Source: Terriglobia bacterium | GTDB taxonomy: Bacteria > Acidobacteriota > Terriglobia > Terriglobales > Acidobacteriaceae | Assembly (NCBI GenBank): GCA_020073665.1 | Contig: JAIQEU010000008.1 | Span: 69,748-133,747, forward strand | Length of the DNA: 64,000 nucleotides | Direction: 5' to 3' | In this document: piece by piece, positions 1 through 64,000 of the stretch | How positions within the stretch are numbered: the first letter of the stretch is position 1 | Layout: every line of letters begins with the position of its first letter | Program-made: the position numbers and the translations under genes | Notes under the pieces: generated by a model | Told to the model about the DNA's origin: nothing | The model's database searches: none | What the model saw: the letters and a program-made list of their open reading frames with translations, nothing else

Positions 1-449
1 AGAAGCACCCGGCGATCTTCATCATCGGCATCGGCTGGCCGCTGAAAGACGGCTACCCGCACGAGATGCGCGCCGCCGACTACGACGACTGGGTCACCGA
101 CACCCACGACCAGACCGGCAAAGACACCCACGGCCTGAACGGCGACATCCTGGTCTGGAACCACGTGACCAAGCGCCGCCATGAACTGACCTCCATGGGC
201 ATCCGCGTGACCGCGCAGACCTTGAAGAAACAGCTGGAGCTGTCGAACCAGCTCGACTTCATGAAGCTGCCCTATCACAAGGCGATTCTGAACGACCAGA
301 TTCCGCTTTCCATTGGCGGAGGCATCGGCCAATCCCGCACCCTGATGCTGCTGCTGAAGAAAGCCCACCTGGGCGAAGTCAGTGTCACCGTGTGGCCAAA
401 GATCCTGAAAGAGATCTGCGCCAAGAAGAACATCTTCGTTCTGGAGTAA
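1..449 (+). CDS. asnA: Aspartate--ammonia ligase, C-terminal part
   Basis: The frame is open from the left edge (first full codon at base 3) to TAA at 447-449, giving about 148 residues. It matches the C-terminal half of the class II synthetase-like asparagine synthetase AsnA, which makes asparagine from aspartate, ammonia and ATP in the cytoplasm. Recognisable stretches are the segment around IGWPLKDGYPHEMRAADYDD, LNGDILVW followed by the RRHELTSMGIRV segment, and the late glycine-rich SIGGGIGQSR motif typical of class II aminoacyl-tRNA-synthetase folds. The N-terminus lies outside the window. A strong hairpin with a T-run follows the stop, so this is probably the last gene of its transcript. 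Identification is confident from the conserved C-terminal motifs. Confidence 0.93.
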   Translation, partial: KHPAIFIIGIGWPLKDGYPHEMRAADYDDWVTDTHDQTGKDTHGLNGDILVWNHVTKRRHELTSMGIRVTAQTLKKQLELSNQLDFMKLPYHKAILNDQIPLSIGGGIGQSRTLMLLLKKAHLGEVSVTVWPKILKEICAKKNIFVLE

Positions 450-461
450 TCCAGCTCTCGA

Positions 462-509
462 GGGTTCCCCGCCCTTTTCGCGTTCGTCGCGACAGGGTGG
501 GGATTTTTG
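462..509 (+). terminator. Intrinsic terminator of asnA, made from a palindromic repeat
   Basis: A long imperfect hairpin (left arm from about 467, loop near 482-487, right arm to 502) ends in a run of G and is followed by ATTTTTG at 503-509. It lies 13 bases after the asnA stop. The same palindrome recurs at 1187-1231 and 4151-4195, so a dispersed repeat appears to serve as the terminator here. Confidence 0.65.
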
Positions 510-550
510 TCTCGGTACACGATGAACCGTCAGCGCCCGCTCTTTTCGCT

Positions 551-580
551 ACAAAAAGTAAGGCGGGCTTTCGCCCGCCT
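551..580 (-). terminator. Intrinsic terminator for the small secreted protein gene
   Basis: A perfect 8-bp stem with a four-base loop (AGGCGGGC, TTTC, GCCCGCCT at 561-580) is followed on the minus strand by TTACTTTTTG. It sits 21 bases beyond the stop codon at 602. Confidence 0.75.
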
Positions 581-601
581 GCGTATACCTCCCGGCCTAA
601 C

Positions 602-979
602 CTACTGGCCGGTGGACGACTGGGTTTCACCGAACACCAGCGACACCCCGCGCTTAGCGAAGTCAATCCGCTCGACCATCCTGGTGCCGTTATCTTGCAC
701 CCTCAAATGGACCTCGTCCCGGGCGGAAGGCGCATTCTGCTGCACCAGGTTCGCCGTACTCGTTGCTACTACCTTCTTACCTCGCAGGATTTTCACCTGC
801 ACGGAAGGCCCCGAGCCCTCCCATTGCACGGTGTAGTCTCCGGCCTTGATGGGTTGCGAGCCGACCTGCGAAATCGCGCTCAGCGTAATGTTTCCCTGGT
901 TTGTCTCCGCCGCCTGGGCCACTAACACCAGTGACACAGCCAGCGTCATCGCCAATGCAACATTCTTCCAGAACTTCAT
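602..979 (-). CDS. Small secreted protein, unknown function
   Basis: The predicted protein has 125 residues. It starts at ATG 979, chosen because an AAAGGA ribosome site lies a few bases upstream; an in-frame upstream ATG would add 18 unlikely residues. The N-terminus is a signal peptide (basic MKFWKN, hydrophobic core, AQA cleavage region). The mature part (about 100 residues) has beta-rich segments such as AGDYTVQWEG and VQVKILRGKKVVAT, then DEVHLRVQDNG. This resembles small acidobacterial periplasmic proteins of unknown role. The gene stands alone between asnA (convergent) and a repeat-bearing spacer, and it has its own terminator. Function is not recognised. Confidence 0.7.
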   Translation of the reverse strand: MKFWKNVALAMTLAVSLVLVAQAAETNQGNITLSAISQVGSQPIKAGDYTVQWEGSGPSVQVKILRGKKVVATSTANLVQQNAPSARDEVHLRVQDNGTRMVERIDFAKRGVSLVFGETQSSTGQ

Positions 980-1244
980 ACGCCAATCCTTTCTAAGTAT
1001 GGTTTCAACGGGATGTGACCACAAACTGCGCACCCACGCACTCCGGCGCGGACCACCGCGTCAGCTTGCGATGTCTGTAATTACGGGCTCTTCGCTCTTG
1101 GATGCGCCGGCCATCCACACGATTCACATTTACAGCCATCAATACAACTTTTTTACAACTCGCAAGGCAAACCATTGATGAATCGGTGGTGCCACACCCG
1201 TGTCGTGTTTTGTGCGACCGGGGTGGGGGGGTTTTGTTTAATGG
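980..1244. other. Spacer upstream of the secreted protein gene, no gene seen
   Basis: No frame here carries a ribosome site or a recognisable product. It holds the 5' region of the minus-strand secreted gene and, at its right end, one copy of a palindromic repeat. Confidence 0.5.
1187..1239 (+). repeat. Palindromic repeat, family 2, copy 2
   Basis: GGTGCCACACCC is followed by a short loop region and then GCGACCGGGGTGGGG, with TTTTGTTT after it. It matches the hairpins at 462-503 and 4151-4195 in order and wording: GGTGCC/CCCGCCC arm, GTCGCGTT-like loop entry, GCGACAGGGTGGG arm. This copy is the most diverged. Confidence 0.55.
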
Positions 1245-1543
1245 TCAGAAAGCCATGGCGGTCTCCATTGGGAGTGGAATCTCGGCACAGGCCTCGATGT
1301 GCTCGATGATTTTCTCTGCGACGGGCTTTCCCCGAAGCAGATGCCAGGCTTCTTTGTAGCGTCCAAATTTGGAGCGGAGTCTGGGGCGGAGGAAGAGAGC
1401 GCTGTGGCCGCGGGTTCGCGCTTCGGGGACGATGTACCAAATGTCCTCGGGGATGATGTAGATGGCGACGAAGTCGAAGGCGTTCTCGGCGTAGGCGCGG
1501 CGCTGGGCGCCGCGGACCTGGACAATCCGATTGGGCTGTAATA
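1245..1543 (-). pseudogene. C-terminal remnant of a PD-(D/E)XK-like (intron-endonuclease-type) protein
   Basis: Read on the minus strand, the last about 95 residues before TGA at 1245-1247 contain RIVQVRGAQRRAYAENAFD, then FVAIYIIPEDIWYIVPEA, then a KFGRYKEAWHLLRGK tail. That order (QV strand, FDFVAxYIIPEDxWYIVP, then YxEAWHLL) is characteristic of a small acidobacterial family related to group I intron-associated PD-(D/E)XK nucleases. The N-terminal catalytic part is missing: upstream of about 1543 the reading frame continues only as antisense of the neighbouring helicase fragment. The break is sharp, which points to a rearrangement that joined two gene pieces head to head. It is probably non-functional. 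The family assignment is from memory of the motif pattern. Confidence 0.55.
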
Positions 1544-2446
1544 GTGGCGTTGATCGGGGGTGGTCAGGAGATAAATCGGGGCGAGGCTGGACTTGCGGAA
1601 TGGGGACGGGCGCTCGCGCGTTTTCCGCGTTGGCGAGTCTGCGCATCCCCGAACGTACTGAGCCCGGACAGCGCCGTCGGATTCCGCCTTTTTGAAACGG
1701 CGAATGACCCTCGCGTAGATCGAATTGTCGAGGTTGCAGCCCTGCATCTAAGTGTTTGCACGAGGTCGATTCGAGCGCAGCAGATTTCGGACTGGGTAGA
1801 TTCTGTATTATCTGGCCGAAGTTCTGAGGCCGCGCAGATCGCACGCACTTTTGATGCTAAGCCGACGATCACGCGAAGTCTCACGACCGCGAAGCAGTGG
1901 CTAAGTGCAAATCGGCGAGGGCAGACCCGCTCAGGGTTGGTCACAAGCGCCTCGGCAATGCGCCTTCGCGCAGACGGCTTGGAGCCGGGGTTCGATTTTC
2001 AGCAACGATTCGATTGGGAACACTGGTTTCTCGATTTCCATGACTGCACTCAGCCTGCTTGTGATCACAAATACTGCAACGATGTCCGTGCAAGTTCAAA
2101 ATTGGAGGTTGCAGCAACTCAGTTCAAAATTCAAGGCTTGGAACTAGATTGGGTCGGGCTATGCTGGGGAGAGGATCTAGCGTGGGACGGCGCGAAATGG
2201 GTCTGTCGTAGGTTCAATAATAAACGGTGGAAAGCGATCAAAGCGACCGATCAACGCCGATTAAGCTACTTGGTCAATGCCTACCGCGTTCTGATGACCC
2301 GCGCTCGACAGGGCATGGTAATTTACGTCCCACAGCCGGGAAAGGATGACGCAACTCGTTTGCATCGCGAACTCGATCTCACCGCAGAGTTCCTCGTCAC
2401 TTGCGGTGCAATCCCCGTTCGCGGCTATCCTGCGGTCGATCCGTAA
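1541..2446 (+). pseudogene. C-terminal fragment of a DUF2075 (Schlafen group 3-like) DNA/RNA helicase
   Basis: About 300 residues are open, beginning with IVALIGGGQEINRGEAGLAEW, which in complete proteins lies in the middle of the helicase core after the Walker B region. Later conserved segments are the ALHLSVCTRSIRAQQIS region, TAKQWLSANRRG, ATQFKIQGLELDWVGLCWG, and YRVLMTRARQGMVIYVPQPG, the last being the SF1-type motif VI equivalent. The Walker A half is absent, and the sequence joins directly to an inverted nuclease remnant at about 1541. With no P-loop it cannot act as an ATPase, so it is called a truncated relic. DUF2075 proteins are common in mobile and defence regions. Confidence 0.7.
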
Positions 2447-2520
2447 GCTCGGGAACCGTCTCGGGCAAAGCACAAATGGAGCAGCTCGCGCCAACCCGTT
2501 ACCCCTAGCCACTATCCGAC

Positions 2521-3462
2521 TCACGTCCGTGCGAGGTGTGGCTTGACGGCTTTCACCAATCTGTCCATCGCGCCAATCATGGCATCCTCAATGACCTGCC
2601 ATTTAGACTCGTCCGTCAGGCCGCCTTCTTTGAGGGTGTAACGAAGGCGACAAGCGCGCTTGTCGTCCAACCGCTCCCAAGACAAGGCTGAGCAGAACGA
2701 CTTCTCGATCTCCTGCTTCTTCTCAAAAAGACCGTCGAATATACGCTTGTTTTCGTCCTTTTCCCCGGTGTCAACGTAAAGCTCTACAGCCGTCTCTTCC
2801 GTCATCCACACGACGTAGTTGAAACTGATTCCCGATTGAACACCGGCGCCTGCGGAAATATACGAGTCTTTGGTTGGCGACCGCTGAGCGTGAAGTAGAA
2901 CTCCCCTCTGTTTGGCGCGTTCCAGGAGTTGCTCCCAAAACCTCAACCGAAGAATATGGCGCTCGGCCAACTCCTTCTTCTCCTTCCCGAAACTCTTCGC
3001 CTCCGCACTTGGACCGACGATAACCGTGAAGAGAGGGGCAGCAGCGTCGTGGCCAGCGATCCTGTAAGCCGCAAGCCGTACGAGATAGAAGGCAATGTTG
3101 TCAGGAGTGATCTCGTTCAACCATTGGATCGCGCGGATGTGCTCAGGCCGAGGAGCGGTCGAAACCCAAATAGCGGCTTTTGCGTCTAGATTAGTGAGGT
3201 AGGTCAGGACTTTACCAAGGTGGTCGTGGTTGGTCGCCTCAAGCTGGTTCTCGATAATCACCCGATCCCCGTTCTCGTCCTCAGCCACGAGATCGCACTG
3301 AAAATCTCCTGCCAGAAGCTCCCTCTTCGGGTCGGACAGTTGCACTCCAATGGCCTCGGACAGCACGTCTAGATTCGCTTCAAGCCATGCGGAAAAACCT
3401 CTCTCTTCGTGCTTCCAAAGCTCACGTATTGCTACAGGCTCAAGTCTTCCGATGTTTGACAC
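2521..3462 (-). CDS. DUF4268 domain protein with PD-(D/E)XK-like N-terminal nuclease fold
   Basis: The product has 313 residues. The start chosen is GTG 3462, because GAGGAG lies 7 bases upstream; a longer frame to 3519 would add 19 residues without support. Residues 51-90 carry the nuclease-like core: D57 in GDFQCDLVAED, then E71 and Q73 in RVIIENQLE, then NHDHLGKVLTYL, a pattern seen in DUF4268/DUF91-like proteins where the usual lysine of ExK is changed. The DUF4268 region follows (about 150-310), including FWEQLLERAK, FNYVVWMTEETAVELYVDTG and a helical C-terminus. It may be a standalone endonuclease or defence-type protein; the biochemical role is unproven. It is the only intact gene in this accessory patch. 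Confidence 0.75.
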   Translation of the reverse strand: MSNIGRLEPVAIRELWKHEERGFSAWLEANLDVLSEAIGVQLSDPKRELLAGDFQCDLVAEDENGDRVIIENQLEATNHDHLGKVLTYLTNLDAKAAIWVSTAPRPEHIRAIQWLNEITPDNIAFYLVRLAAYRIAGHDAAAPLFTVIVGPSAEAKSFGKEKKELAERHILRLRFWEQLLERAKQRGVLLHAQRSPTKDSYISAGAGVQSGISFNYVVWMTEETAVELYVDTGEKDENKRIFDGLFEKKQEIEKSFCSALSWERLDDKRACRLRYTLKEGGLTDESKWQVIEDAMIGAMDRLVKAVKPHLART

Positions 3463-3589
3463 TGTGTCGCTCCTCTGGCCACTGAGAAAGAGCGTACAAG
3501 CCACCCCCAACAGATACAAGCTCCGCGAATGATGAGCGGCCTAGCGCGTGCACGGCTCCTGCACACGACCAACGGCCCACGCCCCTCCT

Positions 3590-3629
3590 ACGCAACAAAG
3601 AAGGCCCCCAACCCAAGCCGGAGGCCTTC
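3590..3629 (-). terminator. Terminator of the Asp/His/Arg-rich secreted protein gene
   Basis: GAAGGCC (3600-3606) pairs with GGCCTTC (3623-3629); on the minus strand the hairpin runs into TTCTTTGTTG. It lies 40 bases past the stop at 3670. Confidence 0.6.
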
Positions 3630-3669
3630 CTTTCACCCTCTTTAACTAACCTGTTCCCGAAACCGGTCT

Positions 3670-4029
3670 CTAGTGATGATCGTCCCGGTCATGGTCCCGA
3701 TCATGGTCATCGCGATCGTGGTCACGATCCCAGTCGCGATCGGTATGCCAACGCTTCTCCTGGCCATTCCACCATCCGTGATACCGGTTCCAGCAGCGTT
3801 CCCGCTCCGCGTTCAGGTTTCGTCGCTGTTGGTCGGCCTGATGGCTGCGCTCGCCGTGTTTGCGAATCGCCTGGTCCAGCCTGGATTCCGCGCGCTCCAC
3901 TTTTTCCTGGCACTCCCGGTGGTCGTCCGCGTCGGCGTACGCCCGCGGCATGCTCACCAGCATCGCCCCACCTAGCGCCGTCGTCATTGCCGCCGATACC
4001 GCAAGTCTCTGAAGGTTTCGTAGTTTCAT
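3670..4029 (-). CDS. Small secreted protein with coiled coil and Asp/His/Arg tail
   Basis: The predicted protein has 119 residues, starting at ATG 4029 with AGGAGGG upstream. Residues 1-33 form a signal peptide ending in the RAYADA region. A charged helix follows (about 36-80, with ECQEKVERAESRLDQAIRKH and QADQQRRNLNAERERC) and looks coiled-coil forming. The last about 25 residues are a low-complexity run of D, R and H in DRD/HDRDD units. Such tails may bind metal or stay disordered; no enzymatic motif is visible. Similar small periplasmic proteins occur in acidobacteria. It is monocistronic, with its own terminator. Function is unknown. Confidence 0.7.
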   Translation of the reverse strand: MKLRNLQRLAVSAAMTTALGGAMLVSMPRAYADADDHRECQEKVERAESRLDQAIRKHGERSHQADQQRRNLNAERERCWNRYHGWWNGQEKRWHTDRDWDRDHDRDDHDRDHDRDDHH

Positions 4030-4150
4030 GCCACCCTCCTCGTCCGAATTCGGACCAAACTACTTGGATTAAGAATTGTAGGTCCAAGTTGCCTTCCCAC
4101 TCCATCTGTTGTGCTTTCAGTATCAATCACTTCGAGGGCGTTCCGTCAGA

Positions 4151-4195
4151 GGGTGCCCCGTCCGGGTCGCGTTCTTTGCGACAGGGTGGGCAACG
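4151..4195. repeat. Palindromic repeat, family 2, copy 3
   Basis: GGGTGCCCCGTCC, a TCGCGTTCTTTGCGA centre and CAGGGTGGGCA form a hairpin of the same design as the copies at 462-503 and 1187-1231. Confidence 0.6.
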
Positions 4196-4205
4196 CCCGC
4201 TCCAC

Positions 4206-4236
4206 CCAAATGCAAAGGGGCAGCCAAAGCCGCCCC
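4206..4236 (-). terminator. Terminator of the toxin-antitoxin operon
   Basis: GGGGCAGCC and GGC(G)GCCCC-type arms (4217-4236) form a compact hairpin; on the minus strand it is followed by TTTGCATTTG. It is almost the same wording as the hairpin at 4974-4993 behind ahcY. Confidence 0.55.
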
Positions 4237-4284
4237 GTCCTGACTGAATGCCAAGTGCTAATTGCTAGCTGCCAGTTGCAAACC

Positions 4285-4602
4285 CTAGCGGGTACCCGTG
4301 AATTCCGCCCGATCACGGACCGCTCGCGGCTTAATCCCCCTGCCAATTCCGCTGCCTTCTGCAATTCTCAGGTCGTAATCATTCTGCAGATTGAGCCAGA
4401 ACTGTGCGGGCAGACCGAAATACTTCCCCAGGCGGATGGCAGTGTCAGCGCTGATGGCCCGGTCTCCGCGGACGACTTCATAGATGCCGGGGAAAGTGAG
4501 GGCCTTCGCCAGTTCATACGCACTCACGCCCATGGGCTCCATGAACTCGGTCTTGAGAATTTCTCCCGGGTGGACCGCAAAGACCTTTCTTGATCTGGCC
4601 AT
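4285..4602 (-). CDS. higA: HigA-type antitoxin (XRE helix-turn-helix)
   Basis: The predicted protein has 105 residues. It shows the HigA/VapI signature: HPGEILKTEFMEPMGVSAYELAKAL as the first helix pair, a GIYEVVRGDRAISADTAIRLGKYFG helix-turn-helix, and FWLNLQNDYDL. It should neutralise the upstream-encoded toxin by direct binding and repress the shared promoter. It follows the toxin gene by 13 bases on the minus strand, which is the toxin-first order usual for HigBA. The C-terminal 25 residues are basic and less conserved. The family call is confident; activity of the pair is inferred from intact frames and context. Confidence 0.88.
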   Translation of the reverse strand: MARSRKVFAVHPGEILKTEFMEPMGVSAYELAKALTFPGIYEVVRGDRAISADTAIRLGKYFGLPAQFWLNLQNDYDLRIAEGSGIGRGIKPRAVRDRAEFTGTR

Positions 4603-4615
4603 AGTGACTCCGGTG

Positions 4616-4897
4616 CTAGTGGTAATCCACGATCTCTACGTCAAAAGCATTTCCGTCCCGCCATAGGAAACAAACACGATATTGATCGTTCACTCGAATG
4701 CTGTGTTGTCCGGCGCGATCTCCACGGAGGGCTTCCAGTTGGTTCCCTGGTGGCACCTTTAAATTGTCGAGCCCAACCGCCGCGTTCAAAATGGCGAGTT
4801 TCTTGAACGCCCTTCGCTGCAGATCAACCGGAAGACGGCGGCTCTTGCCCGAGTGCCACAGCCTTTCCGTTTCCCTGTCACCGAAACTCACGATCAT
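4616..4897 (-). CDS. higB: HigB/RelE-type mRNA interferase toxin
   Basis: The predicted protein has 93 residues when started at MIVSFGDRETERLWHSGKS (ATG 4897), which matches the family start; an upstream in-frame start would add 12 residues. The RelE-fold features are an N-terminal strand (IVSF), a helix with GKSRRLP and the LQRRAFKKLAILNAA segment, then GNQLEALRGDRAGQHSIRVNDQYRVCF, the core of HigB toxins in which Arg, Tyr and the downstream His act in RNA cleavage. It should cut mRNA at the ribosome. It precedes the higA antitoxin by 13 bases. Confidence 0.88.
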   Translation of the reverse strand: MIVSFGDRETERLWHSGKSRRLPVDLQRRAFKKLAILNAAVGLDNLKVPPGNQLEALRGDRAGQHSIRVNDQYRVCFLWRDGNAFDVEIVDYH

Positions 4898-4962
4898 TCG
4901 CCTTATACTAACGCGACGCGGTACTACTGTCAAGCGTTACTATGGTGACGGGAGTACGCTCC

Positions 4963-4994
4963 CAAAAGCAAAAGGGACAGCCGAAGCCGCCCCC
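4963..4994 (-). terminator. Terminator downstream of ahcY
   Basis: On the minus strand GGGCGGC, a TTCG loop and GCTGTCC (4974-4993) form a UUCG-capped stem followed by CTTTTGCTTTT, 34 bases after the ahcY stop. Confidence 0.75.
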
Positions 4995-5026
4995 GTTGGG
5001 AATTTGCTAATTGCTAGTTGCTGCCT

Positions 5027-6304
5027 CTACGTTCCCTCACTCCACCCCGCCAGATATTCTTCCTGCTCGGGAGTCAAGCGATCAATCTTTATCCCCATGG
5101 ACTCGAGTTTCAGCTTGGCTACTCGCTTGTCCAGTTCTTCGGGGACGCGGTACACGGTCTTCTCCAGCGTCTTGTAATTCTTGACCATGTATTCGACCGA
5201 CAGCGCCTGGTCGGCGAAGCTCATGTCCATGACCGAAGCGGGATGCCCTTCGGCCGCAGACAGGTTGATGAGGCGGCCTTCGCCCAGCAGGTTGATCTTG
5301 CGTCCGTCTTTCAGCGAATACTCTTCGACGAAGGTCCGCGTAGTGCGCTTGGACGACGACATCTTTTCCAGCGCGGGAATGTCGATTTCCACGTTGAAGT
5401 GGCCTGAGTTGGAAATGATCGCGCCATCTTTCATCACGTCGAAGTGGTCTTTGGTGAGCACGTTCTTGTTGCCGGTCACGGTGCAGAACACGTCGCCAAT
5501 CTTGGCGGCTTCGTTCATTGACATCACGCGGAAACCGTCCATCACGGCTTCCAGCGCCTTCGTCGGATCAACTTCGGTGATGATGACTTCGGCCCCGGCG
5601 CCACGTGCCCGGCTCGCCAGCCCGCGTCCGCACCAGCCGTAGCCGGCCACGATGAATTTCGATCCTGCCAGCAGGAAGTTGGTGGCGCGGATGATGCCGT
5701 CAATGGTTGACTGCCCGGTGCCGTAGCGATTATCGAACAGGTGCTTAGTGTCGGCATCGTTCACCGCCACGATCGGGTAGCGCAGCACGCCTTCCTTCGC
5801 CATGGCGCGCAGCCGGATGACCCCGGTGGTGGTCTCTTCGGTGCCGCCAATCACGCCGTCAAGCGCGTCCTGCCGCTTGGTGTGCAGCACCGACACCAGG
5901 TCGGCGCCGTCATCCATGGTGATGTGCGGCTTGTGGTCGATGGCCGCCAGGATGTGGCTGTAATAGGTGTCGTTGTCCTCGCCCTTGATGGCGAACACGG
6001 GAACGTTGTGGTCGCGCACCAGGCTGGCGGCAACGTCGTCCTGCGTAGAAAGCGGGTTCGACGCGCACAGCGCGACATCGGCCCCGCCATCGCGCAGACA
6101 GATCGCGAGGTTCGCAGTCTCGGCGGTCACGTGCAGGCACGCCGACACCCGGATGCCCTTCAGGGGCTGGTTCTTGATGAATTCCTTGCGGATAATCTGG
6201 AGAACCTTCATCGACTGGTTGGCCCAGTCAATGCGCTTCTTCCCCAGATCGGCCAGATCGAAGTTCTTGACGTCAGAACTCACTTGCGTCGGTGTAGTCG
6301 ACAT
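5027..6304 (-). CDS. ahcY: Adenosylhomocysteinase
   Basis: The product has 425 residues and starts at ATG 6304 with CAGGAGA upstream. It is an NAD-dependent cytoplasmic enzyme that splits S-adenosylhomocysteine into homocysteine and adenosine, removing the product inhibitor of methyltransferases. Visible family segments are [45 protein letters not shown], the [12 protein letters not shown] active-site region, [11 protein letters not shown], the NAD loop [15 protein letters not shown] near residue 220, [19 protein letters not shown] and a C-terminal [13 protein letters not shown]. The length fits the short bacterial/archaeal form that lacks the 40-residue insertion. metK lies upstream on the same strand, 244 bases away across a hairpin cluster, so the two methyl-cycle genes are neighbours but perhaps separate transcripts. 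Confidence 0.96.
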
Positions 6305-6445
6305 ACTTCTCCTGTGGCGCGTTTAGAAATTTTGATTGCGATCGATCGCTACGAATTACCGTACGAATCAAGGATACAGGAAACCCGGGGAGGTTCGTTC
6401 CTGCGTGAGCAGCTTGGTCTTGCTTTTAAGCTCTTGCTTTGAAAG

Positions 6446-6542
6446 GGCGCGACTTCAGTCGCGCCGTCAAGCCCCAGATTTGCGAAGGGCACGGCTTTAG
6501 CCGTGCCACTCCGCGTCAAAAGAACAGGGGGCTTTAGCCCCC
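6446..6542. repeat. Cluster of three CTTYAG-centred palindromes between metK and ahcY
   Basis: Three perfect hairpins share the centre CTT(C/T)AG but differ in stem: 6446-6465 (GGCGCGA arm), 6488-6507 (GGCACGG arm) and 6527-6542 (GGGGG arm). The last, read on the minus strand, is followed by TGTTCTTTTG and lies just behind metK, so it could terminate metK. Shared centres with different stems suggest a repeat family under selection for pairing, not one copied stem. Confidence 0.7.
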
Positions 6543-6548
6543 GAGTGG

Positions 6549-7733
6549 CTAATGCTTTACCGCGTGCCCCGCCGGCTCACGCAATCCGGCATCGCTCGCC
6601 AGACGGGCCGCCTTGTGGGTGCCTTCCCAGGTGAAATCCGGATCACTGCGCCCGAAGTGTCCATAAGCAGCAGTCTTTTCGTAGATCGGCCGCCGCAAGT
6701 TCAGAGAATCAATAATGCTCTTGGGCGTCAGCTTGAAGTGCGTGCGGACCAGATCCTGAATCAGCCCGTTGTTTACCTTGCCGGTGCCGAACGTGTCCAC
6801 CAGCACACTCACCGGTTCGGCCACGCCGATGGCATAGGCCAACTGCACCTCGCAACGGTCCGCCAACCCGGCCGCGACAATGTTTTTCGCAATATGACGC
6901 GCCATGTACGCCGCCGAGCGATCTACCTTGGTCGGATCCTTGCCGCTGAACGCCCCGCCGCCATGACGCCCCATGCCGCCGTAGGTATCGACGATGATCT
7001 TGCGCCCGGTCAGACCGGTATCGCCCATGGGCCCGCCAATCACGAAGCGCCCGGTAGGATTGATGTGGTACTTGGTATCCGCATCCAGCAGGTTGCCCGG
7101 AATGGTCGCCTGAATCACATGCTTCAAGATGTCGCTGCGCAACTCGTCGTTGGTAACGGTCTCGGCATGCTGCGTCGAAATGACAACCGCATCCACCCGC
7201 ATAGGTTTTTTGTGCTCGTCATATTCGACAGTGACTTGCGACTTCCCATCCGGCCGCAAATAAGGCAACTTGCCATGCTTGCGCACTTCCGCAAGCCGCA
7301 TAGTCAGCTTATGCGCCAAGGAAATAGGCATCGGCATCAATTCCGGCGTCTCATTACAAGCAAACCCAAACATCATTCCCTGGTCGCCGGCGCCTCCGGT
7401 GTCTACGCCCATGGCGATGTCGCCGGACTGCTTGTTGATGCTGGAAATCACGGCGCAGGTGTTGGAGTCGAATCCGTAGAGGGCGTTGTCGTAGCCGATG
7501 GAGGAGATGGTACCGCGCACCAGGCTCTGGAAATCCACGTAAGCCTTGGTGGTAATTTCACCCGCAATCACCACCAGGCCGGTGGCGGTGAGAGTTTCGC
7601 AGGCGACGCGGCTCATGGGATCTTCGGCCAGGCAGGCGTCGAGAATAGCGTCGGAAATCTGGTCGGCGATCTTATCGGGATGGCCCTCAGTCACAGATTC
7701 GGACGTGAACAGATAACGATTTCTGGATGACAA
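6549..7733 (-). CDS. metK: S-adenosylmethionine synthetase
   Basis: The product has 394 residues. The start is TTG 7733, supported by AAGGAG spaced about 9 bases away and by the conserved start [20 protein letters not shown]. The enzyme makes S-adenosylmethionine from methionine and ATP. Motifs in order are [16 protein letters not shown] (residues 17-32), GYD around 78, the [18 protein letters not shown]-binding hexapeptide region (about 112-126), [24 protein letters not shown], and the P-loop-like [19 protein letters not shown]. The length is normal. It is upstream of ahcY and downstream of rodZ on the same strand. No SAM riboswitch could be recognised in the 226-base leader. Confidence 0.97.
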
Positions 7734-7959
7734 AGTTAATTTCTCCTTCGGCGATCGGGAGGTTACGCCCAGCGAGAAGAACAGACCAACAACCGCCGCT
7801 CAAAGATTGTCTGGAGGCTCTAAAAACCGTATCAGAGAAGGCCATTCTGCGCAATGGTTTTGGGCCGATACGGCGCCCGGAACCAGCCAGACGAATCCGA
7901 GGAGTAGCGGGCGGGGAGTAGCTGGGGTTCAATGGCGAACCGTTCCGGTCGAAGTGCAA

Positions 7960-8853
7960 TCAGTCGCGGGATCGGGGTTGGGGCGGGGTTTGGGTTGGAG
8001 CGGCCGGCGGGGCTTTGGCTTGCAGTCCGTTGGCGTCGAAAGTCAGAGTCTTTACCTCACCGTAGTCTCCCTGAGCCGGTAGTTTCTTGCCGTTGAAGAA
8101 GACGTCCAGAGCTCCGATGTTTCCGCCTCGCACGGTAATTTCCTTCTGTGCCCCAATAGACTTTTCCGCCGGAGCCACCAAGGTGTCCTGCATGATTTGT
8201 TTTCCATCCACAGTAATCGTCACCCAGCAGTCCTCGTGCGCTTTGACGGTGACCGTGAACGCCGCAGACGAAGACGCCGCAGTGGGCTGATTGTTTACTG
8301 GCTTTGTGGTTTGACCAGAGCCCACGGGGATAGCCGGCTCGGCTCCCAGCGCAGCTGCGGCCGTCTCGCCGGCAGCGGCTGGCGGGGAGGCGTCTACGCT
8401 GGAACTGCTCGAGGGAGCGAGTTGCTCGGTGGGATGGGTCGCCTCCTTCTGTTTTTCCCGGGTGTAGAAGCCCCAGGCAGCAAACCCGAACGCCACCACG
8501 AGCAGCAAAGCGGCGAGGATTCCCCAGGGAATATTCAGCGCTTCTCTGCTCTCCGGTTGGGGCTGGACTTCGACCGCAGGTTTCTTTTCGAGTGCCTCGG
8601 TGGGGCCTCCGGGGACGGTAGCGCCCGAAGCCTCCAGGTAGTCGGCAATCGCTTGTTCTTCGTCAACACCAAGATGCCGGGCGTAGGCACGAACAAATCC
8701 CTTGTTGAAAATGCCGCCCGGCAGCTGGTCGAAATGCTCGTCTTCCAGGGCGCGCAGGAAGCGGGTGCCGATCTTGGTAGCGGCGGAGATGTCGTCCAGC
8801 GTGATCTTGCGCTGCTCCCGCTCCCGTTTCAGTCGCGCTCCGAAGGATCCCAC
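7960..8853 (-). CDS. rodZ: RodZ-like cell-shape protein (HTH, membrane anchor, DUF4115)
   Basis: The predicted protein has 297 residues. Residues 1-75 form the RodZ helix-turn-helix (LKREREQRKITLDDISAATKIGTRFLRALE, then the HFDQLPGGIFNKGFVRAYARHLG signature). A single membrane segment spans about 109-130, after an acidic/proline linker. A Ser/Ala/Pro-rich periplasmic linker leads to a C-terminal beta domain (FTVTVKAHEDCWVTITVDGKQIMQDTL onward, DUF4115). In other bacteria RodZ links MreB to the cell wall machinery. A good promoter lies about 90-120 bases upstream. The architecture is typical; the length is a little shorter than in E. coli. Confidence 0.88.
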   Translation of the reverse strand: MGSFGARLKREREQRKITLDDISAATKIGTRFLRALEDEHFDQLPGGIFNKGFVRAYARHLGVDEEQAIADYLEASGATVPGGPTEALEKKPAVEVQPQPESREALNIPWGILAALLLVVAFGFAAWGFYTREKQKEATHPTEQLAPSSSSSVDASPPAAAGETAAAALGAEPAIPVGSGQTTKPVNNQPTAASSSAAFTVTVKAHEDCWVTITVDGKQIMQDTLVAPAEKSIGAQKEITVRGGNIGALDVFFNGKKLPAQGDYGEVKTLTFDANGLQAKAPPAAPTQTPPQPRSRD

Positions 8854-8942
8854 TGTTGCGCTCTCCCACCAGCCGGAATGATTTCAGGCCAGCCCGCAAA
8901 ACACAAATACTATGTTAAGCGGAGGTTGCTGAAACGCATGAA

Positions 8943-8971
8943 ATTATAGGAGCGGAGAGTCGGGTTGTTAA
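8943..8971 (-). promoter_or_regulatory. Sigma-70-type promoter upstream of rodZ
   Basis: On the minus strand TTAACA (8971-8966), a 17-base spacer and TATAAT (8948-8943) form a near-consensus promoter about 90 bases ahead of the rodZ start. Confidence 0.65.
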
Positions 8972-9065
8972 CCGCTCAGCCGGTTGATACCAAGGCGGCT
9001 CCAAAACGGCCAATCCAGGTGTCCTTTCGACAGGTAGCTTGGGGGGTTCAGGTTACTTAGGTACA

Positions 9066-9095
9066 TTGCCCACCCTCCCAAATCGCACCTATAAT
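9066..9095 (+). promoter_or_regulatory. Promoter upstream of the diguanylate cyclase gene
   Basis: TTGCCC at 9066-9071, an 18-base spacer and a perfect TATAAT at 9090-9095 precede the ATG at 9133 by 37 bases. Confidence 0.6.
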
Positions 9096-9132
9096 TTGAG
9101 CACTTCCGCCCCGTTTTTGAGGACAGCTGTCA

Positions 9133-10197
9133 ATGACCAAGGCCACCGCCGCAAGCCCGGAACCAGAGCGCAATCGGCAGAGCCAGGAACTCAACATCTT
9201 TCACGATGTTGCCAAGGCCCTGACCTCGATGCTCGACCTGGACTCCATCCTGCAGGCCATCATGGAGAAAATGGCGGAATATTTTCGGCCTGACACCTGG
9301 TCGCTGCTCATGGTGGACGAAGAGCGCAACGAGCTCTACTTTGCGATCGCGGTCGGCAGCGCTGCGGAAGCTCTGAAAAATGTTCGCCTGAAGGTGGGCG
9401 AAGGCATCGCCGGATGGGTGGCCAAGCACGGTGAGCGGCTGATCGTGCCCGATGTGCTGACCGACCCGCGTTTCGCCAAACGAATCGACGAAATGACCAA
9501 GTGGGAGACGCGCTCCATCATCTGCGTGCCACTGCGTTCCAAGCACCGGGTGCTGGGCGTGATTCAACTGGTCAACGTCAACATGCAGGGCTTCAGCGAC
9601 CAGGAGCTGTTCTTTTTACAGTCGCTGTGCGACTACGCCGCCATTGCCATCGAAAACGCGCGCTCGGTGGAAAAGATTCAGGAACTGACCATCACCGACG
9701 ACTGCACTGGCCTGTACAATGCCCGCCATCTTTACAAGACGCTGGAAACCGAGGTCTACCGCTCGGCGCGCTTCAACTACGAATTCACGGTACTGTTCAT
9801 TGACCTCGACCACTTCAAGCAGGTCAACGATACCCACGGCCACCTGATCGGGAGCAAGCTGCTGGCGGAGATCGGCTACCTGATCAAGGCGCAGTTGCGC
9901 TTGATTGATTACGCCTTCCGCTATGGCGGTGACGAATTCGTGGTATTGCTGCCCCAGACCGGAAAAGATTCCGCGCTGGTAGTGGCACGCCGTCTGCGCG
10001 ACACGCTCCGCACCACATTGTTTTGCAAGGAAGAAGGACTCAACCTGAATATCCGCGCTTCCATCGGCGTGGCCACCTACCCGCACGACGCCCAAACCAC
10101 GCACGATGTTATCCGCCAAGCCGACGAAATGATGTACCTGGTAAAGAACACCACTCGCGACAACATCGGGATCGCACAGCGGGGAGTGATGAAGTAG
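9133..10197 (+). CDS. GAF-GGDEF diguanylate cyclase
   Basis: The product has 354 residues. A GAF sensor domain covers about 25-175 (VGEGIAGWVAKHGERLIVPDV, TRSIICVPLRSKHRVLGVIQLVN), followed by a coiled helix (SVEKIQELTITDDCTGLYNARHL) and a GGDEF domain. The active site reads RYGGDEF, with GGDEF at residues 265-269, so cyclic-di-GMP synthesis should be possible. RLID (256-259), five residues before GGDEF, is an intact RxxD inhibitory site, implying product feedback. No membrane segment is seen, so it is cytoplasmic. The GAF ligand cannot be told from sequence. Two PilZ-domain proteins elsewhere in the window (34055-34813 and 51322-51735) are candidate receptors. Confidence 0.92.
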   Translation: MTKATAASPEPERNRQSQELNIFHDVAKALTSMLDLDSILQAIMEKMAEYFRPDTWSLLMVDEERNELYFAIAVGSAAEALKNVRLKVGEGIAGWVAKHGERLIVPDVLTDPRFAKRIDEMTKWETRSIICVPLRSKHRVLGVIQLVNVNMQGFSDQELFFLQSLCDYAAIAIENARSVEKIQELTITDDCTGLYNARHLYKTLETEVYRSARFNYEFTVLFIDLDHFKQVNDTHGHLIGSKLLAEIGYLIKAQLRLIDYAFRYGGDEFVVLLPQTGKDSALVVARRLRDTLRTTLFCKEEGLNLNIRASIGVATYPHDAQTTHDVIRQADEMMYLVKNTTRDNIGIAQRGVMK

Positions 10198-10246
10198 CTT
10201 CCAGCTTCCCACCCCCGTAACTCCTGCGCGATGAATTTGTTTGAAC

Positions 10247-10543
10247 CTAGTGCTTTCTCTCACCGGGCGAGGTGTGAGTGTTGTCGTATTGAATGCCTTC
10301 CTCAACCTGGCGGATGGCATCGTTAATCAGAGCGATGGCCTTGGCGCGATGGCCACCCTTGTCGCGAGAAGCAGATTCCAAGGCTCGCTTGGCTTCGCGG
10401 AGATGCTCGAGAGCGGAAACCATTTCCGGTTGGTTCTCGGGCTTGGGCGCAGGTGCAGGCGCCGACGCTGCAAAGGCAGCGGATGATGCGCCCAAGACCA
10501 GGCTGAGGATCGCGGCGGCAAACACGGCCATCATTCTTTTCAT
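10247..10543 (-). CDS. Small secreted helical protein
   Basis: The predicted protein has 98 residues, starting at ATG 10543 with AGGAAGA upstream. After a signal peptide (MKRMMAVFAAAILSLVLGAS to about AFAA) and a Pro/Ala linker comes a helical module: QPEMVSALEHLREAKRALES, KGGHRAKAIALINDAIRQVEEGIQYDN. The same module ends the secreted repeat protein encoded at 21121-22008, where it reads QPEMTAAIQHLREAQRNLES and on to the same IQYDN end. It is thus a shared, probably mobile periplasmic domain of unknown role. It converges on the diguanylate cyclase gene with a 49-base gap. Confidence 0.75.
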   Translation of the reverse strand: MKRMMAVFAAAILSLVLGASSAAFAASAPAPAPKPENQPEMVSALEHLREAKRALESASRDKGGHRAKAIALINDAIRQVEEGIQYDNTHTSPGERKH

Positions 10544-10625
10544 TCTTCCTACCTCAAGTGAATTTTGACCCCGGTAGCGCAACATAATAACCCAAAACCA
10601 ATCTGTTCTTGATTTGACCGGTTCG

Positions 10626-11657
10626 CTATCGCTTGGGCGGATCCGTCACCGGCGACTCGCGCGCGCGGCCCACCAGCTTTTCCAGCTTGCCTTCAATCGC
10701 TGCATCTCCGATATGCTGATCCTGCAGCACTCCGTCGGCGTCGATGGTGAAGGTTTGCGGGATCGCACTTACCGCAAACAAGTGGGCGATGGGACCGTCG
10801 AAGCCGCCATCGCGGTACTGCGGCCAGGTCATCTGATTCTTGGCGACGAAGTCCTTCCACTTCTGCTCATCATCGTCGAGACTCACGCTCAGTATCAGCA
10901 GAGGCTGGCCCTGGAATTTCCTGGCGATGTCTCGCATGTGGGGCAGGGCCTCGCGGCATGGTCCGCACCAGGTGGCCCAGAAGTCGATCAGCACAACTCT
11001 ACCTTTCAACTCATCGAGCGAGACTCGCTGACCGTCGGTGGTGGTAACCGAAAACGCTGGCGCCATTCGAGCCCGCGCCAAGTCGGGCGCGCTAATGTAC
11101 CGCAGGGCGCGCTGCCGGTCCGGATCATCGGCCGGCCTCATCTTTACAAACTGCTCAAACTGCGCTTTGGCGGCATCGTCCTGCTTCAACTGGGCGAGGA
11201 TCTGTCCATCAACGAATACCGCATCTGGGAAATTTGCGTACGTGGCCAGCGCCTTGCTCATCTCCTGATGCGCCCGAGCGAAGATCTCTTCCTTGTGCTT
11301 TTCGAGAGCCTCAGCCCGCAGAACGAACCCGAGCTCATAATGGGCGATCGCCAAAGCTTTGTCGCCCTGAGCTTCCGCTATCATCTCTTCCCCAGCGGTT
11401 TCAGCAGTCTTCCAGTCACGCAGCTCGATCCCGTACTTGATCATCTTCTTCTGGCATCCCAGGCAGTGGCCATCGTCCTGCTTATCAGCTTTCTTGAAGT
11501 TATCCAACGCGTCCAGAGTCATGTGGTGCTGCAGGTCGTCGAGAGCGTGCTTGTAGGTTTTGCGGGCTTTCTCGTTGGCGGGACCCTCGGGGTCATCTTG
11601 TGCAAGGGAGGGGATCACGAGGGCGGCCAAGAGCAATAACAATCCGCAGTACCGCAT
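10626..11657 (-). CDS. TlpA-like thioredoxin with N-terminal TPR-type region
   Basis: The predicted protein has 343 residues, starting at ATG 11657 after GGAGG. A signal peptide (MRYCGLLLLLAALVIPSLA) exports it. A helical TPR-like region (about 25-185) contains an extra CLGC pair near residues 65-68. The C-terminal 150 residues are a TlpA/ResA-type thioredoxin fold with the active site WATWCGPC (CGPC at 231-234) and the cis-Pro segment AIPQTFTIDADG. It is likely a periplasmic thiol-disulfide reductase. The Ser/Thr kinase gene ends 172 bases upstream on the same strand. The substrate is unknown. Confidence 0.85.
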   Translation of the reverse strand: MRYCGLLLLLAALVIPSLAQDDPEGPANEKARKTYKHALDDLQHHMTLDALDNFKKADKQDDGHCLGCQKKMIKYGIELRDWKTAETAGEEMIAEAQGDKALAIAHYELGFVLRAEALEKHKEEIFARAHQEMSKALATYANFPDAVFVDGQILAQLKQDDAAKAQFEQFVKMRPADDPDRQRALRYISAPDLARARMAPAFSVTTTDGQRVSLDELKGRVVLIDFWATWCGPCREALPHMRDIARKFQGQPLLILSVSLDDDEQKWKDFVAKNQMTWPQYRDGGFDGPIAHLFAVSAIPQTFTIDADGVLQDQHIGDAAIEGKLEKLVGRARESPVTDPPKR

Positions 11658-11747
11658 GCCAACCTCCTGCGATGAGTCCGCGTGGCGGAGTTCCAACGAT
11701 TTCGGATTCATTTCCCGTAAAGCAGATCACCAGCGGCAGTCACGAGA

Positions 11748-11866
11748 GTAGGCCTGCGACAGCCGTTGCGGAGATCCGCTTCGCTGGACAGCCGGGGGTG
11801 CCGTCCCTACGTAGTTCCTGCGGGGCTGACTACTTCAACCCCGTTATCACGTAGGCCTGCGACAGC
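11748..11866. repeat. 16-bp direct repeat at the 3' end of the kinase gene
   Basis: GTAGGCCTGCGACAGC occurs at 11748-11763 and again at 11851-11866; the second copy encodes the last residues of the kinase propeller gene. The first copy is in the spacer, suggesting a small local duplication past the stop codon. Confidence 0.5.
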
Positions 11867-14412
11867 ACTCGTACATAGACGTATGCGTATGCAGTCCCGT
11901 CGATTGAAAAACGAGGTGCACCCGTGGACGAGACTCCCGCTGCCGCATCCGCTCCGAAGGTTTTCCACAAATCCATTTTCCCAGTTACTGTATTCACCTG
12001 ATAGACCTTCGCGGTCTTCTGGTTCCCGCCTCTGGGGGCCACGTACACCGATCCCCCGTCCGGCGACCAACCCGCCACGTAGTAGTGCGAGTCTAGCCCA
12101 GGGATCAGACGAATACCACTTCCCTGGAGCGGCCAGATCCCCCATTTTCCATCGGGTCCCAGCACGGTCGTGCTGTTGCCGTCCGGCGAGAGGTTTACAC
12201 CGGCCACGCCCTCCGGAGTGATGGGCTTGGAATCGCCGTTGCTCAGATCGATCAGATAGTCACGGCCACCGTGCCCGGCTTCAATACCTGAGGCCAGCAG
12301 TCGCTTGCCGTCGGGTAGCCAGCGAACCCCACCGTAGCTTATGGCATCGTGGGTAAGCGGCCTTGCCTCACCCGCACCCGTCGGCACCAGGTTCAGGGAT
12401 CCACCCTTCGCCGGCTTGGTGATCGCCCATTTTGCATCGGGCGAGATGGCCATGGCGTTGCCCTCGCCAATGCGGACCGGAGGCGACCCGTCGGTATCGC
12501 GCAGGAACACGGTGTAATTCGGTCCACCCCCATCGCCTTCCTCGTCGAACAGGATCTTCCGGCCGTCCGGGCTGATATCGCGCAGCCCCGACCATCCGAA
12601 CCACCCCAATTCATGCTCCTCTTTTCCACCTGGCGCTACTCCTCGAATCCCAATACGTGTCTGATGGGTCACCGTCAGGACGACTCCGTTTCGCACATCC
12701 TCCAGCCACATGCCGCCGGGCACGTTGGTGATGGTGCGCAGCTTGCCGGAGAGGGTCACCGCCCGAGGGTTCGAGGCGCTGCCGCTGTTGCTTGAGGTAA
12801 ACCAGATCTCATCGCCCTGTGGAGACCAGAGAATCCCCTGTAATGAGGTCCAGCCGGAGGAAAGCTTTTTCTCTTTGTCCTTGCCATCCGAGCCGATCAC
12901 CGCGACCGAACCCTCGTCGTCGCCTCCGGGGACCTCATGGTCGGCAAAGGCCACCCACTTGCCGTCGGGAGAAATCTTTGGGTGGCTGATCCAGTTGATG
13001 CTGTCCAGCAGCACCTTGCCGACGGGATATTCCAAACGCCAGTGGTGGTTTTCCGGAACGTAACGGACGACTGCCATACTCTCGCCGTTCGCCGCCCAGT
13101 CCGCGTCTTGCACATTGTCCAGCACTTCGCGTGGCGATCCTCCACTGATGGGCACCCTCGCCAGCGTCCCAGACCGCGCGTAGCCACCTAGCCCCACCGT
13201 GTTGAGGCGAACCGCCAGTTCTCCGTTCTTGGAGATCGAAAGCAGCTCCGCATCCTTGAGCCCCAGTTCGCGCGCCCCGGGATCGTCGGTGCGCGCCATG
13301 TAGAGCTGGCGGTCGCCTCCCTCCCACGATGCGCTGTAAACAATGCTGCCGTCGGGGGTGAACCGGGCATTGCCGATGGAACCCATGCGAAAGGTGATTT
13401 GCTGGTACTCGGCCACAGACGGAGGACCGCCAGCCCTGCCGAGCCACCAGCCGAGGCCGAGCATCACCAGCGCGACACCAAGACCACCCGCCAGACCGGC
13501 CAGCAACTTGCGACGCGGCGCTCCACTGGCAACCGGCAGGGCCTTAGCGGTGGTGCTGGAGACCCCGGAAAGGTGTTCGAGATCAAATGCGATGTCGCTG
13601 GCGGAGTGGAAGCGCGCCTCGGGATTCTTTTCCAGGCAGTGATGCACGATGCGCTCCAGCGCCGGCGAAACGTTGCGGTTGGTCTCGGCCAGTTCGGGAG
13701 GGTCTTCTTTAAGAATTGAACTCATCGTGTCGGCGGGAGTGTCTCCGTGAAACGCCCGCTTGCCGGAGAGCATCTCGTAGAGAATTGCGCCGAAGCTGAA
13801 GATGTCGGAGCGGGCATCCAGGGTCAAACCACGCACCTGTTCGGGCGACATGTATCCCGCCGTGCCCAGCACCACGCCGGCTTCAGTGCCGTGGGTGGCG
13901 GTGGGCAGTGTGGTGTGCGCGCCGGGTTCAGCCTGGGTGAGTTTGGCCAGACCAAAGTCGAGGATTTTGACTCGCCCATCTTTGGTGATGAACAAGTTCT
14001 CCGGCTTGAGGTCGCGATGGACGATGCCCTTTTCGTGGGCCGCGGCCAGTCCGTGGGCAATCTGCAGGGCGTAGTCCAGGGCCTTGCGCACCGCGATTGA
14101 TCCGGTGCGCAAGCGTTCCCGCATGGTCTCTCCCTCAAGTAGTTCGGAGACCACGTAAGGCGAGCTATCGCTGGTGCCAATATCGAATACCGCCAGAATG
14201 TTGGGATGGTTCAGGGCGGCGGTGGCGAGGGCCTCTTGCTCAAAGCGGCGGAGCCGCTCGGCGTCGCGAGTGAGCGCGTGCGGCAAGACCTTGATCGCTA
14301 CTTCACGTTTGAGGCGAGAATCACGGGCACGATAGACCTCGCCCATGCCGCCTGCGCCCAGAAGGGAAACAATTTCGTATGGCCCGAGTTTGGTGCCAGA
14401 GGTCAGGTTCAT
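11830..14412 (-). CDS. Membrane Ser/Thr protein kinase with beta-propeller sensor
   Basis: The predicted protein has 860 residues. The N-terminal PknB-type kinase (about 12-280) has the glycine loop GAGGMGEVYRARD, catalytic K41, HRDLKPEN at 132-139, DFG at 152-154 and the SPEQVRG activation segment, so it should be active. A basic stretch then a membrane helix (about 302-325) separates it from an exported about 530-residue region of repeated WD40/TolB-like blades (repeats of the type RFTPDGSIVYSASWEGG and KISPDGKWVAFADHE), probably a propeller that senses a ligand. This layout is a hallmark of acidobacterial kinases. TlpA follows on the same strand. Confidence 0.92.
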   Translation of the reverse strand: MNLTSGTKLGPYEIVSLLGAGGMGEVYRARDSRLKREVAIKVLPHALTRDAERLRRFEQEALATAALNHPNILAVFDIGTSDSSPYVVSELLEGETMRERLRTGSIAVRKALDYALQIAHGLAAAHEKGIVHRDLKPENLFITKDGRVKILDFGLAKLTQAEPGAHTTLPTATHGTEAGVVLGTAGYMSPEQVRGLTLDARSDIFSFGAILYEMLSGKRAFHGDTPADTMSSILKEDPPELAETNRNVSPALERIVHHCLEKNPEARFHSASDIAFDLEHLSGVSSTTAKALPVASGAPRRKLLAGLAGGLGVALVMLGLGWWLGRAGGPPSVAEYQQITFRMGSIGNARFTPDGSIVYSASWEGGDRQLYMARTDDPGARELGLKDAELLSISKNGELAVRLNTVGLGGYARSGTLARVPISGGSPREVLDNVQDADWAANGESMAVVRYVPENHHWRLEYPVGKVLLDSINWISHPKISPDGKWVAFADHEVPGGDDEGSVAVIGSDGKDKEKKLSSGWTSLQGILWSPQGDEIWFTSSNSGSASNPRAVTLSGKLRTITNVPGGMWLEDVRNGVVLTVTHQTRIGIRGVAPGGKEEHELGWFGWSGLRDISPDGRKILFDEEGDGGGPNYTVFLRDTDGSPPVRIGEGNAMAISPDAKWAITKPAKGGSLNLVPTGAGEARPLTHDAISYGGVRWLPDGKRLLASGIEAGHGGRDYLIDLSNGDSKPITPEGVAGVNLSPDGNSTTVLGPDGKWGIWPLQGSGIRLIPGLDSHYYVAGWSPDGGSVYVAPRGGNQKTAKVYQVNTVTGKMDLWKTFGADAAAGVSSTGAPRFSIDGTAYAYVYVRVLSQAYVITGLK

Positions 14413-14471
14413 TGGTGGGCCAGATTATAACCTTAGAGACTGAACAGCGGAGCGACGCATCCGCGCCATCT

Positions 14472-15794
14472 TCAGGCGGGTTGGCAAGCGGCTGAGTAGA
14501 AATTCAACACTTGGCGGATGCGGTCTTCGATGAGAGCGTCAGGTCGTGCGGGGATCGCTCCCGCGCGCACGAATTCGTACTGCTGGGGTAAGCATTGGCC
14601 GAGCAAGGTTAGAGGTATTTCGGCGTGTGACAGGTTCGTCAGCAGTCTTTCCAGTTCCTTCTGCACTGCGGTGTCTGGCCAGTAATAGCGGCAGCGATCA
14701 CTGTAGCTGAATTGGCGCGCGAACTGGAGTTGCGATTCGTCTCCCGAGTAATAGGCTTTCCAGTGCGCGGGATTCGCCAGCATGGCTTGCTCGAGGGCTT
14801 GGCGGACGCGGGAAGTCTGGATGCCTTTTCGCTGGCCGAGCCATTCCTGCTCGATGCTGCTCAGGGCAAAGACGGCTTCACGAAATGCGAACGTGAGCCA
14901 GGGTCCCACTTTCAGAATGGCGAAGTGGTCTTCCACCATTTCGCGCAGCGCCGCTGGGGCTTGGTAGTCGGTGGAGTGGGCTTCGTACACCAGCGCGGGA
15001 GAAACCGGCAGGTTCTGGCTCAAAGGGCGGGCTTTGCGGCGGTCGTAGTCGAAGACGTGGGTGTCGCCGAATTCCACTCCGGGCTGCACCACCAGCCCGA
15101 TGACCCGCTCCCAGGCATCCTCCAGGCCGCGCGCGTGAAACGCTGCGCGCGAAACTTCCAGGGTCTTCTGCATGCTCTCGACGTGGGTGACTTCCGGCGC
15201 CTGCCCAGCGGCCTGCTCGCCTCCGGGGACGGGCACCTCGGTTCCGATTACGTACAGCGGCGCGGGAGCATCCACCGGCAATTCGCGGCGGGCATTTTCG
15301 GCGGCATCGCAGAGCTGGGCAGCGCGCTGAGCAACTTTTTCGTCACCGATGTGGGCGGCGGCATCATCGGCGCAAGCCATGCTCGCATCCAGATGAATCT
15401 TGGCGTAGCCCGCCAGAACACAGGCGCCTACCAACTCGGCGGCTTTAGCGAGGGCAGTCTGACCGGGCTCGCTACGCCAGGGATACGGGCCCAGGTGGTC
15501 GCCTCCCAAGAGGATCTTTTCTTTCGGGAAGCCTACGCGCCGCGCGATGGACGACAAGTATTCTGCAAATTGCGCCGGCGTCAGTCCGGTGTAGCCGCCA
15601 AACTGGTTGACCTGATTTGAGGTTGACTCCACGCAGAGCATGGAATCGCTGGCGAGCGCATGCCGCATGGCAGCCTGCAACACCTGCGGATGCGCGGAGC
15701 AAACCGAAAACAGGCCTACGGATTGCTTGCGGCGGTTGCGGTCAACGATGTCCCGCAGCCAATGGACAGCTGATTCCCTACCCCCAGGAGTCAT
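14472..15794 (-). CDS. GatZ/KbaZ-like tagatose-bisphosphate aldolase accessory subunit
   Basis: The predicted protein has 440 residues, starting at ATG 15794 with GGGGTGA upstream. The whole length matches the GatZ/KbaZ family: GLFSVCSAHPQVLQAAMRHA, VESTSNQVNQFGGYTGLTP, ILLGGDHLGPYPW, YAKIHLDASMACADD, YVIGTEVPVPGGE, VVQPGVEFGD and VGPWLTFAFREAVFAL. In enterobacteria this subunit is needed for full activity and stability of the class II tagatose-1,6-bisphosphate aldolase GatY/KbaY, and it was once called a putative tagatose-6-phosphate kinase. No aldolase partner lies in the window. It sits 21 bases after the giant kinase gene on the same strand, suggesting co-transcription, and it ends just before the other kinase gene. 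Confidence 0.85.
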   Translation of the reverse strand: MTPGGRESAVHWLRDIVDRNRRKQSVGLFSVCSAHPQVLQAAMRHALASDSMLCVESTSNQVNQFGGYTGLTPAQFAEYLSSIARRVGFPKEKILLGGDHLGPYPWRSEPGQTALAKAAELVGACVLAGYAKIHLDASMACADDAAAHIGDEKVAQRAAQLCDAAENARRELPVDAPAPLYVIGTEVPVPGGEQAAGQAPEVTHVESMQKTLEVSRAAFHARGLEDAWERVIGLVVQPGVEFGDTHVFDYDRRKARPLSQNLPVSPALVYEAHSTDYQAPAALREMVEDHFAILKVGPWLTFAFREAVFALSSIEQEWLGQRKGIQTSRVRQALEQAMLANPAHWKAYYSGDESQLQFARQFSYSDRCRYYWPDTAVQKELERLLTNLSHAEIPLTLLGQCLPQQYEFVRAGAIPARPDALIEDRIRQVLNFYSAACQPA

Positions 15795-15815
15795 TCGAGG
15801 TCACCCCGCTGCTTT

Positions 15816-18800
15816 CTAACCCGGCAAGCCCAACCGGTTGACGATCTGGAGAAACCGGGCTTCAGTGCGGAGTTGGTTATAGGTGGGCCAGGTGCGCGCC
15901 AGCATGACCAAAAGTGGATCCTTCTCGTCGAGTGCCCGTTGCGCGAAAGCGATGGCCTGATCCATGTCTCCGATGGCGGCAGCCGCTGGCGCCAGCATTG
16001 AGGGCTGAACGAACTCGCGCGCACTCCGCGCTTCCAGTTCGCGATACGCGGCGCGAGCGTTGTCGGGTTTGCCCCAGGCGGCGTAAATCAATACCAGCGT
16101 GGACAGCGCCCAGCTGTGACGTCCGGACATGGCCAGTGCGCGCTCACAAACCGCGGCTGCATCCTCATACTGCTCACTGCACAGCAGCGCGTTGGTCAGG
16201 CTCCAGTGGGCCAGGTAAGAGTTGGGATCGAGCTCGAGCCCGCGGCGGCCATGGTCGACCGCCTCAGAAAAACGACCACTGCTTACGCCGGAGAAGCAGA
16301 GGATTACGTTGGCGTAGGCGGACAGCGGGTCGAGTTGATGGAGCTTCAAGAGCTCCTCGCGGCCTTCATGCTCACGGCCAGCAACCCACTGCAAGAAGAA
16401 CAGACCATACCATGACCGGCCCTGGGGATAACTGGGGTTGAGTTCGAGCGCCCGGCGAAATTCCTGTTCGGCGAGCGCAAAATTCAGCTCGTACAGCAAG
16501 GTAGCGCAGGCAAGGGCGCTGTGCGCCTCAGCCAGATCGGGATCCAGTTGGAGCGCTCGTCGTGCCGCCTCCAGCGCGCGGGGCATAGTCTCGCTCGCCG
16601 GCGTGTAACCGGAGTACCCGGAGGTGGTATATCCATCTGCCAACCCGGCCCAAGCCTGGGCATACTCGGGATCGAGAGCCACTGCTTCTTTGAAGCAGTC
16701 AATTGCCTTGCCAATGCTGGGCCCGCGCTGGTAGAGCAGGCCGCGCCCTTTCAGGTACAGCTCGTAAGCGCTCATGTTGCGGGTGGGCGGTTGGACGGCC
16801 TGCGCGCCGCGGTCCGCCGCGAGCGACAGCCTGAGCCTTCCCGCGATCGTGCCAGCGATCTCGTCCTGGACGGCGAAAACATCTTCCATGACGCGGTCGT
16901 AACGTTCCGACCAGAGTTGATAACCGCTACTGGCGTCGATGAGCTGAGCCGTGATGCGCAGACGATCGCCCGAGCGCCGCAGCGTGCCTTCGAGAATGGT
17001 GGCTACGCCGAGTTTAGCTCCTACCGAGCGCAGGTCTTCGTTGCGTCCCTTGAAGGAAAACGCCGAACTGCGGCCCGCCACGCGAAGGCCGGGGATGTGC
17101 GCCAGGGTGTTGATGATTTCTTCGGTGATGCCGTCGGCGAAATATTCCTGCTCGGGATCGCCCGACAGATTCTGAAAGGGCAGGACTGCGATCGCGGGCG
17201 GGACGAGAGGACCCGAAGTGCTCGCCACTTTGGGAGCGGTGACGCCTGGAGCAGACATTGTCGCTTTTTCGGGGATCTCCAGACCGGCCCTGCGCAAACC
17301 GTCGACCAGTTGATCGACTAGTTGCGGATCCCACCACTTGCTGCACTCCTGACGTGCGATGGCTGTGAAGTCCGGCCGCACCTCCAGCAGTTCCCGTGCC
17401 GCATTGCGCGCCATCTCCAGCTCGCCGAGTTGGCCGTAGGTCGCGGCGAGTGCGAGCTCGTTGCGCCAGAAACCGGGCATATTGACTTTTAGGGCAAACT
17501 CCAGCGCGCCCCGGTAGTCGCCTTTGCGATACGCATTGAAGAACGGTGGAAACCAGTACCAGCCAGGGTGATTCGGGTTGAGGTTTCTGGCCTTTTCCAC
17601 CAACTCGCAACCGCGCTCCCAATCGCCGGAATAGGCAAGCAGAAAGCCCATGTACGCCATGGTGAAGCCGTCCAGGGGATTCAGGGCGATGGCCCGCTCC
17701 GCCGAGCTGCGGAAAGCTTGAATTTCCTTGCGAAAGAATAAGACCGAGGCCAGAGCGTGGTGGGCGAGATGATTGGAGGGAGCGATGTCAATCGCCCGCC
17801 GAGCCGCGGCCAGTGCACGTCCGACAGGATCAGGCCGGACGTTAAACCCGTGGTTGTTTTCTTCTCTGTACAGCATCGCCAACAAGGCCCAGCAATCGGA
17901 GTTACCCGGCGCCTGTTGAACGGCCCGTTCCAGGCCCGCTCTTACGCTGGCGTGCTCCTCCGCGTTGACATGCTTGAAGTACGAGAAACCGCGCAGGAAT
18001 GCTTCGTAGGGCGTCAGTTGGTCCTGATTCTTCCCACGGAGAGTTTGGCTCATGCTATACGGCAGGACGCCGTGCGTGTCGGCGACGGTGGAAACGATGC
18101 GGGGAACCAAGTCGTCCAGGAGTTCGAAGACTGCATCCGGCTGAAAAGGGCGATCATACGTTTCTGCCCACAGATGGGCGCCGGAGTGGGTGTCCACGAG
18201 TTGTACGGTGATCCGCAGTTTCGTCCCCGCCTGACGCAGGCTGCCCTCCATCACGTAGCGTGCGCCCAGTTCCTTGCCGGCGGAACGGACGTCGCCCTGG
18301 ACGTATCGCAGCGTCGAACTACGGGCAATGACCCTAAGGTAGGAGAATCGTGACAATCCTGTAACGACGTCTTCGGTTAGTCCTTCGGCGAGCGCAGTGA
18401 GGTCCGTGTTCGCGCCGCTGTATTTGAACGGAAGGACCGCAACCCAGAAGCCTTCGTCGGCTCGCGTCGCTCCCGAGCCGGTGGTGGTGGGTGTCGCTCC
18501 AGAAGTTGTGGGCGCCAGAGCCTGCTTTCCCGAATCTTCCGCTGTTTCCAGCCCCGCCTTGCGCAGCCCTTCGATAAAGTGTTCGACTAGTTCGGGCTCC
18601 CACCACTTGGAAAATTCATCGCGCACCGCGGTGGCGAAGTCGGGCCGGAGGGTAAGCAAATCCCGCACCGCTTTTTGCGCCGCTTCGCGCCGGCCGAGTT
18701 GCCCAAGCGCCGCAGCCAATGCGGCGTGAGTGGCGAAGTAACCGGGCATGTTGATTCTGAGGGCAGCTTCCAGGGCCTCGGCGTATTGACCCTTGTTATA

Positions 18801-20633
18801 GGCATTTACAAACAGCGCATTCTGGTACCAACCGGGATGGTTGGGATTGAGCTGCATGGCGGATTCCACCAGCTTGCAGCCGCGGTCCCAGTCGCCCGCA
18901 TAAGCGATGAGCAAGCCCATAAAAGCAGTGGTGGATCCATCCATCCGATTCAGCGCAATCACCCGGTCGGCGGCGGCGCGGAAGCCGAGCTTGTCCTTCT
19001 GGAAGAAAAGACTGGTAGCCAGTGCCCAGTAGCCAAGGTGATTGGAGGGCGCCAGTTGCACGGCGCGTTGAGCGGCGACGACTGCCCGGGCAAGCGGATC
19101 GGGCCCGGGGTTGAACCCTTGGGCATACTCGCCGCGGTAAATCATGGAAAGCATCGCCCAGCAGTCGCTCTGGTCGGGCGCGTTCTTGACGGCGCGCTCC
19201 AGAATCCGCCGCACGATCGCATGTTCGTCGGGCGTGATTCGCTCGAAGTAGCTGAAGGTGCGAAGTACAGCCTCATGCGGAGTCAACTGGTCTTCGCTCT
19301 TGCTGCGCAGCACTTCGCTCATCGTGCGAGGCAAGATGCCGTACTGATCGGCGACGGTAGAGACGATCCGGGGGACCAGATCGTCCTGAAGCTCAAGCAC
19401 CGACTCCGGCTTGAAAGGACGATCATAAGTCTCAGCCCACAGATGAGCGCCAGAGCTTGTGTCTACCAGCTGCACGGCCAGGCGCAGCGTGGCCCCTACC
19501 AGTCGCAGACTTCCCTCCATCATGTAGCGTGCGCCCAGTTCCTTGCCAATAGTCCGCAGATCGGCGGCTTGGTTTGCATAGCGCTGCGTCGAACTGCGCG
19601 CGATGACGCGCAAGTACGAGAATCGTGACAGGCCGGTCACGATATCTTCGGTCAGACCCTCGGCAAGCGCTGCGAGGTCCGAGTTCGAGCCGCCGGATTT
19701 GAAAGGAAGCACGGCAACCCAGAAACCCTGTTCGGCACGGGCCGCGCCCGAGTCGACGGCGCGCAAGGGGGAAACCGAAACCTTCAGCGACGATTGCCGT
19801 GCCAGATCGCGAAATTCGTTGGCCACATCGCGCGCTGTCTGCACACGATGGCCGGGGTCCTTCTCCAGGCATCGGCGAATGATACGCGACAGGTCAGCGG
19901 GCAACTCGGGCCGCAGTTCTGTGACCGGCGGAGGATCGTCGCGCAGGATGGCGGAGATCAGTTCCGCGGACGAATTTCCGTGGAACGGCTGCTTTCCGGT
20001 CGCCATCTGATGCAGCACCACGCCCAGCGAAAAGATGTCGGTGCGATGGTCTAGCGGCCGGCCCGAAACTTGTTCGGGCGACATATAGGCCGGGGTGCCC
20101 ATGACGACGCCCACCTCGGTCTGTCCGGCTGAGGTCATGGTGGCGCCGGTGTGCTGGTCGGCTCGGATGTCTTTCGCCAGCCCGAAGTCCAGAATCTTGA
20201 TGCGACCATCGTCCGCGACCATGACGTTGGCGGGCTTCAAGTCGCGATGCACGATGCCTTTTTCATGGGCGGCGGCGAGCGCGCCGGCCAGCGCGCCGGC
20301 AATCTCGATGATTCGCTGCACCGGCAGGCCCCCTTCGGAAATAACGCGGTCGAGCGACTGTCCCTCAACCAGTTCCATGGTGAGGAAAGGAATGCCGTCG
20401 GATTCTTCGACCGAAAAGATCGTGACAATATGAGGGTGGTTGAGAGCGGCCACGGCGCGAGCTTCGCGCTGAAAGCGCGCTAGGCGTTCGGGATCGCGGG
20501 CCATGTCGGGCGGCAGTACCTTCAGCGCGACCTCGCGGCCGAGCTTCGAGTCGGTGGCGCGATACACCTCGCCCATGCCGCCGGCGCCGATTTTCCCGAG
20601 AATGTGGTAGTGCCCAAGGGTTTGGCCAATCAT
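15816..20633 (-). CDS. Giant cytosolic Ser/Thr kinase with three TolB-like/TPR modules
   Basis: The predicted protein has 1605 residues. The N-terminal kinase (1-280) is complete: GAGGMGEVYRATD, K38, HRDLKPAN with D131, DFG at 149-151 and SPEQVSGRPLDHRTD. No membrane helix follows. Instead there are three copies of a TolB-like alpha/beta domain plus TPR array. Module 1 starts near residue 303 (GFWVAVLPFKSGG), module 2 near 728 (GFWVAVLPFKYSG), so the period is about 425 residues, and they are alike throughout, including the NPNHPGWY and RPDFxxxxRxExSKWW marks. Module 3 (from about 1146, AIAVLPFQNLSGDPEQEYF) is the more common type seen with adenylate cyclases and ends in further TPRs. Modules 1 and 2 look like an internal duplication. 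It probably signals through protein contacts. Confidence 0.9.
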   Translation of the reverse strand: MIGQTLGHYHILGKIGAGGMGEVYRATDSKLGREVALKVLPPDMARDPERLARFQREARAVAALNHPHIVTIFSVEESDGIPFLTMELVEGQSLDRVISEGGLPVQRIIEIAGALAGALAAAHEKGIVHRDLKPANVMVADDGRIKILDFGLAKDIRADQHTGATMTSAGQTEVGVVMGTPAYMSPEQVSGRPLDHRTDIFSLGVVLHQMATGKQPFHGNSSAELISAILRDDPPPVTELRPELPADLSRIIRRCLEKDPGHRVQTARDVANEFRDLARQSSLKVSVSPLRAVDSGAARAEQGFWVAVLPFKSGGSNSDLAALAEGLTEDIVTGLSRFSYLRVIARSSTQRYANQAADLRTIGKELGARYMMEGSLRLVGATLRLAVQLVDTSSGAHLWAETYDRPFKPESVLELQDDLVPRIVSTVADQYGILPRTMSEVLRSKSEDQLTPHEAVLRTFSYFERITPDEHAIVRRILERAVKNAPDQSDCWAMLSMIYRGEYAQGFNPGPDPLARAVVAAQRAVQLAPSNHLGYWALATSLFFQKDKLGFRAAADRVIALNRMDGSTTAFMGLLIAYAGDWDRGCKLVESAMQLNPNHPGWYQNALFVNAYNKGQYAEALEAALRINMPGYFATHAALAAALGQLGRREAAQKAVRDLLTLRPDFATAVRDEFSKWWEPELVEHFIEGLRKAGLETAEDSGKQALAPTTSGATPTTTGSGATRADEGFWVAVLPFKYSGANTDLTALAEGLTEDVVTGLSRFSYLRVIARSSTLRYVQGDVRSAGKELGARYVMEGSLRQAGTKLRITVQLVDTHSGAHLWAETYDRPFQPDAVFELLDDLVPRIVSTVADTHGVLPYSMSQTLRGKNQDQLTPYEAFLRGFSYFKHVNAEEHASVRAGLERAVQQAPGNSDCWALLAMLYREENNHGFNVRPDPVGRALAAARRAIDIAPSNHLAHHALASVLFFRKEIQAFRSSAERAIALNPLDGFTMAYMGFLLAYSGDWERGCELVEKARNLNPNHPGWYWFPPFFNAYRKGDYRGALEFALKVNMPGFWRNELALAATYGQLGELEMARNAARELLEVRPDFTAIARQECSKWWDPQLVDQLVDGLRRAGLEIPEKATMSAPGVTAPKVASTSGPLVPPAIAVLPFQNLSGDPEQEYFADGITEEIINTLAHIPGLRVAGRSSAFSFKGRNEDLRSVGAKLGVATILEGTLRRSGDRLRITAQLIDASSGYQLWSERYDRVMEDVFAVQDEIAGTIAGRLRLSLAADRGAQAVQPPTRNMSAYELYLKGRGLLYQRGPSIGKAIDCFKEAVALDPEYAQAWAGLADGYTTSGYSGYTPASETMPRALEAARRALQLDPDLAEAHSALACATLLYELNFALAEQEFRRALELNPSYPQGRSWYGLFFLQWVAGREHEGREELLKLHQLDPLSAYANVILCFSGVSSGRFSEAVDHGRRGLELDPNSYLAHWSLTNALLCSEQYEDAAAVCERALAMSGRHSWALSTLVLIYAAWGKPDNARAAYRELEARSAREFVQPSMLAPAAAAIGDMDQAIAFAQRALDEKDPLLVMLARTWPTYNQLRTEARFLQIVNRLGLPG

Positions 20634-21120
20634 GCGGAGGGAGTTCCGCTCGCGCGGACATCTTAGGGCCGGGGAAGGGGCAAGTCAACGCGTTGCGAAC
20701 CACGATCCGGCCAATGAGTGCAATGGCGATGTTTCACAGTTATCGGCGTACGACTTGCTCTATTCTAGGGCAGATGAGGTTCGGGAGGAGGGTATGCGGT
20801 TAGTGCCAATCTGTGGTGGCTGTCCAGAGGTTGTTGTGGAGATGGCAGCTTTTCGCCAACGATCTGATTTAGAACGTGTGCCAAGACCACTCGCGGTCCT
20901 CTGCCGCAATTTGAGGATCGCGAGCTCTGGTTCCCATCACTTTTCGTGCCGCTTTCCTGCTGCCATAGGCGAAAATGGGAGAGAATTAATCAGATCCGGC
21001 AGACTCTTCGACCCGGCACGTGAGCTCTTTTGCTCAGACGCGGAGAACCTGCGTGTGTCATTTGTTTGTTTTTTCGTTCTTGTCCAGGACCCAGAGCTTA
21101 TCAAAAACCAGGAGACTCCT
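20634..21120. other. 487-base spacer between the giant kinase and the repeat protein gene
   Basis: It separates divergent genes and should hold both promoters. At about 20713-20735 is a stretch (CAATGAGTGCAATGGCGAT) shared with the right flank of the dispersed element at 36623-36690. A frame in phase with the downstream gene is open from 20794, with a GGGAGGAGGG ribosome-like site, but its residues are unremarkable and end in a typical signal peptide start at 21121, so I do not call it coding. Confidence 0.45.
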
Positions 21121-22008
21121 ATGTTTAAGACACGTTTTGCGATTTTCTTGATGATGGCGTTGTCGCTTCTGCTGCTAAGAACGGCAGCGGCCCAGGACGC
21201 AGGGCAGTATCTGATTCTCAGTGCGCAGTATGGCAGCGAGCAGCGGCATGTGGATGTGACCAACCGGCTGAAGGAACTGGCGCGCGCCGACCGGCAATTC
21301 CGATTGGACTTCCGGACGTTCAACGTGGATCCGGATGAGGGACATGCGAAATCGCTGCGGATTTTTGCGCGTGATCCGAACGGGCGCGAGCGCATGTTTG
21401 AGTATCGTGATGGCAGCGTGATTGACGGCGCGCAGTTCCGAGGCTGGGGCAGCGGCCAATGGGGAGGGGACAACGACCGCTGGAGTGGCAACTGGAATGG
21501 CGGAGACAATGACGGCGACTCTGGCCAGTTCCTGATTCTCAGTGCTCAGTATGGGAGCGAGCGTCGCCATGTGGATGTGACCAACCGGCTGAAAGAACTG
21601 GCGCGCGCCGACCGGCAATTCCGATTGGACTTCCGGACGTTCAACGTGGATCCGGATGAGGGACATGCGAAATCGCTGCGGATTTTTGCGCGTGATCCCA
21701 ACGGGCGCGAGCGCATGTTTGAGTATCGCGATGGCAGCGTGATTGACGGTGCGCAGTTCCGAGGCTGGGGCAGCGGCCAATGGGGCGGGGACAACGACCG
21801 CTGGAGCGGCAACTGGAATGGCGGTTATGGCGGCGGCAACGAGGCACAACCCGAGATGACCGCAGCCATCCAGCACCTGCGCGAGGCGCAAAGGAACCTC
21901 GAGTCAGCTTCGCACGACAAAGGTGGCCACCGCGTGAAGGCTCTGCAGTATATCCAGCAGGCCATCGCGGAGGTCGAGGCGGGCATTCAATACGACAACA
22001 GGCATTAA
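21121..22008 (+). CDS. Secreted protein with two near-identical domains and a helical tail
   Basis: The predicted protein has 295 residues. ATG 21121 follows a GGAGACT site and opens a clear signal peptide (MFKTRFAIFLMMALSLLLLRTAAA). Two about 100-residue domains follow, each beginning YLILSAQYGSE or FLILSAQYGSE, then RHVDVTNRLKELAR, FNVDPDEGHAKSLRIFARDP and ending in a W/G/N-rich strip (GWGSGQWGGDNDRWSGNWNGG). They differ in only a few residues. The fold resembles small bacterial DUF3395-like domains, but this is an impression. The C-terminal about 55 residues are the QPEM...IQYDN helix module also found at 10247-10543. It is likely periplasmic; the role is unknown. Confidence 0.82.
   Translation: MFKTRFAIFLMMALSLLLLRTAAAQDAGQYLILSAQYGSEQRHVDVTNRLKELARADRQFRLDFRTFNVDPDEGHAKSLRIFARDPNGRERMFEYRDGSVIDGAQFRGWGSGQWGGDNDRWSGNWNGGDNDGDSGQFLILSAQYGSERRHVDVTNRLKELARADRQFRLDFRTFNVDPDEGHAKSLRIFARDPNGRERMFEYRDGSVIDGAQFRGWGSGQWGGDNDRWSGNWNGGYGGGNEAQPEMTAAIQHLREAQRNLESASHDKGGHRVKALQYIQQAIAEVEAGIQYDNRH
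21205..21824 (+). repeat. Nearly identical tandem duplication inside the secreted protein gene
   Basis: Unit 1 spans 21205-21503 and unit 2 spans 21526-21824, with a period of 321 bases, exactly 107 codons. Most of the two units match base for base, including synonymous positions, which indicates a recent duplication or ongoing gene conversion. Confidence 0.92.
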
Positions 22009-22093
22009 CCGACGCCCAAGAGAGGGGTCCGGTCCAGTGCATCTGCCGTCAGCAATGCAAGATCAAACGCCAGTTTTCAGGAGGTTGAGACAA

Positions 22094-22163
22094 GCGGGCG
22101 GCGAGGGATACGCGAAGTTTTGCCGTAGGAGCTTGGGCTATCCCTCGCCAGGCCGTCGCCCGC
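22094..22163. repeat. Large imperfect hairpin between convergent genes
   Basis: GCGGGCG (22094-22100) pairs with CGCCCGC (22157-22163), and the inner arm GGCGAGGGATA pairs with TATCCCTCGCC (22139-22149). An asymmetric bulge and a 28-base loop make it look like a structured RNA or a terminator for either gene. Confidence 0.55.
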
Positions 22164-22180
22164 TTCGTCCACCGCTTTTA

Positions 22181-22212
22181 ACTGTTGTAATCAGGTGTCT
22201 ACACCAGTTGAG
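22181..22212. repeat. Dispersed element, copy A
   Basis: It reads ACTGTTGTAATCAGGTGTC then TACACCAGTTGAG. Nearly the same wording occurs at 36623-36658 and 37523-37555, with a TGTA...TACA inverted pair around a conserved CAGG core. Confidence 0.6.
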
Positions 22213-22422
22213 GGATTGCTCTACCCCCGCCCCTCGCCCCCGCGGACCGTAACCCCGCCCACTTGCGCACGCCCATGCGTCCTGAGTGGACCTCACGAAG
22301 ATCAGCTTGCCGGACGCGGAAAAGGGGGGTGTAGGACTTTTTGCCGTCGCCATACACTACCCCGTCAACGCGTCGGGGCTCCGAGGGAATGACAATGTTT
22401 AGAAGCGGAGGATGGAGACCGC

Positions 22423-23340
22423 TTAGTCCGCCGGCAGGGCAACGGTCTGCGCCACTGGCTTGCAGGCTCTTGCTCGTTGCGACTCGCCTTGCAGCCACTT
22501 GCGAATTTCGGGCATGGCGTTGCGGGCAGCGATTTCTCCGGCGCGGACCAGGGCGGGGCTGTGCTCGAAGTCGTCATACTTGTAGCCGTTGACGTCGGGT
22601 TCCAAGACCAGGTCGGCGGCTTGCTTCCACAGGTTACTGCTCACGTCTTGCGCAATAGAAAAGCACTGGCCGATCACGTCGAACAGGTGGCGTGGCCCGT
22701 CGCCCATGGTCCAGCTGCCTTTCAGATGCACAGCCAGCACTCGCCCCGCGCCCATGTCACGCAAGGGACGGGTCGGCACCGCATGCGCCAGCATGCCGTC
22801 CACCAGCAACTGGCCGTTAATTCTGACCGGTTGGAACATCCCAGGATATGCGCAACTGGCCCGCACGGGTTCACCCAGCGGGCCGGACTGGAACACAACA
22901 CCCTTGCCGGTGGAGAAGTCTGTCGCCGTAACGGCGAGAGGAATGCTTAGTTCTTCGAAGGTTTTCACTTTCAGCAGGCTGTTGAGGAATCCGAGCATGC
23001 GCTGGTTGGAGGCGAACCCGTAGCGCGAGAGCGTCCAGCGGGCGAAGTGCTTGAAGCGCACGCGGGTGGCGATGGCTTCGAGTTCGGCGGTCGAGACCCC
23101 GCTGCAATAGGCCGCGCCGATGAGAGCACCCACGCTGGTGCCGGCAATGAAGTCGATGGGGATTTTTTCCTGTTGGAGGACTTTAAGAACGCCGATATGC
23201 GCCATGCCACGGGCAAAGCCGCCGCCTAGCGCCAAGCCGATGGCTGGCTCGACTGGCCTCGGTTCAAGCCCGGACGAGCGCCCGGAAAGCTCGCGCCCGA
23301 AGGCCTGCACCGAACGAATGACTCTTCCCAGACTCTTCAC
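22423..23340 (-). CDS. Patatin-like phospholipase (RssA type)
   Basis: The product has 305 residues, with a GTG start at 23340 and a weak ribosome site. The patatin fold is clear: the oxyanion loop GGGFARG (39-45), the nucleophile elbow GTSVG with Ser69, and the second catalytic residue D181 in LLVDGMLAHAVP. The usual DG(G/A) reads DGM here. Such proteins hydrolyse acyl esters of lipids at the inner membrane. No signal peptide is seen; the N-terminal 30 residues are basic. The C-terminus contains a lipase-family helix (DDFEHSPALVRAGEIAARNAMPEI). It is convergent with the secreted repeat gene. The substrate is unknown. Confidence 0.88.
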   Translation of the reverse strand: MKSLGRVIRSVQAFGRELSGRSSGLEPRPVEPAIGLALGGGFARGMAHIGVLKVLQQEKIPIDFIAGTSVGALIGAAYCSGVSTAELEAIATRVRFKHFARWTLSRYGFASNQRMLGFLNSLLKVKTFEELSIPLAVTATDFSTGKGVVFQSGPLGEPVRASCAYPGMFQPVRINGQLLVDGMLAHAVPTRPLRDMGAGRVLAVHLKGSWTMGDGPRHLFDVIGQCFSIAQDVSSNLWKQAADLVLEPDVNGYKYDDFEHSPALVRAGEIAARNAMPEIRKWLQGESQRARACKPVAQTVALPAD

Positions 23341-23520
23341 GGGTACCCCACTTCATCCCGGTCTTGCCCGGTACTCTAAACCTACTTCTAGCAACTAAGA
23401 TGCCAGCGCTAGGCTGAGTGTTTCAAACTTCCCTGCGAACCTGCCAGTTACGGCAGAGAGGTTACCGGGCGTTTCCCGCCGACCGTGACTAACTCCCGTA
23501 ATCCTGATAACTTGGGGCGC

Positions 23521-24009
23521 ATGGTGCGGGAGATCTCCGCGGGTGGAGTGGTGGTGCGGCCGGCCGCTGCGGGCTGGCAGATGGCCGCCATCGAGCCCCA
23601 AAAGGAGCCTTCCGGCTCTGCCCCGGCTGCAAAAAAACAGTCACGAAAAGTAATCCTCGCCTTGCCCAAGGGACTGGTCGACGCCGGCGAAAAGCCCCAG
23701 CAGACGGCCCTGCGCGAGGTGTTCGAAGAAACCGGCTTGACCGCCATCTCCATCACCAAACTGGCCGACATCAAGTACGTCTACGTGCGTTCCTGGGGAG
23801 ACCAGCAGCGGGTGTTCAAGATTGTCAGCTTTTACCTGCTGCGATACCAGTCGGGAGAAATCGATAAAATCGCGCCCGCGATGCGGATCGAAGTGAGGCG
23901 CGCGCTCTGGATTCCTCTGGACGAAGCCGTGCGCAAGCTGGCGTATCGCGGCGAGCGCGATGCGGTGCGCCGTGCCCAGGAATATCTAAAATCACACCCG
24001 GAGATTTAA
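23521..24009 (+). CDS. Nudix hydrolase
   Basis: The predicted protein has 162 residues from ATG 23521, which gives the usual start MVREISAGGVVVR; a GTG at 23485 would add 12 residues. The Nudix box is perfect: GLVDAGEKPQQTAL then REVFEETGL, fitting GX5EX7REUXEEXGU. Before it, a short insert (QKEPSGSAPAAKKQSRK) replaces a tight loop, and LALPKG precedes the box as in ADP-ribose or diadenosine-polyphosphate hydrolases. The substrate is not predictable from sequence. The VIT1-type transporter gene starts 4 bases after the stop, so the two are co-transcribed. Confidence 0.9.
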   Translation: MVREISAGGVVVRPAAAGWQMAAIEPQKEPSGSAPAAKKQSRKVILALPKGLVDAGEKPQQTALREVFEETGLTAISITKLADIKYVYVRSWGDQQRVFKIVSFYLLRYQSGEIDKIAPAMRIEVRRALWIPLDEAVRKLAYRGERDAVRRAQEYLKSHPEI

Positions 24010-24012
24010 CCC

Positions 24013-24711
24013 ATGCCCGGAACTCAGCACCACATCGAAAAACATTTCACCGCCGGAAACTTCGTCCGTGACGTCGTGATTGGAATGTCCGACGGGCTCA
24101 CGGTACCGTTCGCGCTGGCCGCCGGACTATCGGGCGCGGTGCAGAATACCCGTCTGATCGTGGTGGGCGGACTGGCCGAAATCGCCGCCGGCTCCATTGC
24201 CATGGGCCTGGGCGGCTATCTCGCGGCCCATGGCGACGCCGAACACTACGACCAGGAAAGGGAGCGCGAGGAACGCGAGGTCAAGGAGATTCCAGAAGAA
24301 GAGATGGCCGAGGTCAGCCGGGTCTTCCAGCAGTACGGCATCGCGGCTGAGCAGAGCGCGCCCATCGTAGAAGCCCTCAGCCGACGCCCGGAGGCCTGGG
24401 TTGATTTCATGATGCGGTTCGAGTTGGGGCTGGAGCCACCGGATCCGAAGCGGGCGCTCACCAGCGCGGTGACCATCGCCGGGGCTTACGTGGCCGGTGG
24501 ATTCATTCCGTTGTCGCCCTACATGGCGTTGTCGAGCGCCAGTACTGGACTGATGGTTTCGGCGATCGTGACCCTGGCTGCGCTCGGCGTATTCGGCTTC
24601 ATAAAAGGGCGTTTCACGGGCACACCCCCCTGGCGCAGCTCGTCACAAACAATGGTGATCGGTGGACTTGCGGCGGGGGCCGCGTTTGTGCTTGCGAAGC
24701 TCATCGCATAG
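24013..24711 (+). CDS. VIT1/CCC1-type iron-manganese transporter
   Basis: The predicted protein has 232 residues. Membrane helices are visible at the N-terminus (VIGMSDGLTVPFALAAGLSG and IVVGGLAEIAAGSIAMGLGGYLA) and C-terminus (three helices from ALTSAVTIAGAYVAGGF on). Between them is the charged cytosolic segment HYDQEREREEREVKEIPEEEMAEV, which in VIT proteins binds metal ions. The family carries Fe(II) or Mn(II) out of the cytoplasm or into stores. It begins 4 bases after the Nudix gene. Metal choice is not evident. Confidence 0.9.
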   Translation: MPGTQHHIEKHFTAGNFVRDVVIGMSDGLTVPFALAAGLSGAVQNTRLIVVGGLAEIAAGSIAMGLGGYLAAHGDAEHYDQEREREEREVKEIPEEEMAEVSRVFQQYGIAAEQSAPIVEALSRRPEAWVDFMMRFELGLEPPDPKRALTSAVTIAGAYVAGGFIPLSPYMALSSASTGLMVSAIVTLAALGVFGFIKGRFTGTPPWRSSSQTMVIGGLAAGAAFVLAKLIA

Positions 24712-24733
24712 TATTGAATTTAAACGATTTCTC

Positions 24734-24762
24734 TTGACTTTGGCACCCGCGGCTTCTAGCAT
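24734..24762 (+). promoter_or_regulatory. Promoter after the VIT1-type gene
   Basis: TTGACT (24734-24739), exactly 17 bases, then TAGCAT (24757-24762). The same -10 wording appears at the HU gene promoter (43179-43184). Transcription should begin near 24769. Confidence 0.6.
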
Positions 24763-24768
24763 GAATTT

Positions 24769-24838
24769 AACTTAATAGGGCGCGTGCCGTTGCCATCCTC
24801 ACCCCACATCTAATACGGCATGCGCCCGTCGTGTTTTT
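24769..24838 (+). ncRNA. Candidate small RNA or leader hairpin
   Basis: Directly after the promoter, GGGCGCGTGCCGT (24778-24790) pairs over 13 bases with ACGGCATGCGCCC (24815-24827), with one wobble. The 24-base loop is pyrimidine-rich (CCATCCTCACCCC), and GTGTTTTTGG follows the stem. Promoter, stem and T-run together would give an RNA of about 70 bases. It could be a free small RNA or an attenuator for the gene at 24907. Confidence 0.45.
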
Positions 24839-24906
24839 GGGCCAAGTCTGGCTTCCTTCCCGCATAATGAGACTTCACTTTACATATGGATAAGGAGAGT
24901 TCTCGT

Positions 24907-25326
24907 TTGAAACCGATGTGCGCAGTTCTGTCCGCCCTGCTGCTGCTTTCCCTGCCACTTCATGCCAAGCCCAGGCCCAAAGCTGCCGCGCAGGATCCGA
25001 ACTACATTTCGGCCCTGGCTGCCGCCGACCACTTTCTTCACGCCTGGCAGACCCAGGACCGCGAGACTGGACTGATTATGCTGACCGACGCTGCCAAGCA
25101 CCAGATTTCCGAGGACCATCTGCAGGCATTTTTCTCGCCCGGCATCGCCACCCGGCAGGCTTACGAGATCGGCCACGGCAAACAACTGCGGCCCGGTCGC
25201 TATGCCTTTCCGGTAACGTTATTGCTGGCGGCGCCGGGCAAGGAACGCAATCCAAACCGCCGCTTCTCACAGATCATTGTGATCAGGACTAGTAAAGAGG
25301 ACTGGGCGATAGATAAACTTCCCTAG
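24907..25326 (+). CDS. Small secreted protein, unknown function
   Basis: The predicted protein has 139 residues from TTG 24907, chosen because AAGGAG lies 10 bases upstream and because it gives a clean signal peptide (LKPMCAVLSALLLLSLPLHA). ATG 24886 in the same frame would add seven polar residues. The mature part has SALAAADHFLHAWQTQDRET, then ISEDHLQAFFSPGIATRQAYEI and a beta-rich end (SQIIVIRTSKEDWAIDKL), reminiscent of NTF2-like or lumazine-binding-like periplasmic proteins. That resemblance is weak. The gene follows the candidate leader RNA. Confidence 0.68.
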   Translation: MKPMCAVLSALLLLSLPLHAKPRPKAAAQDPNYISALAAADHFLHAWQTQDRETGLIMLTDAAKHQISEDHLQAFFSPGIATRQAYEIGHGKQLRPGRYAFPVTLLLAAPGKERNPNRRFSQIIVIRTSKEDWAIDKLP

Positions 25327-25413
25327 AAAGGATGTTCCACTGCCGATTTTCGAATCGGTCACAATGCAGTTCTTTCGCAAGTCCTTTTTGGCTGGAAACG
25401 GAGTTGATCCCCT

Positions 25414-27828
25414 ATGAAACGCATTCATAAAGTTGCGGTTTTGGGCGCGGGAACCATGGGAGCGCGTATTGCGGCGCATTTCGCCAACGCCGGGGTCCCC
25501 AGCTATCTGTTCGATATTGTGCCGCCCGACGCAGACGGCCCGGTGCGCAATCGAATCGCCGCGGCGGGCTTGGAGGCCGCGGTGAAATCCAAGCCGGCCG
25601 CCTTCATGGAGCCCTCGCTGGCTCGCCTGGTCACCATCGGCAATTTTGAGGATGACCTCAAACGCCTGGCCGACGTGGATTGGATTATCGAGGCGGTGGT
25701 GGAGAACCTCGAGCTCAAGCGGGCACTGCTGAAGAAAGTAGACGCCGTCCGCAAGCCCGGTACGATCATTACCACCAACACCAGCGGCTTGCCTGTAGGC
25801 AAAATCTCCGAGGGCTTTCCCGACGATTTCCGCCGTTGCTGGTTCGGGACACATTTCTTCAATCCGCCGCGCTATATGCGGCTGCTGGAAATCATTCCTA
25901 CCGCGGAAACCGACCGCGCGGCGCTCGACGCCATCGCCCACTTCGGCGACGTACAGCTGGGCAAAGGCATTGTTCTGGCCAAAGACACGCCCAACTTCAT
26001 CGGGAACCGCATCGGAACATTTTCCGTGCTGAACGTAATGCGGCTGATGCAGGAGATGGACTTCACCATTGAAGATGTGGACGCCCTGACTGGGCAGGTG
26101 GTGGGCTGGCCCAAGTCTGCGACCTTCCGCACCATCGACCTGGTCGGACTCGACATCCTGGGCCACGTGGTCTCGAACATGACCGGCGGGCCGGTCAAGC
26201 TCGACGAGCGCGGCGACCTCAGGCTTCCGGATTTCTACCAGCAGATGCTGGAGCGCAAGTGGCTGGGCGACAAAACCAAAGGCGGCTTCTACAAGAAGAC
26301 TAAAGAAGGCGAACGCCTCGCCCTGAGCTGGAAGACGCTGGAATACCATCCGCGACAGAAACCGAAGTTCCCTGCCCTCGACATGGCGAAAAACGTGGAG
26401 CAAGCCGGCGCCCGCATTCGCATGCTGCTGGGCCTGGACGGCAGCGGCCCGCAGAAGGGCGACAAGGCCGGGCAGTTCCTGTGGTCAGCCCTGTCCGATC
26501 TGTGGACGTATTGCGCCAACCGCATCCCTGAGATTTCTGACAGCATCGTGGAAATCGACCGCGCCATGCGCTTGGGATTCAACTGGGAACTGGGGCCGTT
26601 CGAACTGTGGGACGCCGCGGGTGTCGAAGCCACGGTTGGGCGCATGAAGAAAGAAGGCCGGCCGGTCGCCGCTAACGTGGAGAAGTTGCTCGCCTCCGGC
26701 GAGAAGTCTTGGTACGCAGACGATGCCAAAACCGCGTCGAGCCGAGTGTACTGGGACCTGGGAAACGGGCACCGGAAACCGGTGCAGGTCGCAAGCGGCG
26801 TGTGGTCGGTGGAAGTTGCCAAGAAATCGCACAACGTGGTGAAGAAGAATGCCGGAGCGTCCTTAGTGGACTTGGGCGACGGCGTGGGCTGCATCGAGTT
26901 CCACTCCAAGATGAATTCGATCGGCTCTGACATCGTGCAGTTGATCCTGCAAAGCCTGAAGCCCGGCGGCCCCGGCGACAACTTTGACGGGTTCGTCATC
27001 ACCAACGACGCTGGCAACTTCTCGGTCGGCGCCAATTTGATGCTGCTGCTCATGTCCATCCAGGAAGAAGAATGGGACGAGGTGGACCTCGCCATCCGCA
27101 CCTTCCAGGGCATGACCCAGGCCATCAAGTTCTCGCCCAAGCCGGTGGTGGTTGGGGCCTTTGGCCTTTGTCTGGGTGGAGGCACGGAAATCAGCCTGCA
27201 CGCTCCCGCCCGGCAACCGCACGCCGAGCTTTACACGGGACTGGTGGAAGTCGGTGTGGGCCTGCTGCCGGGAGCGGGTGGGTGTAAAGAGATGCTGCTG
27301 CGGGCGGTGGACAGCGCACGCTCAATTCGTCCCGACGGACGCGGAGAATCGGTCGAACTGATGGAAGCCATGAAGAAGGCGTTTGAGACCATCGCTACGG
27401 CCAAAGTTGCCACTTCGGCACATGAGGCCAGAGGGCTGGGCTTCCTGTCGAACTCCGACCGAATCAGCATGAACCGCGAGCGCGTGCTCGCCGACGCCAA
27501 GGCGCGCGCACTGGAGATGGTGCGAGCAGGCTATGAGGCGCCACAGCCGCGCACCGACGTTCCCGCCCCTGGCGAAAATATTCTGGCGGCGCTGAAAATG
27601 GGCGTCCACCTGATGCGCCAGGGCGATTACATCACCGACTATGAAGTGAAACTGGGCAGCAAAGTGGCCGAAGTGCTGTGCGGCGGCAACGTCACGCCAG
27701 GCACGCCGGTGAGCGAACAGTACCTGCTTGACCTGGAGCGCGAGGGCTTCAAGTCGCTGTGCGGGGAGAAAAAGACGCAGGAGCGGATTCAGTACACGTT
27801 GAAGACGGGGAAAACGCTGCGCAATTGA
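25414..27828 (+). CDS. fadN: 3-hydroxyacyl-CoA dehydrogenase / enoyl-CoA hydratase fusion (FadN type)
   Basis: The predicted protein has 804 residues. The dehydrogenase comes first: NAD loop AVLGAGTMGARIAAHFANAG, EAVVENLELKRALLKKVD, TNTSGLPVGKISEGFP, GTHFFNPPRYMRLLEIIPT, VLAKDTPNFIGNRIG and a second C-terminal dehydrogenase repeat (IVEIDRAMRLGFNWELGPFELWD). The crotonase domain follows (about 450-730): VGCIEFHSKMNSIG, GFVITNDAGNFSVGANL, PVVVGAFGLCLGGGTEI and LVEVGVGLLPGAGG. This dehydrogenase-first order is that of FadN, the reverse of FadB/FadJ. It acts in beta-oxidation in the cytoplasm. A thiolase partner, usual next to fadN, is not present here. Confidence 0.92.
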   Translation: MKRIHKVAVLGAGTMGARIAAHFANAGVPSYLFDIVPPDADGPVRNRIAAAGLEAAVKSKPAAFMEPSLARLVTIGNFEDDLKRLADVDWIIEAVVENLELKRALLKKVDAVRKPGTIITTNTSGLPVGKISEGFPDDFRRCWFGTHFFNPPRYMRLLEIIPTAETDRAALDAIAHFGDVQLGKGIVLAKDTPNFIGNRIGTFSVLNVMRLMQEMDFTIEDVDALTGQVVGWPKSATFRTIDLVGLDILGHVVSNMTGGPVKLDERGDLRLPDFYQQMLERKWLGDKTKGGFYKKTKEGERLALSWKTLEYHPRQKPKFPALDMAKNVEQAGARIRMLLGLDGSGPQKGDKAGQFLWSALSDLWTYCANRIPEISDSIVEIDRAMRLGFNWELGPFELWDAAGVEATVGRMKKEGRPVAANVEKLLASGEKSWYADDAKTASSRVYWDLGNGHRKPVQVASGVWSVEVAKKSHNVVKKNAGASLVDLGDGVGCIEFHSKMNSIGSDIVQLILQSLKPGGPGDNFDGFVITNDAGNFSVGANLMLLLMSIQEEEWDEVDLAIRTFQGMTQAIKFSPKPVVVGAFGLCLGGGTEISLHAPARQPHAELYTGLVEVGVGLLPGAGGCKEMLLRAVDSARSIRPDGRGESVELMEAMKKAFETIATAKVATSAHEARGLGFLSNSDRISMNRERVLADAKARALEMVRAGYEAPQPRTDVPAPGENILAALKMGVHLMRQGDYITDYEVKLGSKVAEVLCGGNVTPGTPVSEQYLLDLEREGFKSLCGEKKTQERIQYTLKTGKTLRN

Positions 27829-28080
27829 TGATCTACAGATTGCCGAATTGTTGAACTTTGGGAAAGCGAGGAAATGCCGTTCGAGCGCCCTGCACCGGCA
27901 ACGTGTGCCTTCGTGTCCCATAACACACCGTGCATCCGGAGAAAAAGTACGTTCTTCCCAGTTCCACGCTTTGAGCCTAGTCGTCAGCGACGGGACCACC
28001 TCGGCGGGTTAAACTCTAGAGCAGCCGGAGAGAGTAGCCTCCCGCACCAGTATTCCCTTGCACTCTGAATCGAGGTTTTT

Positions 28081-28710
28081 GTGAAGAGAACAATCTGCGC
28101 GGTACTCAGTTCCGTAGTTCTTGTTTCGCTGATGACTTCATCGATATCGGCGCTCGCGCAGGACAACGCTTCCACGAAAGCGCCGGCCGCTGCGCCCGCA
28201 GCGGCGGCACCCACGTCGGGCGTCCGTGCCGAATTTCTGAATGAGCTCAAGATTCAGGAAGACAAGTTTGTGCAGCTGGCCCAGGCCATGCCGGCCGGCA
28301 AGTACACCTGGCGGCCCGCCGACGGCGTGCGCTCGGTGAGCGAAGTCTACCTGCACGTGGCCACCGCCAACTACAACCTTCCGCATGTCTTTGGCGTGGC
28401 TCCGCCACCAGACTTCAAAGTTGCAGGGTTCGACAAGTCCACCACCGACAAGGCCAAGGTGATCGACATCCTCAAAGACTCCTTCGCCCATATGCGGCAG
28501 GTGGTGCTGAACATGCCGGATGCTGATACCGAGAAGCAGCTCGACTGGTTCGGCGCCAAGAATACCTACCGCGGCGTGATGTTGTTTATCATTCGCCATG
28601 GAGCCGAGCACCTGGGCCAGTCCATTGCTTATGCCCGAATGAACGGCGTCACTCCGCCCTGGACCGAGGAACAGCAGGCGCAGAAGAAACAGGGTGAAAA
28701 ACCGAAATAA
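28081..28710 (+). CDS. Exported DinB-family protein
   Basis: The predicted protein has 209 residues, with a GTG start after a GAGG-type site. A signal peptide (to about ALAQ) is followed by an Ala/Pro linker and a DinB four-helix bundle (residues about 50-190). Likely metal ligands are His in the YLHVATANYNLP segment and the two His of RHGAEHLGQSIAYARMNG. DinB folds include metal-dependent thiol transferases and many uncharacterised enzymes; exported members are frequent in acidobacteria. A lysine/glutamine-rich tail ends the protein. The peroxiredoxin-like gene follows after 34 bases, so they may be co-transcribed. Confidence 0.85.
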   Translation: MKRTICAVLSSVVLVSLMTSSISALAQDNASTKAPAAAPAAAAPTSGVRAEFLNELKIQEDKFVQLAQAMPAGKYTWRPADGVRSVSEVYLHVATANYNLPHVFGVAPPPDFKVAGFDKSTTDKAKVIDILKDSFAHMRQVVLNMPDADTEKQLDWFGAKNTYRGVMLFIIRHGAEHLGQSIAYARMNGVTPPWTEEQQAQKKQGEKPK

Positions 28711-28744
28711 CCCGGCTGACGCCTGAGGTCTGAGGCCCGCACCC

Positions 28745-29437
28745 ATGAAATGGCGCTCCCTGGAAGAATCGGCCCCGAGCACGGACACGCGTCCGCTGCG
28801 GGAGCTGTTTGCCGAGCGCAAGGAACTCATCGCCAAGTACGTGCCGCCGGAGACGCAGGCCATCCATGCGCGGGTGATCGCGGAGCTGAAAGCGAGCGGC
28901 ATCACAGAACGCGCGTTGCCGGTGGGGGCTAAGGCTCCAGCGTTCGAACTCAGCGATCACAACGGCAAGTTGACGTCATCCGCCGAACTGCTGGCGAAGG
29001 GGAGGCGGCTGGTTATCTGCTTCATTCGCGGGCGCTGGGACCCGTTCTGCTGCGGGCAGATGGAAGCCATGAACCTGGTGCTGCCGCAGATCGTCGAAGC
29101 CGCAGCGTCACTGGTGGCGGTCTCGCCACAGACTGTGAAGCAGTCGTTCTTCATGGCCGACCAGCACCAGCTGCGCTTCCCGCTGCTCAGCGATTCCGGC
29201 AACCAAGTGGCGCGCCAGTTCGGGCTGGTCTACCGCGTTCCCGAGTACCAGCAGGAGGTCTATCGCCGGGCGTTCATCAACCTGCCGTTCGCCAATGGGG
29301 ATGAAAGCTGGGAGCTGCCGATTCCGGCGACTTACTGCCTCGACCGCGATGGCACGGTATTGTATGCATCGGCCGATGCGGACCACACGGGGCGGCCTGA
29401 GCCTAGGGAAATCCTCTCCGCGATCGCGAAGCTCTGA
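28745..29437 (+). CDS. Peroxiredoxin-like (AhpC/TSA) protein with altered active site
   Basis: The predicted protein has 230 residues. After a 55-residue helical N-terminus comes an AhpC/TSA fold: LPVGAKAPAFELSDHNGKL, LVICFIRGRWDPFCCGQMEAMN, SLVAVSPQTV, LLSDSGNQVARQFGLVYRVPE and LPIPATYCLDRDGTVLYASADADHT. In related proteins the active-site strip reads RGxWCPYC; here the first cysteine position is Asp99, while Cys102 and Cys103 remain. The peroxidatic cysteine may therefore be moved, or the protein may not be a peroxidase. No signal peptide is seen. It ends one base before the convergent GNAT gene's stop codon. Confidence 0.85.
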   Translation: MKWRSLEESAPSTDTRPLRELFAERKELIAKYVPPETQAIHARVIAELKASGITERALPVGAKAPAFELSDHNGKLTSSAELLAKGRRLVICFIRGRWDPFCCGQMEAMNLVLPQIVEAAASLVAVSPQTVKQSFFMADQHQLRFPLLSDSGNQVARQFGLVYRVPEYQQEVYRRAFINLPFANGDESWELPIPATYCLDRDGTVLYASADADHTGRPEPREILSAIAKL

Positions 29438-29911
29438 TTACCCACGCTTGCCACCAATCCACTTGGTCATCAGATAGCTGTCATGTTTCTTGAATCCCGC
29501 GCGGCGATACAGTTCGATGGCGGGATTTCCGTGATGGACCCCGAGGTGGATGGTTTTTGCGCCGAGGCTGCGGGCGGCGTCCTCGAAGAAACGCAGGGCT
29601 TGGCTGCCGAATCCCTTCCCTCGATAGTCCTTTTGAATGAAGAATTCATCCACCCAGGCGCACTTGCCGTTGTATTCGAGACTGTAGTCGAAGGTCATGA
29701 CGATGTAGCCGATCGGCTGGTCCCCGACTGCGATTATCCAGATTCGGCCCAGCGCAGGGTCGCGAATCAAGGTTCCAACCGCGGTGCGGGCCTTAGCTGC
29801 TTCGAACGGGCCGGACCAAGGGTCGTCGGCCTGCATTTGGGACATCAGGCTTATCAGAACGTCCAGGTCTTTGGTTTCGGCGGGAATGAAAGTAGCGGTC
29901 ACGGGGAGCAT
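29438..29911 (-). CDS. GNAT family N-acetyltransferase
   Basis: The predicted protein has 157 residues from ATG 29911 (MLPVTATFIPAETKDLDVLIS), which is the usual GNAT beginning; the frame stays open upstream through a repeat-bearing spacer but without support. Motif A is clear: WVDEFFIQKDYRGKGFGSQAL, with the acetyl-CoA pyrophosphate loop RGKGFGS, followed by IHLGVHHGNPAIELYRRAGF, the classic GNAT C-terminus. The substrate is unknown. It converges on the peroxiredoxin-like gene with no spacer. Confidence 0.87.
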   Translation of the reverse strand: MLPVTATFIPAETKDLDVLISLMSQMQADDPWSGPFEAAKARTAVGTLIRDPALGRIWIIAVGDQPIGYIVMTFDYSLEYNGKCAWVDEFFIQKDYRGKGFGSQALRFFEDAARSLGAKTIHLGVHHGNPAIELYRRAGFKKHDSYLMTKWIGGKRG

Positions 29912-30016
29912 TCTAGCAACCTGACGATCCCTGGAACGCAGTCTGGTCAAGTGCCATCCAACCACGAAGGTCACGAAGTCACATAAAGGAAAATCCTCTA
30001 GGCCGATGGCTTCATT

Positions 30017-30042
30017 GGCGGCCGGCGGGACGGCGGCGCTCC
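30017..30042 (+). repeat. REP-like hairpin related to the RAYT-flanking repeats
   Basis: GGCGGCCGGCGGGACGG then CGGCGCTCC closely follows the 48322-48349 element, with the GGA loop kept and one arm partly decayed. Confidence 0.55.
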
Positions 30043-30162
30043 GGCGAGTCGTCCCTATTGCCAATCCCGCTAAATTCTGCAAAAATAATGGTTTGTCGTA
30101 CCCCTCCAGAGGCCAGTAGAAACTCCAGAGGTAATTCGGAAAGGAAACAACGTTCTGTGTTA

Positions 30163-30414
30163 ATGATTCGACTGGCGCGCACCGGTGCGCGCAAACAACC
30201 GCATTATCGCGTGGTGGTGATCGAGAAGGAACGCGCGCGCAACGGCCTGTCGGTGGAAGTGGTTGGGACGTACAATCCCCGCACCTCCCCGGCCAGCATT
30301 GAACTTAAGCGCGACCGCATCGACTACTGGGTGTCGAAGGGCGCCAAGATGTCGGACCGGGTCAGCAAAATCGTTGCCAAGCCGGCAGCGGCCAGCGCCG
30401 CTCCGGTTGCCTGA
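30163..30414 (+). CDS. rpsP: 30S ribosomal protein S16
   Basis: The product has 83 residues, starting MIRLARTGARKQPHYRVVVIE at ATG 30163; the frame is open 105 bases further upstream but that part is leader. RARNGLSVEVVGTYNPR and the RIDYWVSKGAKMSDRV segment complete the S16 signature. It heads the conserved block rpsP-khpA-rimM-trmD-rplS. In the leader, CTCCAGAGG appears twice (30104-30112 and 30123-30131), a possible site for feedback or a simple duplication. Confidence 0.96.
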   Translation: MIRLARTGARKQPHYRVVVIEKERARNGLSVEVVGTYNPRTSPASIELKRDRIDYWVSKGAKMSDRVSKIVAKPAAASAAPVA

Positions 30415-30465
30415 TCCCGCCGTGCGCGTCATAACCCATTTCACCCCACCCACAAGGAGCTGCGA

Positions 30466-30717
30466 ATGAGCGAGCCCAGTGGGGACTTGCGTGCCCTGGT
30501 CGAGCAGATCGCCAAAGCGCTGGTCGACACCCCCGACCAGGTCTCGGTCAACCAGGTCGAGAGCGAGCAGAGCACCTTGCTCGAGTTGACGGTGGCTCCG
30601 AACGACCTGGGCAAGGTCATCGGCAAGCAGGGACGCACCGCGCGCGCGCTGCGCAATTTGCTGGGCGCAGCGGGCATGAAGTTTCACAAGCACGTCACGC
30701 TGGAGATTCTGGAATAG
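30466..30717 (+). CDS. khpA: KH-domain RNA-binding protein KhpA
   Basis: The predicted protein has 83 residues, ATG 30466 preceded by AAGGAG. It is a single KH domain with the GxxG loop in [20 protein letters not shown], and it is the gene normally found between rpsP and rimM. KhpA binds RNA with its partner KhpB and affects translation, cell division and shape in other bacteria. The stop codon overlaps the beginning of the rimM coding sequence. Confidence 0.93.
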
Positions 30718-30743
30718 CCGACGAGTTCATCACGCTCGCCCGC

Positions 30744-31268
30744 GTGCTGAAGACGCAAGGCCGCCGCGGTGAAGTGGCAGTGGCGACGCACAGCGACGTC
30801 CCCGACAGATTCAGCGCCGGTATGCGGCTGTGGGCCCTCGGCGAAGACGGGACGCGGCGCGAAGTGCAGATTGAAGAACTGTGGCCGCACCAGCGGGCCC
30901 TGGTCCTGAAATTTGCAGGCGTGGATTCGATTTCAGACGCCGAGATGCTGGTAGGTTGCGAACTGCAGGTCCCGCGTACGCAGCGCGCCCGGTTGGAATC
31001 GGGCTGGACGTACGTTAGCGATCTGGTCGGATGTGTGGTTTTGGACGGTGATCGCGAGATTGGCGCGGTCAAGGATGTGCAGTTCGGGGCTGGCGAAGCG
31101 CCGCTGCTCATTGTCGGAGGCGATAAGAAATACGAGATTCCGTTCGCGGAAGCGTATTTGAAGAACGTGGACCTCGAACACAGACGCATTGTCATGGAGC
31201 TGCCGGAAGGCCTGCTGGAAGTGAATGCGCCATTGACGGCGGAAGAGAAGAAAAGGCAGCAGAGGTAG
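30744..31268 (+). CDS. rimM: Ribosome maturation factor RimM, start uncertain
   Basis: From the first canonical start (GTG 30744) the product has 174 residues. RimM binds ribosomal protein S19 and helps assemble the 30S head. The two-domain layout is visible: N-terminal beta barrel (GRRGEVAVATHSDVPDRF, LVLKFAGVDSISDAEMLVG) and the PRC-like C-terminal barrel (SDLVGCVVLDGDREIGAVKDVQ, YEIPFAEAYLKNVDLEHRRIVMELPEGLLE). Conserved residues DEFITLAR, forming the first strand, precede the GTG in frame (30720-30743), but no ATG, GTG or TTG lies between there and well inside khpA. An ATA at 30714 overlapping the khpA stop is one possible non-canonical start. Confidence 0.9.
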   Translation: MLKTQGRRGEVAVATHSDVPDRFSAGMRLWALGEDGTRREVQIEELWPHQRALVLKFAGVDSISDAEMLVGCELQVPRTQRARLESGWTYVSDLVGCVVLDGDREIGAVKDVQFGAGEAPLLIVGGDKKYEIPFAEAYLKNVDLEHRRIVMELPEGLLEVNAPLTAEEKKRQQR

Positions 31269-31274
31269 CTGGGG

Positions 31275-31315
31275 GCTGGTAGCTGGTCTTTTGAGAAGAA
31301 GTCCCAGCTACCAGC
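31275..31315. repeat. Perfect 12-bp inverted repeat between rimM and trmD
   Basis: GCTGGTAGCTGG (31275-31286) and CCAGCTACCAGC (31304-31315) flank a 17-base loop; further shorter copies of the word TAGCTGG or CCAGCTA lie on each side. It is one of several spacers built from reiterated words. Confidence 0.7.
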
Positions 31316-31348
31316 CGCCAACTTCCAGCTACCAAACTCGGTTCCGAA

Positions 31349-32158
31349 ATGAAGATCGACATTCTAACGATCTTTCCCGACTTCTTTCGCGGACCGCTGG
31401 ATTACGGCATCATTCGCCGGGCGCGGGAAGCCGGGCTGGCGACGATCGAGTTGCACGACCTGCGGGCGTTTGCCCATGACCGGCATCGCACCGTGGATGA
31501 CCGCCCGTTCGGCGGCGGCGAAGGCATGGTGCTGAAACCGGAACCGATCTTTGAATGTATTGAAGCGCTGAAGGTCGCAACCCGCGAGGAGCGCGTGAGC
31601 GGCGCCGCCAGCGAGAGCGTGGTACTCCTCTCGGCGCAGGGCAAACGGTTCGACCAGAGCGTGGCCAAGGAACTGGCCGGGCTGCAGCGAATGGTACTGA
31701 TCTGCGGCCGCTACGAGGGCGTGGACGAACGGGTCGGCGAGTTTCTGGCCGACCGCGAGCTGTCCGTTGGCGACTACGTGCTGAGCGGCGGCGAACTGGG
31801 CGCAGCGGTGATCGTGGATGCGGTTACCCGGCTCATTCCCGGAGCTCTCGGAAACGAGGCCTCGACGCGGCAGGAATCGTTCACAGAACACCTGGAGCCG
31901 CAAGCGAACAGTGGCCCTGATTCTACCTGCGGTTCGGGTGGGTTGCTGGATTACCCGCACTACACGCGCCCGGCGGACTTCCGCGGTAAGGGAGTTCCGG
32001 AAGTGCTGGCGTCGGGAAATCATGACGAGATACGCCGCTGGCGACGCCGCGCGGCGCTGGAGAAAACGCTGCGCAATCGTCCCGATCTCCTGGATCGTGC
32101 GGCGCTCAGCGACGAAGACAGAGAAGTGCTGGCCCAGATCATGGGCAAAGATATTTAG
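31349..32158 (+). CDS. trmD: tRNA (guanine-37-N1)-methyltransferase
   Basis: The predicted protein has 269 residues. It methylates G37 of tRNAs with G36, preventing frameshifts. SPOUT/trefoil-knot features: [13 protein letters not shown], NxxD-like [46 protein letters not shown], and the SAM-binding knot [16 protein letters not shown]. After RQESFTEH a variable linker leads to [22 protein letters not shown] and the C-terminal helices. Length is normal. It is in the rpsP block, separated from rimM by a hairpin spacer of 80 bases. Confidence 0.97.
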
Positions 32159-32176
32159 AACGAGGGAGACAAGATC

Positions 32177-32554
32177 ATGACGAACCTGATCATCGAAAAA
32201 CTTCTGGCCAAGGCCAAGCGCGCCGACATTCCCGACTTTGCGCCGGGCGACAGCGTCCGCGTACACGTGAAAATCAAGGAAGGCGACAAGGAACGCCTGC
32301 AGGCGTTCGAGGGCGTCGTCATTTCGCGCAGCCGCGGCCCGCAAGCCAGCTTTACCGTCCGCAAGATGAGCTTCGGCCACGGCGTGGAGCGTATTTTCCC
32401 CATGAACTCGCGGGTGATTGACAAGGTCGAACTGGTGCGGTCGTCCAAAGTGCGCCGCGCCAAGCTGTACTACCTGCGTGGCCTCCGCGGCAAGGCAGCC
32501 CGCTTGAAAGACGTGGAGCGCGAACACGTCACCGCAGAAGTCGCCACGAAATAA
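32177..32554 (+). CDS. rplS: 50S ribosomal protein L19
   Basis: The predicted protein has 125 residues, ATG 32177 preceded by GAGGGAGA. It carries the L19 signature: [31 protein letters not shown], then TFTVRK-like [18 protein letters not shown] and [21 protein letters not shown]. The last about 15 residues extend a little past the usual end. It closes the rpsP operon and is followed by two hairpins and a T-run. Confidence 0.97.
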
Positions 32555-32647
32555 GCCCGCTTTATGCCATGGCCGGATGCCCGGTGCTCGCCGTCCGGCC
32601 TGAAGCATTCCTATCTTGATTCCTTCCACAACCCAGGCAACCCTGCA

Positions 32648-32696
32648 GCTCGATTCCTACTCTATCGAGCCTGGGGCCTTAGGTTTTTTGTTTTGC
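32648..32696 (+). terminator. Candidate terminator of the rpsP-rplS operon
   Basis: GCTCGAT (32648-32654) pairs with ATCGAGC (32664-32670); thirteen bases on is GGTTTTTTGTTTT. An additional 7-bp GGCCGGA/TCCGGCC stem lies earlier in the same spacer (about 32571-32600). Confidence 0.5.
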
Positions 32697-32744
32697 CGTT
32701 TCCTCTCACCCGAAAAAACCCATCACTGAGGTGAGTGTCCGGAC

Positions 32745-34040
32745 ATGGCAAGACCAAGACGTCTGTTGTTCCTCTCAATAGGGTTGAGTTCTGTAGTTGT
32801 CCTCGGCTTTCTGGTTCTTGTCAACCGCTCCTCCGGATGGGGCAGGGTTTCGGAGAATCTGCCTCCTACCGATGTGCAGGGTTTCTCACAGATCCGTCAC
32901 ATCGTTTTCATCGTGAAAGAGAACCGGAGTTTCGACACCTACTTCGGGACTTTCCCCGGAGCCGACGGCGCGACGACTGGGATCACTTCCACCGGACAGA
33001 CAGTGCCACTCGAGCGCACGCCCGACAGAACGCCATACGACATTGGTCACGACTGGGAAGATGCCGTGCGGGCCATGAACAACGGCAAGATGGATCGCTT
33101 CGACCTGGTGAAGAAAGGCAACAGCAACGGTTACATGTTGCCCTACACCCAGATGACGCAGGCTGAGATTCCCAACTATTTCGCTTACGCCCAGAAGTTT
33201 GTCCTGGCCGACCGCATGTTCTCGTCGCTAAGCGGACCGAGCTTCCCCAATCACCTCTATACCGTGGCCTCCCAAGCGGGCGGAGCCCTTAACAATCCCA
33301 AAGGCCTGACCTGGGGCTGCGACGCGGACGATGATGTCACGGTGCCGGTGATGGACGCGCAGGGAAACGTCACGCAGCAGCCTCCCTGCTTTGATTTGCC
33401 CACCCTGGTTGATCGCTTGCAATCTGCGGGCTTCATCTGGCGCTACTATGCGCCCCACCGGGGCGTGTATGGCTACCAGTGGTCGACGCTGGATGCGATT
33501 CGGCATATCCGCTTCAGCCCGCTGTGGAAACGTAACGTGGTGACCGACGCGAAATTCGCCCACGACGCCCAAAAAGGCGATCTGCCCACGGTCAGCTGGC
33601 TGGTGACGGGGTCCGGCAGTGAGCACCCGCCCTTCAGCACCTGCGAGGGTGAAAACTGGACAGTGAAGCAGATCAACGCCATCATGCAGGGACCGCTGTG
33701 GAACTCGACTGCGATTTTCTTGACCTGGGATGATTTCGGCGGCTTCTACGACCACGTGACTCCGCCCAACCTGGACCAGTTTGGCCTTGGACCCCGCGTA
33801 CCCCTGCTTATCATTTCGCCATATGCGAAGACTGGGTACATCAGCCATACCCAGTACGAGTTCTCTTCGTTCCTGGCGTTCGTGGAAGCGCGGCTGGGAC
33901 TGAAGCCGCTCGGCCAGCGCGATGCGCAGGCCAATAACATGCTCGATAGTTTTGATTTCAGTCAGAGGCCGCGGCCGCCGCTGGTGTTGACAACGCACGG
34001 CTGTCCGGCGAGTGGGAAGGCTGAAACTAGTCCCAGGTGA
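32745..34040 (+). CDS. Exported phosphoesterase (phospholipase C / acid phosphatase family)
   Basis: The predicted protein has 431 residues. An N-terminal membrane/signal segment ([20 protein letters not shown]) is followed by a complete phosphoesterase domain (PF04185 type): [20 protein letters not shown] with the metal-binding Glu-Asn and Asp, [52 protein letters not shown], and [17 protein letters not shown]. These match the AcpA/phospholipase C group, which hydrolyses phosphate esters outside the cytoplasm. The substrate may be phospholipid or another phosphodiester. It is monocistronic. Confidence 0.9.
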
Positions 34041-34054
34041 GCTTAGGCTGACTT

Positions 34055-34813
34055 TTAGAGCGAGATGCCCGCGGCTTTGGCCTTGGGCTTTTCTTCCTGT
34101 TCTTTTTCCGCCAGCTTGCGCAGCAGGTACTGCAGGATCTCGCGATCACCCTTGCGGATTTCGCGGAATTCAATGCCCATGCGGAAGTCCGGCGCAGCAT
34201 GCCGTACCCTTCCTCGCACCGCCAGATCGTAGTTGGCAACGTTCAGCACCAGCTTCAGGTCCGTACCCGGCACCAGCAAAGATTTCGCCGCCACCAGGCA
34301 GCCCAGTTGCGAGAGATCTTTCAACGCGGCTTCGGCGTGGGCGGCCATTGGCTCGCGTTTCAGCAGTTCCGCAATTCCCTCGATGTTAAAGCGCTCATGG
34401 CGGCGTCGGTTTCCACTCAGGCTGCTGGCGGAACTCGGCCGGTACAGGCTGCAATCCTTCTGCATGGGATCATAGACTTCTTCCATGTCGCGCAGTTCGG
34501 CTTCCCACATCATCCGGTCGGACTCGACGCACTGGATTCCGACCTGGCCACGCAGCTCGGAGTTGGGCTCCCCGATCCAAACTACCCGGCAGAAGGCCTT
34601 GCTGCGGCCGCGTTCCACCGCGATGATGTCACCTTCCTGCTTCACGCAACGCAGGCCGGTCACACGCGCGCCGCGCGCGGAAATATCGTAGGTACAAGCC
34701 AGTTCCAGGCAGGGTTTGTTTTCGTGGTCCCAATAGGTAATGCGGACGGGGAGGGCAACGTGAATACGCTTGTCGAGGCGCCCTGGTGGCTGGTTAGCGA
34801 ACTCTTTGGTCAC
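34055..34813 (-). CDS. Tandem PilZ-domain protein
   Basis: The predicted protein has 252 residues from GTG 34813, preceded by GGAAG; a TTG at 34867 would add 18 residues. Two PilZ domains are visible. The first has the RIHVALPVRI entry and DISARGARV (the D/NxSxxG motif). The second begins NRRRHERFNIEGIAELL and has LKDLSQLGCLV, then RVRHAAPDFRMGIEFREI. The RxxxR and DxSxxG motifs bind cyclic-di-GMP. The C-terminus is a Lys/Glu/Ala-rich helix. It is likely a cytoplasmic c-di-GMP effector; its target is unknown. Confidence 0.85.
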   Translation of the reverse strand: MTKEFANQPPGRLDKRIHVALPVRITYWDHENKPCLELACTYDISARGARVTGLRCVKQEGDIIAVERGRSKAFCRVVWIGEPNSELRGQVGIQCVESDRMMWEAELRDMEEVYDPMQKDCSLYRPSSASSLSGNRRRHERFNIEGIAELLKREPMAAHAEAALKDLSQLGCLVAAKSLLVPGTDLKLVLNVANYDLAVRGRVRHAAPDFRMGIEFREIRKGDREILQYLLRKLAEKEQEEKPKAKAAGISL

Positions 34814-34971
34814 GGCACTTCCACTGCGAAGGAATCTAGAGAACTGACGGTACTGCGAGGTGTACAAATTTTCAACGTACGGCGGTAACGGGGAAAGGAT
34901 TACTTCCGGCGGGTTGTTGATTCGCAGAGACTTGCGGCATCCCGGCTGACGTTACCCGCCTTTTTTCACAC

Positions 34972-35763
34972 TTGCGCCGGTGCCAGCGCTGGGGCGAAGA
35001 TGAGCTGGTCTCCCGACTTGTGCCGTCCCAAGCAAAACTCGCTGGCGAAAAGCCACTGTCGGCCTCGGCCGCCAAGCTTCGGCTGCTCAAGACCCTGCAT
35101 TGCACCCTGAAATACGAGAAAAAAGCCTGGCAGGCGGGCGCGCGACTGGTTGCCGGGGTGGATGAAGTCGGACGGGGATCGCTGTTCGGCGCGGTGGTGG
35201 CGGGCGCGGTTATTCTTGACCCCAGCTATCGCATACGGGGATTGCGCGACTCCAAGCTGCTGCCGGCGGAGCGCCGCGAAATATTGGCCGAGCGCATTCG
35301 CGAACATGCCATTGCCTGGGCCGTGGCGGCGGTGGACGCTGCCCGCATCGACCAGATCAACATCTACCAGGCGTCGCGCCTGGCGATGCAGCAGGCGGTG
35401 ATGAAACTGGAACCCGGCCCGGACCACCTGCTGGTAGATGCCATGCGCCTGGACTGCGAACTGCCGCAGCAACCGATCATCCATGGCGATGCGCTCTCGG
35501 CCTCGATCGCTGCGGCTTCGATCCTTGCCAAGGTCGAACGTGACCGCCTGATCAGCGAATGGGACCCCGTGTTCCCGGTTTACGGGCTGGCTTCCAATAA
35601 GGGCTACAGCACGCCGCGTCATCTGGCGGCGCTGCGCGAGCACGGCCCTTCTCCGCTCCATCGCCAGTCATTCGCACCGGTATGGAATGCGCCGGTGCCG
35701 CAAGAAGTGCTGGCCTTCATGCTGGAAGGCGGGCCCGAAGAAACGGTCGAAGAAGCCGTTTAA
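34972..35763 (+). CDS. rnhB: Ribonuclease HII
   Basis: The frame gives 263 residues from TTG 34972; the true start is uncertain because no good ribosome site is visible and the first about 45 residues are atypical. The core is standard: AGVDEVGRGSLFGAVVAGAVIL with Asp64 and Glu65, GLRDSKLLPAERREIL, LLVDAM with Asp156, and GDALSASIAAASILAKVERD with Asp173, completing the DEDD set. The enzyme removes RNA from RNA/DNA hybrids and single ribonucleotides from DNA. ATPSR-like SNKGYSTPRHLAALREHGPSP-type C-terminal motif is present. The LmbE-like gene follows within 36 bases. Confidence 0.93.
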   Translation: MRRCQRWGEDELVSRLVPSQAKLAGEKPLSASAAKLRLLKTLHCTLKYEKKAWQAGARLVAGVDEVGRGSLFGAVVAGAVILDPSYRIRGLRDSKLLPAERREILAERIREHAIAWAVAAVDAARIDQINIYQASRLAMQQAVMKLEPGPDHLLVDAMRLDCELPQQPIIHGDALSASIAAASILAKVERDRLISEWDPVFPVYGLASNKGYSTPRHLAALREHGPSPLHRQSFAPVWNAPVPQEVLAFMLEGGPEETVEEAV

Positions 35764-35798
35764 CTGGCGCGATCGAATTCCCGGATAGAATCGTAGCC

Positions 35799-36545
35799 AT
35801 GCTCCGCCTGATGTTGATCACTGCGCATCCTGACGACGAAGCCGCCAGCTTCGGCGGCACGCTTCGCCTTTACCACGACCGCGGCGTAGAAACCTGCGTA
35901 CTGTGCCTCACGCCGGGACAGGCAGCCTCACATCGTGGCGGCGCCAAGGACGATCATGAACTCGCAGCCCTGCGCCGCAAGGAGTTTGCGGCTTCCTGCG
36001 ACCTGCTGAAAGTAACCCGGGGAATCGTGCTGGACTATCCCGACGGCAAGCTGCATCGCCAGGATCTGTACCGTGTGGTCGCGGATGTGACGCTGCAGGT
36101 GCGTGAGTTCCGTCCACAGGTAATGCTGACCTTTGGACCGGAGGGCGGCGTCACCGGCCACACCGATCATTCGCTGGCGTCGCTGTTTGGCACGCTCGCT
36201 TTTCACTGGTCGGGCAGAAACAACCGTTATCCCGATCAGCTGGCCGGGACCATCGCTCCACATCGTGCCCAGAGGCTGTACTACTCCACCGCCGATTTCG
36301 CCCTGCCCGACCGCCAGCCCGTCACCTTTGCTCCCGCGGATGCCGTCATCGATATCGCCGACTATGTCGAGACCAAGATTGCGGCCTTCGGGGCTCACAC
36401 CAGCCAGGCGCCGCTATTGCCGGCCGTCGAACAGCACATTCGCAAGCGGGGGACGAAAGAGCTGTTTCACTTGGCCGCGTCGGTGGAGATAGGGCCGGTC
36501 GTGCAAGGAAGCGATTTGTTTGCAGACGTCAGGGAAAAACACTAG
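35799..36545 (+). CDS. LmbE/PIG-L family deacetylase
   Basis: The predicted protein has 248 residues from ATG 35799; the frame is open upstream only as shadow of rnhB. It starts MLRLMLITAHPDDEAASFGGTL, with the zinc motif AHPDDE, and later has GGVTGHTDHSLASLFG, supplying the third zinc ligand. The family removes acetyl groups from N-acetylglucosaminyl lipids or thiols (as in bacillithiol or mycothiol synthesis) and other amides. No bacillithiol partner genes lie nearby, so the substrate is open. It is likely co-transcribed with rnhB. Confidence 0.88.
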   Translation: MLRLMLITAHPDDEAASFGGTLRLYHDRGVETCVLCLTPGQAASHRGGAKDDHELAALRRKEFAASCDLLKVTRGIVLDYPDGKLHRQDLYRVVADVTLQVREFRPQVMLTFGPEGGVTGHTDHSLASLFGTLAFHWSGRNNRYPDQLAGTIAPHRAQRLYYSTADFALPDRQPVTFAPADAVIDIADYVETKIAAFGAHTSQAPLLPAVEQHIRKRGTKELFHLAASVEIGPVVQGSDLFADVREKH

Positions 36546-36796
36546 AAGGTAAACTCATCTATTTGGTGAGCTAACTGGTGGTTGTTGGTGTAATTGTAGC
36601 GGGCTTACTGGAGTGGGGGATTGATTGTTGATGTAAACAGGCGACTACACCAGTTGACCGCGCGTCAATGAGTGTAATGGCGATTTATCGCCAATAATCA
36701 AAGTTCTTTCAAGTGCACCCCCCGTTTCGTACTGACAAGCAGGTTGATAGTATTCTGACCGCCCCGTCTCCCAGGCAATAGGGGCAGGAGAAGAAC
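36546..36796. other. 251-base spacer with a dispersed repeat
   Basis: No gene is seen. It holds dispersed element copy B at 36623-36658, followed by a TGGCGAT/ATCGCCA mini-hairpin near 36673-36690. Confidence 0.45.
36623..36690. repeat. Dispersed element, copy B
   Basis: GATTGTTGATGTAAACAGG then CGACTACACCAGTTGAC, followed by GCGTCAATGAGTGTAATGGCG. The first part matches copies A and C; the second part also matches about 20713-20735 and the right flank of copy C. Confidence 0.6.
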
Positions 36797-37438
36797 ATGG
36801 AAATTCACCCGCCGCACGCGATTCGCTCTACGAAGGACTTTCTGCTGCAGCTGCTGACAATTACCATCGGAATCTTGATCGCCCTCACGCTGGATGGCGT
36901 GCTGGAATGGACGCACCATCACCAACTTGTACATGAAGCAGAAGCTAACCTGATCACAGAAGTGCGGGAGAACCAGGCGGAGATCAGCAAAGGCATGCCC
37001 GAGCTTCGCACCAGTGAACAGCAGTTGAAACAGATGGTGGCACTGGTTCACCAACTCCAGCAAAACCGCGCAAGCGCTGTTAACAACGTCACCTTCAACT
37101 GGACCTTAGACGAACTCCACGCCACCAGTTGGAACACGGCGAGTGCTACAGGAGCGATTGCGTACATGGATTACACGGAGGTCAAGCGCTACACGCGGGT
37201 CTACGATCTGCAGCAGCAGTTCATGACAGTTCAGAACAAAGCTTTCGATTCGGTTATGTTGGTGTATGGTCTGACTACACTTCTACAGAAGGATATGAAA
37301 AGAGTGAGCGATTCCGAGCTGGCGCAGGCCGAACGCGTACTCGGCCTGGCTCTCGCCAACGCAGGTGCGGTCGAAAGCGTGGAGAGTGCTCTGAATGAGG
37401 AATACACGAAACTCTTACAGCGTGCGCAGGCGAGATGA
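36797..37438 (+). CDS. Single-pass membrane protein of unknown function
   Basis: The predicted protein has 213 residues, ATG 36797 with GCAGGAGA upstream. One membrane helix (FLLQLLTITIGILIALTLDGVL, about 16-36) is followed by EWTHHHQLVHEAEANLITEVRENQAEI and a long helical region with several Gln-rich coiled-coil stretches. The layout (N-terminal helix with GILIAL, then a helical soluble domain) resembles DUF6090-type proteins, but I cannot claim membership. No catalytic motif is seen. It lies between two copies of a dispersed repeat. Confidence 0.75.
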   Translation: MEIHPPHAIRSTKDFLLQLLTITIGILIALTLDGVLEWTHHHQLVHEAEANLITEVRENQAEISKGMPELRTSEQQLKQMVALVHQLQQNRASAVNNVTFNWTLDELHATSWNTASATGAIAYMDYTEVKRYTRVYDLQQQFMTVQNKAFDSVMLVYGLTTLLQKDMKRVSDSELAQAERVLGLALANAGAVESVESALNEEYTKLLQRAQAR

Positions 37439-37522
37439 TGTGGCCCCGAGCATTTGGTCTCAGAAGAATACTCGTCTAGGGCTGGTACGCCATCGGCCAA
37501 ACTTTTCCTATACGGGACCGAG

Positions 37523-37585
37523 GTTGACTGTTGTAAACAGGCGTTTACACTCACCACCCGATCAATGCGCTTCATGCCGGTCGCA
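37523..37585. repeat. Dispersed element, copy C
   Basis: GTTGACTGTTGTAAACAGG then CGTTTACACTCACC, followed by a CCGATCAATGCGCTTCATGCC stretch that parallels the right part of copy B. TGTAAAC and GTTTACA form an inverted pair around AGGC. Confidence 0.6.
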
Positions 37586-37631
37586 AAGCCTTCATCCGGT
37601 CCGTCCCGGCAGACTGGGACGAAGTTGATGG

Positions 37632-38369
37632 CTAGAAGGGTCGCCTGCGACCTCGCCCATAGCGGCCTTGGCCGCCTCCGAAGGCGCTGATGTGAAGCCC
37701 CAGGGAGCGCAGGCTCGCGCTTCCGTTGGTCCCGCCGTTCAATTTGATCTCAATGCTGAAGGGATATGGGTTGTCGGGACTGGCCTCGCGGAACTCCGCT
37801 CTTCCGCGCTGGTACGGAGCTATCCGGTGCTGCTCCACGCAGTTCTCTTCGGGGCTGCCGGCGTCGCACCGGAATGCGCTCATGCCCTGGCCTGAAATGC
37901 AATTCTCACCGCATTCAACGGTAGTGATGTTTTCCTCGAACCCATCGCCTGTCGCGGCTCGCTGCTCGTGAAAGTGCGGCCAGGTAAGGTTCCCGGTTGC
38001 GCCATAGACCGTGCCGCGAATCATGATGTTAACGCTTTCTCCCGCTTTGACATTCCACTTGTCGGTACCTCCCAGGAGCAGGGTGTTGGGACCGTTGGGA
38101 TCGCGGCGCATGTGGATTTCCGAGCCATTGCGTCCCAGGCGGTCGCAGATCTTGGAGGGAGTGCTGGTGCAGGAATACGAGATCCAATGGTAGACGGCAG
38201 GAGGCAGCGCGCAGGTTGTGCCAATGTAGCTCGCGACTGTCCCAACTTCGCAGATCTCGCCTTCGCGGTCAGGCGGCGAGGCTTGAGCGCGATTTTGCAC
38301 TCCAAACACCATCAGCCCGAATACCAGCAGCCCAGCCAATCCGCAAAAACGAGGTCTCAATTCCCGCAT
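37632..38369 (-). CDS. Secreted cysteine-rich protein, unknown function
   Basis: The predicted protein has 245 residues. A signal peptide (LAGLLVFGLMVFGV to about QASP) precedes a domain with many cysteines (REGEICEVG, GTTCALP, YSCTSTPSKICDRLG, VECGENCISG, FRCDAG, EENCVEQH), so several disulfides are likely. A beta-sandwich-like strip occurs in the middle (WNVKAGESVNIMIRGTVYGATGNLTWPHFHEQ). The C-terminus is Gly/Arg-rich. No known family is recognised. It is transcribed alone on the minus strand. Confidence 0.7.
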   Translation of the reverse strand: MRELRPRFCGLAGLLVFGLMVFGVQNRAQASPPDREGEICEVGTVASYIGTTCALPPAVYHWISYSCTSTPSKICDRLGRNGSEIHMRRDPNGPNTLLLGGTDKWNVKAGESVNIMIRGTVYGATGNLTWPHFHEQRAATGDGFEENITTVECGENCISGQGMSAFRCDAGSPEENCVEQHRIAPYQRGRAEFREASPDNPYPFSIEIKLNGGTNGSASLRSLGLHISAFGGGQGRYGRGRRRPF

Positions 38370-38523
38370 GATTTCTCCGTATTTCTCAGACTTTAGCGCA
38401 ACAGTATAGTTGATTCACCCCCGGATCAAAACGTTGGCTCGAACCGGCGGGCGCAGATGATCAGACTCGCAAATCAAGGCCGCCTGGGGGTCAGCTCGCG
38501 GCCTCCTCCGTGGCGTCGCACGC

Positions 38524-38557
38524 GACCCGCTCTGCTATGATTTTGCCCGGTGCCTTC
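38524..38557 (+). repeat. 34-bp direct repeat carrying an extended -10 promoter, left copy
   Basis: The 34 bases from GACCCGCTCTGCTATGATTT onward are identical to 39780-39813. They include TGCTATGAT (an extended -10 element at about 38533-38541) and the GTG that starts tmk in the right copy. Here the same GTG (38550) opens an 11-codon frame that stops at 38583-38585, overlapping the ATG of the DUF2071 gene. Confidence 0.85.
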
Positions 38558-38577
38558 CCTGATTCAATTTCGCTTAG

Positions 38578-39306
38578 ATGTCTAAGTCAGACCGAGTTTT
38601 CCTTACCGCTGAATGGCGAGACCTCGTGATGTTGAACTACGAGGTTGAACCCAACCTCTTAAGTCGATACGTTCCACCCGGGACGGCGCTGGATTCATTC
38701 AAGGGACGAACCTACGTCAGCCTTGTGGGCTTTCGGTTCTGCCGCACAAAGTTGCTCGGGTGTTTTCCAGCTCCGTTTCACGCCAATTTCGACGAGGTAA
38801 ACCTGCGCTTCTACGTTCGTCGCAAGGCAGGCAACGATGAGCGGCGAGGGGTTGTATTTATTGCGGAAGTAGTGCCCAGACGGGCAATTGCGGCGACCGC
38901 TCGACTAGCATACGGGGAGAACTACATATGCTCCCCGATGAAACACCGCGTTGAGACCGAAGGGTTAAACAAGACGGCCGAGTATCAATGGCAAGTCGGC
39001 AACCAGCGATGCAGGCTCTTTGCTCAGACCGTAGGCCTTCCAACACATCCTCAAGAGGGGAGTTTGGAACAGTTCATCACTGAACACTACTGGGGTTATT
39101 CGACTCAGCGAAGGGGTGGTTGCGTCGAATATCACGTGTCGCATGTCCCATGGCAAGTGTGGGCAACCGATCAAGCTGGATTTGAAGGAGAGGCCAGCGC
39201 TCTTTACGGAAGCGAACTCGCAACGGTACTTCAACGACGCCCCGACTGCGCGTTCGTGGCAGATGGCTCACCCGTCATCGTCTTCATGGGAAATCGAGTT
39301 CAATGA
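38578..39306 (+). CDS. DUF2071 (YqjF-type) family protein
   Basis: The predicted protein has 242 residues. Family marks are MLNYEVEPNLLSRYVPPGTALD, the VSLVGFRF segment, NFDEVNLRFYVRR, GVVFIAEVVPRRAIAATARLAYGENY and EHYWGYSTQRRGG. DUF2071 proteins share an acetoacetate-decarboxylase-like fold and have no settled function. The stop overlaps the DCC gene start as ATGA (39303-39306), showing translational coupling. No clear ribosome site precedes its ATG; a short frame from the copied tmk start overlaps it and might couple translation. Confidence 0.87.
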   Translation: MSKSDRVFLTAEWRDLVMLNYEVEPNLLSRYVPPGTALDSFKGRTYVSLVGFRFCRTKLLGCFPAPFHANFDEVNLRFYVRRKAGNDERRGVVFIAEVVPRRAIAATARLAYGENYICSPMKHRVETEGLNKTAEYQWQVGNQRCRLFAQTVGLPTHPQEGSLEQFITEHYWGYSTQRRGGCVEYHVSHVPWQVWATDQAGFEGEASALYGSELATVLQRRPDCAFVADGSPVIVFMGNRVQ

Positions 39307-39725
39307 GAGTGCCAGACCATGAACGGAAGTGCGCTCTCCCTCGCGAGGGATGGATACTTTACGATGGCGGATGCGGATTCTGCTTTCGTTGGGTCCACTT
39401 CTGGAAGAACGTAATTGAAAAGCGGGGCTTTGCGCTTAAGGATTTGCAGTCTGCTTCTGCCGACGGCAGCCTGCAGGTCTCGCCGGAGAATCTGCTGGAC
39501 GATATACGAGTGTTGACCCGTGGCGGAAAATTGGAATCGGGCGCCGACGCGTATCTTTTTGTGGCGCGGCAAATCTGGTGGGCATGGCCTTTCTACGCAA
39601 TCTTCAGCTTGCCGGGCTTTAATTGGATGCTTTGGCAGGGTTATCGTTGGTTCAATCGAAATCGTTATCGAATCTCGCGCCATTGTCCATTACCCCAACA
39701 AGCCAAGGAGCGAATCGACAGTTGA
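39303..39725 (+). CDS. DCC-family (DUF393) thiol-disulfide oxidoreductase-like protein
   Basis: The predicted protein has 140 residues. It opens with GWILYDGGCGFCFRWVHFWK, the DxxCxxC signature of the family, and later has DIRVLTRGGKLESGADAYLFVARQIWWAWPFYAIFSLPGF and a basic C-terminus ending near cysteine-proline. DCC proteins have a thioredoxin-like fold with a membrane-proximal helix. Coupled to DUF2071 by a 4-base overlap, a pairing that also occurs in other bacteria. The pair is flanked by the 34-bp direct repeats. Confidence 0.87.
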   Translation: MRVPDHERKCALPREGWILYDGGCGFCFRWVHFWKNVIEKRGFALKDLQSASADGSLQVSPENLLDDIRVLTRGGKLESGADAYLFVARQIWWAWPFYAIFSLPGFNWMLWQGYRWFNRNRYRISRHCPLPQQAKERIDS

Positions 39726-39779
39726 TGTAACCGTGATCTCACCAATTTTGCGCCCCAAACTCAGCGCGCCACTGGCATA

Positions 39780-39813
39780 GACCCGCTCTGCTATGATTTT
39801 GCCCGGTGCCTTC
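39780..39813 (+). promoter_or_regulatory. 34-bp direct repeat, right copy: promoter and start of tmk
   Basis: Identical to 38524-38557. It carries the extended -10 TGCTATGAT (39789-39797) and the tmk GTG at 39806, so the transcript leader would be very short or absent. Confidence 0.7.
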
Positions 39814-40492
39814 TCACTCCCATCGCGGCCGGTTCATTACCTTCGAAGGACTCGACGGATGCGGCAAGAGCACGCAACTGGAGCGGCTGGCGGCCGCGCT
39901 CCGCAAACATGGCTGTCATGTGGTGGAGACGCGTGAACCCGGCGGTACCGCGACCGGAGACAAGATTCGCAAGCTGCTGCTGGACACGGGGACTTCCGAC
40001 CTCTCCTCGCTGGCAGAACTGGCGCTGATGTTTGCTTCCCGCGCCCAACACATCAAGGAAGTGGTCCAGCCGGCATTGGCCGAAGGGCGGGTGGTGCTGT
40101 GCGACCGCTTTACCGACTCCACCGAGGCCTACCAGGGAGGCGGACGCAAACTGGGCAGCGAACCGGTGCTGGCGCTGCACCACATTCTGTGCAGCGACCT
40201 GCAACCGGATCTCACCATTCTGATGGACTCCGACGTGGCCCACAGCGTGGAACGCGCCCGCCGGCGCAATTCGCGCACCGCCGGGAGTAGCCGCGGCAAG
40301 CCTGACGAGAACCGCTTCGAACAGGAAAGCCGGGCATTTTTTGGACGAGTGCGGCAGGCGTACCTGGCAATCGCCGTCCGTGAACCGGACCGCGTGGCGG
40401 TAGTGGATGCCCGGGGAACGCCGGCAGAAACGCACGCGAGAATCCTGGAAGTTGTGCGGCGCAGGCTGAAGCTGGCAGCAAGGACGGCATGA
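39806..40492 (+). CDS. tmk: Thymidylate kinase
   Basis: The predicted protein has 228 residues from GTG 39806, which lies within the 34-bp repeat. Motifs are FITFEGLDGCGKSTQLERLA (P-loop), ETREPGGTATGDKIRKLLL, LFASRAQH-type LMFASRAQHIKEVV, and VVLCDRFTDSTEAYQGGGR. It phosphorylates dTMP to dTDP. The lid region (RRRNSRTAGSSRGKPDENRFEQE) is arginine-rich, and ends as expected. It is followed by holB, a common neighbour, after an inverted-repeat spacer. Confidence 0.95.
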   Translation: MPSHSHRGRFITFEGLDGCGKSTQLERLAAALRKHGCHVVETREPGGTATGDKIRKLLLDTGTSDLSSLAELALMFASRAQHIKEVVQPALAEGRVVLCDRFTDSTEAYQGGGRKLGSEPVLALHHILCSDLQPDLTILMDSDVAHSVERARRRNSRTAGSSRGKPDENRFEQESRAFFGRVRQAYLAIAVREPDRVAVVDARGTPAETHARILEVVRRRLKLAARTA

Positions 40493-40498
40493 ATTCAG

Positions 40499-40639
40499 CA
40501 CAGAGACACAGAGGCACAGAGAAATTCTGGCTATCACAACTAGAATCTTCTTGCGGAACCAAGTGACGGGTGGCACAGACAGAATGGCCTGCCTGGCTGT
40601 TCAATAACCTGATTTTCTCTGTGTCTCTGTGCCTCTGTG
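40499..40639. repeat. Inverted-repeat spacer element between tmk and holB
   Basis: The left arm CACAGAGACACAGAGGCAC (from 40499) and the right arm (40613-40639, CTCTGTGTCTCTGTGCCTC) are imperfect reverse complements over about 26 bases, around an 88-base interior without coding signal. Each arm is itself built from the word CACAGAG. It resembles a miniature inverted-repeat unit. Confidence 0.6.
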
Positions 40640-40653
40640 GTAAATGATTTCTT

Positions 40654-41748
40654 ATGGGTTTTTCTGATTTTCACGGGAATCACGACGTCGTCCAGCGGCT
40701 GCGGGAGATGCTGGCGCACGAACGCCTTCCCCAGGCGGTGATCCTGGCCGGTCCCAGCGGTTCGGGGAAATACACCTTGGCGCTGATGCTGGCCAAGGCG
40801 ATGAATTGTCTGTCGACGCCTACGACCGATGGCCTGCCGGATTTTTGCGGCAAGTGTTCCAACTGCGTGCGCATCGCACAATCCGAGGATCTGGACACCC
40901 GTTTTGCCGAGGCGGTCGAAGCCCGCGAGAACCTGCGCGAGACTGACAAGAAAGAAACCCGTCTGTTTGTCCAGACCCATCCCGATGTGCTGGTCATTCC
41001 TCCCGATCCGCCGCAGATGATGATCAAGGTGGACCAGGTGCGCCGGGTGATTGAGACCATCTACTACCGGCCGGGCGATGCCAAGGAGCGGGTTTACATC
41101 TTCACCGACTCCGCCTTCGTGAAAGAGGCCGCAAATTCCCTGCTGAAAGTTCTGGAGGAGCCGCCGGAGTTCGCCACGATTTTTCTGCTGGCCGACAATC
41201 CCGGCGAATTGCTGCCGACCATTCGTTCGCGCTCCATGACTGTCACGCTGGCGGCGTTGCCCGCTGAAGCCATCGAACAGTACCTGGCAAAGCATCGGCC
41301 CGACTGGAACCCGAAGCAGCGAGCCCTGGTGGCGCGGCTTTCTGAGGGCGCTGTGGGACGAGCCCGCAGCTTTGATGTCGCGGGCTACGTTGCCGCCCGC
41401 GCTCACGCCCTGACGATTCTGCATACGGCGCTGCGCGCCGCGGATCACAGCGAGTTGTTCAAGATCACCGAAACCTATCGCGCCGGGGCGGAAGGTCGTG
41501 AAAAAACCGAAAAGCTGCTGCGCACCCTCTATTCCCTGCTGCAAGACCTGATGTTCCTGCAGTCGGGGACACCGGAACTGGTTCGAAACGTTGATATTCA
41601 ACCGGATTTGAAGAAACTGGCGGAAGCCGCCGACTTCGAGTGGATTGCATTCGCCGCCGACCGGCTGGCCGAAGTCGAACGCGGCATGCGCCGCAACTTG
41701 CTGCGATCGTTGTCGCTGGATGCCTTTGCGACGGCGCTGGAGAGATAA
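40654..41748 (+). CDS. holB: DNA polymerase III delta-prime subunit
   Basis: The predicted protein has 364 residues. It is an AAA+ clamp-loader subunit: Walker A AGPSGSGKYTLALMLAKA (33-50), zinc cysteines C52, C65, C68 and C71 (FCGKCSNC), VLVIPPDPPQMMIKVDQVRRVIE, RVYIFTDSAFVKEAANSLLKVLEEPPE (Walker B equivalent and sensor region) and LPTIRSRSM. It takes part in loading the beta clamp. The C-terminal collar helices are present. tmk lies upstream, as in many genomes. Confidence 0.93.
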   Translation: MGFSDFHGNHDVVQRLREMLAHERLPQAVILAGPSGSGKYTLALMLAKAMNCLSTPTTDGLPDFCGKCSNCVRIAQSEDLDTRFAEAVEARENLRETDKKETRLFVQTHPDVLVIPPDPPQMMIKVDQVRRVIETIYYRPGDAKERVYIFTDSAFVKEAANSLLKVLEEPPEFATIFLLADNPGELLPTIRSRSMTVTLAALPAEAIEQYLAKHRPDWNPKQRALVARLSEGAVGRARSFDVAGYVAARAHALTILHTALRAADHSELFKITETYRAGAEGREKTEKLLRTLYSLLQDLMFLQSGTPELVRNVDIQPDLKKLAEAADFEWIAFAADRLAEVERGMRRNLLRSLSLDAFATALER

Positions 41749-41770
41749 GAACAGGTGGCAGGTCGCGGGG

Positions 41771-41803
41771 GCAGGTGGCAAGCTTAAAGGCCCTGCCACC
41801 TGC
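41771..41803. repeat. Perfect 10-bp inverted repeat behind holB
   Basis: GCAGGTGGCA (41771-41780) and TGCCACCTGC (41794-41803) enclose 13 bases; another ACAGGTGGCAGG precedes it at 41751. It could end the tmk-holB transcript, although no T-run follows. Confidence 0.6.
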
Positions 41804-41949
41804 GGCCTGAACCCGGCTGACTGTCTAGCATTGTCTTACCCGGTCACCTGTGCTACGGTATGGGAAAGTTCACGCCCGCTTTACCCACAAGCACAGCAGC
41901 GCCGTGTTGTGGCTCGCAAATAAATAGCGTGTCCGGAACGGGTGATGCC

Positions 41950-42372
41950 ATGAAAGATGCGATTGATTCCATTCCAGTCGAACGGCCGATCGAGCAGGAA
42001 GGATTCGCCAACCGCAAGCTGATCCGTCCATCCCTGAACCGCAACGATCACAACCACGCGAATCATGCACAGCCCGGCGTGGCGGAGCGCCGCCCCGACC
42101 GGCCGGAACGTACTGATCGTCCCGAGCGTAATGGCGGCGGAGGCGGCAGGAAGATCACCCCTCCCGAGCAGACCAACGCGGAAAACTTCTATTACCAGAA
42201 GCAGATGCAGGCCAAGACGCCGATGGTGATCGTGCTCCGCGACGGCGAGGAAGTACACGGGGTCATCGAGTGGTACGACAAGAGCTGCCTGAAGATCAAC
42301 CGCAACGGCCAGCCTAACCTGATGATCTACAAACCTTCCATCAAGTACATGTACAAGGAAGGGGAGAAGTAG
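41950..42372 (+). CDS. hfq: Hfq-like RNA chaperone with long N-terminal extension
   Basis: The predicted protein has 140 residues from ATG 41950; an upstream in-frame ATG at 41860 would add 30 unlikely residues. Residues 1-75 are polar and basic (many Asn, His, Arg, Glu-Arg-Pro repeats, a GGGGG run) and probably disordered. The Sm fold fills residues about 76-138: NFYYQKQMQAKTPMVIVL (Sm1 start), DGEEVHGVIEWYDKSCLKI and NLMIYKPSIKYMYKEGE (Sm2, where classical Hfq has YKHA). Classical Hfq puts the fold first and the tail last, so the order is reversed here. RNA binding is inferred. Confidence 0.82.
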   Translation: MKDAIDSIPVERPIEQEGFANRKLIRPSLNRNDHNHANHAQPGVAERRPDRPERTDRPERNGGGGGRKITPPEQTNAENFYYQKQMQAKTPMVIVLRDGEEVHGVIEWYDKSCLKINRNGQPNLMIYKPSIKYMYKEGEK

Positions 42373-42507
42373 TACCGAGTACCTGGTACCGAGTCCCCGC
42401 TGCCGGCTTCAGTAGTAGCCTTCCGCCGATCCTAGCTGCCATCCGATAAAACACGAACGCAACTGCGATTCTTTGTGTCTTACTCGGTACTGCGTACTCG
42501 GTACTGA
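42372..42507. repeat. Word-repeat spacer between hfq and dcd
   Basis: GTACCGAGTACCTGGTACCG near 42372-42391 is answered by TTACTCGGTACTGCGTACTC near 42480-42499, in inverted orientation. The converging hfq and dcd genes may share it as a terminator-like structure. Confidence 0.6.
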
Positions 42508-42508
42508 T

Positions 42509-43060
42509 TCACAGTTTTGGTAGCACAATTCCCTTCTGCGACTGGTACTTGCCTTTGCGATCGGCGTAGCTGACTTCGCAGACTTCGTCGCCCTGGAAGA
42601 AGATGATCTGGCACAGGCCTTCGTTGGCGTAGATCTTGGCAGGCAGCGGTGTGGTGTTCGAAATTTCCAACGTGACGAAGCCTTCCCATTCGGGTTCGAA
42701 GGGCGTGACGTTCACGATGATCCCGCAGCGCGCATAGGTGGACTTGCCGACGCAGATCGTCAACACGTCGCGCGGAATCTTGAAGTACTCCACCGAGCGC
42801 GCCAAAGCAAAAGAATTCGGTGGAACGATGGCGCATTCCGAGCGCACGGTGACGAACGAGCGCTCGTCAAAGTTCTTGGGATCAACCACGGTGCAGTTCA
42901 CGTTGGTGAAGATCTTGAACTCATCCGCCACGCGCAGGTCATAGCCGTAGGAGGAAAGTCCGTAAGACACCACGCCTTCCCGTACTTGCTTCTCGGAGAA
43001 GGGGTTAATCATGTCGTGCTCCAGGGCCATCTTGCGAATCCAGCGGTCACTCTTCAGCAT
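42509..43060 (-). CDS. dcd: dCTP deaminase
   Basis: The predicted protein has 183 residues. It converts dCTP to dUTP (or dUMP, in bifunctional forms) for thymidylate synthesis. Visible marks: [90 protein letters not shown] with the catalytic Glu region, and [18 protein letters not shown]. The closing segment [17 protein letters not shown] is family-typical. It fits logically with tmk in this region. Confidence 0.95.
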
Positions 43061-43155
43061 GGGACTCCTTGGGAAAATTATTACAAATGAATTTCTGGGC
43101 TGGCGAACTGTAGTGCAATTGCGGGTGCCGCCATATTACGGGATACAACCTACCG

Positions 43156-43184
43156 TTGACAATCTCTCTTATGTCCCTTAGCAT
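43156..43184 (+). promoter_or_regulatory. Promoter of the HU-family gene
   Basis: A consensus TTGACA (43156-43161), a 17-base spacer and TAGCAT (43179-43184) lie about 45 bases before the GTG start. Confidence 0.65.
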
Positions 43185-43229
43185 CAATGACTTGGTGAGC
43201 TGTTGTGACTCTGCCGCCGGGGGCCGCTT

Positions 43230-43499
43230 GTGATTAAGCTCGATATCATCAACGAAGTGGTCAACAAAACGGGAATTACCAAGACCAAGGCTGAGCTGGC
43301 CGTGGAAACCGTTTTTGAAAGCATGAAGCGTTCGCTCGCCAAGGGCGATCGCATTGAGCTGCGAGGCTTTGGCGTGTTCAACGTCAGGCCGCGCAAGACC
43401 GGCATCGGGCGCAATCCGCGCACCGGCGCTGAGGTTTCCATCCCGCCGGGCAAGGCGGTACGCTTCAAACCCGGCAAGGAGTTGCAGTCCATCGATTAG
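43230..43499 (+). CDS. HU/IHF-family DNA-binding protein
   Basis: The product has 89 residues with a GTG start. IINEVVNKTGITKTKAELAVETVFESM and then IELRGFGVFNVRPRKTGIGRNPRTGAEVSIPPGKAVRFKPGKEL form the full HU/IHF fold with the DNA-bending arm (GRNPRTG). It dimerises and bends DNA in the nucleoid. HU versus IHF cannot be decided from this alone. Strong promoter upstream. Confidence 0.93.
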   Translation: MIKLDIINEVVNKTGITKTKAELAVETVFESMKRSLAKGDRIELRGFGVFNVRPRKTGIGRNPRTGAEVSIPPGKAVRFKPGKELQSID

Positions 43500-43513
43500 A
43501 GGTTTGCTGGACG

Positions 43514-43585
43514 GTAGCGTCGGCGACTCGCCGGCTGCGAGCCTGCCCTGAGGGAAGTCGAAGGGGCAGGCGTCCCGCCCGCCGC
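43514..43585 (-). repeat. Pair of REP-like hairpins, head to tail
   Basis: Two units, 43514-43537 and 43563-43585, read on the minus strand as GCAGCCGGCGAGTCGCC and GGCGGGCGGGACGCC-type hairpins. Both follow the pattern of the RAYT-flanking REPs (stem, GGA or GTC loop, then GCTAC in the first). Confidence 0.6.
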
Positions 43586-43611
43586 ATGCACGGCCAGAGT
43601 AGCGTCTCATA

Positions 43612-44637
43612 ATGTCTGAAATCATTCCCCCTCTGTCTTCCACTACCGAATACTATCGCCCGGTCGACGTGTTTGTGGTGCAGCCCAGAAAGCGGCGCTA
43701 CTGGCTGCATGCGGCGCTGCTCCTGGCCACCGTGTTCACCACGCTGGTGGTGGGGGCGCGGATGCAGTTCAACTTCCAGCACAACCAGCCGGCGTTCTAC
43801 GCAGATGACGACAGCCTGCCCATTTTTCCGCTGAGCTGGGCGCTTCATTCTGGCAACCTGCGGATGGGCATTCCCTTCTCTGGCGCGCTAATGCTGATCC
43901 TGCTGGCACATGAGATGGGGCACTACCTTTACTGCCGTTACTATGGCGTGTCGGCCACCCTTCCCTTCTTTATTCCCTTTCCCACTCTGATTGGCACGCT
44001 GGGAGCATTCATCCGCATTCGCTCGCCGATCCGTTCGCGTGCGATGTTGTTTGATATCGGCATCGCCGGACCCATTGCCGGATTTGTGGTTGCGGTCGCG
44101 GTGTTGTTTCTTGCGCTGGGATTTTCCAAGATCGCGCCTGCGTTCCTCACGGGTACTTCTGTCGAACCGAACTACCCGCTGATCTTCTTTGTGGTACATG
44201 GCTTGCTGGCGGCCTTAGGACTAGGGCATGGCACTGCAGGTCTGCCGCTGGGGCGAGTGCTCATTCATCCCACGGCGATTGCGGCGTGGGTGGGCATGTT
44301 TGCCACCGCGCTGAACCTGTTGCCCGGAGGCCAGCTGGATGGCGGACACATCGTGTTTTCGCTGGCGCCACGGACGCACCGATTGGTGTCGCGGGTGACT
44401 ATTGCTGCGCTACTTCCGCTGGCCTATTTCTGCTGGGCAGGATGGCTGGTGTGGGCAGTGCTGCTGCGCATCAGCGGCATGCGGCATCCCATGGTGCCGG
44501 AACTGCCCGGGATCGCCGGCGGCCGCCGCTGGCTGGCAGTGCTGGCGCTGCTGATGCTGGTACTCACCTTCACTCCCGCTCCCTTCGCTCATAGCTCCCT
44601 GCAGGACGTGGTGCGCGATCTGCGCAGCGGGCAATAG
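43612..44637 (+). CDS. Site-2 protease family (M50) intramembrane metalloprotease
   Basis: The predicted protein has 341 residues. Several membrane helices surround the zinc site HEMGH (100-104) and the second motif NLLPGGQLDGGHIVF near residue 235, which brings the third ligand. Between them SATLPFFIPFPTLIGTLGAFIRIRSPIRSRAMLFDIGIAGPIAGF is typical of bacterial S2P relatives. Such proteases cut membrane-embedded regulators. The first about 30 residues are polar. Substrate is unknown. Confidence 0.88.
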   Translation: MSEIIPPLSSTTEYYRPVDVFVVQPRKRRYWLHAALLLATVFTTLVVGARMQFNFQHNQPAFYADDDSLPIFPLSWALHSGNLRMGIPFSGALMLILLAHEMGHYLYCRYYGVSATLPFFIPFPTLIGTLGAFIRIRSPIRSRAMLFDIGIAGPIAGFVVAVAVLFLALGFSKIAPAFLTGTSVEPNYPLIFFVVHGLLAALGLGHGTAGLPLGRVLIHPTAIAAWVGMFATALNLLPGGQLDGGHIVFSLAPRTHRLVSRVTIAALLPLAYFCWAGWLVWAVLLRISGMRHPMVPELPGIAGGRRWLAVLALLMLVLTFTPAPFAHSSLQDVVRDLRSGQ

Positions 44638-44787
44638 AGGCCACCTCCACGGGGACACTTCCGGGTGGGGCCTTGTGCCCAACCTCACGTACGTTCGTGA
44701 TCACCGTCACACCCCGATGCGACTACCTCCCTTCATAATCTTCACTTGAAGACTGGAGTGCCCAACACTCCTAAAAGTGGGGGTTGC

Positions 44788-45036
44788 GTGGCAAAAGGGC
44801 GTGTTTCCATCGTGGTCGAGCGTTGCAAGGCCTGCGGATTTTGCGTCGAATTCTGTCCCACCAAGGTGCTGGCGCTGTCTTCCGCTTTTAATTCCAAGGG
44901 TTACCACCCGCCGCATGTGGTGCATCCGGAAAAGTGCAGCGGTTGCGACCTGTGCGGCATGTATTGCCCGGACTTTGCCATCTACGGCACCAAGGTTAAG
45001 ACCGTCGGGGCGCAGGAGGTGGACGATGAAAGCTGA
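44788..45036 (+). CDS. korD: 2-oxoacid:ferredoxin oxidoreductase, ferredoxin-like delta subunit
   Basis: The predicted protein has 82 residues from GTG 44788, preceded by GTGGGGG; a TTG at 44746 in frame is an alternative. Two 4Fe-4S motifs are present: CKACGFCVEFCP and CSGCDLCGMYCPD. It should carry electrons from the KorAB catalytic core to ferredoxin. The korA start lies inside its 3' end (11-base overlap), indicating a tight operon. Confidence 0.9.
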   Translation: MAKGRVSIVVERCKACGFCVEFCPTKVLALSSAFNSKGYHPPHVVHPEKCSGCDLCGMYCPDFAIYGTKVKTVGAQEVDDES

Positions 45037-46183
45037 TCCTCGCGGCGTACTCACCGGCGTGCACTTCATTGACGGCGACCACGCCTGCTGCGAAGGCGCG
45101 CTGGCTGCGGGAGCGCGGTTCGCGGCGGGATATCCCATCACGCCTTCCACCGAAGTGGTGGAGCGCTTTGCCTCGCGCGTGCCCACCGTGGGAGGAACGT
45201 TCATCCAGATGGAAGACGAGTTGGCGGCTTCTATCACGCTGCAGGGCGCAGTTTGGGGCGGCGCGAAAGCTTTCACCGTCACTTCTGGCCCCGGCTTCTC
45301 GCTGATGATGGAACACATCGGCTACGCGGCCATGACGGAAACACCCTGCGTATTCGTGGATGTGCAGCGCGGCGGCCCGTCAACGGGTTTGCCCACGCTT
45401 CCCGCGCAAGCGGACATGATGCAGGCGCGCTGGGGCTCGCACGGCGATTACGAGATCATCGCGCTGTGCCCGAACTCTCCCCAGGAGTGCTTCGATCTCA
45501 CCATCAAGGCTTTCAACCTGGCGGAGGAATTCCGCGTGCCGGTGATGTTCATGATGGATGAAGTGGTGGGCCACATGACGGAGAAGGTCGTGATCCCTCC
45601 GGCTGACCAGATCGAGGTGACGCCTCGCCGCCACACCCGCAAATCGGTGGACAACTACCTGCCCTACGAGACCAATGGTGACATGGTTCCGGACATGGCC
45701 CACGCCGGGGAAGGCTACAAGTTCCACGTGACCGGGCTGACCCACGACGAACATGGTTATCCCAACATGACGCCGCCGGTGCAGGACAAACTGGTGCGCC
45801 GCCTGCAGAACAAGATTCGTGCGGCCGCCGACCGCATCGCCATGTTTGAAGAGCAGAACCTGGGCGACGCGGAGGTCGTGGTCGTCTCTTACGGCATCAC
45901 CTCGCGAGTGGCGCAGCGCGCCATTGATCTGGCCCGCCAGAAAGGCCTGAAGGTTGGCAAGTTGCGCCTGATCACAGCCTGGCCCTTCCCGGAGAACAAG
46001 ATTCGCGAGCTCTCGCTGAAGGTAAAAGCATTCGTCGTCCCTGAGCTGAATCTGGGGCAGATGGTGCACGAGGTAGAACGCGCCGCCGCAGGGAAGGCGA
46101 AGACCTTCGCGGTCTCGCACGCCGGGGGCAGTGTGCATCATCCCGAAGACATCCTGAAGGTCATTGTGGAGGCCAGCCGATGA
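45026..46183 (+). CDS. korA: 2-oxoglutarate ferredoxin oxidoreductase, alpha subunit
   Basis: The predicted protein has 385 residues from ATG 45026, with GCAGGAGG upstream, overlapping korD by 11 bases. Family strips: GDHACCEGALAAGARFAAGYPITPSTEVVE, FIQMEDELAASITLQGAVWGGAKAFTVTSGPGFSLMMEHIGYA, TETPCVFVDVQRGGPSTGLPT, HGDYEIIALCPNSPQECFDL and the C-terminal VVSYGITSRVAQRA domain. With KorB it oxidatively decarboxylates 2-oxoglutarate (or a related 2-oxoacid) to the acyl-CoA using ferredoxin. The exact 2-oxoacid is inferred from similarity to KorA. Confidence 0.93.
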   Translation: MKADPRGVLTGVHFIDGDHACCEGALAAGARFAAGYPITPSTEVVERFASRVPTVGGTFIQMEDELAASITLQGAVWGGAKAFTVTSGPGFSLMMEHIGYAAMTETPCVFVDVQRGGPSTGLPTLPAQADMMQARWGSHGDYEIIALCPNSPQECFDLTIKAFNLAEEFRVPVMFMMDEVVGHMTEKVVIPPADQIEVTPRRHTRKSVDNYLPYETNGDMVPDMAHAGEGYKFHVTGLTHDEHGYPNMTPPVQDKLVRRLQNKIRAAADRIAMFEEQNLGDAEVVVVSYGITSRVAQRAIDLARQKGLKVGKLRLITAWPFPENKIRELSLKVKAFVVPELNLGQMVHEVERAAAGKAKTFAVSHAGGSVHHPEDILKVIVEASR

Positions 46184-47040
46184 GCGATCTGACAAATCCA
46201 GTCGAGCCGTTTCTGCGCTCGGACCGCATGCCCCACATCTGGTGCCCGGGTTGCGGAATTGGGACCACGGTAAATTGCTTTGCCCGGGCGTTGATCGAAT
46301 CAAAAATTGATCTGGAACACTTAGCCCTGGTTTCCGGCATCGGTTGCACAGGCCGCGTCGCCGGATACGTGAAGCTGGATTCGTTTCACACCACGCATGG
46401 CCGCGCGATCCCGTTTGCCACCGGCCTGAAGCTGGCGAATCCCAAGCTGAACGTGGTGGTGTACTCGGGCGACGGCGATCTTTCGGCGATCGGTGGCAAT
46501 CACCTGATCCATGCCGCGAGGCGCAACATTGATCTTAAAGTCATCTGTGTGAACAACCTGATTTACGCCATGACTGGCGGACAAACCGCGCCCACCACGC
46601 CGGGCCACGCCATTACGTCCACGTCGCCGTACGGCACCTGCGAGCCCGCGTTCAATCTGCCCCACCTGGTGGAGGCAGCCGGAGCGGTTTACGTGGCGCG
46701 CTGGACCACCTTCCACGTGCGGCAGCTGGCGCGTTCGATCGCCGAGGCTTTCCAGAAGAAGGGATTCTCGTTCATCGAAGTGATCTCGCCCTGCCCCACG
46801 CTCTACCAGCGTCGTAACAAGCTGGGAGATGGGCTAGACACCATGAAGTATTACAAGGAAAAGAGCAAGGTCCGCCATGGCGCCCCCACCAGCGAAGCCG
46901 GGCTGACCATGACCGGAGAAATCGTGGTGGGCAAGTTCGTGGATCGTGACCGGCCGGACTACCAGACCCTGGTGCGCGCACAACTGGCAGAGTCGCTGGG
47001 AGATCGCTTCGTGGAACAGGCGGAGATGGTATGCAGCTAA
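46180..47040 (+). CDS. korB: 2-oxoglutarate ferredoxin oxidoreductase, beta subunit
   Basis: The predicted protein has 286 residues, overlapping korA by ATGA. It carries the thiamine-diphosphate site: HIWCPGCGIGTTVNCFARAL with the Fe-S cysteines, SGIGCTGRVAGYV, HTTHGRAIPFATGLKLANP, VVYSGDGDLSAIGGNHLIHAARRN and ICVNNLIYAMTGGQTAPTTP, i.e. the GDGD...NN magnesium/TPP motif. It forms the catalytic core with KorA. Confidence 0.95.
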   Translation: MSDLTNPVEPFLRSDRMPHIWCPGCGIGTTVNCFARALIESKIDLEHLALVSGIGCTGRVAGYVKLDSFHTTHGRAIPFATGLKLANPKLNVVVYSGDGDLSAIGGNHLIHAARRNIDLKVICVNNLIYAMTGGQTAPTTPGHAITSTSPYGTCEPAFNLPHLVEAAGAVYVARWTTFHVRQLARSIAEAFQKKGFSFIEVISPCPTLYQRRNKLGDGLDTMKYYKEKSKVRHGAPTSEAGLTMTGEIVVGKFVDRDRPDYQTLVRAQLAESLGDRFVEQAEMVCS

Positions 47041-47624
47041 CCGAAATTCGTGTCGCAGGCTTCGGCGGCCAGGGAGTGATCCTCTCGGCCATTGTTCTGG
47101 GCAAGGCGGCCTCCATTTACCAGGGAGCTTTCGCCACCATGACACAGAACTTCGGTCCTGAGGCCCGTGGCGGCGCTTGCAGCGCCCAGCTCATCGTGTC
47201 GGACTCGCCGGTTCTGTATCCCTATGTCAGCCAGCCGGACATTCTGGTGGTGATGTCGCAGGAAGCTTCCAATCGTTTCGTGTCGGAACTGAAAGACGGC
47301 GGGACCCTGATTGTGGAACAGGATCTGGTACGGGTGTCGGAGTTGAAAGGCAACGTCAAGGTCTACAGCGTTCCAGCCACGCGCATCGCCGAGGAACTGG
47401 GCAAGCGCATGGTGCTGAACTCGGTGATGGTCGGGTTCTTTACGGCGGTCACGCATTTACTGGAACCCGATGCGGTGCGCAAAGCCGTGGCCGATTCGGT
47501 TCCAGCCAGCTTCCGCGATCTGAACTTGAAAGCCTTCGAAAGAGGCTTCGAGTACGGCGCGACGGCGCAGGCCGTCAGCCCCCAAAGTTTGGAAGACGCC
47601 GGCGTAGCCTACGCACAGGAGTAA
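47031..47624 (+). CDS. korC: 2-oxoglutarate ferredoxin oxidoreductase, gamma subunit
   Basis: The predicted protein has 197 residues, overlapping korB by 10 bases. The start is MQLTEIRVAGFGGQGVILSAIVLGKAA, the CoA-binding gamma-domain signature, with FGPEARGGACSAQLIVSDSPVLYPYVSQPDILVVMSQEA following. It completes the four-subunit KorDABC complex used in the anaerobic or reductive TCA routes. The operon ends here, before a REP hairpin. Confidence 0.94.
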   Translation: MQLTEIRVAGFGGQGVILSAIVLGKAASIYQGAFATMTQNFGPEARGGACSAQLIVSDSPVLYPYVSQPDILVVMSQEASNRFVSELKDGGTLIVEQDLVRVSELKGNVKVYSVPATRIAEELGKRMVLNSVMVGFFTAVTHLLEPDAVRKAVADSVPASFRDLNLKAFERGFEYGATAQAVSPQSLEDAGVAYAQE

Positions 47625-47640
47625 CCGCAGCGTTCAAGCC

Positions 47641-47668
47641 GTAGCGCCGTCGTACCGACGGCCACCAC
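47641..47668 (-). repeat. REP hairpin upstream of the RAYT gene
   Basis: Read on the minus strand: GTGGTG, stem GCCGTCG, loop GTA, stem CGACGGC, then GCTAC. It is the mirror partner of 48322-48349, with three base differences that keep the stem paired. Confidence 0.85.
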
Positions 47669-47694
47669 TGCAGCCGGCCCGTGCGAGTGGAGTC

Positions 47695-48309
47695 ATGCTT
47701 TCCGACATTGAAGTCCACTATCGTGGTCGGCTTCCACATTGGGAGAAAGACGAGTCCTGCTACTTCGTCACTTTCCGCTTAGCCGATTCTCTACCGTCCG
47801 ACATCTTGGAATCGATCAAATTCGAGAAGAGGTCGTTGCTGCGCACGGCCGACCAACTCAACCGCGAGTTGAGCTCTGACGAAAAAAGTCGACTCGCTCG
47901 ATTGTCCAAAATGAGGATCGAAGAGTGTCTTGATTCAGGTGCAGGCGCCTGCCACCTGGCAAAGCCCGAGGTGGCAGAGATTGTGGCTAACGCTTTGCGG
48001 TACTTCGACGACCAGCGCTACCGGTTGTTCGCTTGGTGCGTAATGCCTAACCACGTACATGTTTTGTTTCAATTATTTCCCTACGTTGCGCTCGCTTCCG
48101 TTCTGCATTCTTGGAAGTCGTTCACTTCGAAGAAAATCAATAATGCGCTTGGTGTGCACGGAGAGCTTTGGGAACGTGAGTACTACGATCATCTGGTGCG
48201 AAATGATGGAGATTTCGCGCGCGTGGTGCGATATATCTTGCAGAATCCCACCAAGGCCAGGTTGCGTGACTGGCCTTGGGTGTGGGTAGTTCCCGAGATA
48301 AAGCCTTAG
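47695..48309 (+). CDS. REP-associated tyrosine transposase (RAYT)
   Basis: The predicted protein has 204 residues. It is a Y1/IS200-like nuclease: LPHWEKDESCYFVTFRLADSLP, then FAWCVMPNHVHVLFQLFP with the HUH pair His120 and His122, and WEREYYDHLVRNDGDFARVVRYILQNPTKA containing the candidate tyrosine (163 or 164) and the RAYT C-terminal strip. RAYTs are single-copy domesticated relatives of IS200 transposases linked to REP palindromes. REP hairpins lie on both sides in inverted orientation. The frame is intact. Confidence 0.92.
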   Translation: MLSDIEVHYRGRLPHWEKDESCYFVTFRLADSLPSDILESIKFEKRSLLRTADQLNRELSSDEKSRLARLSKMRIEECLDSGAGACHLAKPEVAEIVANALRYFDDQRYRLFAWCVMPNHVHVLFQLFPYVALASVLHSWKSFTSKKINNALGVHGELWEREYYDHLVRNDGDFARVVRYILQNPTKARLRDWPWVWVVPEIKP

Positions 48310-48321
48310 TCCCCATCGTCC

Positions 48322-48349
48322 GTGGTGGCCGGCGGGACGCCGGCGCTAC
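48322..48349 (+). repeat. REP hairpin downstream of the RAYT gene
   Basis: GTGGTG, stem GCCGGCG, loop GGA, stem CGCCGGC, then GCTAC. Mirror image of 47641-47668; similar units occur at 30017-30042 and 43514-43585. Confidence 0.88.
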
Positions 48350-48367
48350 GGCGTGCGGCGCTGCCGA

Positions 48368-49696
48368 TTATTGCTTTTGGTTCTCCGCCTTCCACTGCAT
48401 GGCATCGTGGATGCGGCCTCTACCGCTCGGGTGATCGAAGAACAGCCACTCTTCTACCGGCCCGGGACTCATCTTGCGGTATTCCCCGAGGTGAATGGCA
48501 GCCTGGGCGAAACCGTCCGGCTGGCGGCTAGCGTTCAAGCCATACATGTCGGCTTCATGCTCTTGCGTGCGGATGATGGTGTTGAAAATCGGTGTGGTAA
48601 TGAAGAGAAAGGTTGAAACCAGCAGAAATACAAGCGGAAGAACAGCGGTGTCGCCGATGCCTTGGATTTGCCATTTTTCTCCCCAACGCGCCAGCGACCA
48701 ATCCAGGCTCCACGCGAGAAAGGCAAATCCGATCACGAACATGATCCCGAAGAAAATGATCCCATGATAGACGTGGTGGAGGACGTAATGCCCCATCTCG
48801 TGTCCCATGACCGATTGGATCTCCTCCGGTGAACCACGGCGCAGCAGATTGTCATTAAGTGTTATGCGCATGGTGCTGCCCAACCCGCTGACGTTGGCGC
48901 TCATGCGCGTACTCTGTTTGGAAGCGTCAATCTGGTAGACGTCCTTGACAGAAATACCGTTGGCGCGAGCCATTTGCAGAATAGGCTCGGTGATCTTCGG
49001 GTCCTGCAGTTTGGTGCTCTTGTTGAATATCGGAATGATGTAGACCGGAGTAATCAGTGCGGTAAGCGCAAAGAAAGCTATCGAAACGAGCGCTGCCCAA
49101 ATCCACCAGCTGCGACCGAGGCGTCGAACCACGCCGAACAGCACCACCGTAATGATGCCACCCATCACTACGCCGATGAGCATCCCTTTGAATTGATCAT
49201 TCATCCACGGGCCAAACGTCTGCGTGGCCAATCCATACTTCCATTCTCGTGTGAATCCTTCGTATACCGCCAGAGGGAAGCCCAATATCGTGGTGATCAG
49301 CAGATACTGGACCCAGTAGACAAATGTGTGTATGGGTTTAAAGCGAGTTACCCGCTCCGACCAGTCGCGCATCCTCGCTGACCAGCGGAAGGTCAGCAGC
49401 ACGATCGCAATCACTGCGCCATATAAAAAGTCCCACAAGATGAGCCAGTACCCGCCCTCGAAATAGGCATCAGACCGCTCCCGCGCCGTGGCGGGAATTT
49501 CTGCAAGGTAGGCATCGGTAGCAGCCTCAGCGTTGAAGTTCGGGGAAGCTTGCGCCGCTGGCGGAACGGAGATCGCTGAGGGCATGGCCGTCAGCGGCAG
49601 CGCCGCAGGAGCAGGCGTCGATTGGGCAAACACTCCAGGCACTCCGAGACACAACAACGCCAGGGTCACGCTGGCCACGCGAAGGCGATTGATCAT
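48368..49696 (-). CDS. M48-family membrane metalloprotease (Ste24/HtpX-like)
   Basis: The predicted protein has 442 residues. A signal-like N-terminus and an Ala/Pro linker lead into several membrane helices and the zinc motif VMGHEMGHYVLHH (HEMGH at 299-303). Before it come PVYIIPIFNKSTKL, the VKDVYQIDASKQSTRMSANVSG strip and RITLNDNLL, all typical of CAAX prenyl protease 1 (Ste24) relatives. After it, EHEADMYGLNASRQPDGFAQA gives the third zinc ligand. It likely removes damaged membrane proteins or processes a substrate. Orientation is opposite to the RAYT gene. Confidence 0.92.
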   Translation of the reverse strand: MINRLRVASVTLALLCLGVPGVFAQSTPAPAALPLTAMPSAISVPPAAQASPNFNAEAATDAYLAEIPATARERSDAYFEGGYWLILWDFLYGAVIAIVLLTFRWSARMRDWSERVTRFKPIHTFVYWVQYLLITTILGFPLAVYEGFTREWKYGLATQTFGPWMNDQFKGMLIGVVMGGIITVVLFGVVRRLGRSWWIWAALVSIAFFALTALITPVYIIPIFNKSTKLQDPKITEPILQMARANGISVKDVYQIDASKQSTRMSANVSGLGSTMRITLNDNLLRRGSPEEIQSVMGHEMGHYVLHHVYHGIIFFGIMFVIGFAFLAWSLDWSLARWGEKWQIQGIGDTAVLPLVFLLVSTFLFITTPIFNTIIRTQEHEADMYGLNASRQPDGFAQAAIHLGEYRKMSPGPVEEWLFFDHPSGRGRIHDAMQWKAENQKQ

Positions 49697-49762
49697 GTTG
49701 AGGGGCTCCTCGGATATGACGCTCAGGCAGTAAATACGTTATCAGGGCAGGGGAGGTTCCAT

Positions 49763-51115
49763 TCAATCCACTACGCGCGCCGTGGTCGTCTCAGACGGTT
49801 CTCCGCCAGCCACGGATTGCGCCACAATCAGCCGCCGTGCTTCCACCCGTATGGCTGGCAACTTCAGGCCGAACCAGGCTGATCCTCCGATGCACGCCAG
49901 GGCACCGATGGAAACGGTCAAGGGGGCACCGAGGCGGTCCGCCAGTGCGCCTCCCAGGAAGGCCCCAAAGGGCGCCATGCCCATGAACATCATGGAGTAG
50001 AGGGCCATCACGCGGCCGCGCAGCTGATCGGGGACCATGGCCTGGATCAGGGTGTTGGAGGAGGACATCTGCAGCATCATGCAGAAACCAACAGGCAACA
50101 GCAGCCCCGCGGAGAGCCAGAACAGACGCGACCAGCAGAACAGAAACAGGAAGAATCCGAACCCGCTGCAGGAAACCGCGACCCAGCGCCCTAGTCCGCG
50201 GACACCGGTACGCGACGCCAGGGTGAGCGCACCCAGCAAGGCTCCGACGCCGGTGGCACCCATCAGGATCCCCAAGCCACGCGACCCGCCATGCAGGATC
50301 TTGTCGGCAAAAATCGGCATGAGCACGGTGTAGGGCATGGCCACCAGGCTCACCAGTCCGAGCAGAAGCAGCAGGGCCCAAATCGGCCCGGTCTGCTTGG
50401 CGAAACGAAACCCTTCGATGATGTGTGTCAGGTGGGAGCCGGAGGGCGGAGCGTAGGAACGAGGAGCCAACTCCATCATCAGCAGTCCGATGATCACGGC
50501 AATGTAACTCACCGCGTTGGCGAAGAAGCACCAGCCTTCCCCGATTCGTGCTACCAGAATTCCGGCAACAGCGGGACCAATGATCCGAGCGCCGTTGAAC
50601 ATGGATGAGTTCAGGGCGATGGCGTTCATCAGGTCCTCCTTGCCAACCATGTCAACCAGGAAAGCTTGGCGACCCGGGATATCGAAGGCGTTCACTACTC
50701 CTAAGAGTGCCGCCAGCACAAAGATGTGCCATACCTCGACGCGGTGGCTTATGGTGAGCGCGGCCAGCACGCCCGCCAGCACCATGGATGCGATCTGGGT
50801 GGCAATCACGACGCGGTGACGGTTGTAGCGATCCGCAACAATGCCCCCGAGCGGCGCCACCAGGAACACCGGGATCTGGCTGGCGAATCCAACCGAACCG
50901 AGCAGCAGCGCCGATCCCGTCAAGCGATACACCAGCCAGGACTGGGCCACGCTCTGCATCCAGGTACCGATGAGGGAGATCAACTGTCCGGAGAAAAAGA
51001 GCTGGAAATTGCGATGCTTGAGCGCGCGCAAGGTGGCCGGCAAAGCGCCGTTCCGAGGCGGCTGGCCAGCCGGCTGTTCAACCGCGTTCGTGCTACCTGG
51101 ATCCGCCACTTTCAC
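49763..51115 (-). CDS. MFS transporter (MFS_3 / EntS-like exporter)
   Basis: The predicted protein has 450 residues, with a GTG start at 51115. Twelve membrane helices can be traced. The signature for this subfamily is NFQLFFSGQLISLIGTWMQSVAQSWLVYRLTGSALLLG, then PLGGIVADRYNRHRVV and later ALYSMMFMGMAPFGAFLGGALADRLGAP. Such exporters carry siderophores, drugs or unknown small molecules outward. The first about 30 residues are polar. The substrate is unknown. The spacer upstream (51116-51321) contains a tandem 19-bp repeat. Confidence 0.9.
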   Translation of the reverse strand: MKVADPGSTNAVEQPAGQPPRNGALPATLRALKHRNFQLFFSGQLISLIGTWMQSVAQSWLVYRLTGSALLLGSVGFASQIPVFLVAPLGGIVADRYNRHRVVIATQIASMVLAGVLAALTISHRVEVWHIFVLAALLGVVNAFDIPGRQAFLVDMVGKEDLMNAIALNSSMFNGARIIGPAVAGILVARIGEGWCFFANAVSYIAVIIGLLMMELAPRSYAPPSGSHLTHIIEGFRFAKQTGPIWALLLLLGLVSLVAMPYTVLMPIFADKILHGGSRGLGILMGATGVGALLGALTLASRTGVRGLGRWVAVSCSGFGFFLFLFCWSRLFWLSAGLLLPVGFCMMLQMSSSNTLIQAMVPDQLRGRVMALYSMMFMGMAPFGAFLGGALADRLGAPLTVSIGALACIGGSAWFGLKLPAIRVEARRLIVAQSVAGGEPSETTTARVVD

Positions 51116-51204
51116 TTACTTTTCTCGTCTCCAACTATTGACTTCCCATTCATCACGACCTGCGATACAGTCGGTTGCCACCGGGTTCGCCCACGGCCAG
51201 GCCG

Positions 51205-51242
51205 GCGGGCACAACCTAGTAGTGCGGGCACAACCTAGTAGT
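51205..51242 (+). repeat. Perfect tandem duplication of 19 bases upstream of a PilZ gene
   Basis: GCGGGCACAACCTAGTAGT occurs twice without spacing (51205-51223 and 51224-51242), followed by ATAGAAGG. It lies in the divergent spacer between the MFS exporter and PilZ genes and might be a duplicated operator. Confidence 0.85.
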
Positions 51243-51321
51243 ATAGAAGGCCGGACCGAGGCCGACGGTTCGCGCGAATCTTTTGCGCTACCTGCGGTTG
51301 CGTCAGCCCGCCTGAGAGGCC

Positions 51322-51735
51322 ATGAGTACCGATCAAGTCCAACTCGAGCGCCGTGCCGCGCAACGCTTCGACTTTCACCTGCCGGTCGCCGTCCGGCTGG
51401 CCGGCAGCGATCGCGAAGGCTGTGGCTTCACTCAGGACTTGAGTGCGCAGGGAGCACTGTTCTATACAGATTTCCCACTGAGCGCTGGGGATGCAGTGGA
51501 ATTGACCCTGGTGATGCCTTCTGAGATCACCTTGGCCGAGAACATGCGCGTCCGTTGCCGGGGCAAGGTGGTGCGCGTGTCTCAGCCGGCAGTGGGAAGC
51601 AAGTCGGGCGTTGCGGTGCATCTCGAAGGTTACGAGTTCCTCCCCGAAAGCCCGAGCGACTTGCAGTCTTCGCGAAACCTGGAACGCATGTCGGCGCTAC
51701 ACCCTCATAACGAAGAACCCACCAAGCCCGTCTGA
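51322..51735 (+). CDS. PilZ-domain protein
   Basis: The predicted protein has 137 residues. It has the cyclic-di-GMP motifs ERRAAQRFDFHLPVAVRL (RRxxxRF-type arginines) and TQDLSAQGALF (DLSxxG), then the rest of the beta barrel up to KSGVAVHLEGYEFLP. The last 30 residues are polar. It is one of two PilZ proteins in the window and is the sole gene between divergent MFS and a TadZ-like gene. Confidence 0.88.
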   Translation: MSTDQVQLERRAAQRFDFHLPVAVRLAGSDREGCGFTQDLSAQGALFYTDFPLSAGDAVELTLVMPSEITLAENMRVRCRGKVVRVSQPAVGSKSGVAVHLEGYEFLPESPSDLQSSRNLERMSALHPHNEEPTKPV

Positions 51736-52056
51736 CGGCCTCATGTTTTTGATTCCCGCGGAGTTCTAAGGCTGCAAAGTATTGCACTTGTGCTGCGCGG
51801 ACGATGCCACGGGATGCTGAGTTGGCCAGCATTTGCTGGTTCTCAAGCTAACTTCCTTTGGTAGAATGGAGCGTACCGGGACATACCTCCGATTGGTTTT
51901 TCCGGTCGCCGTGTTTGTCCTGCTTCCACAGCTAGTTTCGGGATGGGCCGATAAGGGGAGTCTTTCCGTGGAAGTCCGGCAAAGTTACCGAAGTCACTTG
52001 GCGCAGCCCTTTCCCCTTCATAACATGCTCTTACAGGTACGAGTGAGGCTCCAGCC
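51736..52056 (+). other. 321-base spacer before the TadZ-like gene
   Basis: No gene is supported. A short frame (about 51867-52069) has a hydrophobic stretch but no ribosome site. An AAGGGGA...TCCCCTT pair flanks about 60 bases near 51953-52018. I saw no known riboswitch. Confidence 0.4.
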
Positions 52057-53292
52057 ATGCACGGCATAGCGGTCACCCTGCTGACGGAAGATCGCGAGCG
52101 GCTGACGACGTTGCAGCATCGCGTCGAAGGCACCCAACTGGCCCGGATCGTCTTCACTCACGTCGGGTTTCCTTCCGGGCCGACCGACCCGGTGCTGCGC
52201 CAGATCCAGGACGTGGGATCGGAAGTGGTGCTGATCGACATTGATCCGCTGAACCCGCAGCGGGCGATCCACGCCATCGAACTGATTCGCACCACCACCA
52301 GCGAGATCGCCATCATTGCTTCCGGAGAAATGAGCCACCCGCCGACCATCGTGTCCGCGATGCGGGCGGGGGCGGGCGAATACCTGGAACGGAGTGCAGA
52401 TTCCGAGAGCCTGCTGGAAGCGTTGAACCGATTCACCACCTCGCGGGGCAAGGCGCGCACTACTTCAGGACGGGCGCGGGTATTTTCGGTAACCAATGCC
52501 AAGGGCGGCGCCGGGGCCACGACGGTTGCGGTGAACATCGCCATCGCGCTGCAGGAGAGCTACGGAGGTGTGCTGCTGGTGGATTTCGCGCCCCTCGGCC
52601 ACACCGCGCTTCATCTGAATGTGCGGCCCAGTTTCGGCGTCTCCGATGCGCTGCAGAACCTGCACCGGCTTGACTCTTCCCTGCTCGACGGCTTGTTGAC
52701 ACCCTGCAAGGGAGGATTGCAACTGCTGGCCGGTCCGCAACAGCCGTTTTCTCTGATGCCGGCTGCGGCCGAGTTGGCGCGGCTGTTTGATCTCCTAGTC
52801 TCTCACTTCCGCTACGTGGTGGTGGACTGCTCGAACCGCCTTGATCAGACCGGTCGCCTGCTTGCGGACTTGTCCAACGCCGTCCTGTTGGTGGCCCAGG
52901 CGGATGTGGTTTCGCTGTGGAGCGCGGGACGCACGCGGACCTTCCTGGAGGAAGGTGCCGGACGCGATCGGGTTCGCATCGTGCTCAACCGCTACAAGAA
53001 GATCCCTGGCTTCACCGACGAAGACGTGGAGAAGTCCACGAATTCCAAGCTGCTTTGGAAGCTCCCCAACAACTACCAGTCGATCGCTCCCGCGATCGAT
53101 AAGGGAGTGCCGATCGCGTTCCAGGAAAACCAGGATATCGGTCGTTCCTTCCGCGGCCTGGCTGCGGCCCTGGCACAGGCCTCTACCACCGCCGAGGGCT
53201 CCATGGACTTGGTCTACCAGCAGGACAAGACCGACTCCAAAAAGCAAGCCGCCGGCCGGTTATTGATCTCTCCTTTGCGCGCCGGCCAGTAG
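52057..53292 (+). CDS. CpaE/TadZ-like ATPase with receiver-like N-domain
   Basis: The predicted protein has 411 residues. Residues 1-125 form a receiver-like fold (SEVVLIDIDPL and the AGEYLERS region), followed by a ParA/MinD-type ATPase domain with the deviant Walker A KGGAGATT at 149-156, then VLLVDFAPLGHTALHL, the FRYVVVDCSNRL switch region and VRIVLNRYKK. This layout is that of TadZ/CpaE, which place Tad pili at the cell pole. No tad/flp genes lie nearby, so it may be a lone copy or act elsewhere. The C-terminal 50 residues are polar. Confidence 0.85.
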   Translation: MHGIAVTLLTEDRERLTTLQHRVEGTQLARIVFTHVGFPSGPTDPVLRQIQDVGSEVVLIDIDPLNPQRAIHAIELIRTTTSEIAIIASGEMSHPPTIVSAMRAGAGEYLERSADSESLLEALNRFTTSRGKARTTSGRARVFSVTNAKGGAGATTVAVNIAIALQESYGGVLLVDFAPLGHTALHLNVRPSFGVSDALQNLHRLDSSLLDGLLTPCKGGLQLLAGPQQPFSLMPAAAELARLFDLLVSHFRYVVVDCSNRLDQTGRLLADLSNAVLLVAQADVVSLWSAGRTRTFLEEGAGRDRVRIVLNRYKKIPGFTDEDVEKSTNSKLLWKLPNNYQSIAPAIDKGVPIAFQENQDIGRSFRGLAAALAQASTTAEGSMDLVYQQDKTDSKKQAAGRLLISPLRAGQ

Positions 53293-53441
53293 TTACTCTG
53301 CCTCGCAGGTCTCGGTTTACCACTCACCGCTTCCGTCTTCAGGGCTTACAATGTCGATGTTGGGGAGTATCTGCTCGGGCGCGCCGCTTCGAGTCCAAGA
53401 TTTCCCGGCCTGCCTGTGGGAACTCCTCCCGGATCCCTGCA

Positions 53442-54344
53442 ATGGAAAAAACTTCTTCCCCGGCCGCGGTCTCGCTGAAGAACATCCTGGTGGCTACGGA
53501 TTTTTCTGAGACCTCGAAAGCGGCGCTGCTCTATGCGCTGTCGCTGGTGCGGCACTACGACGCAACCTTGTACCTGGTCCATGTGGTTCGTCCGGACCCT
53601 CTCCGCCGAGGCAATGGTGAAACTGTTCGCGCCGCCGTGGATGAAGCTTGGCGCGAAGGACAGCGCCTGACCACAGACTTGCTGGTCTCTGGCCATCTCC
53701 GCGGCATCTCGCACAAACTCCTGGTGAGACAAGGCGAGATTTGGGAAGGCATGGCCCCGCTGGTTCAGGAAAACAACATTGACCTGATCGTGGTGGGAAC
53801 CCGCGGGCGCACCGGCCTAGCCAAGGTACTGCTCGGGTCGGTAGCGGAAAGAATATTTCGTCGGGCCACTTGTCCGGTGTTGACCGTGGGACCCAAGAGC
53901 CCCGGACCGAGCGCACAAGAACCCGGCATACGACGCATCCTGTACGCGACCGACTTCACGCCACAGTCTTTGCATGCCTTCGGCCATGCGCTCTCGCTGG
54001 CTCAGCACTACCAGGCCCACCTCATCCTGCTGCATGTGGTTCACGAGTTGACGGCGGATGCGACTCCGCAGAAAGGGCGCGCGCTCGATGATGCCAAGAA
54101 GCGGCTGCGCGACCTGGTTCCCGCCGACACCGGCCTCTCGTTTGAGCCCGAGTTCGTGGTTGGCTTTGGGACTCCAGGGACGCGCATCCTGGATGTGGCC
54201 GCGGAAAAAGTTCCCGAACTCATCGTGCTGGGCGTAACCCACCCGCCGAATGCTGCCCGCGGGGGCCGCCGCTGGACCACGGCTTCCGAAGTAATCGTCC
54301 AGGCGATCTGTCCGGTACTCACGGTGCGCGGAGGGGCGGAGTAG
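53442..54344 (+). CDS. Tandem universal stress protein
   Basis: The predicted protein has 300 residues, two USP domains. The first (1-150) begins LKNILVATDFSETSKAALLYAL and has the ATP-binding loop GTRGRTGLAKVLLGSVAERIFRRATCPVL, i.e. the G2xG9xG(S/T) pattern. The second (about 160-298) begins IRRILYATDFTPQSLHAFGHAL and ends GVTHPPNAARGGRRWTTASEVIVQAICPVL, where the ATP loop is broken. So one functional and one decayed site are predicted. It overlaps the 3' end of the convergent glycosyltransferase gene by 26 bases. Confidence 0.92.
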   Translation: MEKTSSPAAVSLKNILVATDFSETSKAALLYALSLVRHYDATLYLVHVVRPDPLRRGNGETVRAAVDEAWREGQRLTTDLLVSGHLRGISHKLLVRQGEIWEGMAPLVQENNIDLIVVGTRGRTGLAKVLLGSVAERIFRRATCPVLTVGPKSPGPSAQEPGIRRILYATDFTPQSLHAFGHALSLAQHYQAHLILLHVVHELTADATPQKGRALDDAKKRLRDLVPADTGLSFEPEFVVGFGTPGTRILDVAAEKVPELIVLGVTHPPNAARGGRRWTTASEVIVQAICPVLTVRGGAE

Positions 54345-56019
54345 GGCTTCCCTGGACCTTGAACACGTAGAGGGAATGATCGAGAATTTCCGTCCGCGGA
54401 TACTGCAACAGCCAGCGATAACTTTGCGGATCCTGAAGGAACTGCCCGGAGAGATTGGTTGCGCTCACGACCACAGTTCCCGTGACCCGTACGTTCTCAG
54501 GCAGCGGCCGAGCCGTGATCCCGTACACCCTGGGATCCACGCTGCCAAAATATGCTAGCCATATCTGCTCCCGGGGATGGTTTCGTTCATACTGACGCAG
54601 GGCGAGCAAACCCTGTCCCCAGTCGAGATTGCTGTCAGTCATCAAGCGATAAGATTCCGCCGGATTTACGGCAACGTTGAAATACGACAGGTAGCCCGGC
54701 GCAAACCGCAAGGCGTCGGCAGCATTCAACCCTAGTAGCAGAACCAGGAGGACTACCGTCGCGCGCCTTTGGGACGCGTGCTCCCACACTGCTCCGGCCA
54801 GCAGTAGCGCGAACGGATACAACGGCAGAATATGCCGCTCCCCAATGTTGAAGTGCGAGAAGACCGCCAAGCAGAAGTAGAGGGCGGGAAACGACATCAT
54901 GATGCCGAGATCAGTCGGGAAACTCAACTTTCGGACCGCGCCCAGCGCCAGACCCGCGAAGCACAATGCCAGCACCACCGCAGGCCACTTGAGCAGCATT
55001 GCCGTCGGGTAATACAGCTTCCAGCCGCCGCTTTGTGAAACTTGCCCCAGGAAGAATGCGGCTTGGCCGTGGCGGTTGTGCCGTACCAGGGCGCGAAAGC
55101 CTTCGATGTATTCTCCCGCCGGAACCGGGAGGCTGAAGTTCAAACCAGTTTGAACCGGCTTCTCGATCTGCTCGCTCCAGTTGGGGAAGGTTGCAGTCAG
55201 CTTTCCACTGCGGACGGAAAGATGCGAGACATGGAAAAAGTATCCGGCCCAAACCACCACAGCAGCCAGCAGGAGCGCAGCCCCGGTCCTGCCCCAGTTC
55301 CATCTGGAAGGACGAGTCATGACCCTGTCGGGCTTCAACACCAGCATCCAGAGCAGAGCGAGCAGGAACATGACCGCCGTAGAAAACTTGGCCAGCAGCA
55401 TCAGCCCCAGAATGACGCCGGCCCAGATGCTCTGGCGTCCGGCAGGCTCTCGCCGCCAGCCCACCAGTTGCCAGGCTGCAGCAAAGATCAGCAGCGCAGC
55501 AGCGCCATCGGTGGTAGCCAGCGAGAAGTGAGCAATGAGGGACGGCGAAAAGGCAAAAAGCACGAGCGACACGGTCGCGGCCTCCCGGGAGAACATGTGG
55601 GAAGCCACGTGCCACAGCAACCACGCCAGCAGCAAGCCCAGCAGAACGTTCATGAACCGAGCGCGCCAGGCCAGCGACTGCGGATCAGGCGCGATGCTGG
55701 CGATATGAAAGCCTTCGGCCAGGGGCTGGATCTCAAGTTGCCACTTCTGCCCGATCAGTGGCAGGGCACACAGCAAGCGCACCAAAGGAGGATGGTCGTT
55801 GTATTGTTCAAACCGGCCGTGGCGCCAAGCGTCGAGACCCTCCGCGATGTGCACCGGTTCGTCGTAAGTCAGAGACTGGGTGCGAACGAACCACAGACAC
55901 TGGGCCAAATAAAGAGCCACTAGGATCGCGGGAAGCGATCGCCGCAGCCAACCCGCAGCCGGGCGTTGCGGAGCGGGCGCAAGCGGTGCCTCGGGATGAG
56001 CGGCTGCCGAACGAACCAT
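54319..56019 (-). CDS. GT-C-fold membrane glycosyltransferase (ArnT/PMT-like)
   Basis: The predicted protein has 566 residues with about ten membrane helices. The first exported loop has SLTYDEPVHIAEGLDAWRHGRFEQYNDHPPL, the conserved Asp-Glu and the HPPL strip of ArnT/PMT and related GT39/GT83 enzymes, which use lipid-linked sugar donors. The C-terminal part contains NVAVNPAESYRLMTDSNLDWGQGLLALRQYERNHP, typical of a recurrent acidobacterial subfamily. It likely adds a sugar to a lipid or protein at the outer face of the inner membrane. It is divergent from two phosphotransferase-like enzymes. Confidence 0.87.
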   Translation of the reverse strand: MVRSAAAHPEAPLAPAPQRPAAGWLRRSLPAILVALYLAQCLWFVRTQSLTYDEPVHIAEGLDAWRHGRFEQYNDHPPLVRLLCALPLIGQKWQLEIQPLAEGFHIASIAPDPQSLAWRARFMNVLLGLLLAWLLWHVASHMFSREAATVSLVLFAFSPSLIAHFSLATTDGAAALLIFAAAWQLVGWRREPAGRQSIWAGVILGLMLLAKFSTAVMFLLALLWMLVLKPDRVMTRPSRWNWGRTGAALLLAAVVVWAGYFFHVSHLSVRSGKLTATFPNWSEQIEKPVQTGLNFSLPVPAGEYIEGFRALVRHNRHGQAAFFLGQVSQSGGWKLYYPTAMLLKWPAVVLALCFAGLALGAVRKLSFPTDLGIMMSFPALYFCLAVFSHFNIGERHILPLYPFALLLAGAVWEHASQRRATVVLLVLLLGLNAADALRFAPGYLSYFNVAVNPAESYRLMTDSNLDWGQGLLALRQYERNHPREQIWLAYFGSVDPRVYGITARPLPENVRVTGTVVVSATNLSGQFLQDPQSYRWLLQYPRTEILDHSLYVFKVQGSPTPPLRAP

Positions 56020-56135
56020 ACATAGTCCGCTGGTGCGCGGGACTTCACTTTACTTCAGCAGTGGCAAAAGTTCCACCACGCCCCGGCAGAAACTCGCGTG
56101 AGCAAATCTCATCAAGTACACTCGTTCCGTCCCCT

Positions 56136-58040
56136 ATGGCATCTCCCCTTCGAAATGGCCAAGCTCAAACCGCAGCGGTGAAATCCTCGATCGCCGCGCT
56201 TTGGGTGATTGCGGTCTGGTTTGGGATTGTGACCGGCTTGTTGGAGGGCGCCGGACTGCTCCTGTTCCAGCAGATCAATTGGGCTCGGTGGGGCCCAATG
56301 ATGCATGTTTCCGAGGAGATCGTATGGATCTCGCCGCTGGTGGATTTGTGCTTTTTCTTGCTGCTGTCGATCCCGGTTGCTTTGCTCGCCAAAGTAGCCC
56401 CACGTGTCCCCGCGGTCCGAGTTCTCGTCTTCCTGCTTACTTTTCTTTGTGTCTATGACTGGCTGACTCTGACCAACCGGCTGTTTCACCGGGCCTGCCT
56501 GCTGCTGGCGCTGGGAGTGGCTTTTGCCTTCAGTCGGTGGCTGGGTCAACACCAGGATTCCGCGCTCCGGTTCTGGAAGCGCACCTTGCCTTGGGCGGTT
56601 GCAGCATTGCTGGTGGCGCTGGTTGGCATTCAGGGCGGCGAGTGGTTGCGGGAGCGCAATGCCGTGGCCGGACTGCCCGCGCCTGCGCCGGGGTCTCCGA
56701 ATGTGCTGGTAATCGTTGTCGACACTCTGCGTGCTGACCACGTTTCTTCCTACGGATACAACCGTCCTACCACGCCGAATCTCGATCATCTCGCGCAGCA
56801 AGGCGTGTTGTTCGAGAATGCAATCTCTCCTTCTTCGTGGAGCCTGCCATCGCATGTTTCGCTGGTCACCGGCCGTTATGTGTACGAGCATGGCGTCGGC
56901 AATGTGCAGCCGAGTCCTTGGGGCGGATGGGGTTCAGCCGGACTCGGCGGGTTCCCTACGCTCGGTGAAGCCCTGCAGCAAAAGGGATATCGCTCCGGAG
57001 CGTTTTCTGCCAACCGCACTTACTTCTCGCACGACCTCGGTTTCGGTCGCGGCTTTGTTCACTTTGAAGACTATTTCCATTCGCCGGCCGACATGTTTGT
57101 GCGCACCTTGTACGGCCGCGAGTTTTCCCGCATTTATCTGATTCGCAGTGACAAGAGTCTGGTTAAGCGCATGCTACGCGCTCTGGGATGGACATCTCTG
57201 CTCGAGCAGGATGCCGAAGGTTCGGGCAGTTACGGGGGCGCGTTCGGAATTCGCAAGCGCGCGGATGCGATCAATGAGGAAGTGTTGCGTTGGGTGGACC
57301 GAGACCGGCAACGTCCCTTCTTCGCCTTCTTGAATTACTTCGACGTGCATGACCCGTACGGCGCGCCTCGCTCCTATCCCAAACCCGCGTGGCAGCAGCA
57401 GACATTGGTCGATCAGTATGACGATGGACTGAAGTACGACGATGACTTCATCGGGCGCCTGCTCCAGGCGTTGCAGCAGCGCGGGCTAGCCCAGAACACG
57501 CTGGTGATCGTTACTTCGGATCACGGCGAATCGTTGGGCCAGCACAACCTGGAAACTCACGGCCGAGCGCTCTACTGGGAACTGGTCCGCGTGCCGCTGA
57601 TGATTTGGTATCCCGGGCACGTCCCCGCTGGCCTTCGGGTGAGCCATCCGGTGACCAACGCCGCCATCCCCGAGACTGTCATGGATTTGCTGGGAACCAG
57701 TGGCGGGTTTCCCGGACCGGCGCTGAGTGTTCTTTGGAGGACTCCCGGCGCAGAAACCAATTGGCCAGACCCGCTCTCGGAGCTGGTGCAGAACCGGTAT
57801 CCGGGCAAGAAAGACCAGGCCGCCGACGCGCTGGAACCTACTGCAAGCTCAGGGGCGATGAGGTCGCTGATCACCCCGCAGTGGCAGCTGATCGTGCACG
57901 AAAAATCAGGAATACAGCTATATGACTGGAAGCAGGATACCGGCGAGCTGAATGACCTGGTCAACACGCCAGAAGGAAAAACAGCAGCTCTCAGCCTGAG
58001 CAAGCAGTTGGAACAAATGCGCCGAGCCCCGCGTCAGTAG
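56136..58040 (+). CDS. Membrane-anchored sulfatase-fold enzyme, Ser nucleophile type (copy 1)
   Basis: The predicted protein has 634 residues from ATG 56136. About five membrane helices fill residues 15-170, followed by an exported alkaline-phosphatase-superfamily domain: VLVIVVDTLRADHVSSYGYNRPTTPNLDHLA (metal ligand Asp195), then SWSLPSHVSLVTG, where the position of the formylglycine cysteine is Ser236 and the usual Arg is His240, then YFDVHDPYGAP, VIVTSDHGESLGQH and GRALYWELVRVPLMI. Without the CxPxR site it is unlikely to be a classical sulfatase and may be a phosphotransferase like LtaS-type enzymes. The neighbour 58116-59990 is a close paralogue. Confidence 0.85.
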   Translation: MASPLRNGQAQTAAVKSSIAALWVIAVWFGIVTGLLEGAGLLLFQQINWARWGPMMHVSEEIVWISPLVDLCFFLLLSIPVALLAKVAPRVPAVRVLVFLLTFLCVYDWLTLTNRLFHRACLLLALGVAFAFSRWLGQHQDSALRFWKRTLPWAVAALLVALVGIQGGEWLRERNAVAGLPAPAPGSPNVLVIVVDTLRADHVSSYGYNRPTTPNLDHLAQQGVLFENAISPSSWSLPSHVSLVTGRYVYEHGVGNVQPSPWGGWGSAGLGGFPTLGEALQQKGYRSGAFSANRTYFSHDLGFGRGFVHFEDYFHSPADMFVRTLYGREFSRIYLIRSDKSLVKRMLRALGWTSLLEQDAEGSGSYGGAFGIRKRADAINEEVLRWVDRDRQRPFFAFLNYFDVHDPYGAPRSYPKPAWQQQTLVDQYDDGLKYDDDFIGRLLQALQQRGLAQNTLVIVTSDHGESLGQHNLETHGRALYWELVRVPLMIWYPGHVPAGLRVSHPVTNAAIPETVMDLLGTSGGFPGPALSVLWRTPGAETNWPDPLSELVQNRYPGKKDQAADALEPTASSGAMRSLITPQWQLIVHEKSGIQLYDWKQDTGELNDLVNTPEGKTAALSLSKQLEQMRRAPRQ

Positions 58041-58115
58041 CAGACGCTCGCAAGGCGGTTTTGATTTGTGGCCCGGCAGTTCCGCAGGACGCGTAATTGT
58101 GTTAGCTTGTTCGCC

Positions 58116-59990
58116 GTGCCAACGGGTCACATTGGGGCAGAACTGTCCTCGCCGCGCTCCTCGTTCCGCTCCTTCCTTTTGGTTGGCGCGTGGTTCGGCC
58201 TTGCGACGGGACTGGGGGAAGGCGCCGGCCTGCTCCTGTTTCAACGGATCAACTGGGAGCGCTGGGGCCCGGCCATTCATGTTTCCAAAGATATCCTCTG
58301 GATCTCACCGGTCGTCGATTTACTTCTTTCCCTCATCCTGGCGTTGTTCATTGGGCTCATCGCCCGGTTCCAGCCACGCTTTCCGGGGATGCGGGTCGCC
58401 GCCTTCCTGTTCACATTTCTGGCGGTCTACAACTGGTTGACGTTGACCGAGCGGTTGCAGCACCGCTCCTGCCAGTTGCTGGCACTCGGAGTAGCGGTGG
58501 CTCTCGATCGCTGGCTGCGCACGCACCAGTCGCAGGCCACGCATTTTTGGAAAAGGACAATCCCCTGGCTGATGGCAGTCGTGGTATTAGGGTTTGCGGG
58601 AATTCAAACCGGACGGTGGCTGCTGGAACGGAATGCGGTGGCCCACCTGCCGCCTGCTGCTCCGGGTGCGCCCAACATCCTGGTGATCGTGGTGGACACG
58701 TTGCGGGCAGACCATCTTTCCTCGTATGGATATGGCCGCCCCACCACCCCTGCGATTGACCGGCTTGCCAGAGAAGGCCTGGTGCTGGGGAACGCCGTCT
58801 CGACCTGCTCGTGGACCCTGCCCTCCCACGCTTCGCTGCTGACGGGACGGCCTCCGTATGAACACGGAATGGTGGCGGTGCAGCCGATGCCGTGGCTGGG
58901 TTGGGGTCACACCAGCCTGAAGGGTTATCCCACCGTGGGAGAAGCGCTGCAGCAGATGGGCTACCGCACTGGCGCCTTCTCCGCCAATTTGACTTACTTC
59001 ACCCAGAACGTTGGCTTGGGAAGAGGCTTCCTGCATTTTGAAGACTACTTCCATTCGCCCACCGACGGGCTCATGCGCACGCTCTATGCAAGAGAGTTTG
59101 CCAGTGCGTACCTTCATCGTACCGAAAAGAGTTGGGTGACCCGTACTTTTCGCTCCCTGGGAATCTTCCACTTGCTGGGCCATCTTAAGAGAGCCAACGC
59201 GGTGGACCGCGAGGTAGCGCAGTGGATGGACCGGGACCGGCAGCATCCCTTCCTGGCGTTTCTCAACTACATCGACGTCCATGAGGCCTACGGTTTGCCC
59301 GCCAGCGATCCAAGACCGGCCTGGAGCGACCACGGAAGGATCGATGAATACGATGCTGCTTTGTATTACGTTGACGATCAGATCGGAAGGCTGATGCAAG
59401 AGTTGGAACGCCGTGGATTGGATAAGAACACCCTGGTGATCTTCACCTCCGACCACGGTGAGGGTCTCGGGCAACATCACCTGCAGACCCACGGCCGGGC
59501 CCTCTATTGGGAACAAATCCACGTCCCCTTGGTGATTTGGTATCCCGGGCACGTCCCCGCTGGCGTCCGGGTCGACCGGCCGGTCAGCAATGCCGCCATC
59601 CCGGCGACGCTCATGACGCTACTGGGGGCGAGTGAGCGAAACGTCTTCCCGGGGCCGGACCTGAGCCGCTTGTGGAAGACGCCGGAACAAGCAACCGATT
59701 GGCCAGACGTTCTCTCGGAACTGGCGCAAAACGTTCACCCACCCGAAATTGACCAGTCGGCAGACCAGTACATCCCTACGGCCACGACCGGCGCCATGCA
59801 GTCCTTGATCACCCCACGGTGGCATCTGATCGTGCACCAGAAGCTGGGAGAACAAATCTACGACTGGGTGCGCGACCCCCAGGAGTCAAACAACTTGATC
59901 AACACGCCGGAAGGCAAGGCTGCGGCGTTGCGCATGAGTTCCCAATTGCAGGGCTGGGAGAGCGCCAGTTCGGACGGTCCCCAGGAGTAG
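58116..59990 (+). CDS. Membrane-anchored sulfatase-fold enzyme, Thr nucleophile type (copy 2)
   Basis: The predicted protein has 624 residues from GTG 58116, where alignment to copy 1 begins; a GTG at 58068 would add 16 residues. Membrane helices cover about 18-168. The catalytic domain has ILVIVVDTLRADHLSSYGYGRPTTPAIDRLA, then SWTLPSHASLLTG with Thr234 at the nucleophile position, YIDVHEAYGLPA, VIFTSDHGEGLGQHHLQTHGRALYWEQIHVPLVI and a C-terminal LITPRWHLIVHQKLGEQIYDW. Thr is the nucleophile in LtaS-type phosphoglycerol transferases. The paralogues differ at this key residue (Ser versus Thr). Confidence 0.85.
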   Translation: MPTGHIGAELSSPRSSFRSFLLVGAWFGLATGLGEGAGLLLFQRINWERWGPAIHVSKDILWISPVVDLLLSLILALFIGLIARFQPRFPGMRVAAFLFTFLAVYNWLTLTERLQHRSCQLLALGVAVALDRWLRTHQSQATHFWKRTIPWLMAVVVLGFAGIQTGRWLLERNAVAHLPPAAPGAPNILVIVVDTLRADHLSSYGYGRPTTPAIDRLAREGLVLGNAVSTCSWTLPSHASLLTGRPPYEHGMVAVQPMPWLGWGHTSLKGYPTVGEALQQMGYRTGAFSANLTYFTQNVGLGRGFLHFEDYFHSPTDGLMRTLYAREFASAYLHRTEKSWVTRTFRSLGIFHLLGHLKRANAVDREVAQWMDRDRQHPFLAFLNYIDVHEAYGLPASDPRPAWSDHGRIDEYDAALYYVDDQIGRLMQELERRGLDKNTLVIFTSDHGEGLGQHHLQTHGRALYWEQIHVPLVIWYPGHVPAGVRVDRPVSNAAIPATLMTLLGASERNVFPGPDLSRLWKTPEQATDWPDVLSELAQNVHPPEIDQSADQYIPTATTGAMQSLITPRWHLIVHQKLGEQIYDWVRDPQESNNLINTPEGKAAALRMSSQLQGWESASSDGPQE

Positions 59991-59998
59991 CTGCCGGG

Positions 59999-60457
59999 TC
60001 AGACAACCACTGGGGCTTCCACGACGATTTTGGTCTCCAAAACCATGGTGGCCAGAATCGAGCGTCCGATCAGGCATATCCGTTCCGCCTTCTCCAGCAG
60101 CTTTGCGGCGCGCTCGATGTCTTCCTCCCGGGCAATGGCCAGGACTGGACGCAGCGTAATCCGGGTGAAACGGAACCCGCCTTCCTGTTTTTCGATCACG
60201 CCTTCCACCGCTACTTCCAGGCCTTGAATGGGCAGCTTCGAGGCCTCGGCAACGGCGCGGAACGTGGCCACGTAGCAAGTAGAAAGAGCAGCCAGCAGCA
60301 GGTGCTCGGGCGTCCACAGGCCGGGCTCACCCCCGAACTCCGGCGGAGCGGCAAAGTTGATGGTGCGGGGGATGTCGCCTTCGGCTTCCACGATGCCGCG
60401 CTTGTGCATGGTCCAGTGAGCGCTGGCGTGGTAGGTATATCGCTTTTCCATGGCCAT
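59999..60457 (-). CDS. OsmC-family peroxiredoxin-like protein
   Basis: The predicted protein has 152 residues. It begins with YTYHASAHWTMHKRG, then INFAAPPEFGGEPGLWTPEHLLLAALSTCYVATFRAVA with Cys61, and ends with ERAAKLLEKAERICLIGRSI with Cys128. The two-cysteine arrangement is that of OsmC/Ohr enzymes, which detoxify organic hydroperoxides. It is convergent with the second sulfatase-fold gene and divergent from the Cys-rich gene across a palindrome-rich spacer. Confidence 0.92.
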   Translation of the reverse strand: MAMEKRYTYHASAHWTMHKRGIVEAEGDIPRTINFAAPPEFGGEPGLWTPEHLLLAALSTCYVATFRAVAEASKLPIQGLEVAVEGVIEKQEGGFRFTRITLRPVLAIAREEDIERAAKLLEKAERICLIGRSILATMVLETKIVVEAPVVV

Positions 60458-60504
60458 TCTCCTGCCCTGAAGCTAGCGGCCGGTAAGCCTGCTAGCAGTG
60501 AGCC

Positions 60505-60592
60505 CGGTCACGGCCACCTGTGACCGCCCCGGTTTTCCGCCCCCTCGCGCCCTTTGTGACATAGGTCACATGCCCAAGTGAGAGCAGTCACG
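60505..60592. promoter_or_regulatory. Palindromic operator-like sites, CRP/FNR type
   Basis: TGTGACATAGGTCACA (60555-60570) is a perfect TGTGA-N6-TCACA palindrome. A GTGA-N6-TCAC half-quality site (60577-60592) is centred 22 bases downstream, and CGGTCAC...GTGACCG (60505-60526) lies upstream in the opposite polarity. They sit between osmC and the Cys-rich gene and could control either. Confidence 0.7.
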
Positions 60593-60674
60593 GCATGCCG
60601 GGTTGTCAGGGCCGACAATGAGTCCCGTGGGTAAGCAGACCGGTGGTGAGGAAGCCCGCCGAGCGGAGGCGCCT

Positions 60675-61064
60675 ATGTCCGACGACAAGCGTGACATCCT
60701 GGAAGTTCTGAAATTCGAGCTTAACTTTCTCGAGCAGGGTGGTTACGGCCGCTCAGTGCGCACCCCGTGGAAACCGACATCGATCTTCCAAGACTCGCTG
60801 TCGTGCATCAACTTCAACGACCCCGAGCGGCCTCATCCCTGCAACGAGTGTTTGCTGACCGACTTCGTACCCGGGACCTCGCAATGCGAGAGTGTTCCTT
60901 GTCACCATATCCCTCTGAACCAGGAGGGCGAAACGGTAGACAGCATGGAACGGCAGTACAACCAGGGTGAACTGGAAGAAGCGGTCAAGAACTGGTTGCG
61001 GGGGACGATCCAACGCATCGAGCAAGAGCGCGCCAAGAGCGCACCACAACAAACGGCAAAATAA
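60675..61064 (+). CDS. Small cysteine-rich cytoplasmic protein, unknown function
   Basis: The predicted protein has 129 residues from ATG 60675, with GGAGG five bases before it. No signal peptide. Cysteines at 44, 56, 59, 71 and 76, with His77-His78, sit in SCINF, PCNECLLTDF and SQCESVPCHHIP, a plausible metal or Fe-S site. The C-terminal third is a charged helix (EEAVKNWLRGTIQRIEQERA). Not assignable to a family. It is the first gene behind the CRP/FNR-like palindrome. Confidence 0.75.
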   Translation: MSDDKRDILEVLKFELNFLEQGGYGRSVRTPWKPTSIFQDSLSCINFNDPERPHPCNECLLTDFVPGTSQCESVPCHHIPLNQEGETVDSMERQYNQGELEEAVKNWLRGTIQRIEQERAKSAPQQTAK

Positions 61065-61122
61065 CTGGCTGACCTGCCTCAGCCCGGAACTGCAATCCAT
61101 ACCACCCAGCAGGAGTGCCGCC

Positions 61123-61386
61123 ATGCTTACCAAGTGCGTGAACTTCGCGTGCTCGGCCCGTTTTCTTTACCTTCACGAGGGCAAGGTGTTCAGGCTGGAG
61201 ACCGCACCTCCACCGCATAGAGCCAATGGCGGAGGCAACCACCAGACGGAATACTTCTGGCTGTGCGCACGCTGCGCCCAGATTCTGAAAGTGGTGGTGG
61301 AGAACGGAGTCGTCACCACACGCCCACTGCGCTTCCTGCTTACCGAAGGCAAACCGGGAGTCAAAGAACTATCGGCGTGCAGTTGA
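61123..61386 (+). CDS. Small zinc-ribbon-like protein
   Basis: The predicted protein has 87 residues from ATG 61123, with AGGAG 7 bases upstream. Cys5 and Cys10 (KCVNFACS) and Cys48 and Cys51 (WLCARCAQIL) could bind one zinc. The middle is short and beta-like (RFLYLHEGKVFRLE). Function is unknown; small zinc ribbons often bind nucleic acid or partner proteins. It lies 58 bases after the Cys-rich gene, likely in the same transcript. Confidence 0.68.
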   Translation: MLTKCVNFACSARFLYLHEGKVFRLETAPPPHRANGGGNHQTEYFWLCARCAQILKVVVENGVVTTRPLRFLLTEGKPGVKELSACS

Positions 61387-61521
61387 AGGTTGCAAAGGCA
61401 GGGCCGTGGCGAGAGCCTCGATTACCAATTTGGGAAGAACAAAGACTCCCTGTCCTTTGCACCTATTCAAATGCGCGCCAAAACGCTATCCTCGGCTGGA
61501 AGGCGCCAAACCGGAGGACGT

Positions 61522-62052
61522 ATGAAGCGCGAATTCGCCTCGTTGAATGCCCAGGAAGCTCTGCACGTTGCCATCTTTATCGAGGAGCGTAACGCCGAGA
61601 TCTACCATCAGTTCGCAGAGATGTTCGCCGAGTTCCGCGATCCCGAATCGTTAGAGATCGCGGCCGCGTTCTGGGACATGGCCAACGAGGAGCGCCGCCA
61701 CGGGACCCAGTTGCAGAAGCGCTACTTCGATCGTTTCGGTACCCGTCCCTGCGCCGTGACCGAAGAGGACATCCGCGATTTCATTGAGGTGCCGCGCCTG
61801 GAAAACGGAGAAATCTTCACCATCAGCCGGCTGAAGGTGGGCCGCTCTCCCCGCCAGATGGCGCTGGAGATTGCCATGACGGCGGAGCAGAATGCCGTCC
61901 GCTATTACACCCGGCTGAGCGAAAACACGGAAGATCCGGAATTGCGGGCCCTGTACCGCGAGTTTGTGGATTTTGAGGCCAATCACTCCGATTGGCTGGA
62001 AAAGAAGGTTTCCGAAGCCCGCCGTACCTCGGGCGGAACCAAGCTGGCGTAG
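61522..62052 (+). CDS. Ferritin-like (rubrerythrin-type) diiron protein
   Basis: The predicted protein has 176 residues from ATG 61522, with GGAGG upstream. The four-helix bundle carries two ExxH-type pairs: EERNAEIYHQ and NEERRH (Glu57, His60), then AEQNAVRYY (Glu122) and FEANHSDW (Glu152, His155). It may store iron or reduce peroxide; no C-terminal rubredoxin domain is present. It is the last gene of the osmC-adjacent redox group. Confidence 0.85.
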   Translation: MKREFASLNAQEALHVAIFIEERNAEIYHQFAEMFAEFRDPESLEIAAAFWDMANEERRHGTQLQKRYFDRFGTRPCAVTEEDIRDFIEVPRLENGEIFTISRLKVGRSPRQMALEIAMTAEQNAVRYYTRLSENTEDPELRALYREFVDFEANHSDWLEKKVSEARRTSGGTKLA

Positions 62053-62058
62053 GGCGGT

Positions 62059-62544
62059 TCAGTCTCTCTTCGCCGGTTCGGCTCCTGCATCCTGGGGAAA
62101 TGACTTGAAGGCCACCTCGCGTGATTTCGAGGTGGTCTTTTTGTTGGCATCGGTTTCGTTGTGGGTCAGCGTCCCCTTCAGCACGTAGTAGGCTTCGTCA
62201 CCGGGGTTCTTTCCCTCTCCCCGCTCGATCGTGCCCTTGAATTCAAACCAGACGCCATGCACGGTGTCGGTGGTGAAGCTGATTTTGTTGCCGTCGAGCT
62301 TACCCTGCTTGAAGAACTGGTCGAGAAACTGTCCCTTGTCACTCTCCAGGTCTCCGTAGCGGGACACGAAACCGGTGAGGCGTCCTTCATCCTCCACCGT
62401 GACCTGTACGAATTCGCCATCCTGCAGGAAGGCGTACATGCCGGAATAGTCTTCCGACGCTTTGGCCGGCGGCGGCGTGGACGGGTTCTGTCCGGCCAGC
62501 CACGAAGCGCTCAGCACCAGCAAAACCATCACCAATCTGTTCAT
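62059..62544 (-). CDS. Small secreted protein, unknown function
   Basis: The predicted protein has 161 residues with a signal peptide (MNRLVMVLLVLSASWLAG). A proline-rich start is followed by a beta-rich domain: YSGMYAFLQDGEFVQVTVEDEGRLTGFVSRYGD, then KISFTTDTVHGVWFEFKGTIERGEG. That pattern of repeated strands suggests a lipocalin-like or avidin-like small barrel, but no family is recognised. It is convergent with the ferritin-like gene. Confidence 0.7.
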   Translation of the reverse strand: MNRLVMVLLVLSASWLAGQNPSTPPPAKASEDYSGMYAFLQDGEFVQVTVEDEGRLTGFVSRYGDLESDKGQFLDQFFKQGKLDGNKISFTTDTVHGVWFEFKGTIERGEGKNPGDEAYYVLKGTLTHNETDANKKTTSKSREVAFKSFPQDAGAEPAKRD

Positions 62545-62722
62545 ACTCCTCCCACCAGCCGTGCCTTAACCACAGTGTTCGACGTTCGCCATGCGTCGAA
62601 GGTTGTAAGGGCCGGCAGCCAGCATCCTGGCAAGTTCATTGCTTTCAAAGCGTGAACGCTATTAGACCACGGAAGCCACCGTGGGATGAACTGCCGAATA
62701 TGCTCGATCCCGGACTTGCAAG

Positions 62723-62728
62723 GCTATA
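62723..62728 (+). promoter_or_regulatory. Candidate -10 element of the TonB-like gene
   Basis: GGCTATAATG contains a perfect TATAAT about 35 bases before the ATG at 62761; no clear -35 is seen. Immediately after it, a 12-codon frame ends in TGA overlapping that ATG (ATGA), so coupling is possible. Confidence 0.4.
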
Positions 62729-62760
62729 ATGAAACACTTCCTGCCGCTGCAGTGTGCCGC

Positions 62761-64000
62761 ATGAAACAGGGCTCGGGGCGTGACGAATCCACGATGAAGC
62801 AATGGGCGAAGCCTGTCACGGCCCCCACTTTGCTGGTTCGCCTTGATCCCTGGCCCAAGGTATTTCTTCGCAACCTCGCGGATTTGATCTGGCCGCGGCG
62901 GCAACCGCCGCTTCGACTCGTATCGCGCCCGGGACCCTTCTGGCCCGATGTCTTTGTCAGATCGCGTCTCCCGTGGCGCGGTCTTCTGGAGTCTGCCCTC
63001 TACCACGCGTTGGTTCTGGCCACCCTGTTGGGTCTCTCCGATGTGTGGCCGGTCCAGCCACAGATCGTCGCCCGATCTAGTTTCAGCCACGCGGACGTAA
63101 TCTACTACCCGGCTTCCGAATACCTTCCGCCGCTCAACACCGGTGGCGCTGAGCGCCCGCCGAAAAAGGGCGAACCCGAGTACGCGCCGCAGCCCATTAT
63201 CTCGGTGCCGCGTGAAGCGGATAACCGCACTCAAACCATCGTCACGCCGCCGGATATCAAGTTAAAGAACGACGTCCCCTTACCCAACATCGTGGCCTGG
63301 TCGCAGACTCCGTCGGCGCCTCTGGCCGCGACCGCACGCTCGGTGTCCGAGATGAAGCTGCCCACATTGCCGGCGCCGGTAGTTTCTCCCTCCCCGGAGG
63401 TCACCCAGACCGCAGCCCATCCCATTCCTTCCCTGCCGGAATCGGTGGTGGCGCCCCCACCCGCGCTCGAAGCCGCTGCCACGCAAAGGCTCGGGGACAT
63501 CACCATCGGACACCAAGAGGTGGTGCCGCCGGCGCCGCAGTTGCCAGTGGCGGAGCAACGCGCCGCAGCAACCATGGCGCGACAAAGTCTGGGGGGCGGT
63601 GCTGCCCTGGTGGTGCCGCCACCACCGCAAATCCAGGGCACTGGGACTCGCGATACTGGCGGAAAGCTGATCGCGCTTGGCATCCATCCGGTTGCACCCA
63701 CCGGGCCCATCGAGGTGCCGGCGGGGAACCGCCGAGGTGAGTTTGCCGCCACTCCCCAGGGCAAGCGCGGGGCCCCGGGAACGCCAGATGTTACCGGTGG
63801 CGGAGATAAGGGCACCGACGGGCATGCGGGAGGGGGCAACGGCGGCTCAAATGGCGCCGGCTCAGGCAACAACAAGAACGGCATTCCATCCGGGCTTTAC
63901 GTGGGCGCGGGGCCGCACGCTACGTCCACCGTGGGTGGAGGCTCAGGGGGCGATGGAACCGGCCATGCCAATGCATCGTCCAATTCGTCCGATCCCCGCC
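62761..64000 (+). CDS. Proline-rich TonB-like membrane protein, 5' part
   Basis: The frame from ATG 62761 stays open to the right edge (at least 413 residues). A cytoplasmic N-terminus with several Trp and Arg residues leads to one membrane helix (about 74-93, GLLESALYHALVLATLLGL). Beyond it is a long proline/alanine-rich periplasmic stretch with motifs such as VVPPPPQ and many PAP units, then a Gly/Asn/Ser-rich region (GGGNGGSNGAGSGN). This order is that of acidobacterial TonB-type energy transducers; the C-terminal TonB domain would lie outside the window, so the call is an inference. Confidence 0.75.
   Translation, partial: MKQGSGRDESTMKQWAKPVTAPTLLVRLDPWPKVFLRNLADLIWPRRQPPLRLVSRPGPFWPDVFVRSRLPWRGLLESALYHALVLATLLGLSDVWPVQPQIVARSSFSHADVIYYPASEYLPPLNTGGAERPPKKGEPEYAPQPIISVPREADNRTQTIVTPPDIKLKNDVPLPNIVAWSQTPSAPLAATARSVSEMKLPTLPAPVVSPSPEVTQTAAHPIPSLPESVVAPPPALEAAATQRLGDITIGHQEVVPPAPQLPVAEQRAAATMARQSLGGGAALVVPPPPQIQGTGTRDTGGKLIALGIHPVAPTGPIEVPAGNRRGEFAATPQGKRGAPGTPDVTGGGDKGTDGHAGGGNGGSNGAGSGNNKNGIPSGLYVGAGPHATSTVGGGSGGDGTGHANASSNSSDPR

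Follow-up and report, generated by a model that had tools for sequence, protein, structure and literature searches.

A 34-bp direct repeat carrying the predicted tmk promoter flanks a DUF2071-DCC gene pair in a Terriglobia bacterium

Introduction

In prokaryotes, promoters are reportedly captured by, or propagated to, genes other than those they originally served, a subject said to have been treated by Matus-Garcia in 2012 and by Li and Bock in 2019. Direct repeats around an inserted segment are also left by transposons as target site duplications, which are typically shorter than 34 bp. Promoter capture by tandem duplication is known from experiments (PMC11111574). A further group of relevance is that of the bacterial leaderless genes, Acidobacteria among them, which are marked by a TAnnnT box approximately 12 bp before the start codon and which make up about 13% of genes on average in all three Acidobacteria genomes treated (PMC3160421).

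Here, we describe a locus from a member of the Acidobacteriaceae at which these subjects meet. It lies in a stretch of 64,000 nucleotides, referred to in its entirety as the window, and consists of the essential thymidylate kinase gene (tmk) preceded by two genes, encoding a DUF2071 protein and a DCC protein, with an exact 34-nt repeat at either end of this pair. The original prediction, made from the sequence of the window, read the pair as a cassette inserted with duplication of target DNA.

An exact repeat with abrupt edges

The 34 nucleotides at positions 38524-38557 of the window recur at 39780-39813, forming, as predicted, an exact direct repeat with a spacing of 1256 bp. A search of the whole genome, allowing up to three mismatches, returned these two matches and none for a reversed control. 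When the same tolerance was applied to 398 family genomes (this one among them, all taken from a larger group), this genome alone matched. From base composition, approximately 2e-11 exact 34-nt direct repeats are expected per window. The edges of the repeat are abrupt and, as had also been stated, the sequence outside it differs at once, with agreement at chance level on the left side (12 of 40 bases) and on the right (9 of 40). Both copies, which lie on the plus strand, contain the extended -10 element TGCTATGAT. In the left copy (38524..38557) it occupies 38533-38541 and is followed by a GTG at 38550 and by the first coding bases of tmk. Neither copy was detected by a generic promoter scan, which requires a -35 box; no terminator was found in that scan between the DUF2071-DCC pair and tmk.

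The absence of any difference in 34 bases sets a 95% upper bound of 8.4% on the divergence of the two copies. Among relatives the nucleotides flanking the tmk -10 box, as judged by eye, vary widely, and the identity of left and right copies over all 34 bases therefore makes the copying look recent. It follows that two old promoters kept identical by gene conversion or by joint selection, an arrangement for which the working-looking extended -10 box in both copies might be cited, would be a very improbable source of the repeat, given both this variability and the bound on divergence.

Exact direct repeats of at least 20 nt, at spacings of 40-20,000, number 14 in the 230-kb contig (C16), or nine once six pieces of a single tandem repeat are merged. 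The edges are abrupt on both sides in three of these nine (the 34-mer and two pairs of 164 and 21 nt), and in the remaining six similarity extends into the flank on one side or both, as in internal or paralogous repeats. The 164-nt repeat is exact, lies outside the window at contig positions 3624-3787 and 10311-10474, and has its second copy inside a 1120-codon open frame. The 21-nt pair, likewise outside the window (contig positions 10844-26144), probably marks an integrated element, for its copies are separated by 15.3 kb and the right one has a gene of the phage integrase family next to it. The two 20-kb stretches holding these pairs yielded no tRNA, and neither pair is placed at a known promoter. 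Within the window itself, no direct repeat was found that is longer than the two 300-nt tandem copies at 21196-21816 (period 321, 95% identical).

The right copy and the tmk promoter

The tmk gene (PF02223, assigned by Pfam) occupies 39806..40492 on the plus strand and begins with GTG. Its box lies at 39792-39797 in the right copy of the repeat (39780..39813), the GTG at 39806 following 8 nt on, so that the first T stands 14 bp before the start codon. Relatives, which according to the named records form an Acidobacteriota group, commonly have before tmk a TAnnnT box that ends 5-8 nt upstream of an in-frame start codon. When distinct tmk loci of at least 60% identity are considered (window included), 47 of 51 have the box at this spacing, 42 of them with the TGn extension; with the limit lowered to 45% identity, the count is 79 of 96. 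Shuffled upstream regions gave means of 1.1 and 2.4 for these two sets, respectively. In a control set of holB loci the box was found at 4 of 41, against 2.2 after shuffling. The form of the tmk box differs with distance, being TGnTATnAT in the closer genomes and of the TAnACT type in many distant ones; its distance from the start codon is conserved.

With a TAnnnT box approximately 12 bp before its start codon and no Shine-Dalgarno match longer than 3 nt, the tmk gene of the window has the sequence features of a leaderless gene. Because box and spacing are kept at 47 of 51 loci, set against the shuffles and holB, tmk is probably leaderless, with a promoter that would end where the coding sequence begins. 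The right copy, judged by this conservation, is the predicted native promoter and start of tmk, in agreement with the earlier statement that it holds the extended -10 element and GTG start of this gene. Sequence shared with the tmk genes of relatives follows on from the right copy but not from the left, which identifies the left copy as the duplicate.

Downstream, the gap between tmk and holB (40493-40645) contains a 42-nt inverted repeat (83%) of the type CACAGAGGCACAGAG. CTCTGTG stretches similar to it occur 5' of tmk at two other loci (L063 and L023), and together these may point to a dispersed family of palindromic repeats.

The DUF2071-DCC pair and its surroundings

The inserted segment between the repeats comprises 1222 bp (38558..39779, plus strand), with long DNA homology to the closest relatives confined to 38570-39706. 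Its first gene, at 38578..39306 on the plus strand, encodes a DUF2071 protein (PF09844; 197.7 bits against a Pfam cut-off of 27) and its second, at 39303..39725 on the same strand, a DCC thiol-disulfide oxidoreductase-like protein (PF04134; 69.8 bits against 27.8). The start of DCC overlaps the end of DUF2071 through an ATGA, and the position of this start with respect to DUF2071 is shared by close relatives (e.g. L145 to L148). The Pfam assignments confirm the two genes as predicted. A relation of DUF2071 to an acetoacetate-decarboxylase-like fold has been proposed (PMC4520260); our literature search found no work treating DUF2071 together with DCC, and among the works listed on promoter duplication with target site duplication none described a matching case.

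No Shine-Dalgarno match longer than 3 nt precedes DUF2071. The copied GTG, which sits at the expected transcription start of the left copy, opens a mini reading frame of 11 codons (38550..38585, plus strand) that had been missed by the original prediction and that crosses the DUF2071 ATG at 38578 before ending in a TAA at 38583-38585. A mini-frame spanning the DUF2071 start has a chance of roughly one third over the spacer frames, and its presence was dropped as evidence of coupling for this reason. The higher figure of 0.88 from another simulation arose solely from the stop being supplied by the second and third codons of DUF2071 itself.

To the left of the repeat lies a divergent open frame (37632..38369, minus strand) that has no Pfam or NCBIfam match. 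If this frame is real, its transcript cannot cover the DUF2071-DCC pair. In trinucleotide composition the pair is ordinary for the contig, standing at the 81st percentile, and a foreign composition was rejected.

The locus and the pair in relatives

At 117 tmk loci outside this genome, all from other genera, neither DUF2071 nor DCC was found in the flank examined. These loci comprise 113 that are distinct by a stretch inside tmk, and 108 have at least 1 kb of upstream sequence. None of the 117 carries a repeat of the tmk promoter box, and a recurrent duplication of this promoter in relatives was rejected on that basis. Two loci (L092 and L167) have a 14-nt repeat of the promoter region, in neither case involving the box. 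In several relatives PIG-L or rnhB precedes tmk and holB or hfq follows it, an order that matches the window minus the inserted genes. The check originally proposed was for relatives with tmk behind a single copy of the 34-mer and without the cassette. The 117 loci, all from other genera, lack the cassette in the flank examined, and none of the 397 other family genomes contains the 34-mer with up to three mismatches.

This conserved neighbourhood also bears upon the suggestion that the arrangement is an artefact of assembly, in which contigs were falsely joined through the repeat. Thirty-four bases are short enough to confuse small k-mers, but such a join would presuppose a 34-mer at either end of the pair, or a circular form of it. 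Furthermore, the assembly, in 62 contigs, has a completeness rating of 100%, the neighbours of tmk are those seen in several relatives and DUF2071 has a single match in the genome. A false join is hence hardly to be credited.

Relatives of the DUF2071 protein at an E value of 1e-40 or better occur in 52 of the 398 family genomes, this one included. The eight closest other DUF2071 loci are 68-82% identical, and DCC follows in seven of them, only a remnant of it being left in G107a. This latter copy (L143) has a leaderless-type box of its own before DUF2071, so that the pair cannot always be promoterless. At L161 (G107), DUF2071 lies at 6599-7327 on the minus strand, with its own TATCAT box 8 nt before the ATG and a DCC remnant behind.

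The comparison of pairs covered 17 loci, including the window. Loci with no DCC found in the flank examined (L034, L035, L036, L151, L157 and L160) were left out of it, as were L041, other distant relatives of DUF2071 and DUF2071 matches without a locus. The 17 loci represent approximately ten immediate gene contexts. In three relatives the pair lies between an msbA-like ABC transporter gene and lpxB (identified by Pfam in one and by similarity in two). In the present genome the msbA-like gene and lpxB are adjacent, separated by a gap of approximately 80 bp with no pair between them. This site is therefore empty here, although the direction of movement cannot be told from it. No match to the genes beside the G107a copy was found in the present genome, which shows nothing about a former location. 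The absence of the pair from 117 other tmk loci, its location elsewhere in relatives and the empty msbA-like/lpxB site together argue, from comparison of sequences, that the pair was gained by, or relocated to, this tmk locus.

Less can be said about its route. Identities to G107 (82% for DUF2071, 78% for tmk) would fit descent, whilst those to G315 (79% and 70%, respectively) would fit transfer or loss better, as would the case of G009, which is the nearest genome by tmk but has no close copy of DUF2071, only a 53% relative. Gene trees, in which an open fork joins DUF2071 to G107, G061, G315, G276 and G335, and tmk to G036, G014, G009 and G107, neither prove nor exclude transfer. Horizontal transfer of the pair is accordingly to be regarded as possible.

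The left neighbours at pair loci, which are mechanically defined open frames of which some were identified, differ between groups. In the close clade the left frame at all eight other pair loci (in seven genomes) runs in the same direction as the pair, at a distance of 28-122 nt. As the left frame is divergent in the window, unlike in this clade, the pair would here be in need of a promoter. Despite this, five of the eight more distant pair loci have a left frame on the opposite strand and no repeat longer than 9 nt, which argues that a divergent neighbour alone does not require a copied promoter. Together with the box of the G107a copy, they indicate that the pair can come by a promoter in other ways.

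Origin of the repeat

The reading that we favour, with confidence only modestly above even, is that the pair was joined into the tmk promoter with 34 bp of the target duplicated, leaving one copy for each transcription unit. The pair, apparently promoterless at this site, would have become established between the divergent gene and tmk, and the tmk promoter and first codons would have been duplicated during its establishment. Most likely a single repair event was responsible, in which either a staggered break was filled in or the template was switched with re-entry 34 nt upstream. Genes for Ku and for a LigD-type polymerase domain are present in the genome, which makes end joining with fill-in a possible route, one for which the presence of these genes is the evidence. 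We infer both this event and its direction. The structure fits the insertion with target duplication that was originally proposed, as do the native right copy and the location of the pair elsewhere in relatives; the duplication may have been simultaneous with the insertion, as that proposal implied.

We further infer that the left copy may drive transcription of the pair. Its mRNA would start near 38549, at the copied GTG or beside it, with a short leader of approximately 28 nt ahead of DUF2071, whose translation might be coupled to the 11-codon mini-frame. DCC would then be translated by ATGA coupling to DUF2071.

A second model proposes that the promoter was captured stepwise. A silent pair would have landed immediately upstream of the tmk promoter, a tandem duplication covering pair and promoter would have set a second pair after the first promoter and the outer pair would subsequently have been lost. 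Spontaneous tandem duplications that require no homology are reported to give horizontally transferred genes promoters in Escherichia coli (PMC11111574), the final structure (promoter-pair-promoter-tmk) would be identical and, with a divergent gene to its left, the pair could at first have been silent. However, this model requires an insertion, a duplication and a deletion, the last with an endpoint coinciding exactly with the left edge of the repeat. No remnant of a second pair is present, the 40 bases outside the repeat agreeing at chance level on either side. We therefore consider it a tenable but rather unlikely alternative to insertion with duplication of the target.

An alternative scenario to these models is a mobile element, integrated in a site-specific or transposon-type manner with duplication of a 34-bp target or att core. 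In support of this, an exact direct repeat flanks the pair, the pair is found in many gene contexts, and the abrupt 21-nt repeat and integrase gene of the same contig indicate that short-repeat integration probably occurs in this genome. Nevertheless, the insert consists of DUF2071 and DCC only and, in contrast to the 21-nt case, contains no recombinase. The longest terminal inverted match is 6 nt, no tRNA was found at the site and none of the 397 other family genomes contains the 34-mer. At the 16 other pair loci, comparison of 120 nt before the pair with 220 nt at its end gave repeats of at most 9 nt, the exclusion of flanking duplications thus covering lengths above 9 nt, and a search of 72,556 plasmid records for relatives of DUF2071 at an E value of 1e-20 or better matched only one of them. 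Because none of the 16 loci has a repeat longer than 9 nt, repetition of the 34-mer does not belong to the cassette as such. A transposon or integron-like insertion was rejected for the lack of a recombinase, of inverted ends and of such repeats elsewhere, and the probability that we allow to mobile-element integration of any of these kinds is accordingly minimal. Duplication of the transposon type is not supported, and the 34-mer repeat appears to be a feature of one event.

A more speculative extension of the favoured reading, which we hold to be doubtful and less probable than the stepwise model, is that the pair is a wandering and often promoterless two-gene unit which comes to rest next to genes of its host. 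When it came to lie beside a leaderless promoter, promoter and start codon would have been copied as a block, and the mini-frame opened by the copied GTG would couple the pair into an operon. If this were true, leaderless promoters would be unusually portable expression units, because promoter and translation start share the same 20-30 bases.

Comparison with known systems

The leaderless genes described in PMC3160421 and the tmk gene of the window are alike in box and spacing, with the difference that the transcript start of the latter is a predicted one. The left copy departs from that description, its box ending 36 nt before the start of DUF2071. The conserved leaderless-type tmk promoter of this group of bacteria is a useful and testable by-product of the comparison, and the locus illustrates how short a useful piece of promoter can be where genes are leaderless.

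In common with target site duplication by transposons, direct repeats surround an insert. However, the locus has no transposase or other recombinase and no terminal inverted repeat, and duplication does not recur at the other sites of the pair, where a duplication at each insertion would be expected (none of 16 has one longer than 9 nt).

The closest likeness is to promoter capture and propagation, in which an existing promoter likewise comes to stand before another, unrelated gene and is thought to give expression. Here, an identical promoter, as defined by box and spacing only, precedes two unrelated genes, one copy being native and the other new. In contrast to those cases, the copy is local, spans 34 bp only, includes the start codon of the donor and lies exactly at both edges of the inserted pair. 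The significance of the locus resides in the combination of an apparently acquired or relocated pair with a copied housekeeping promoter whose donor could be identified through deep conservation. The process is already known in outline, and the locus provides a clear natural example of it.
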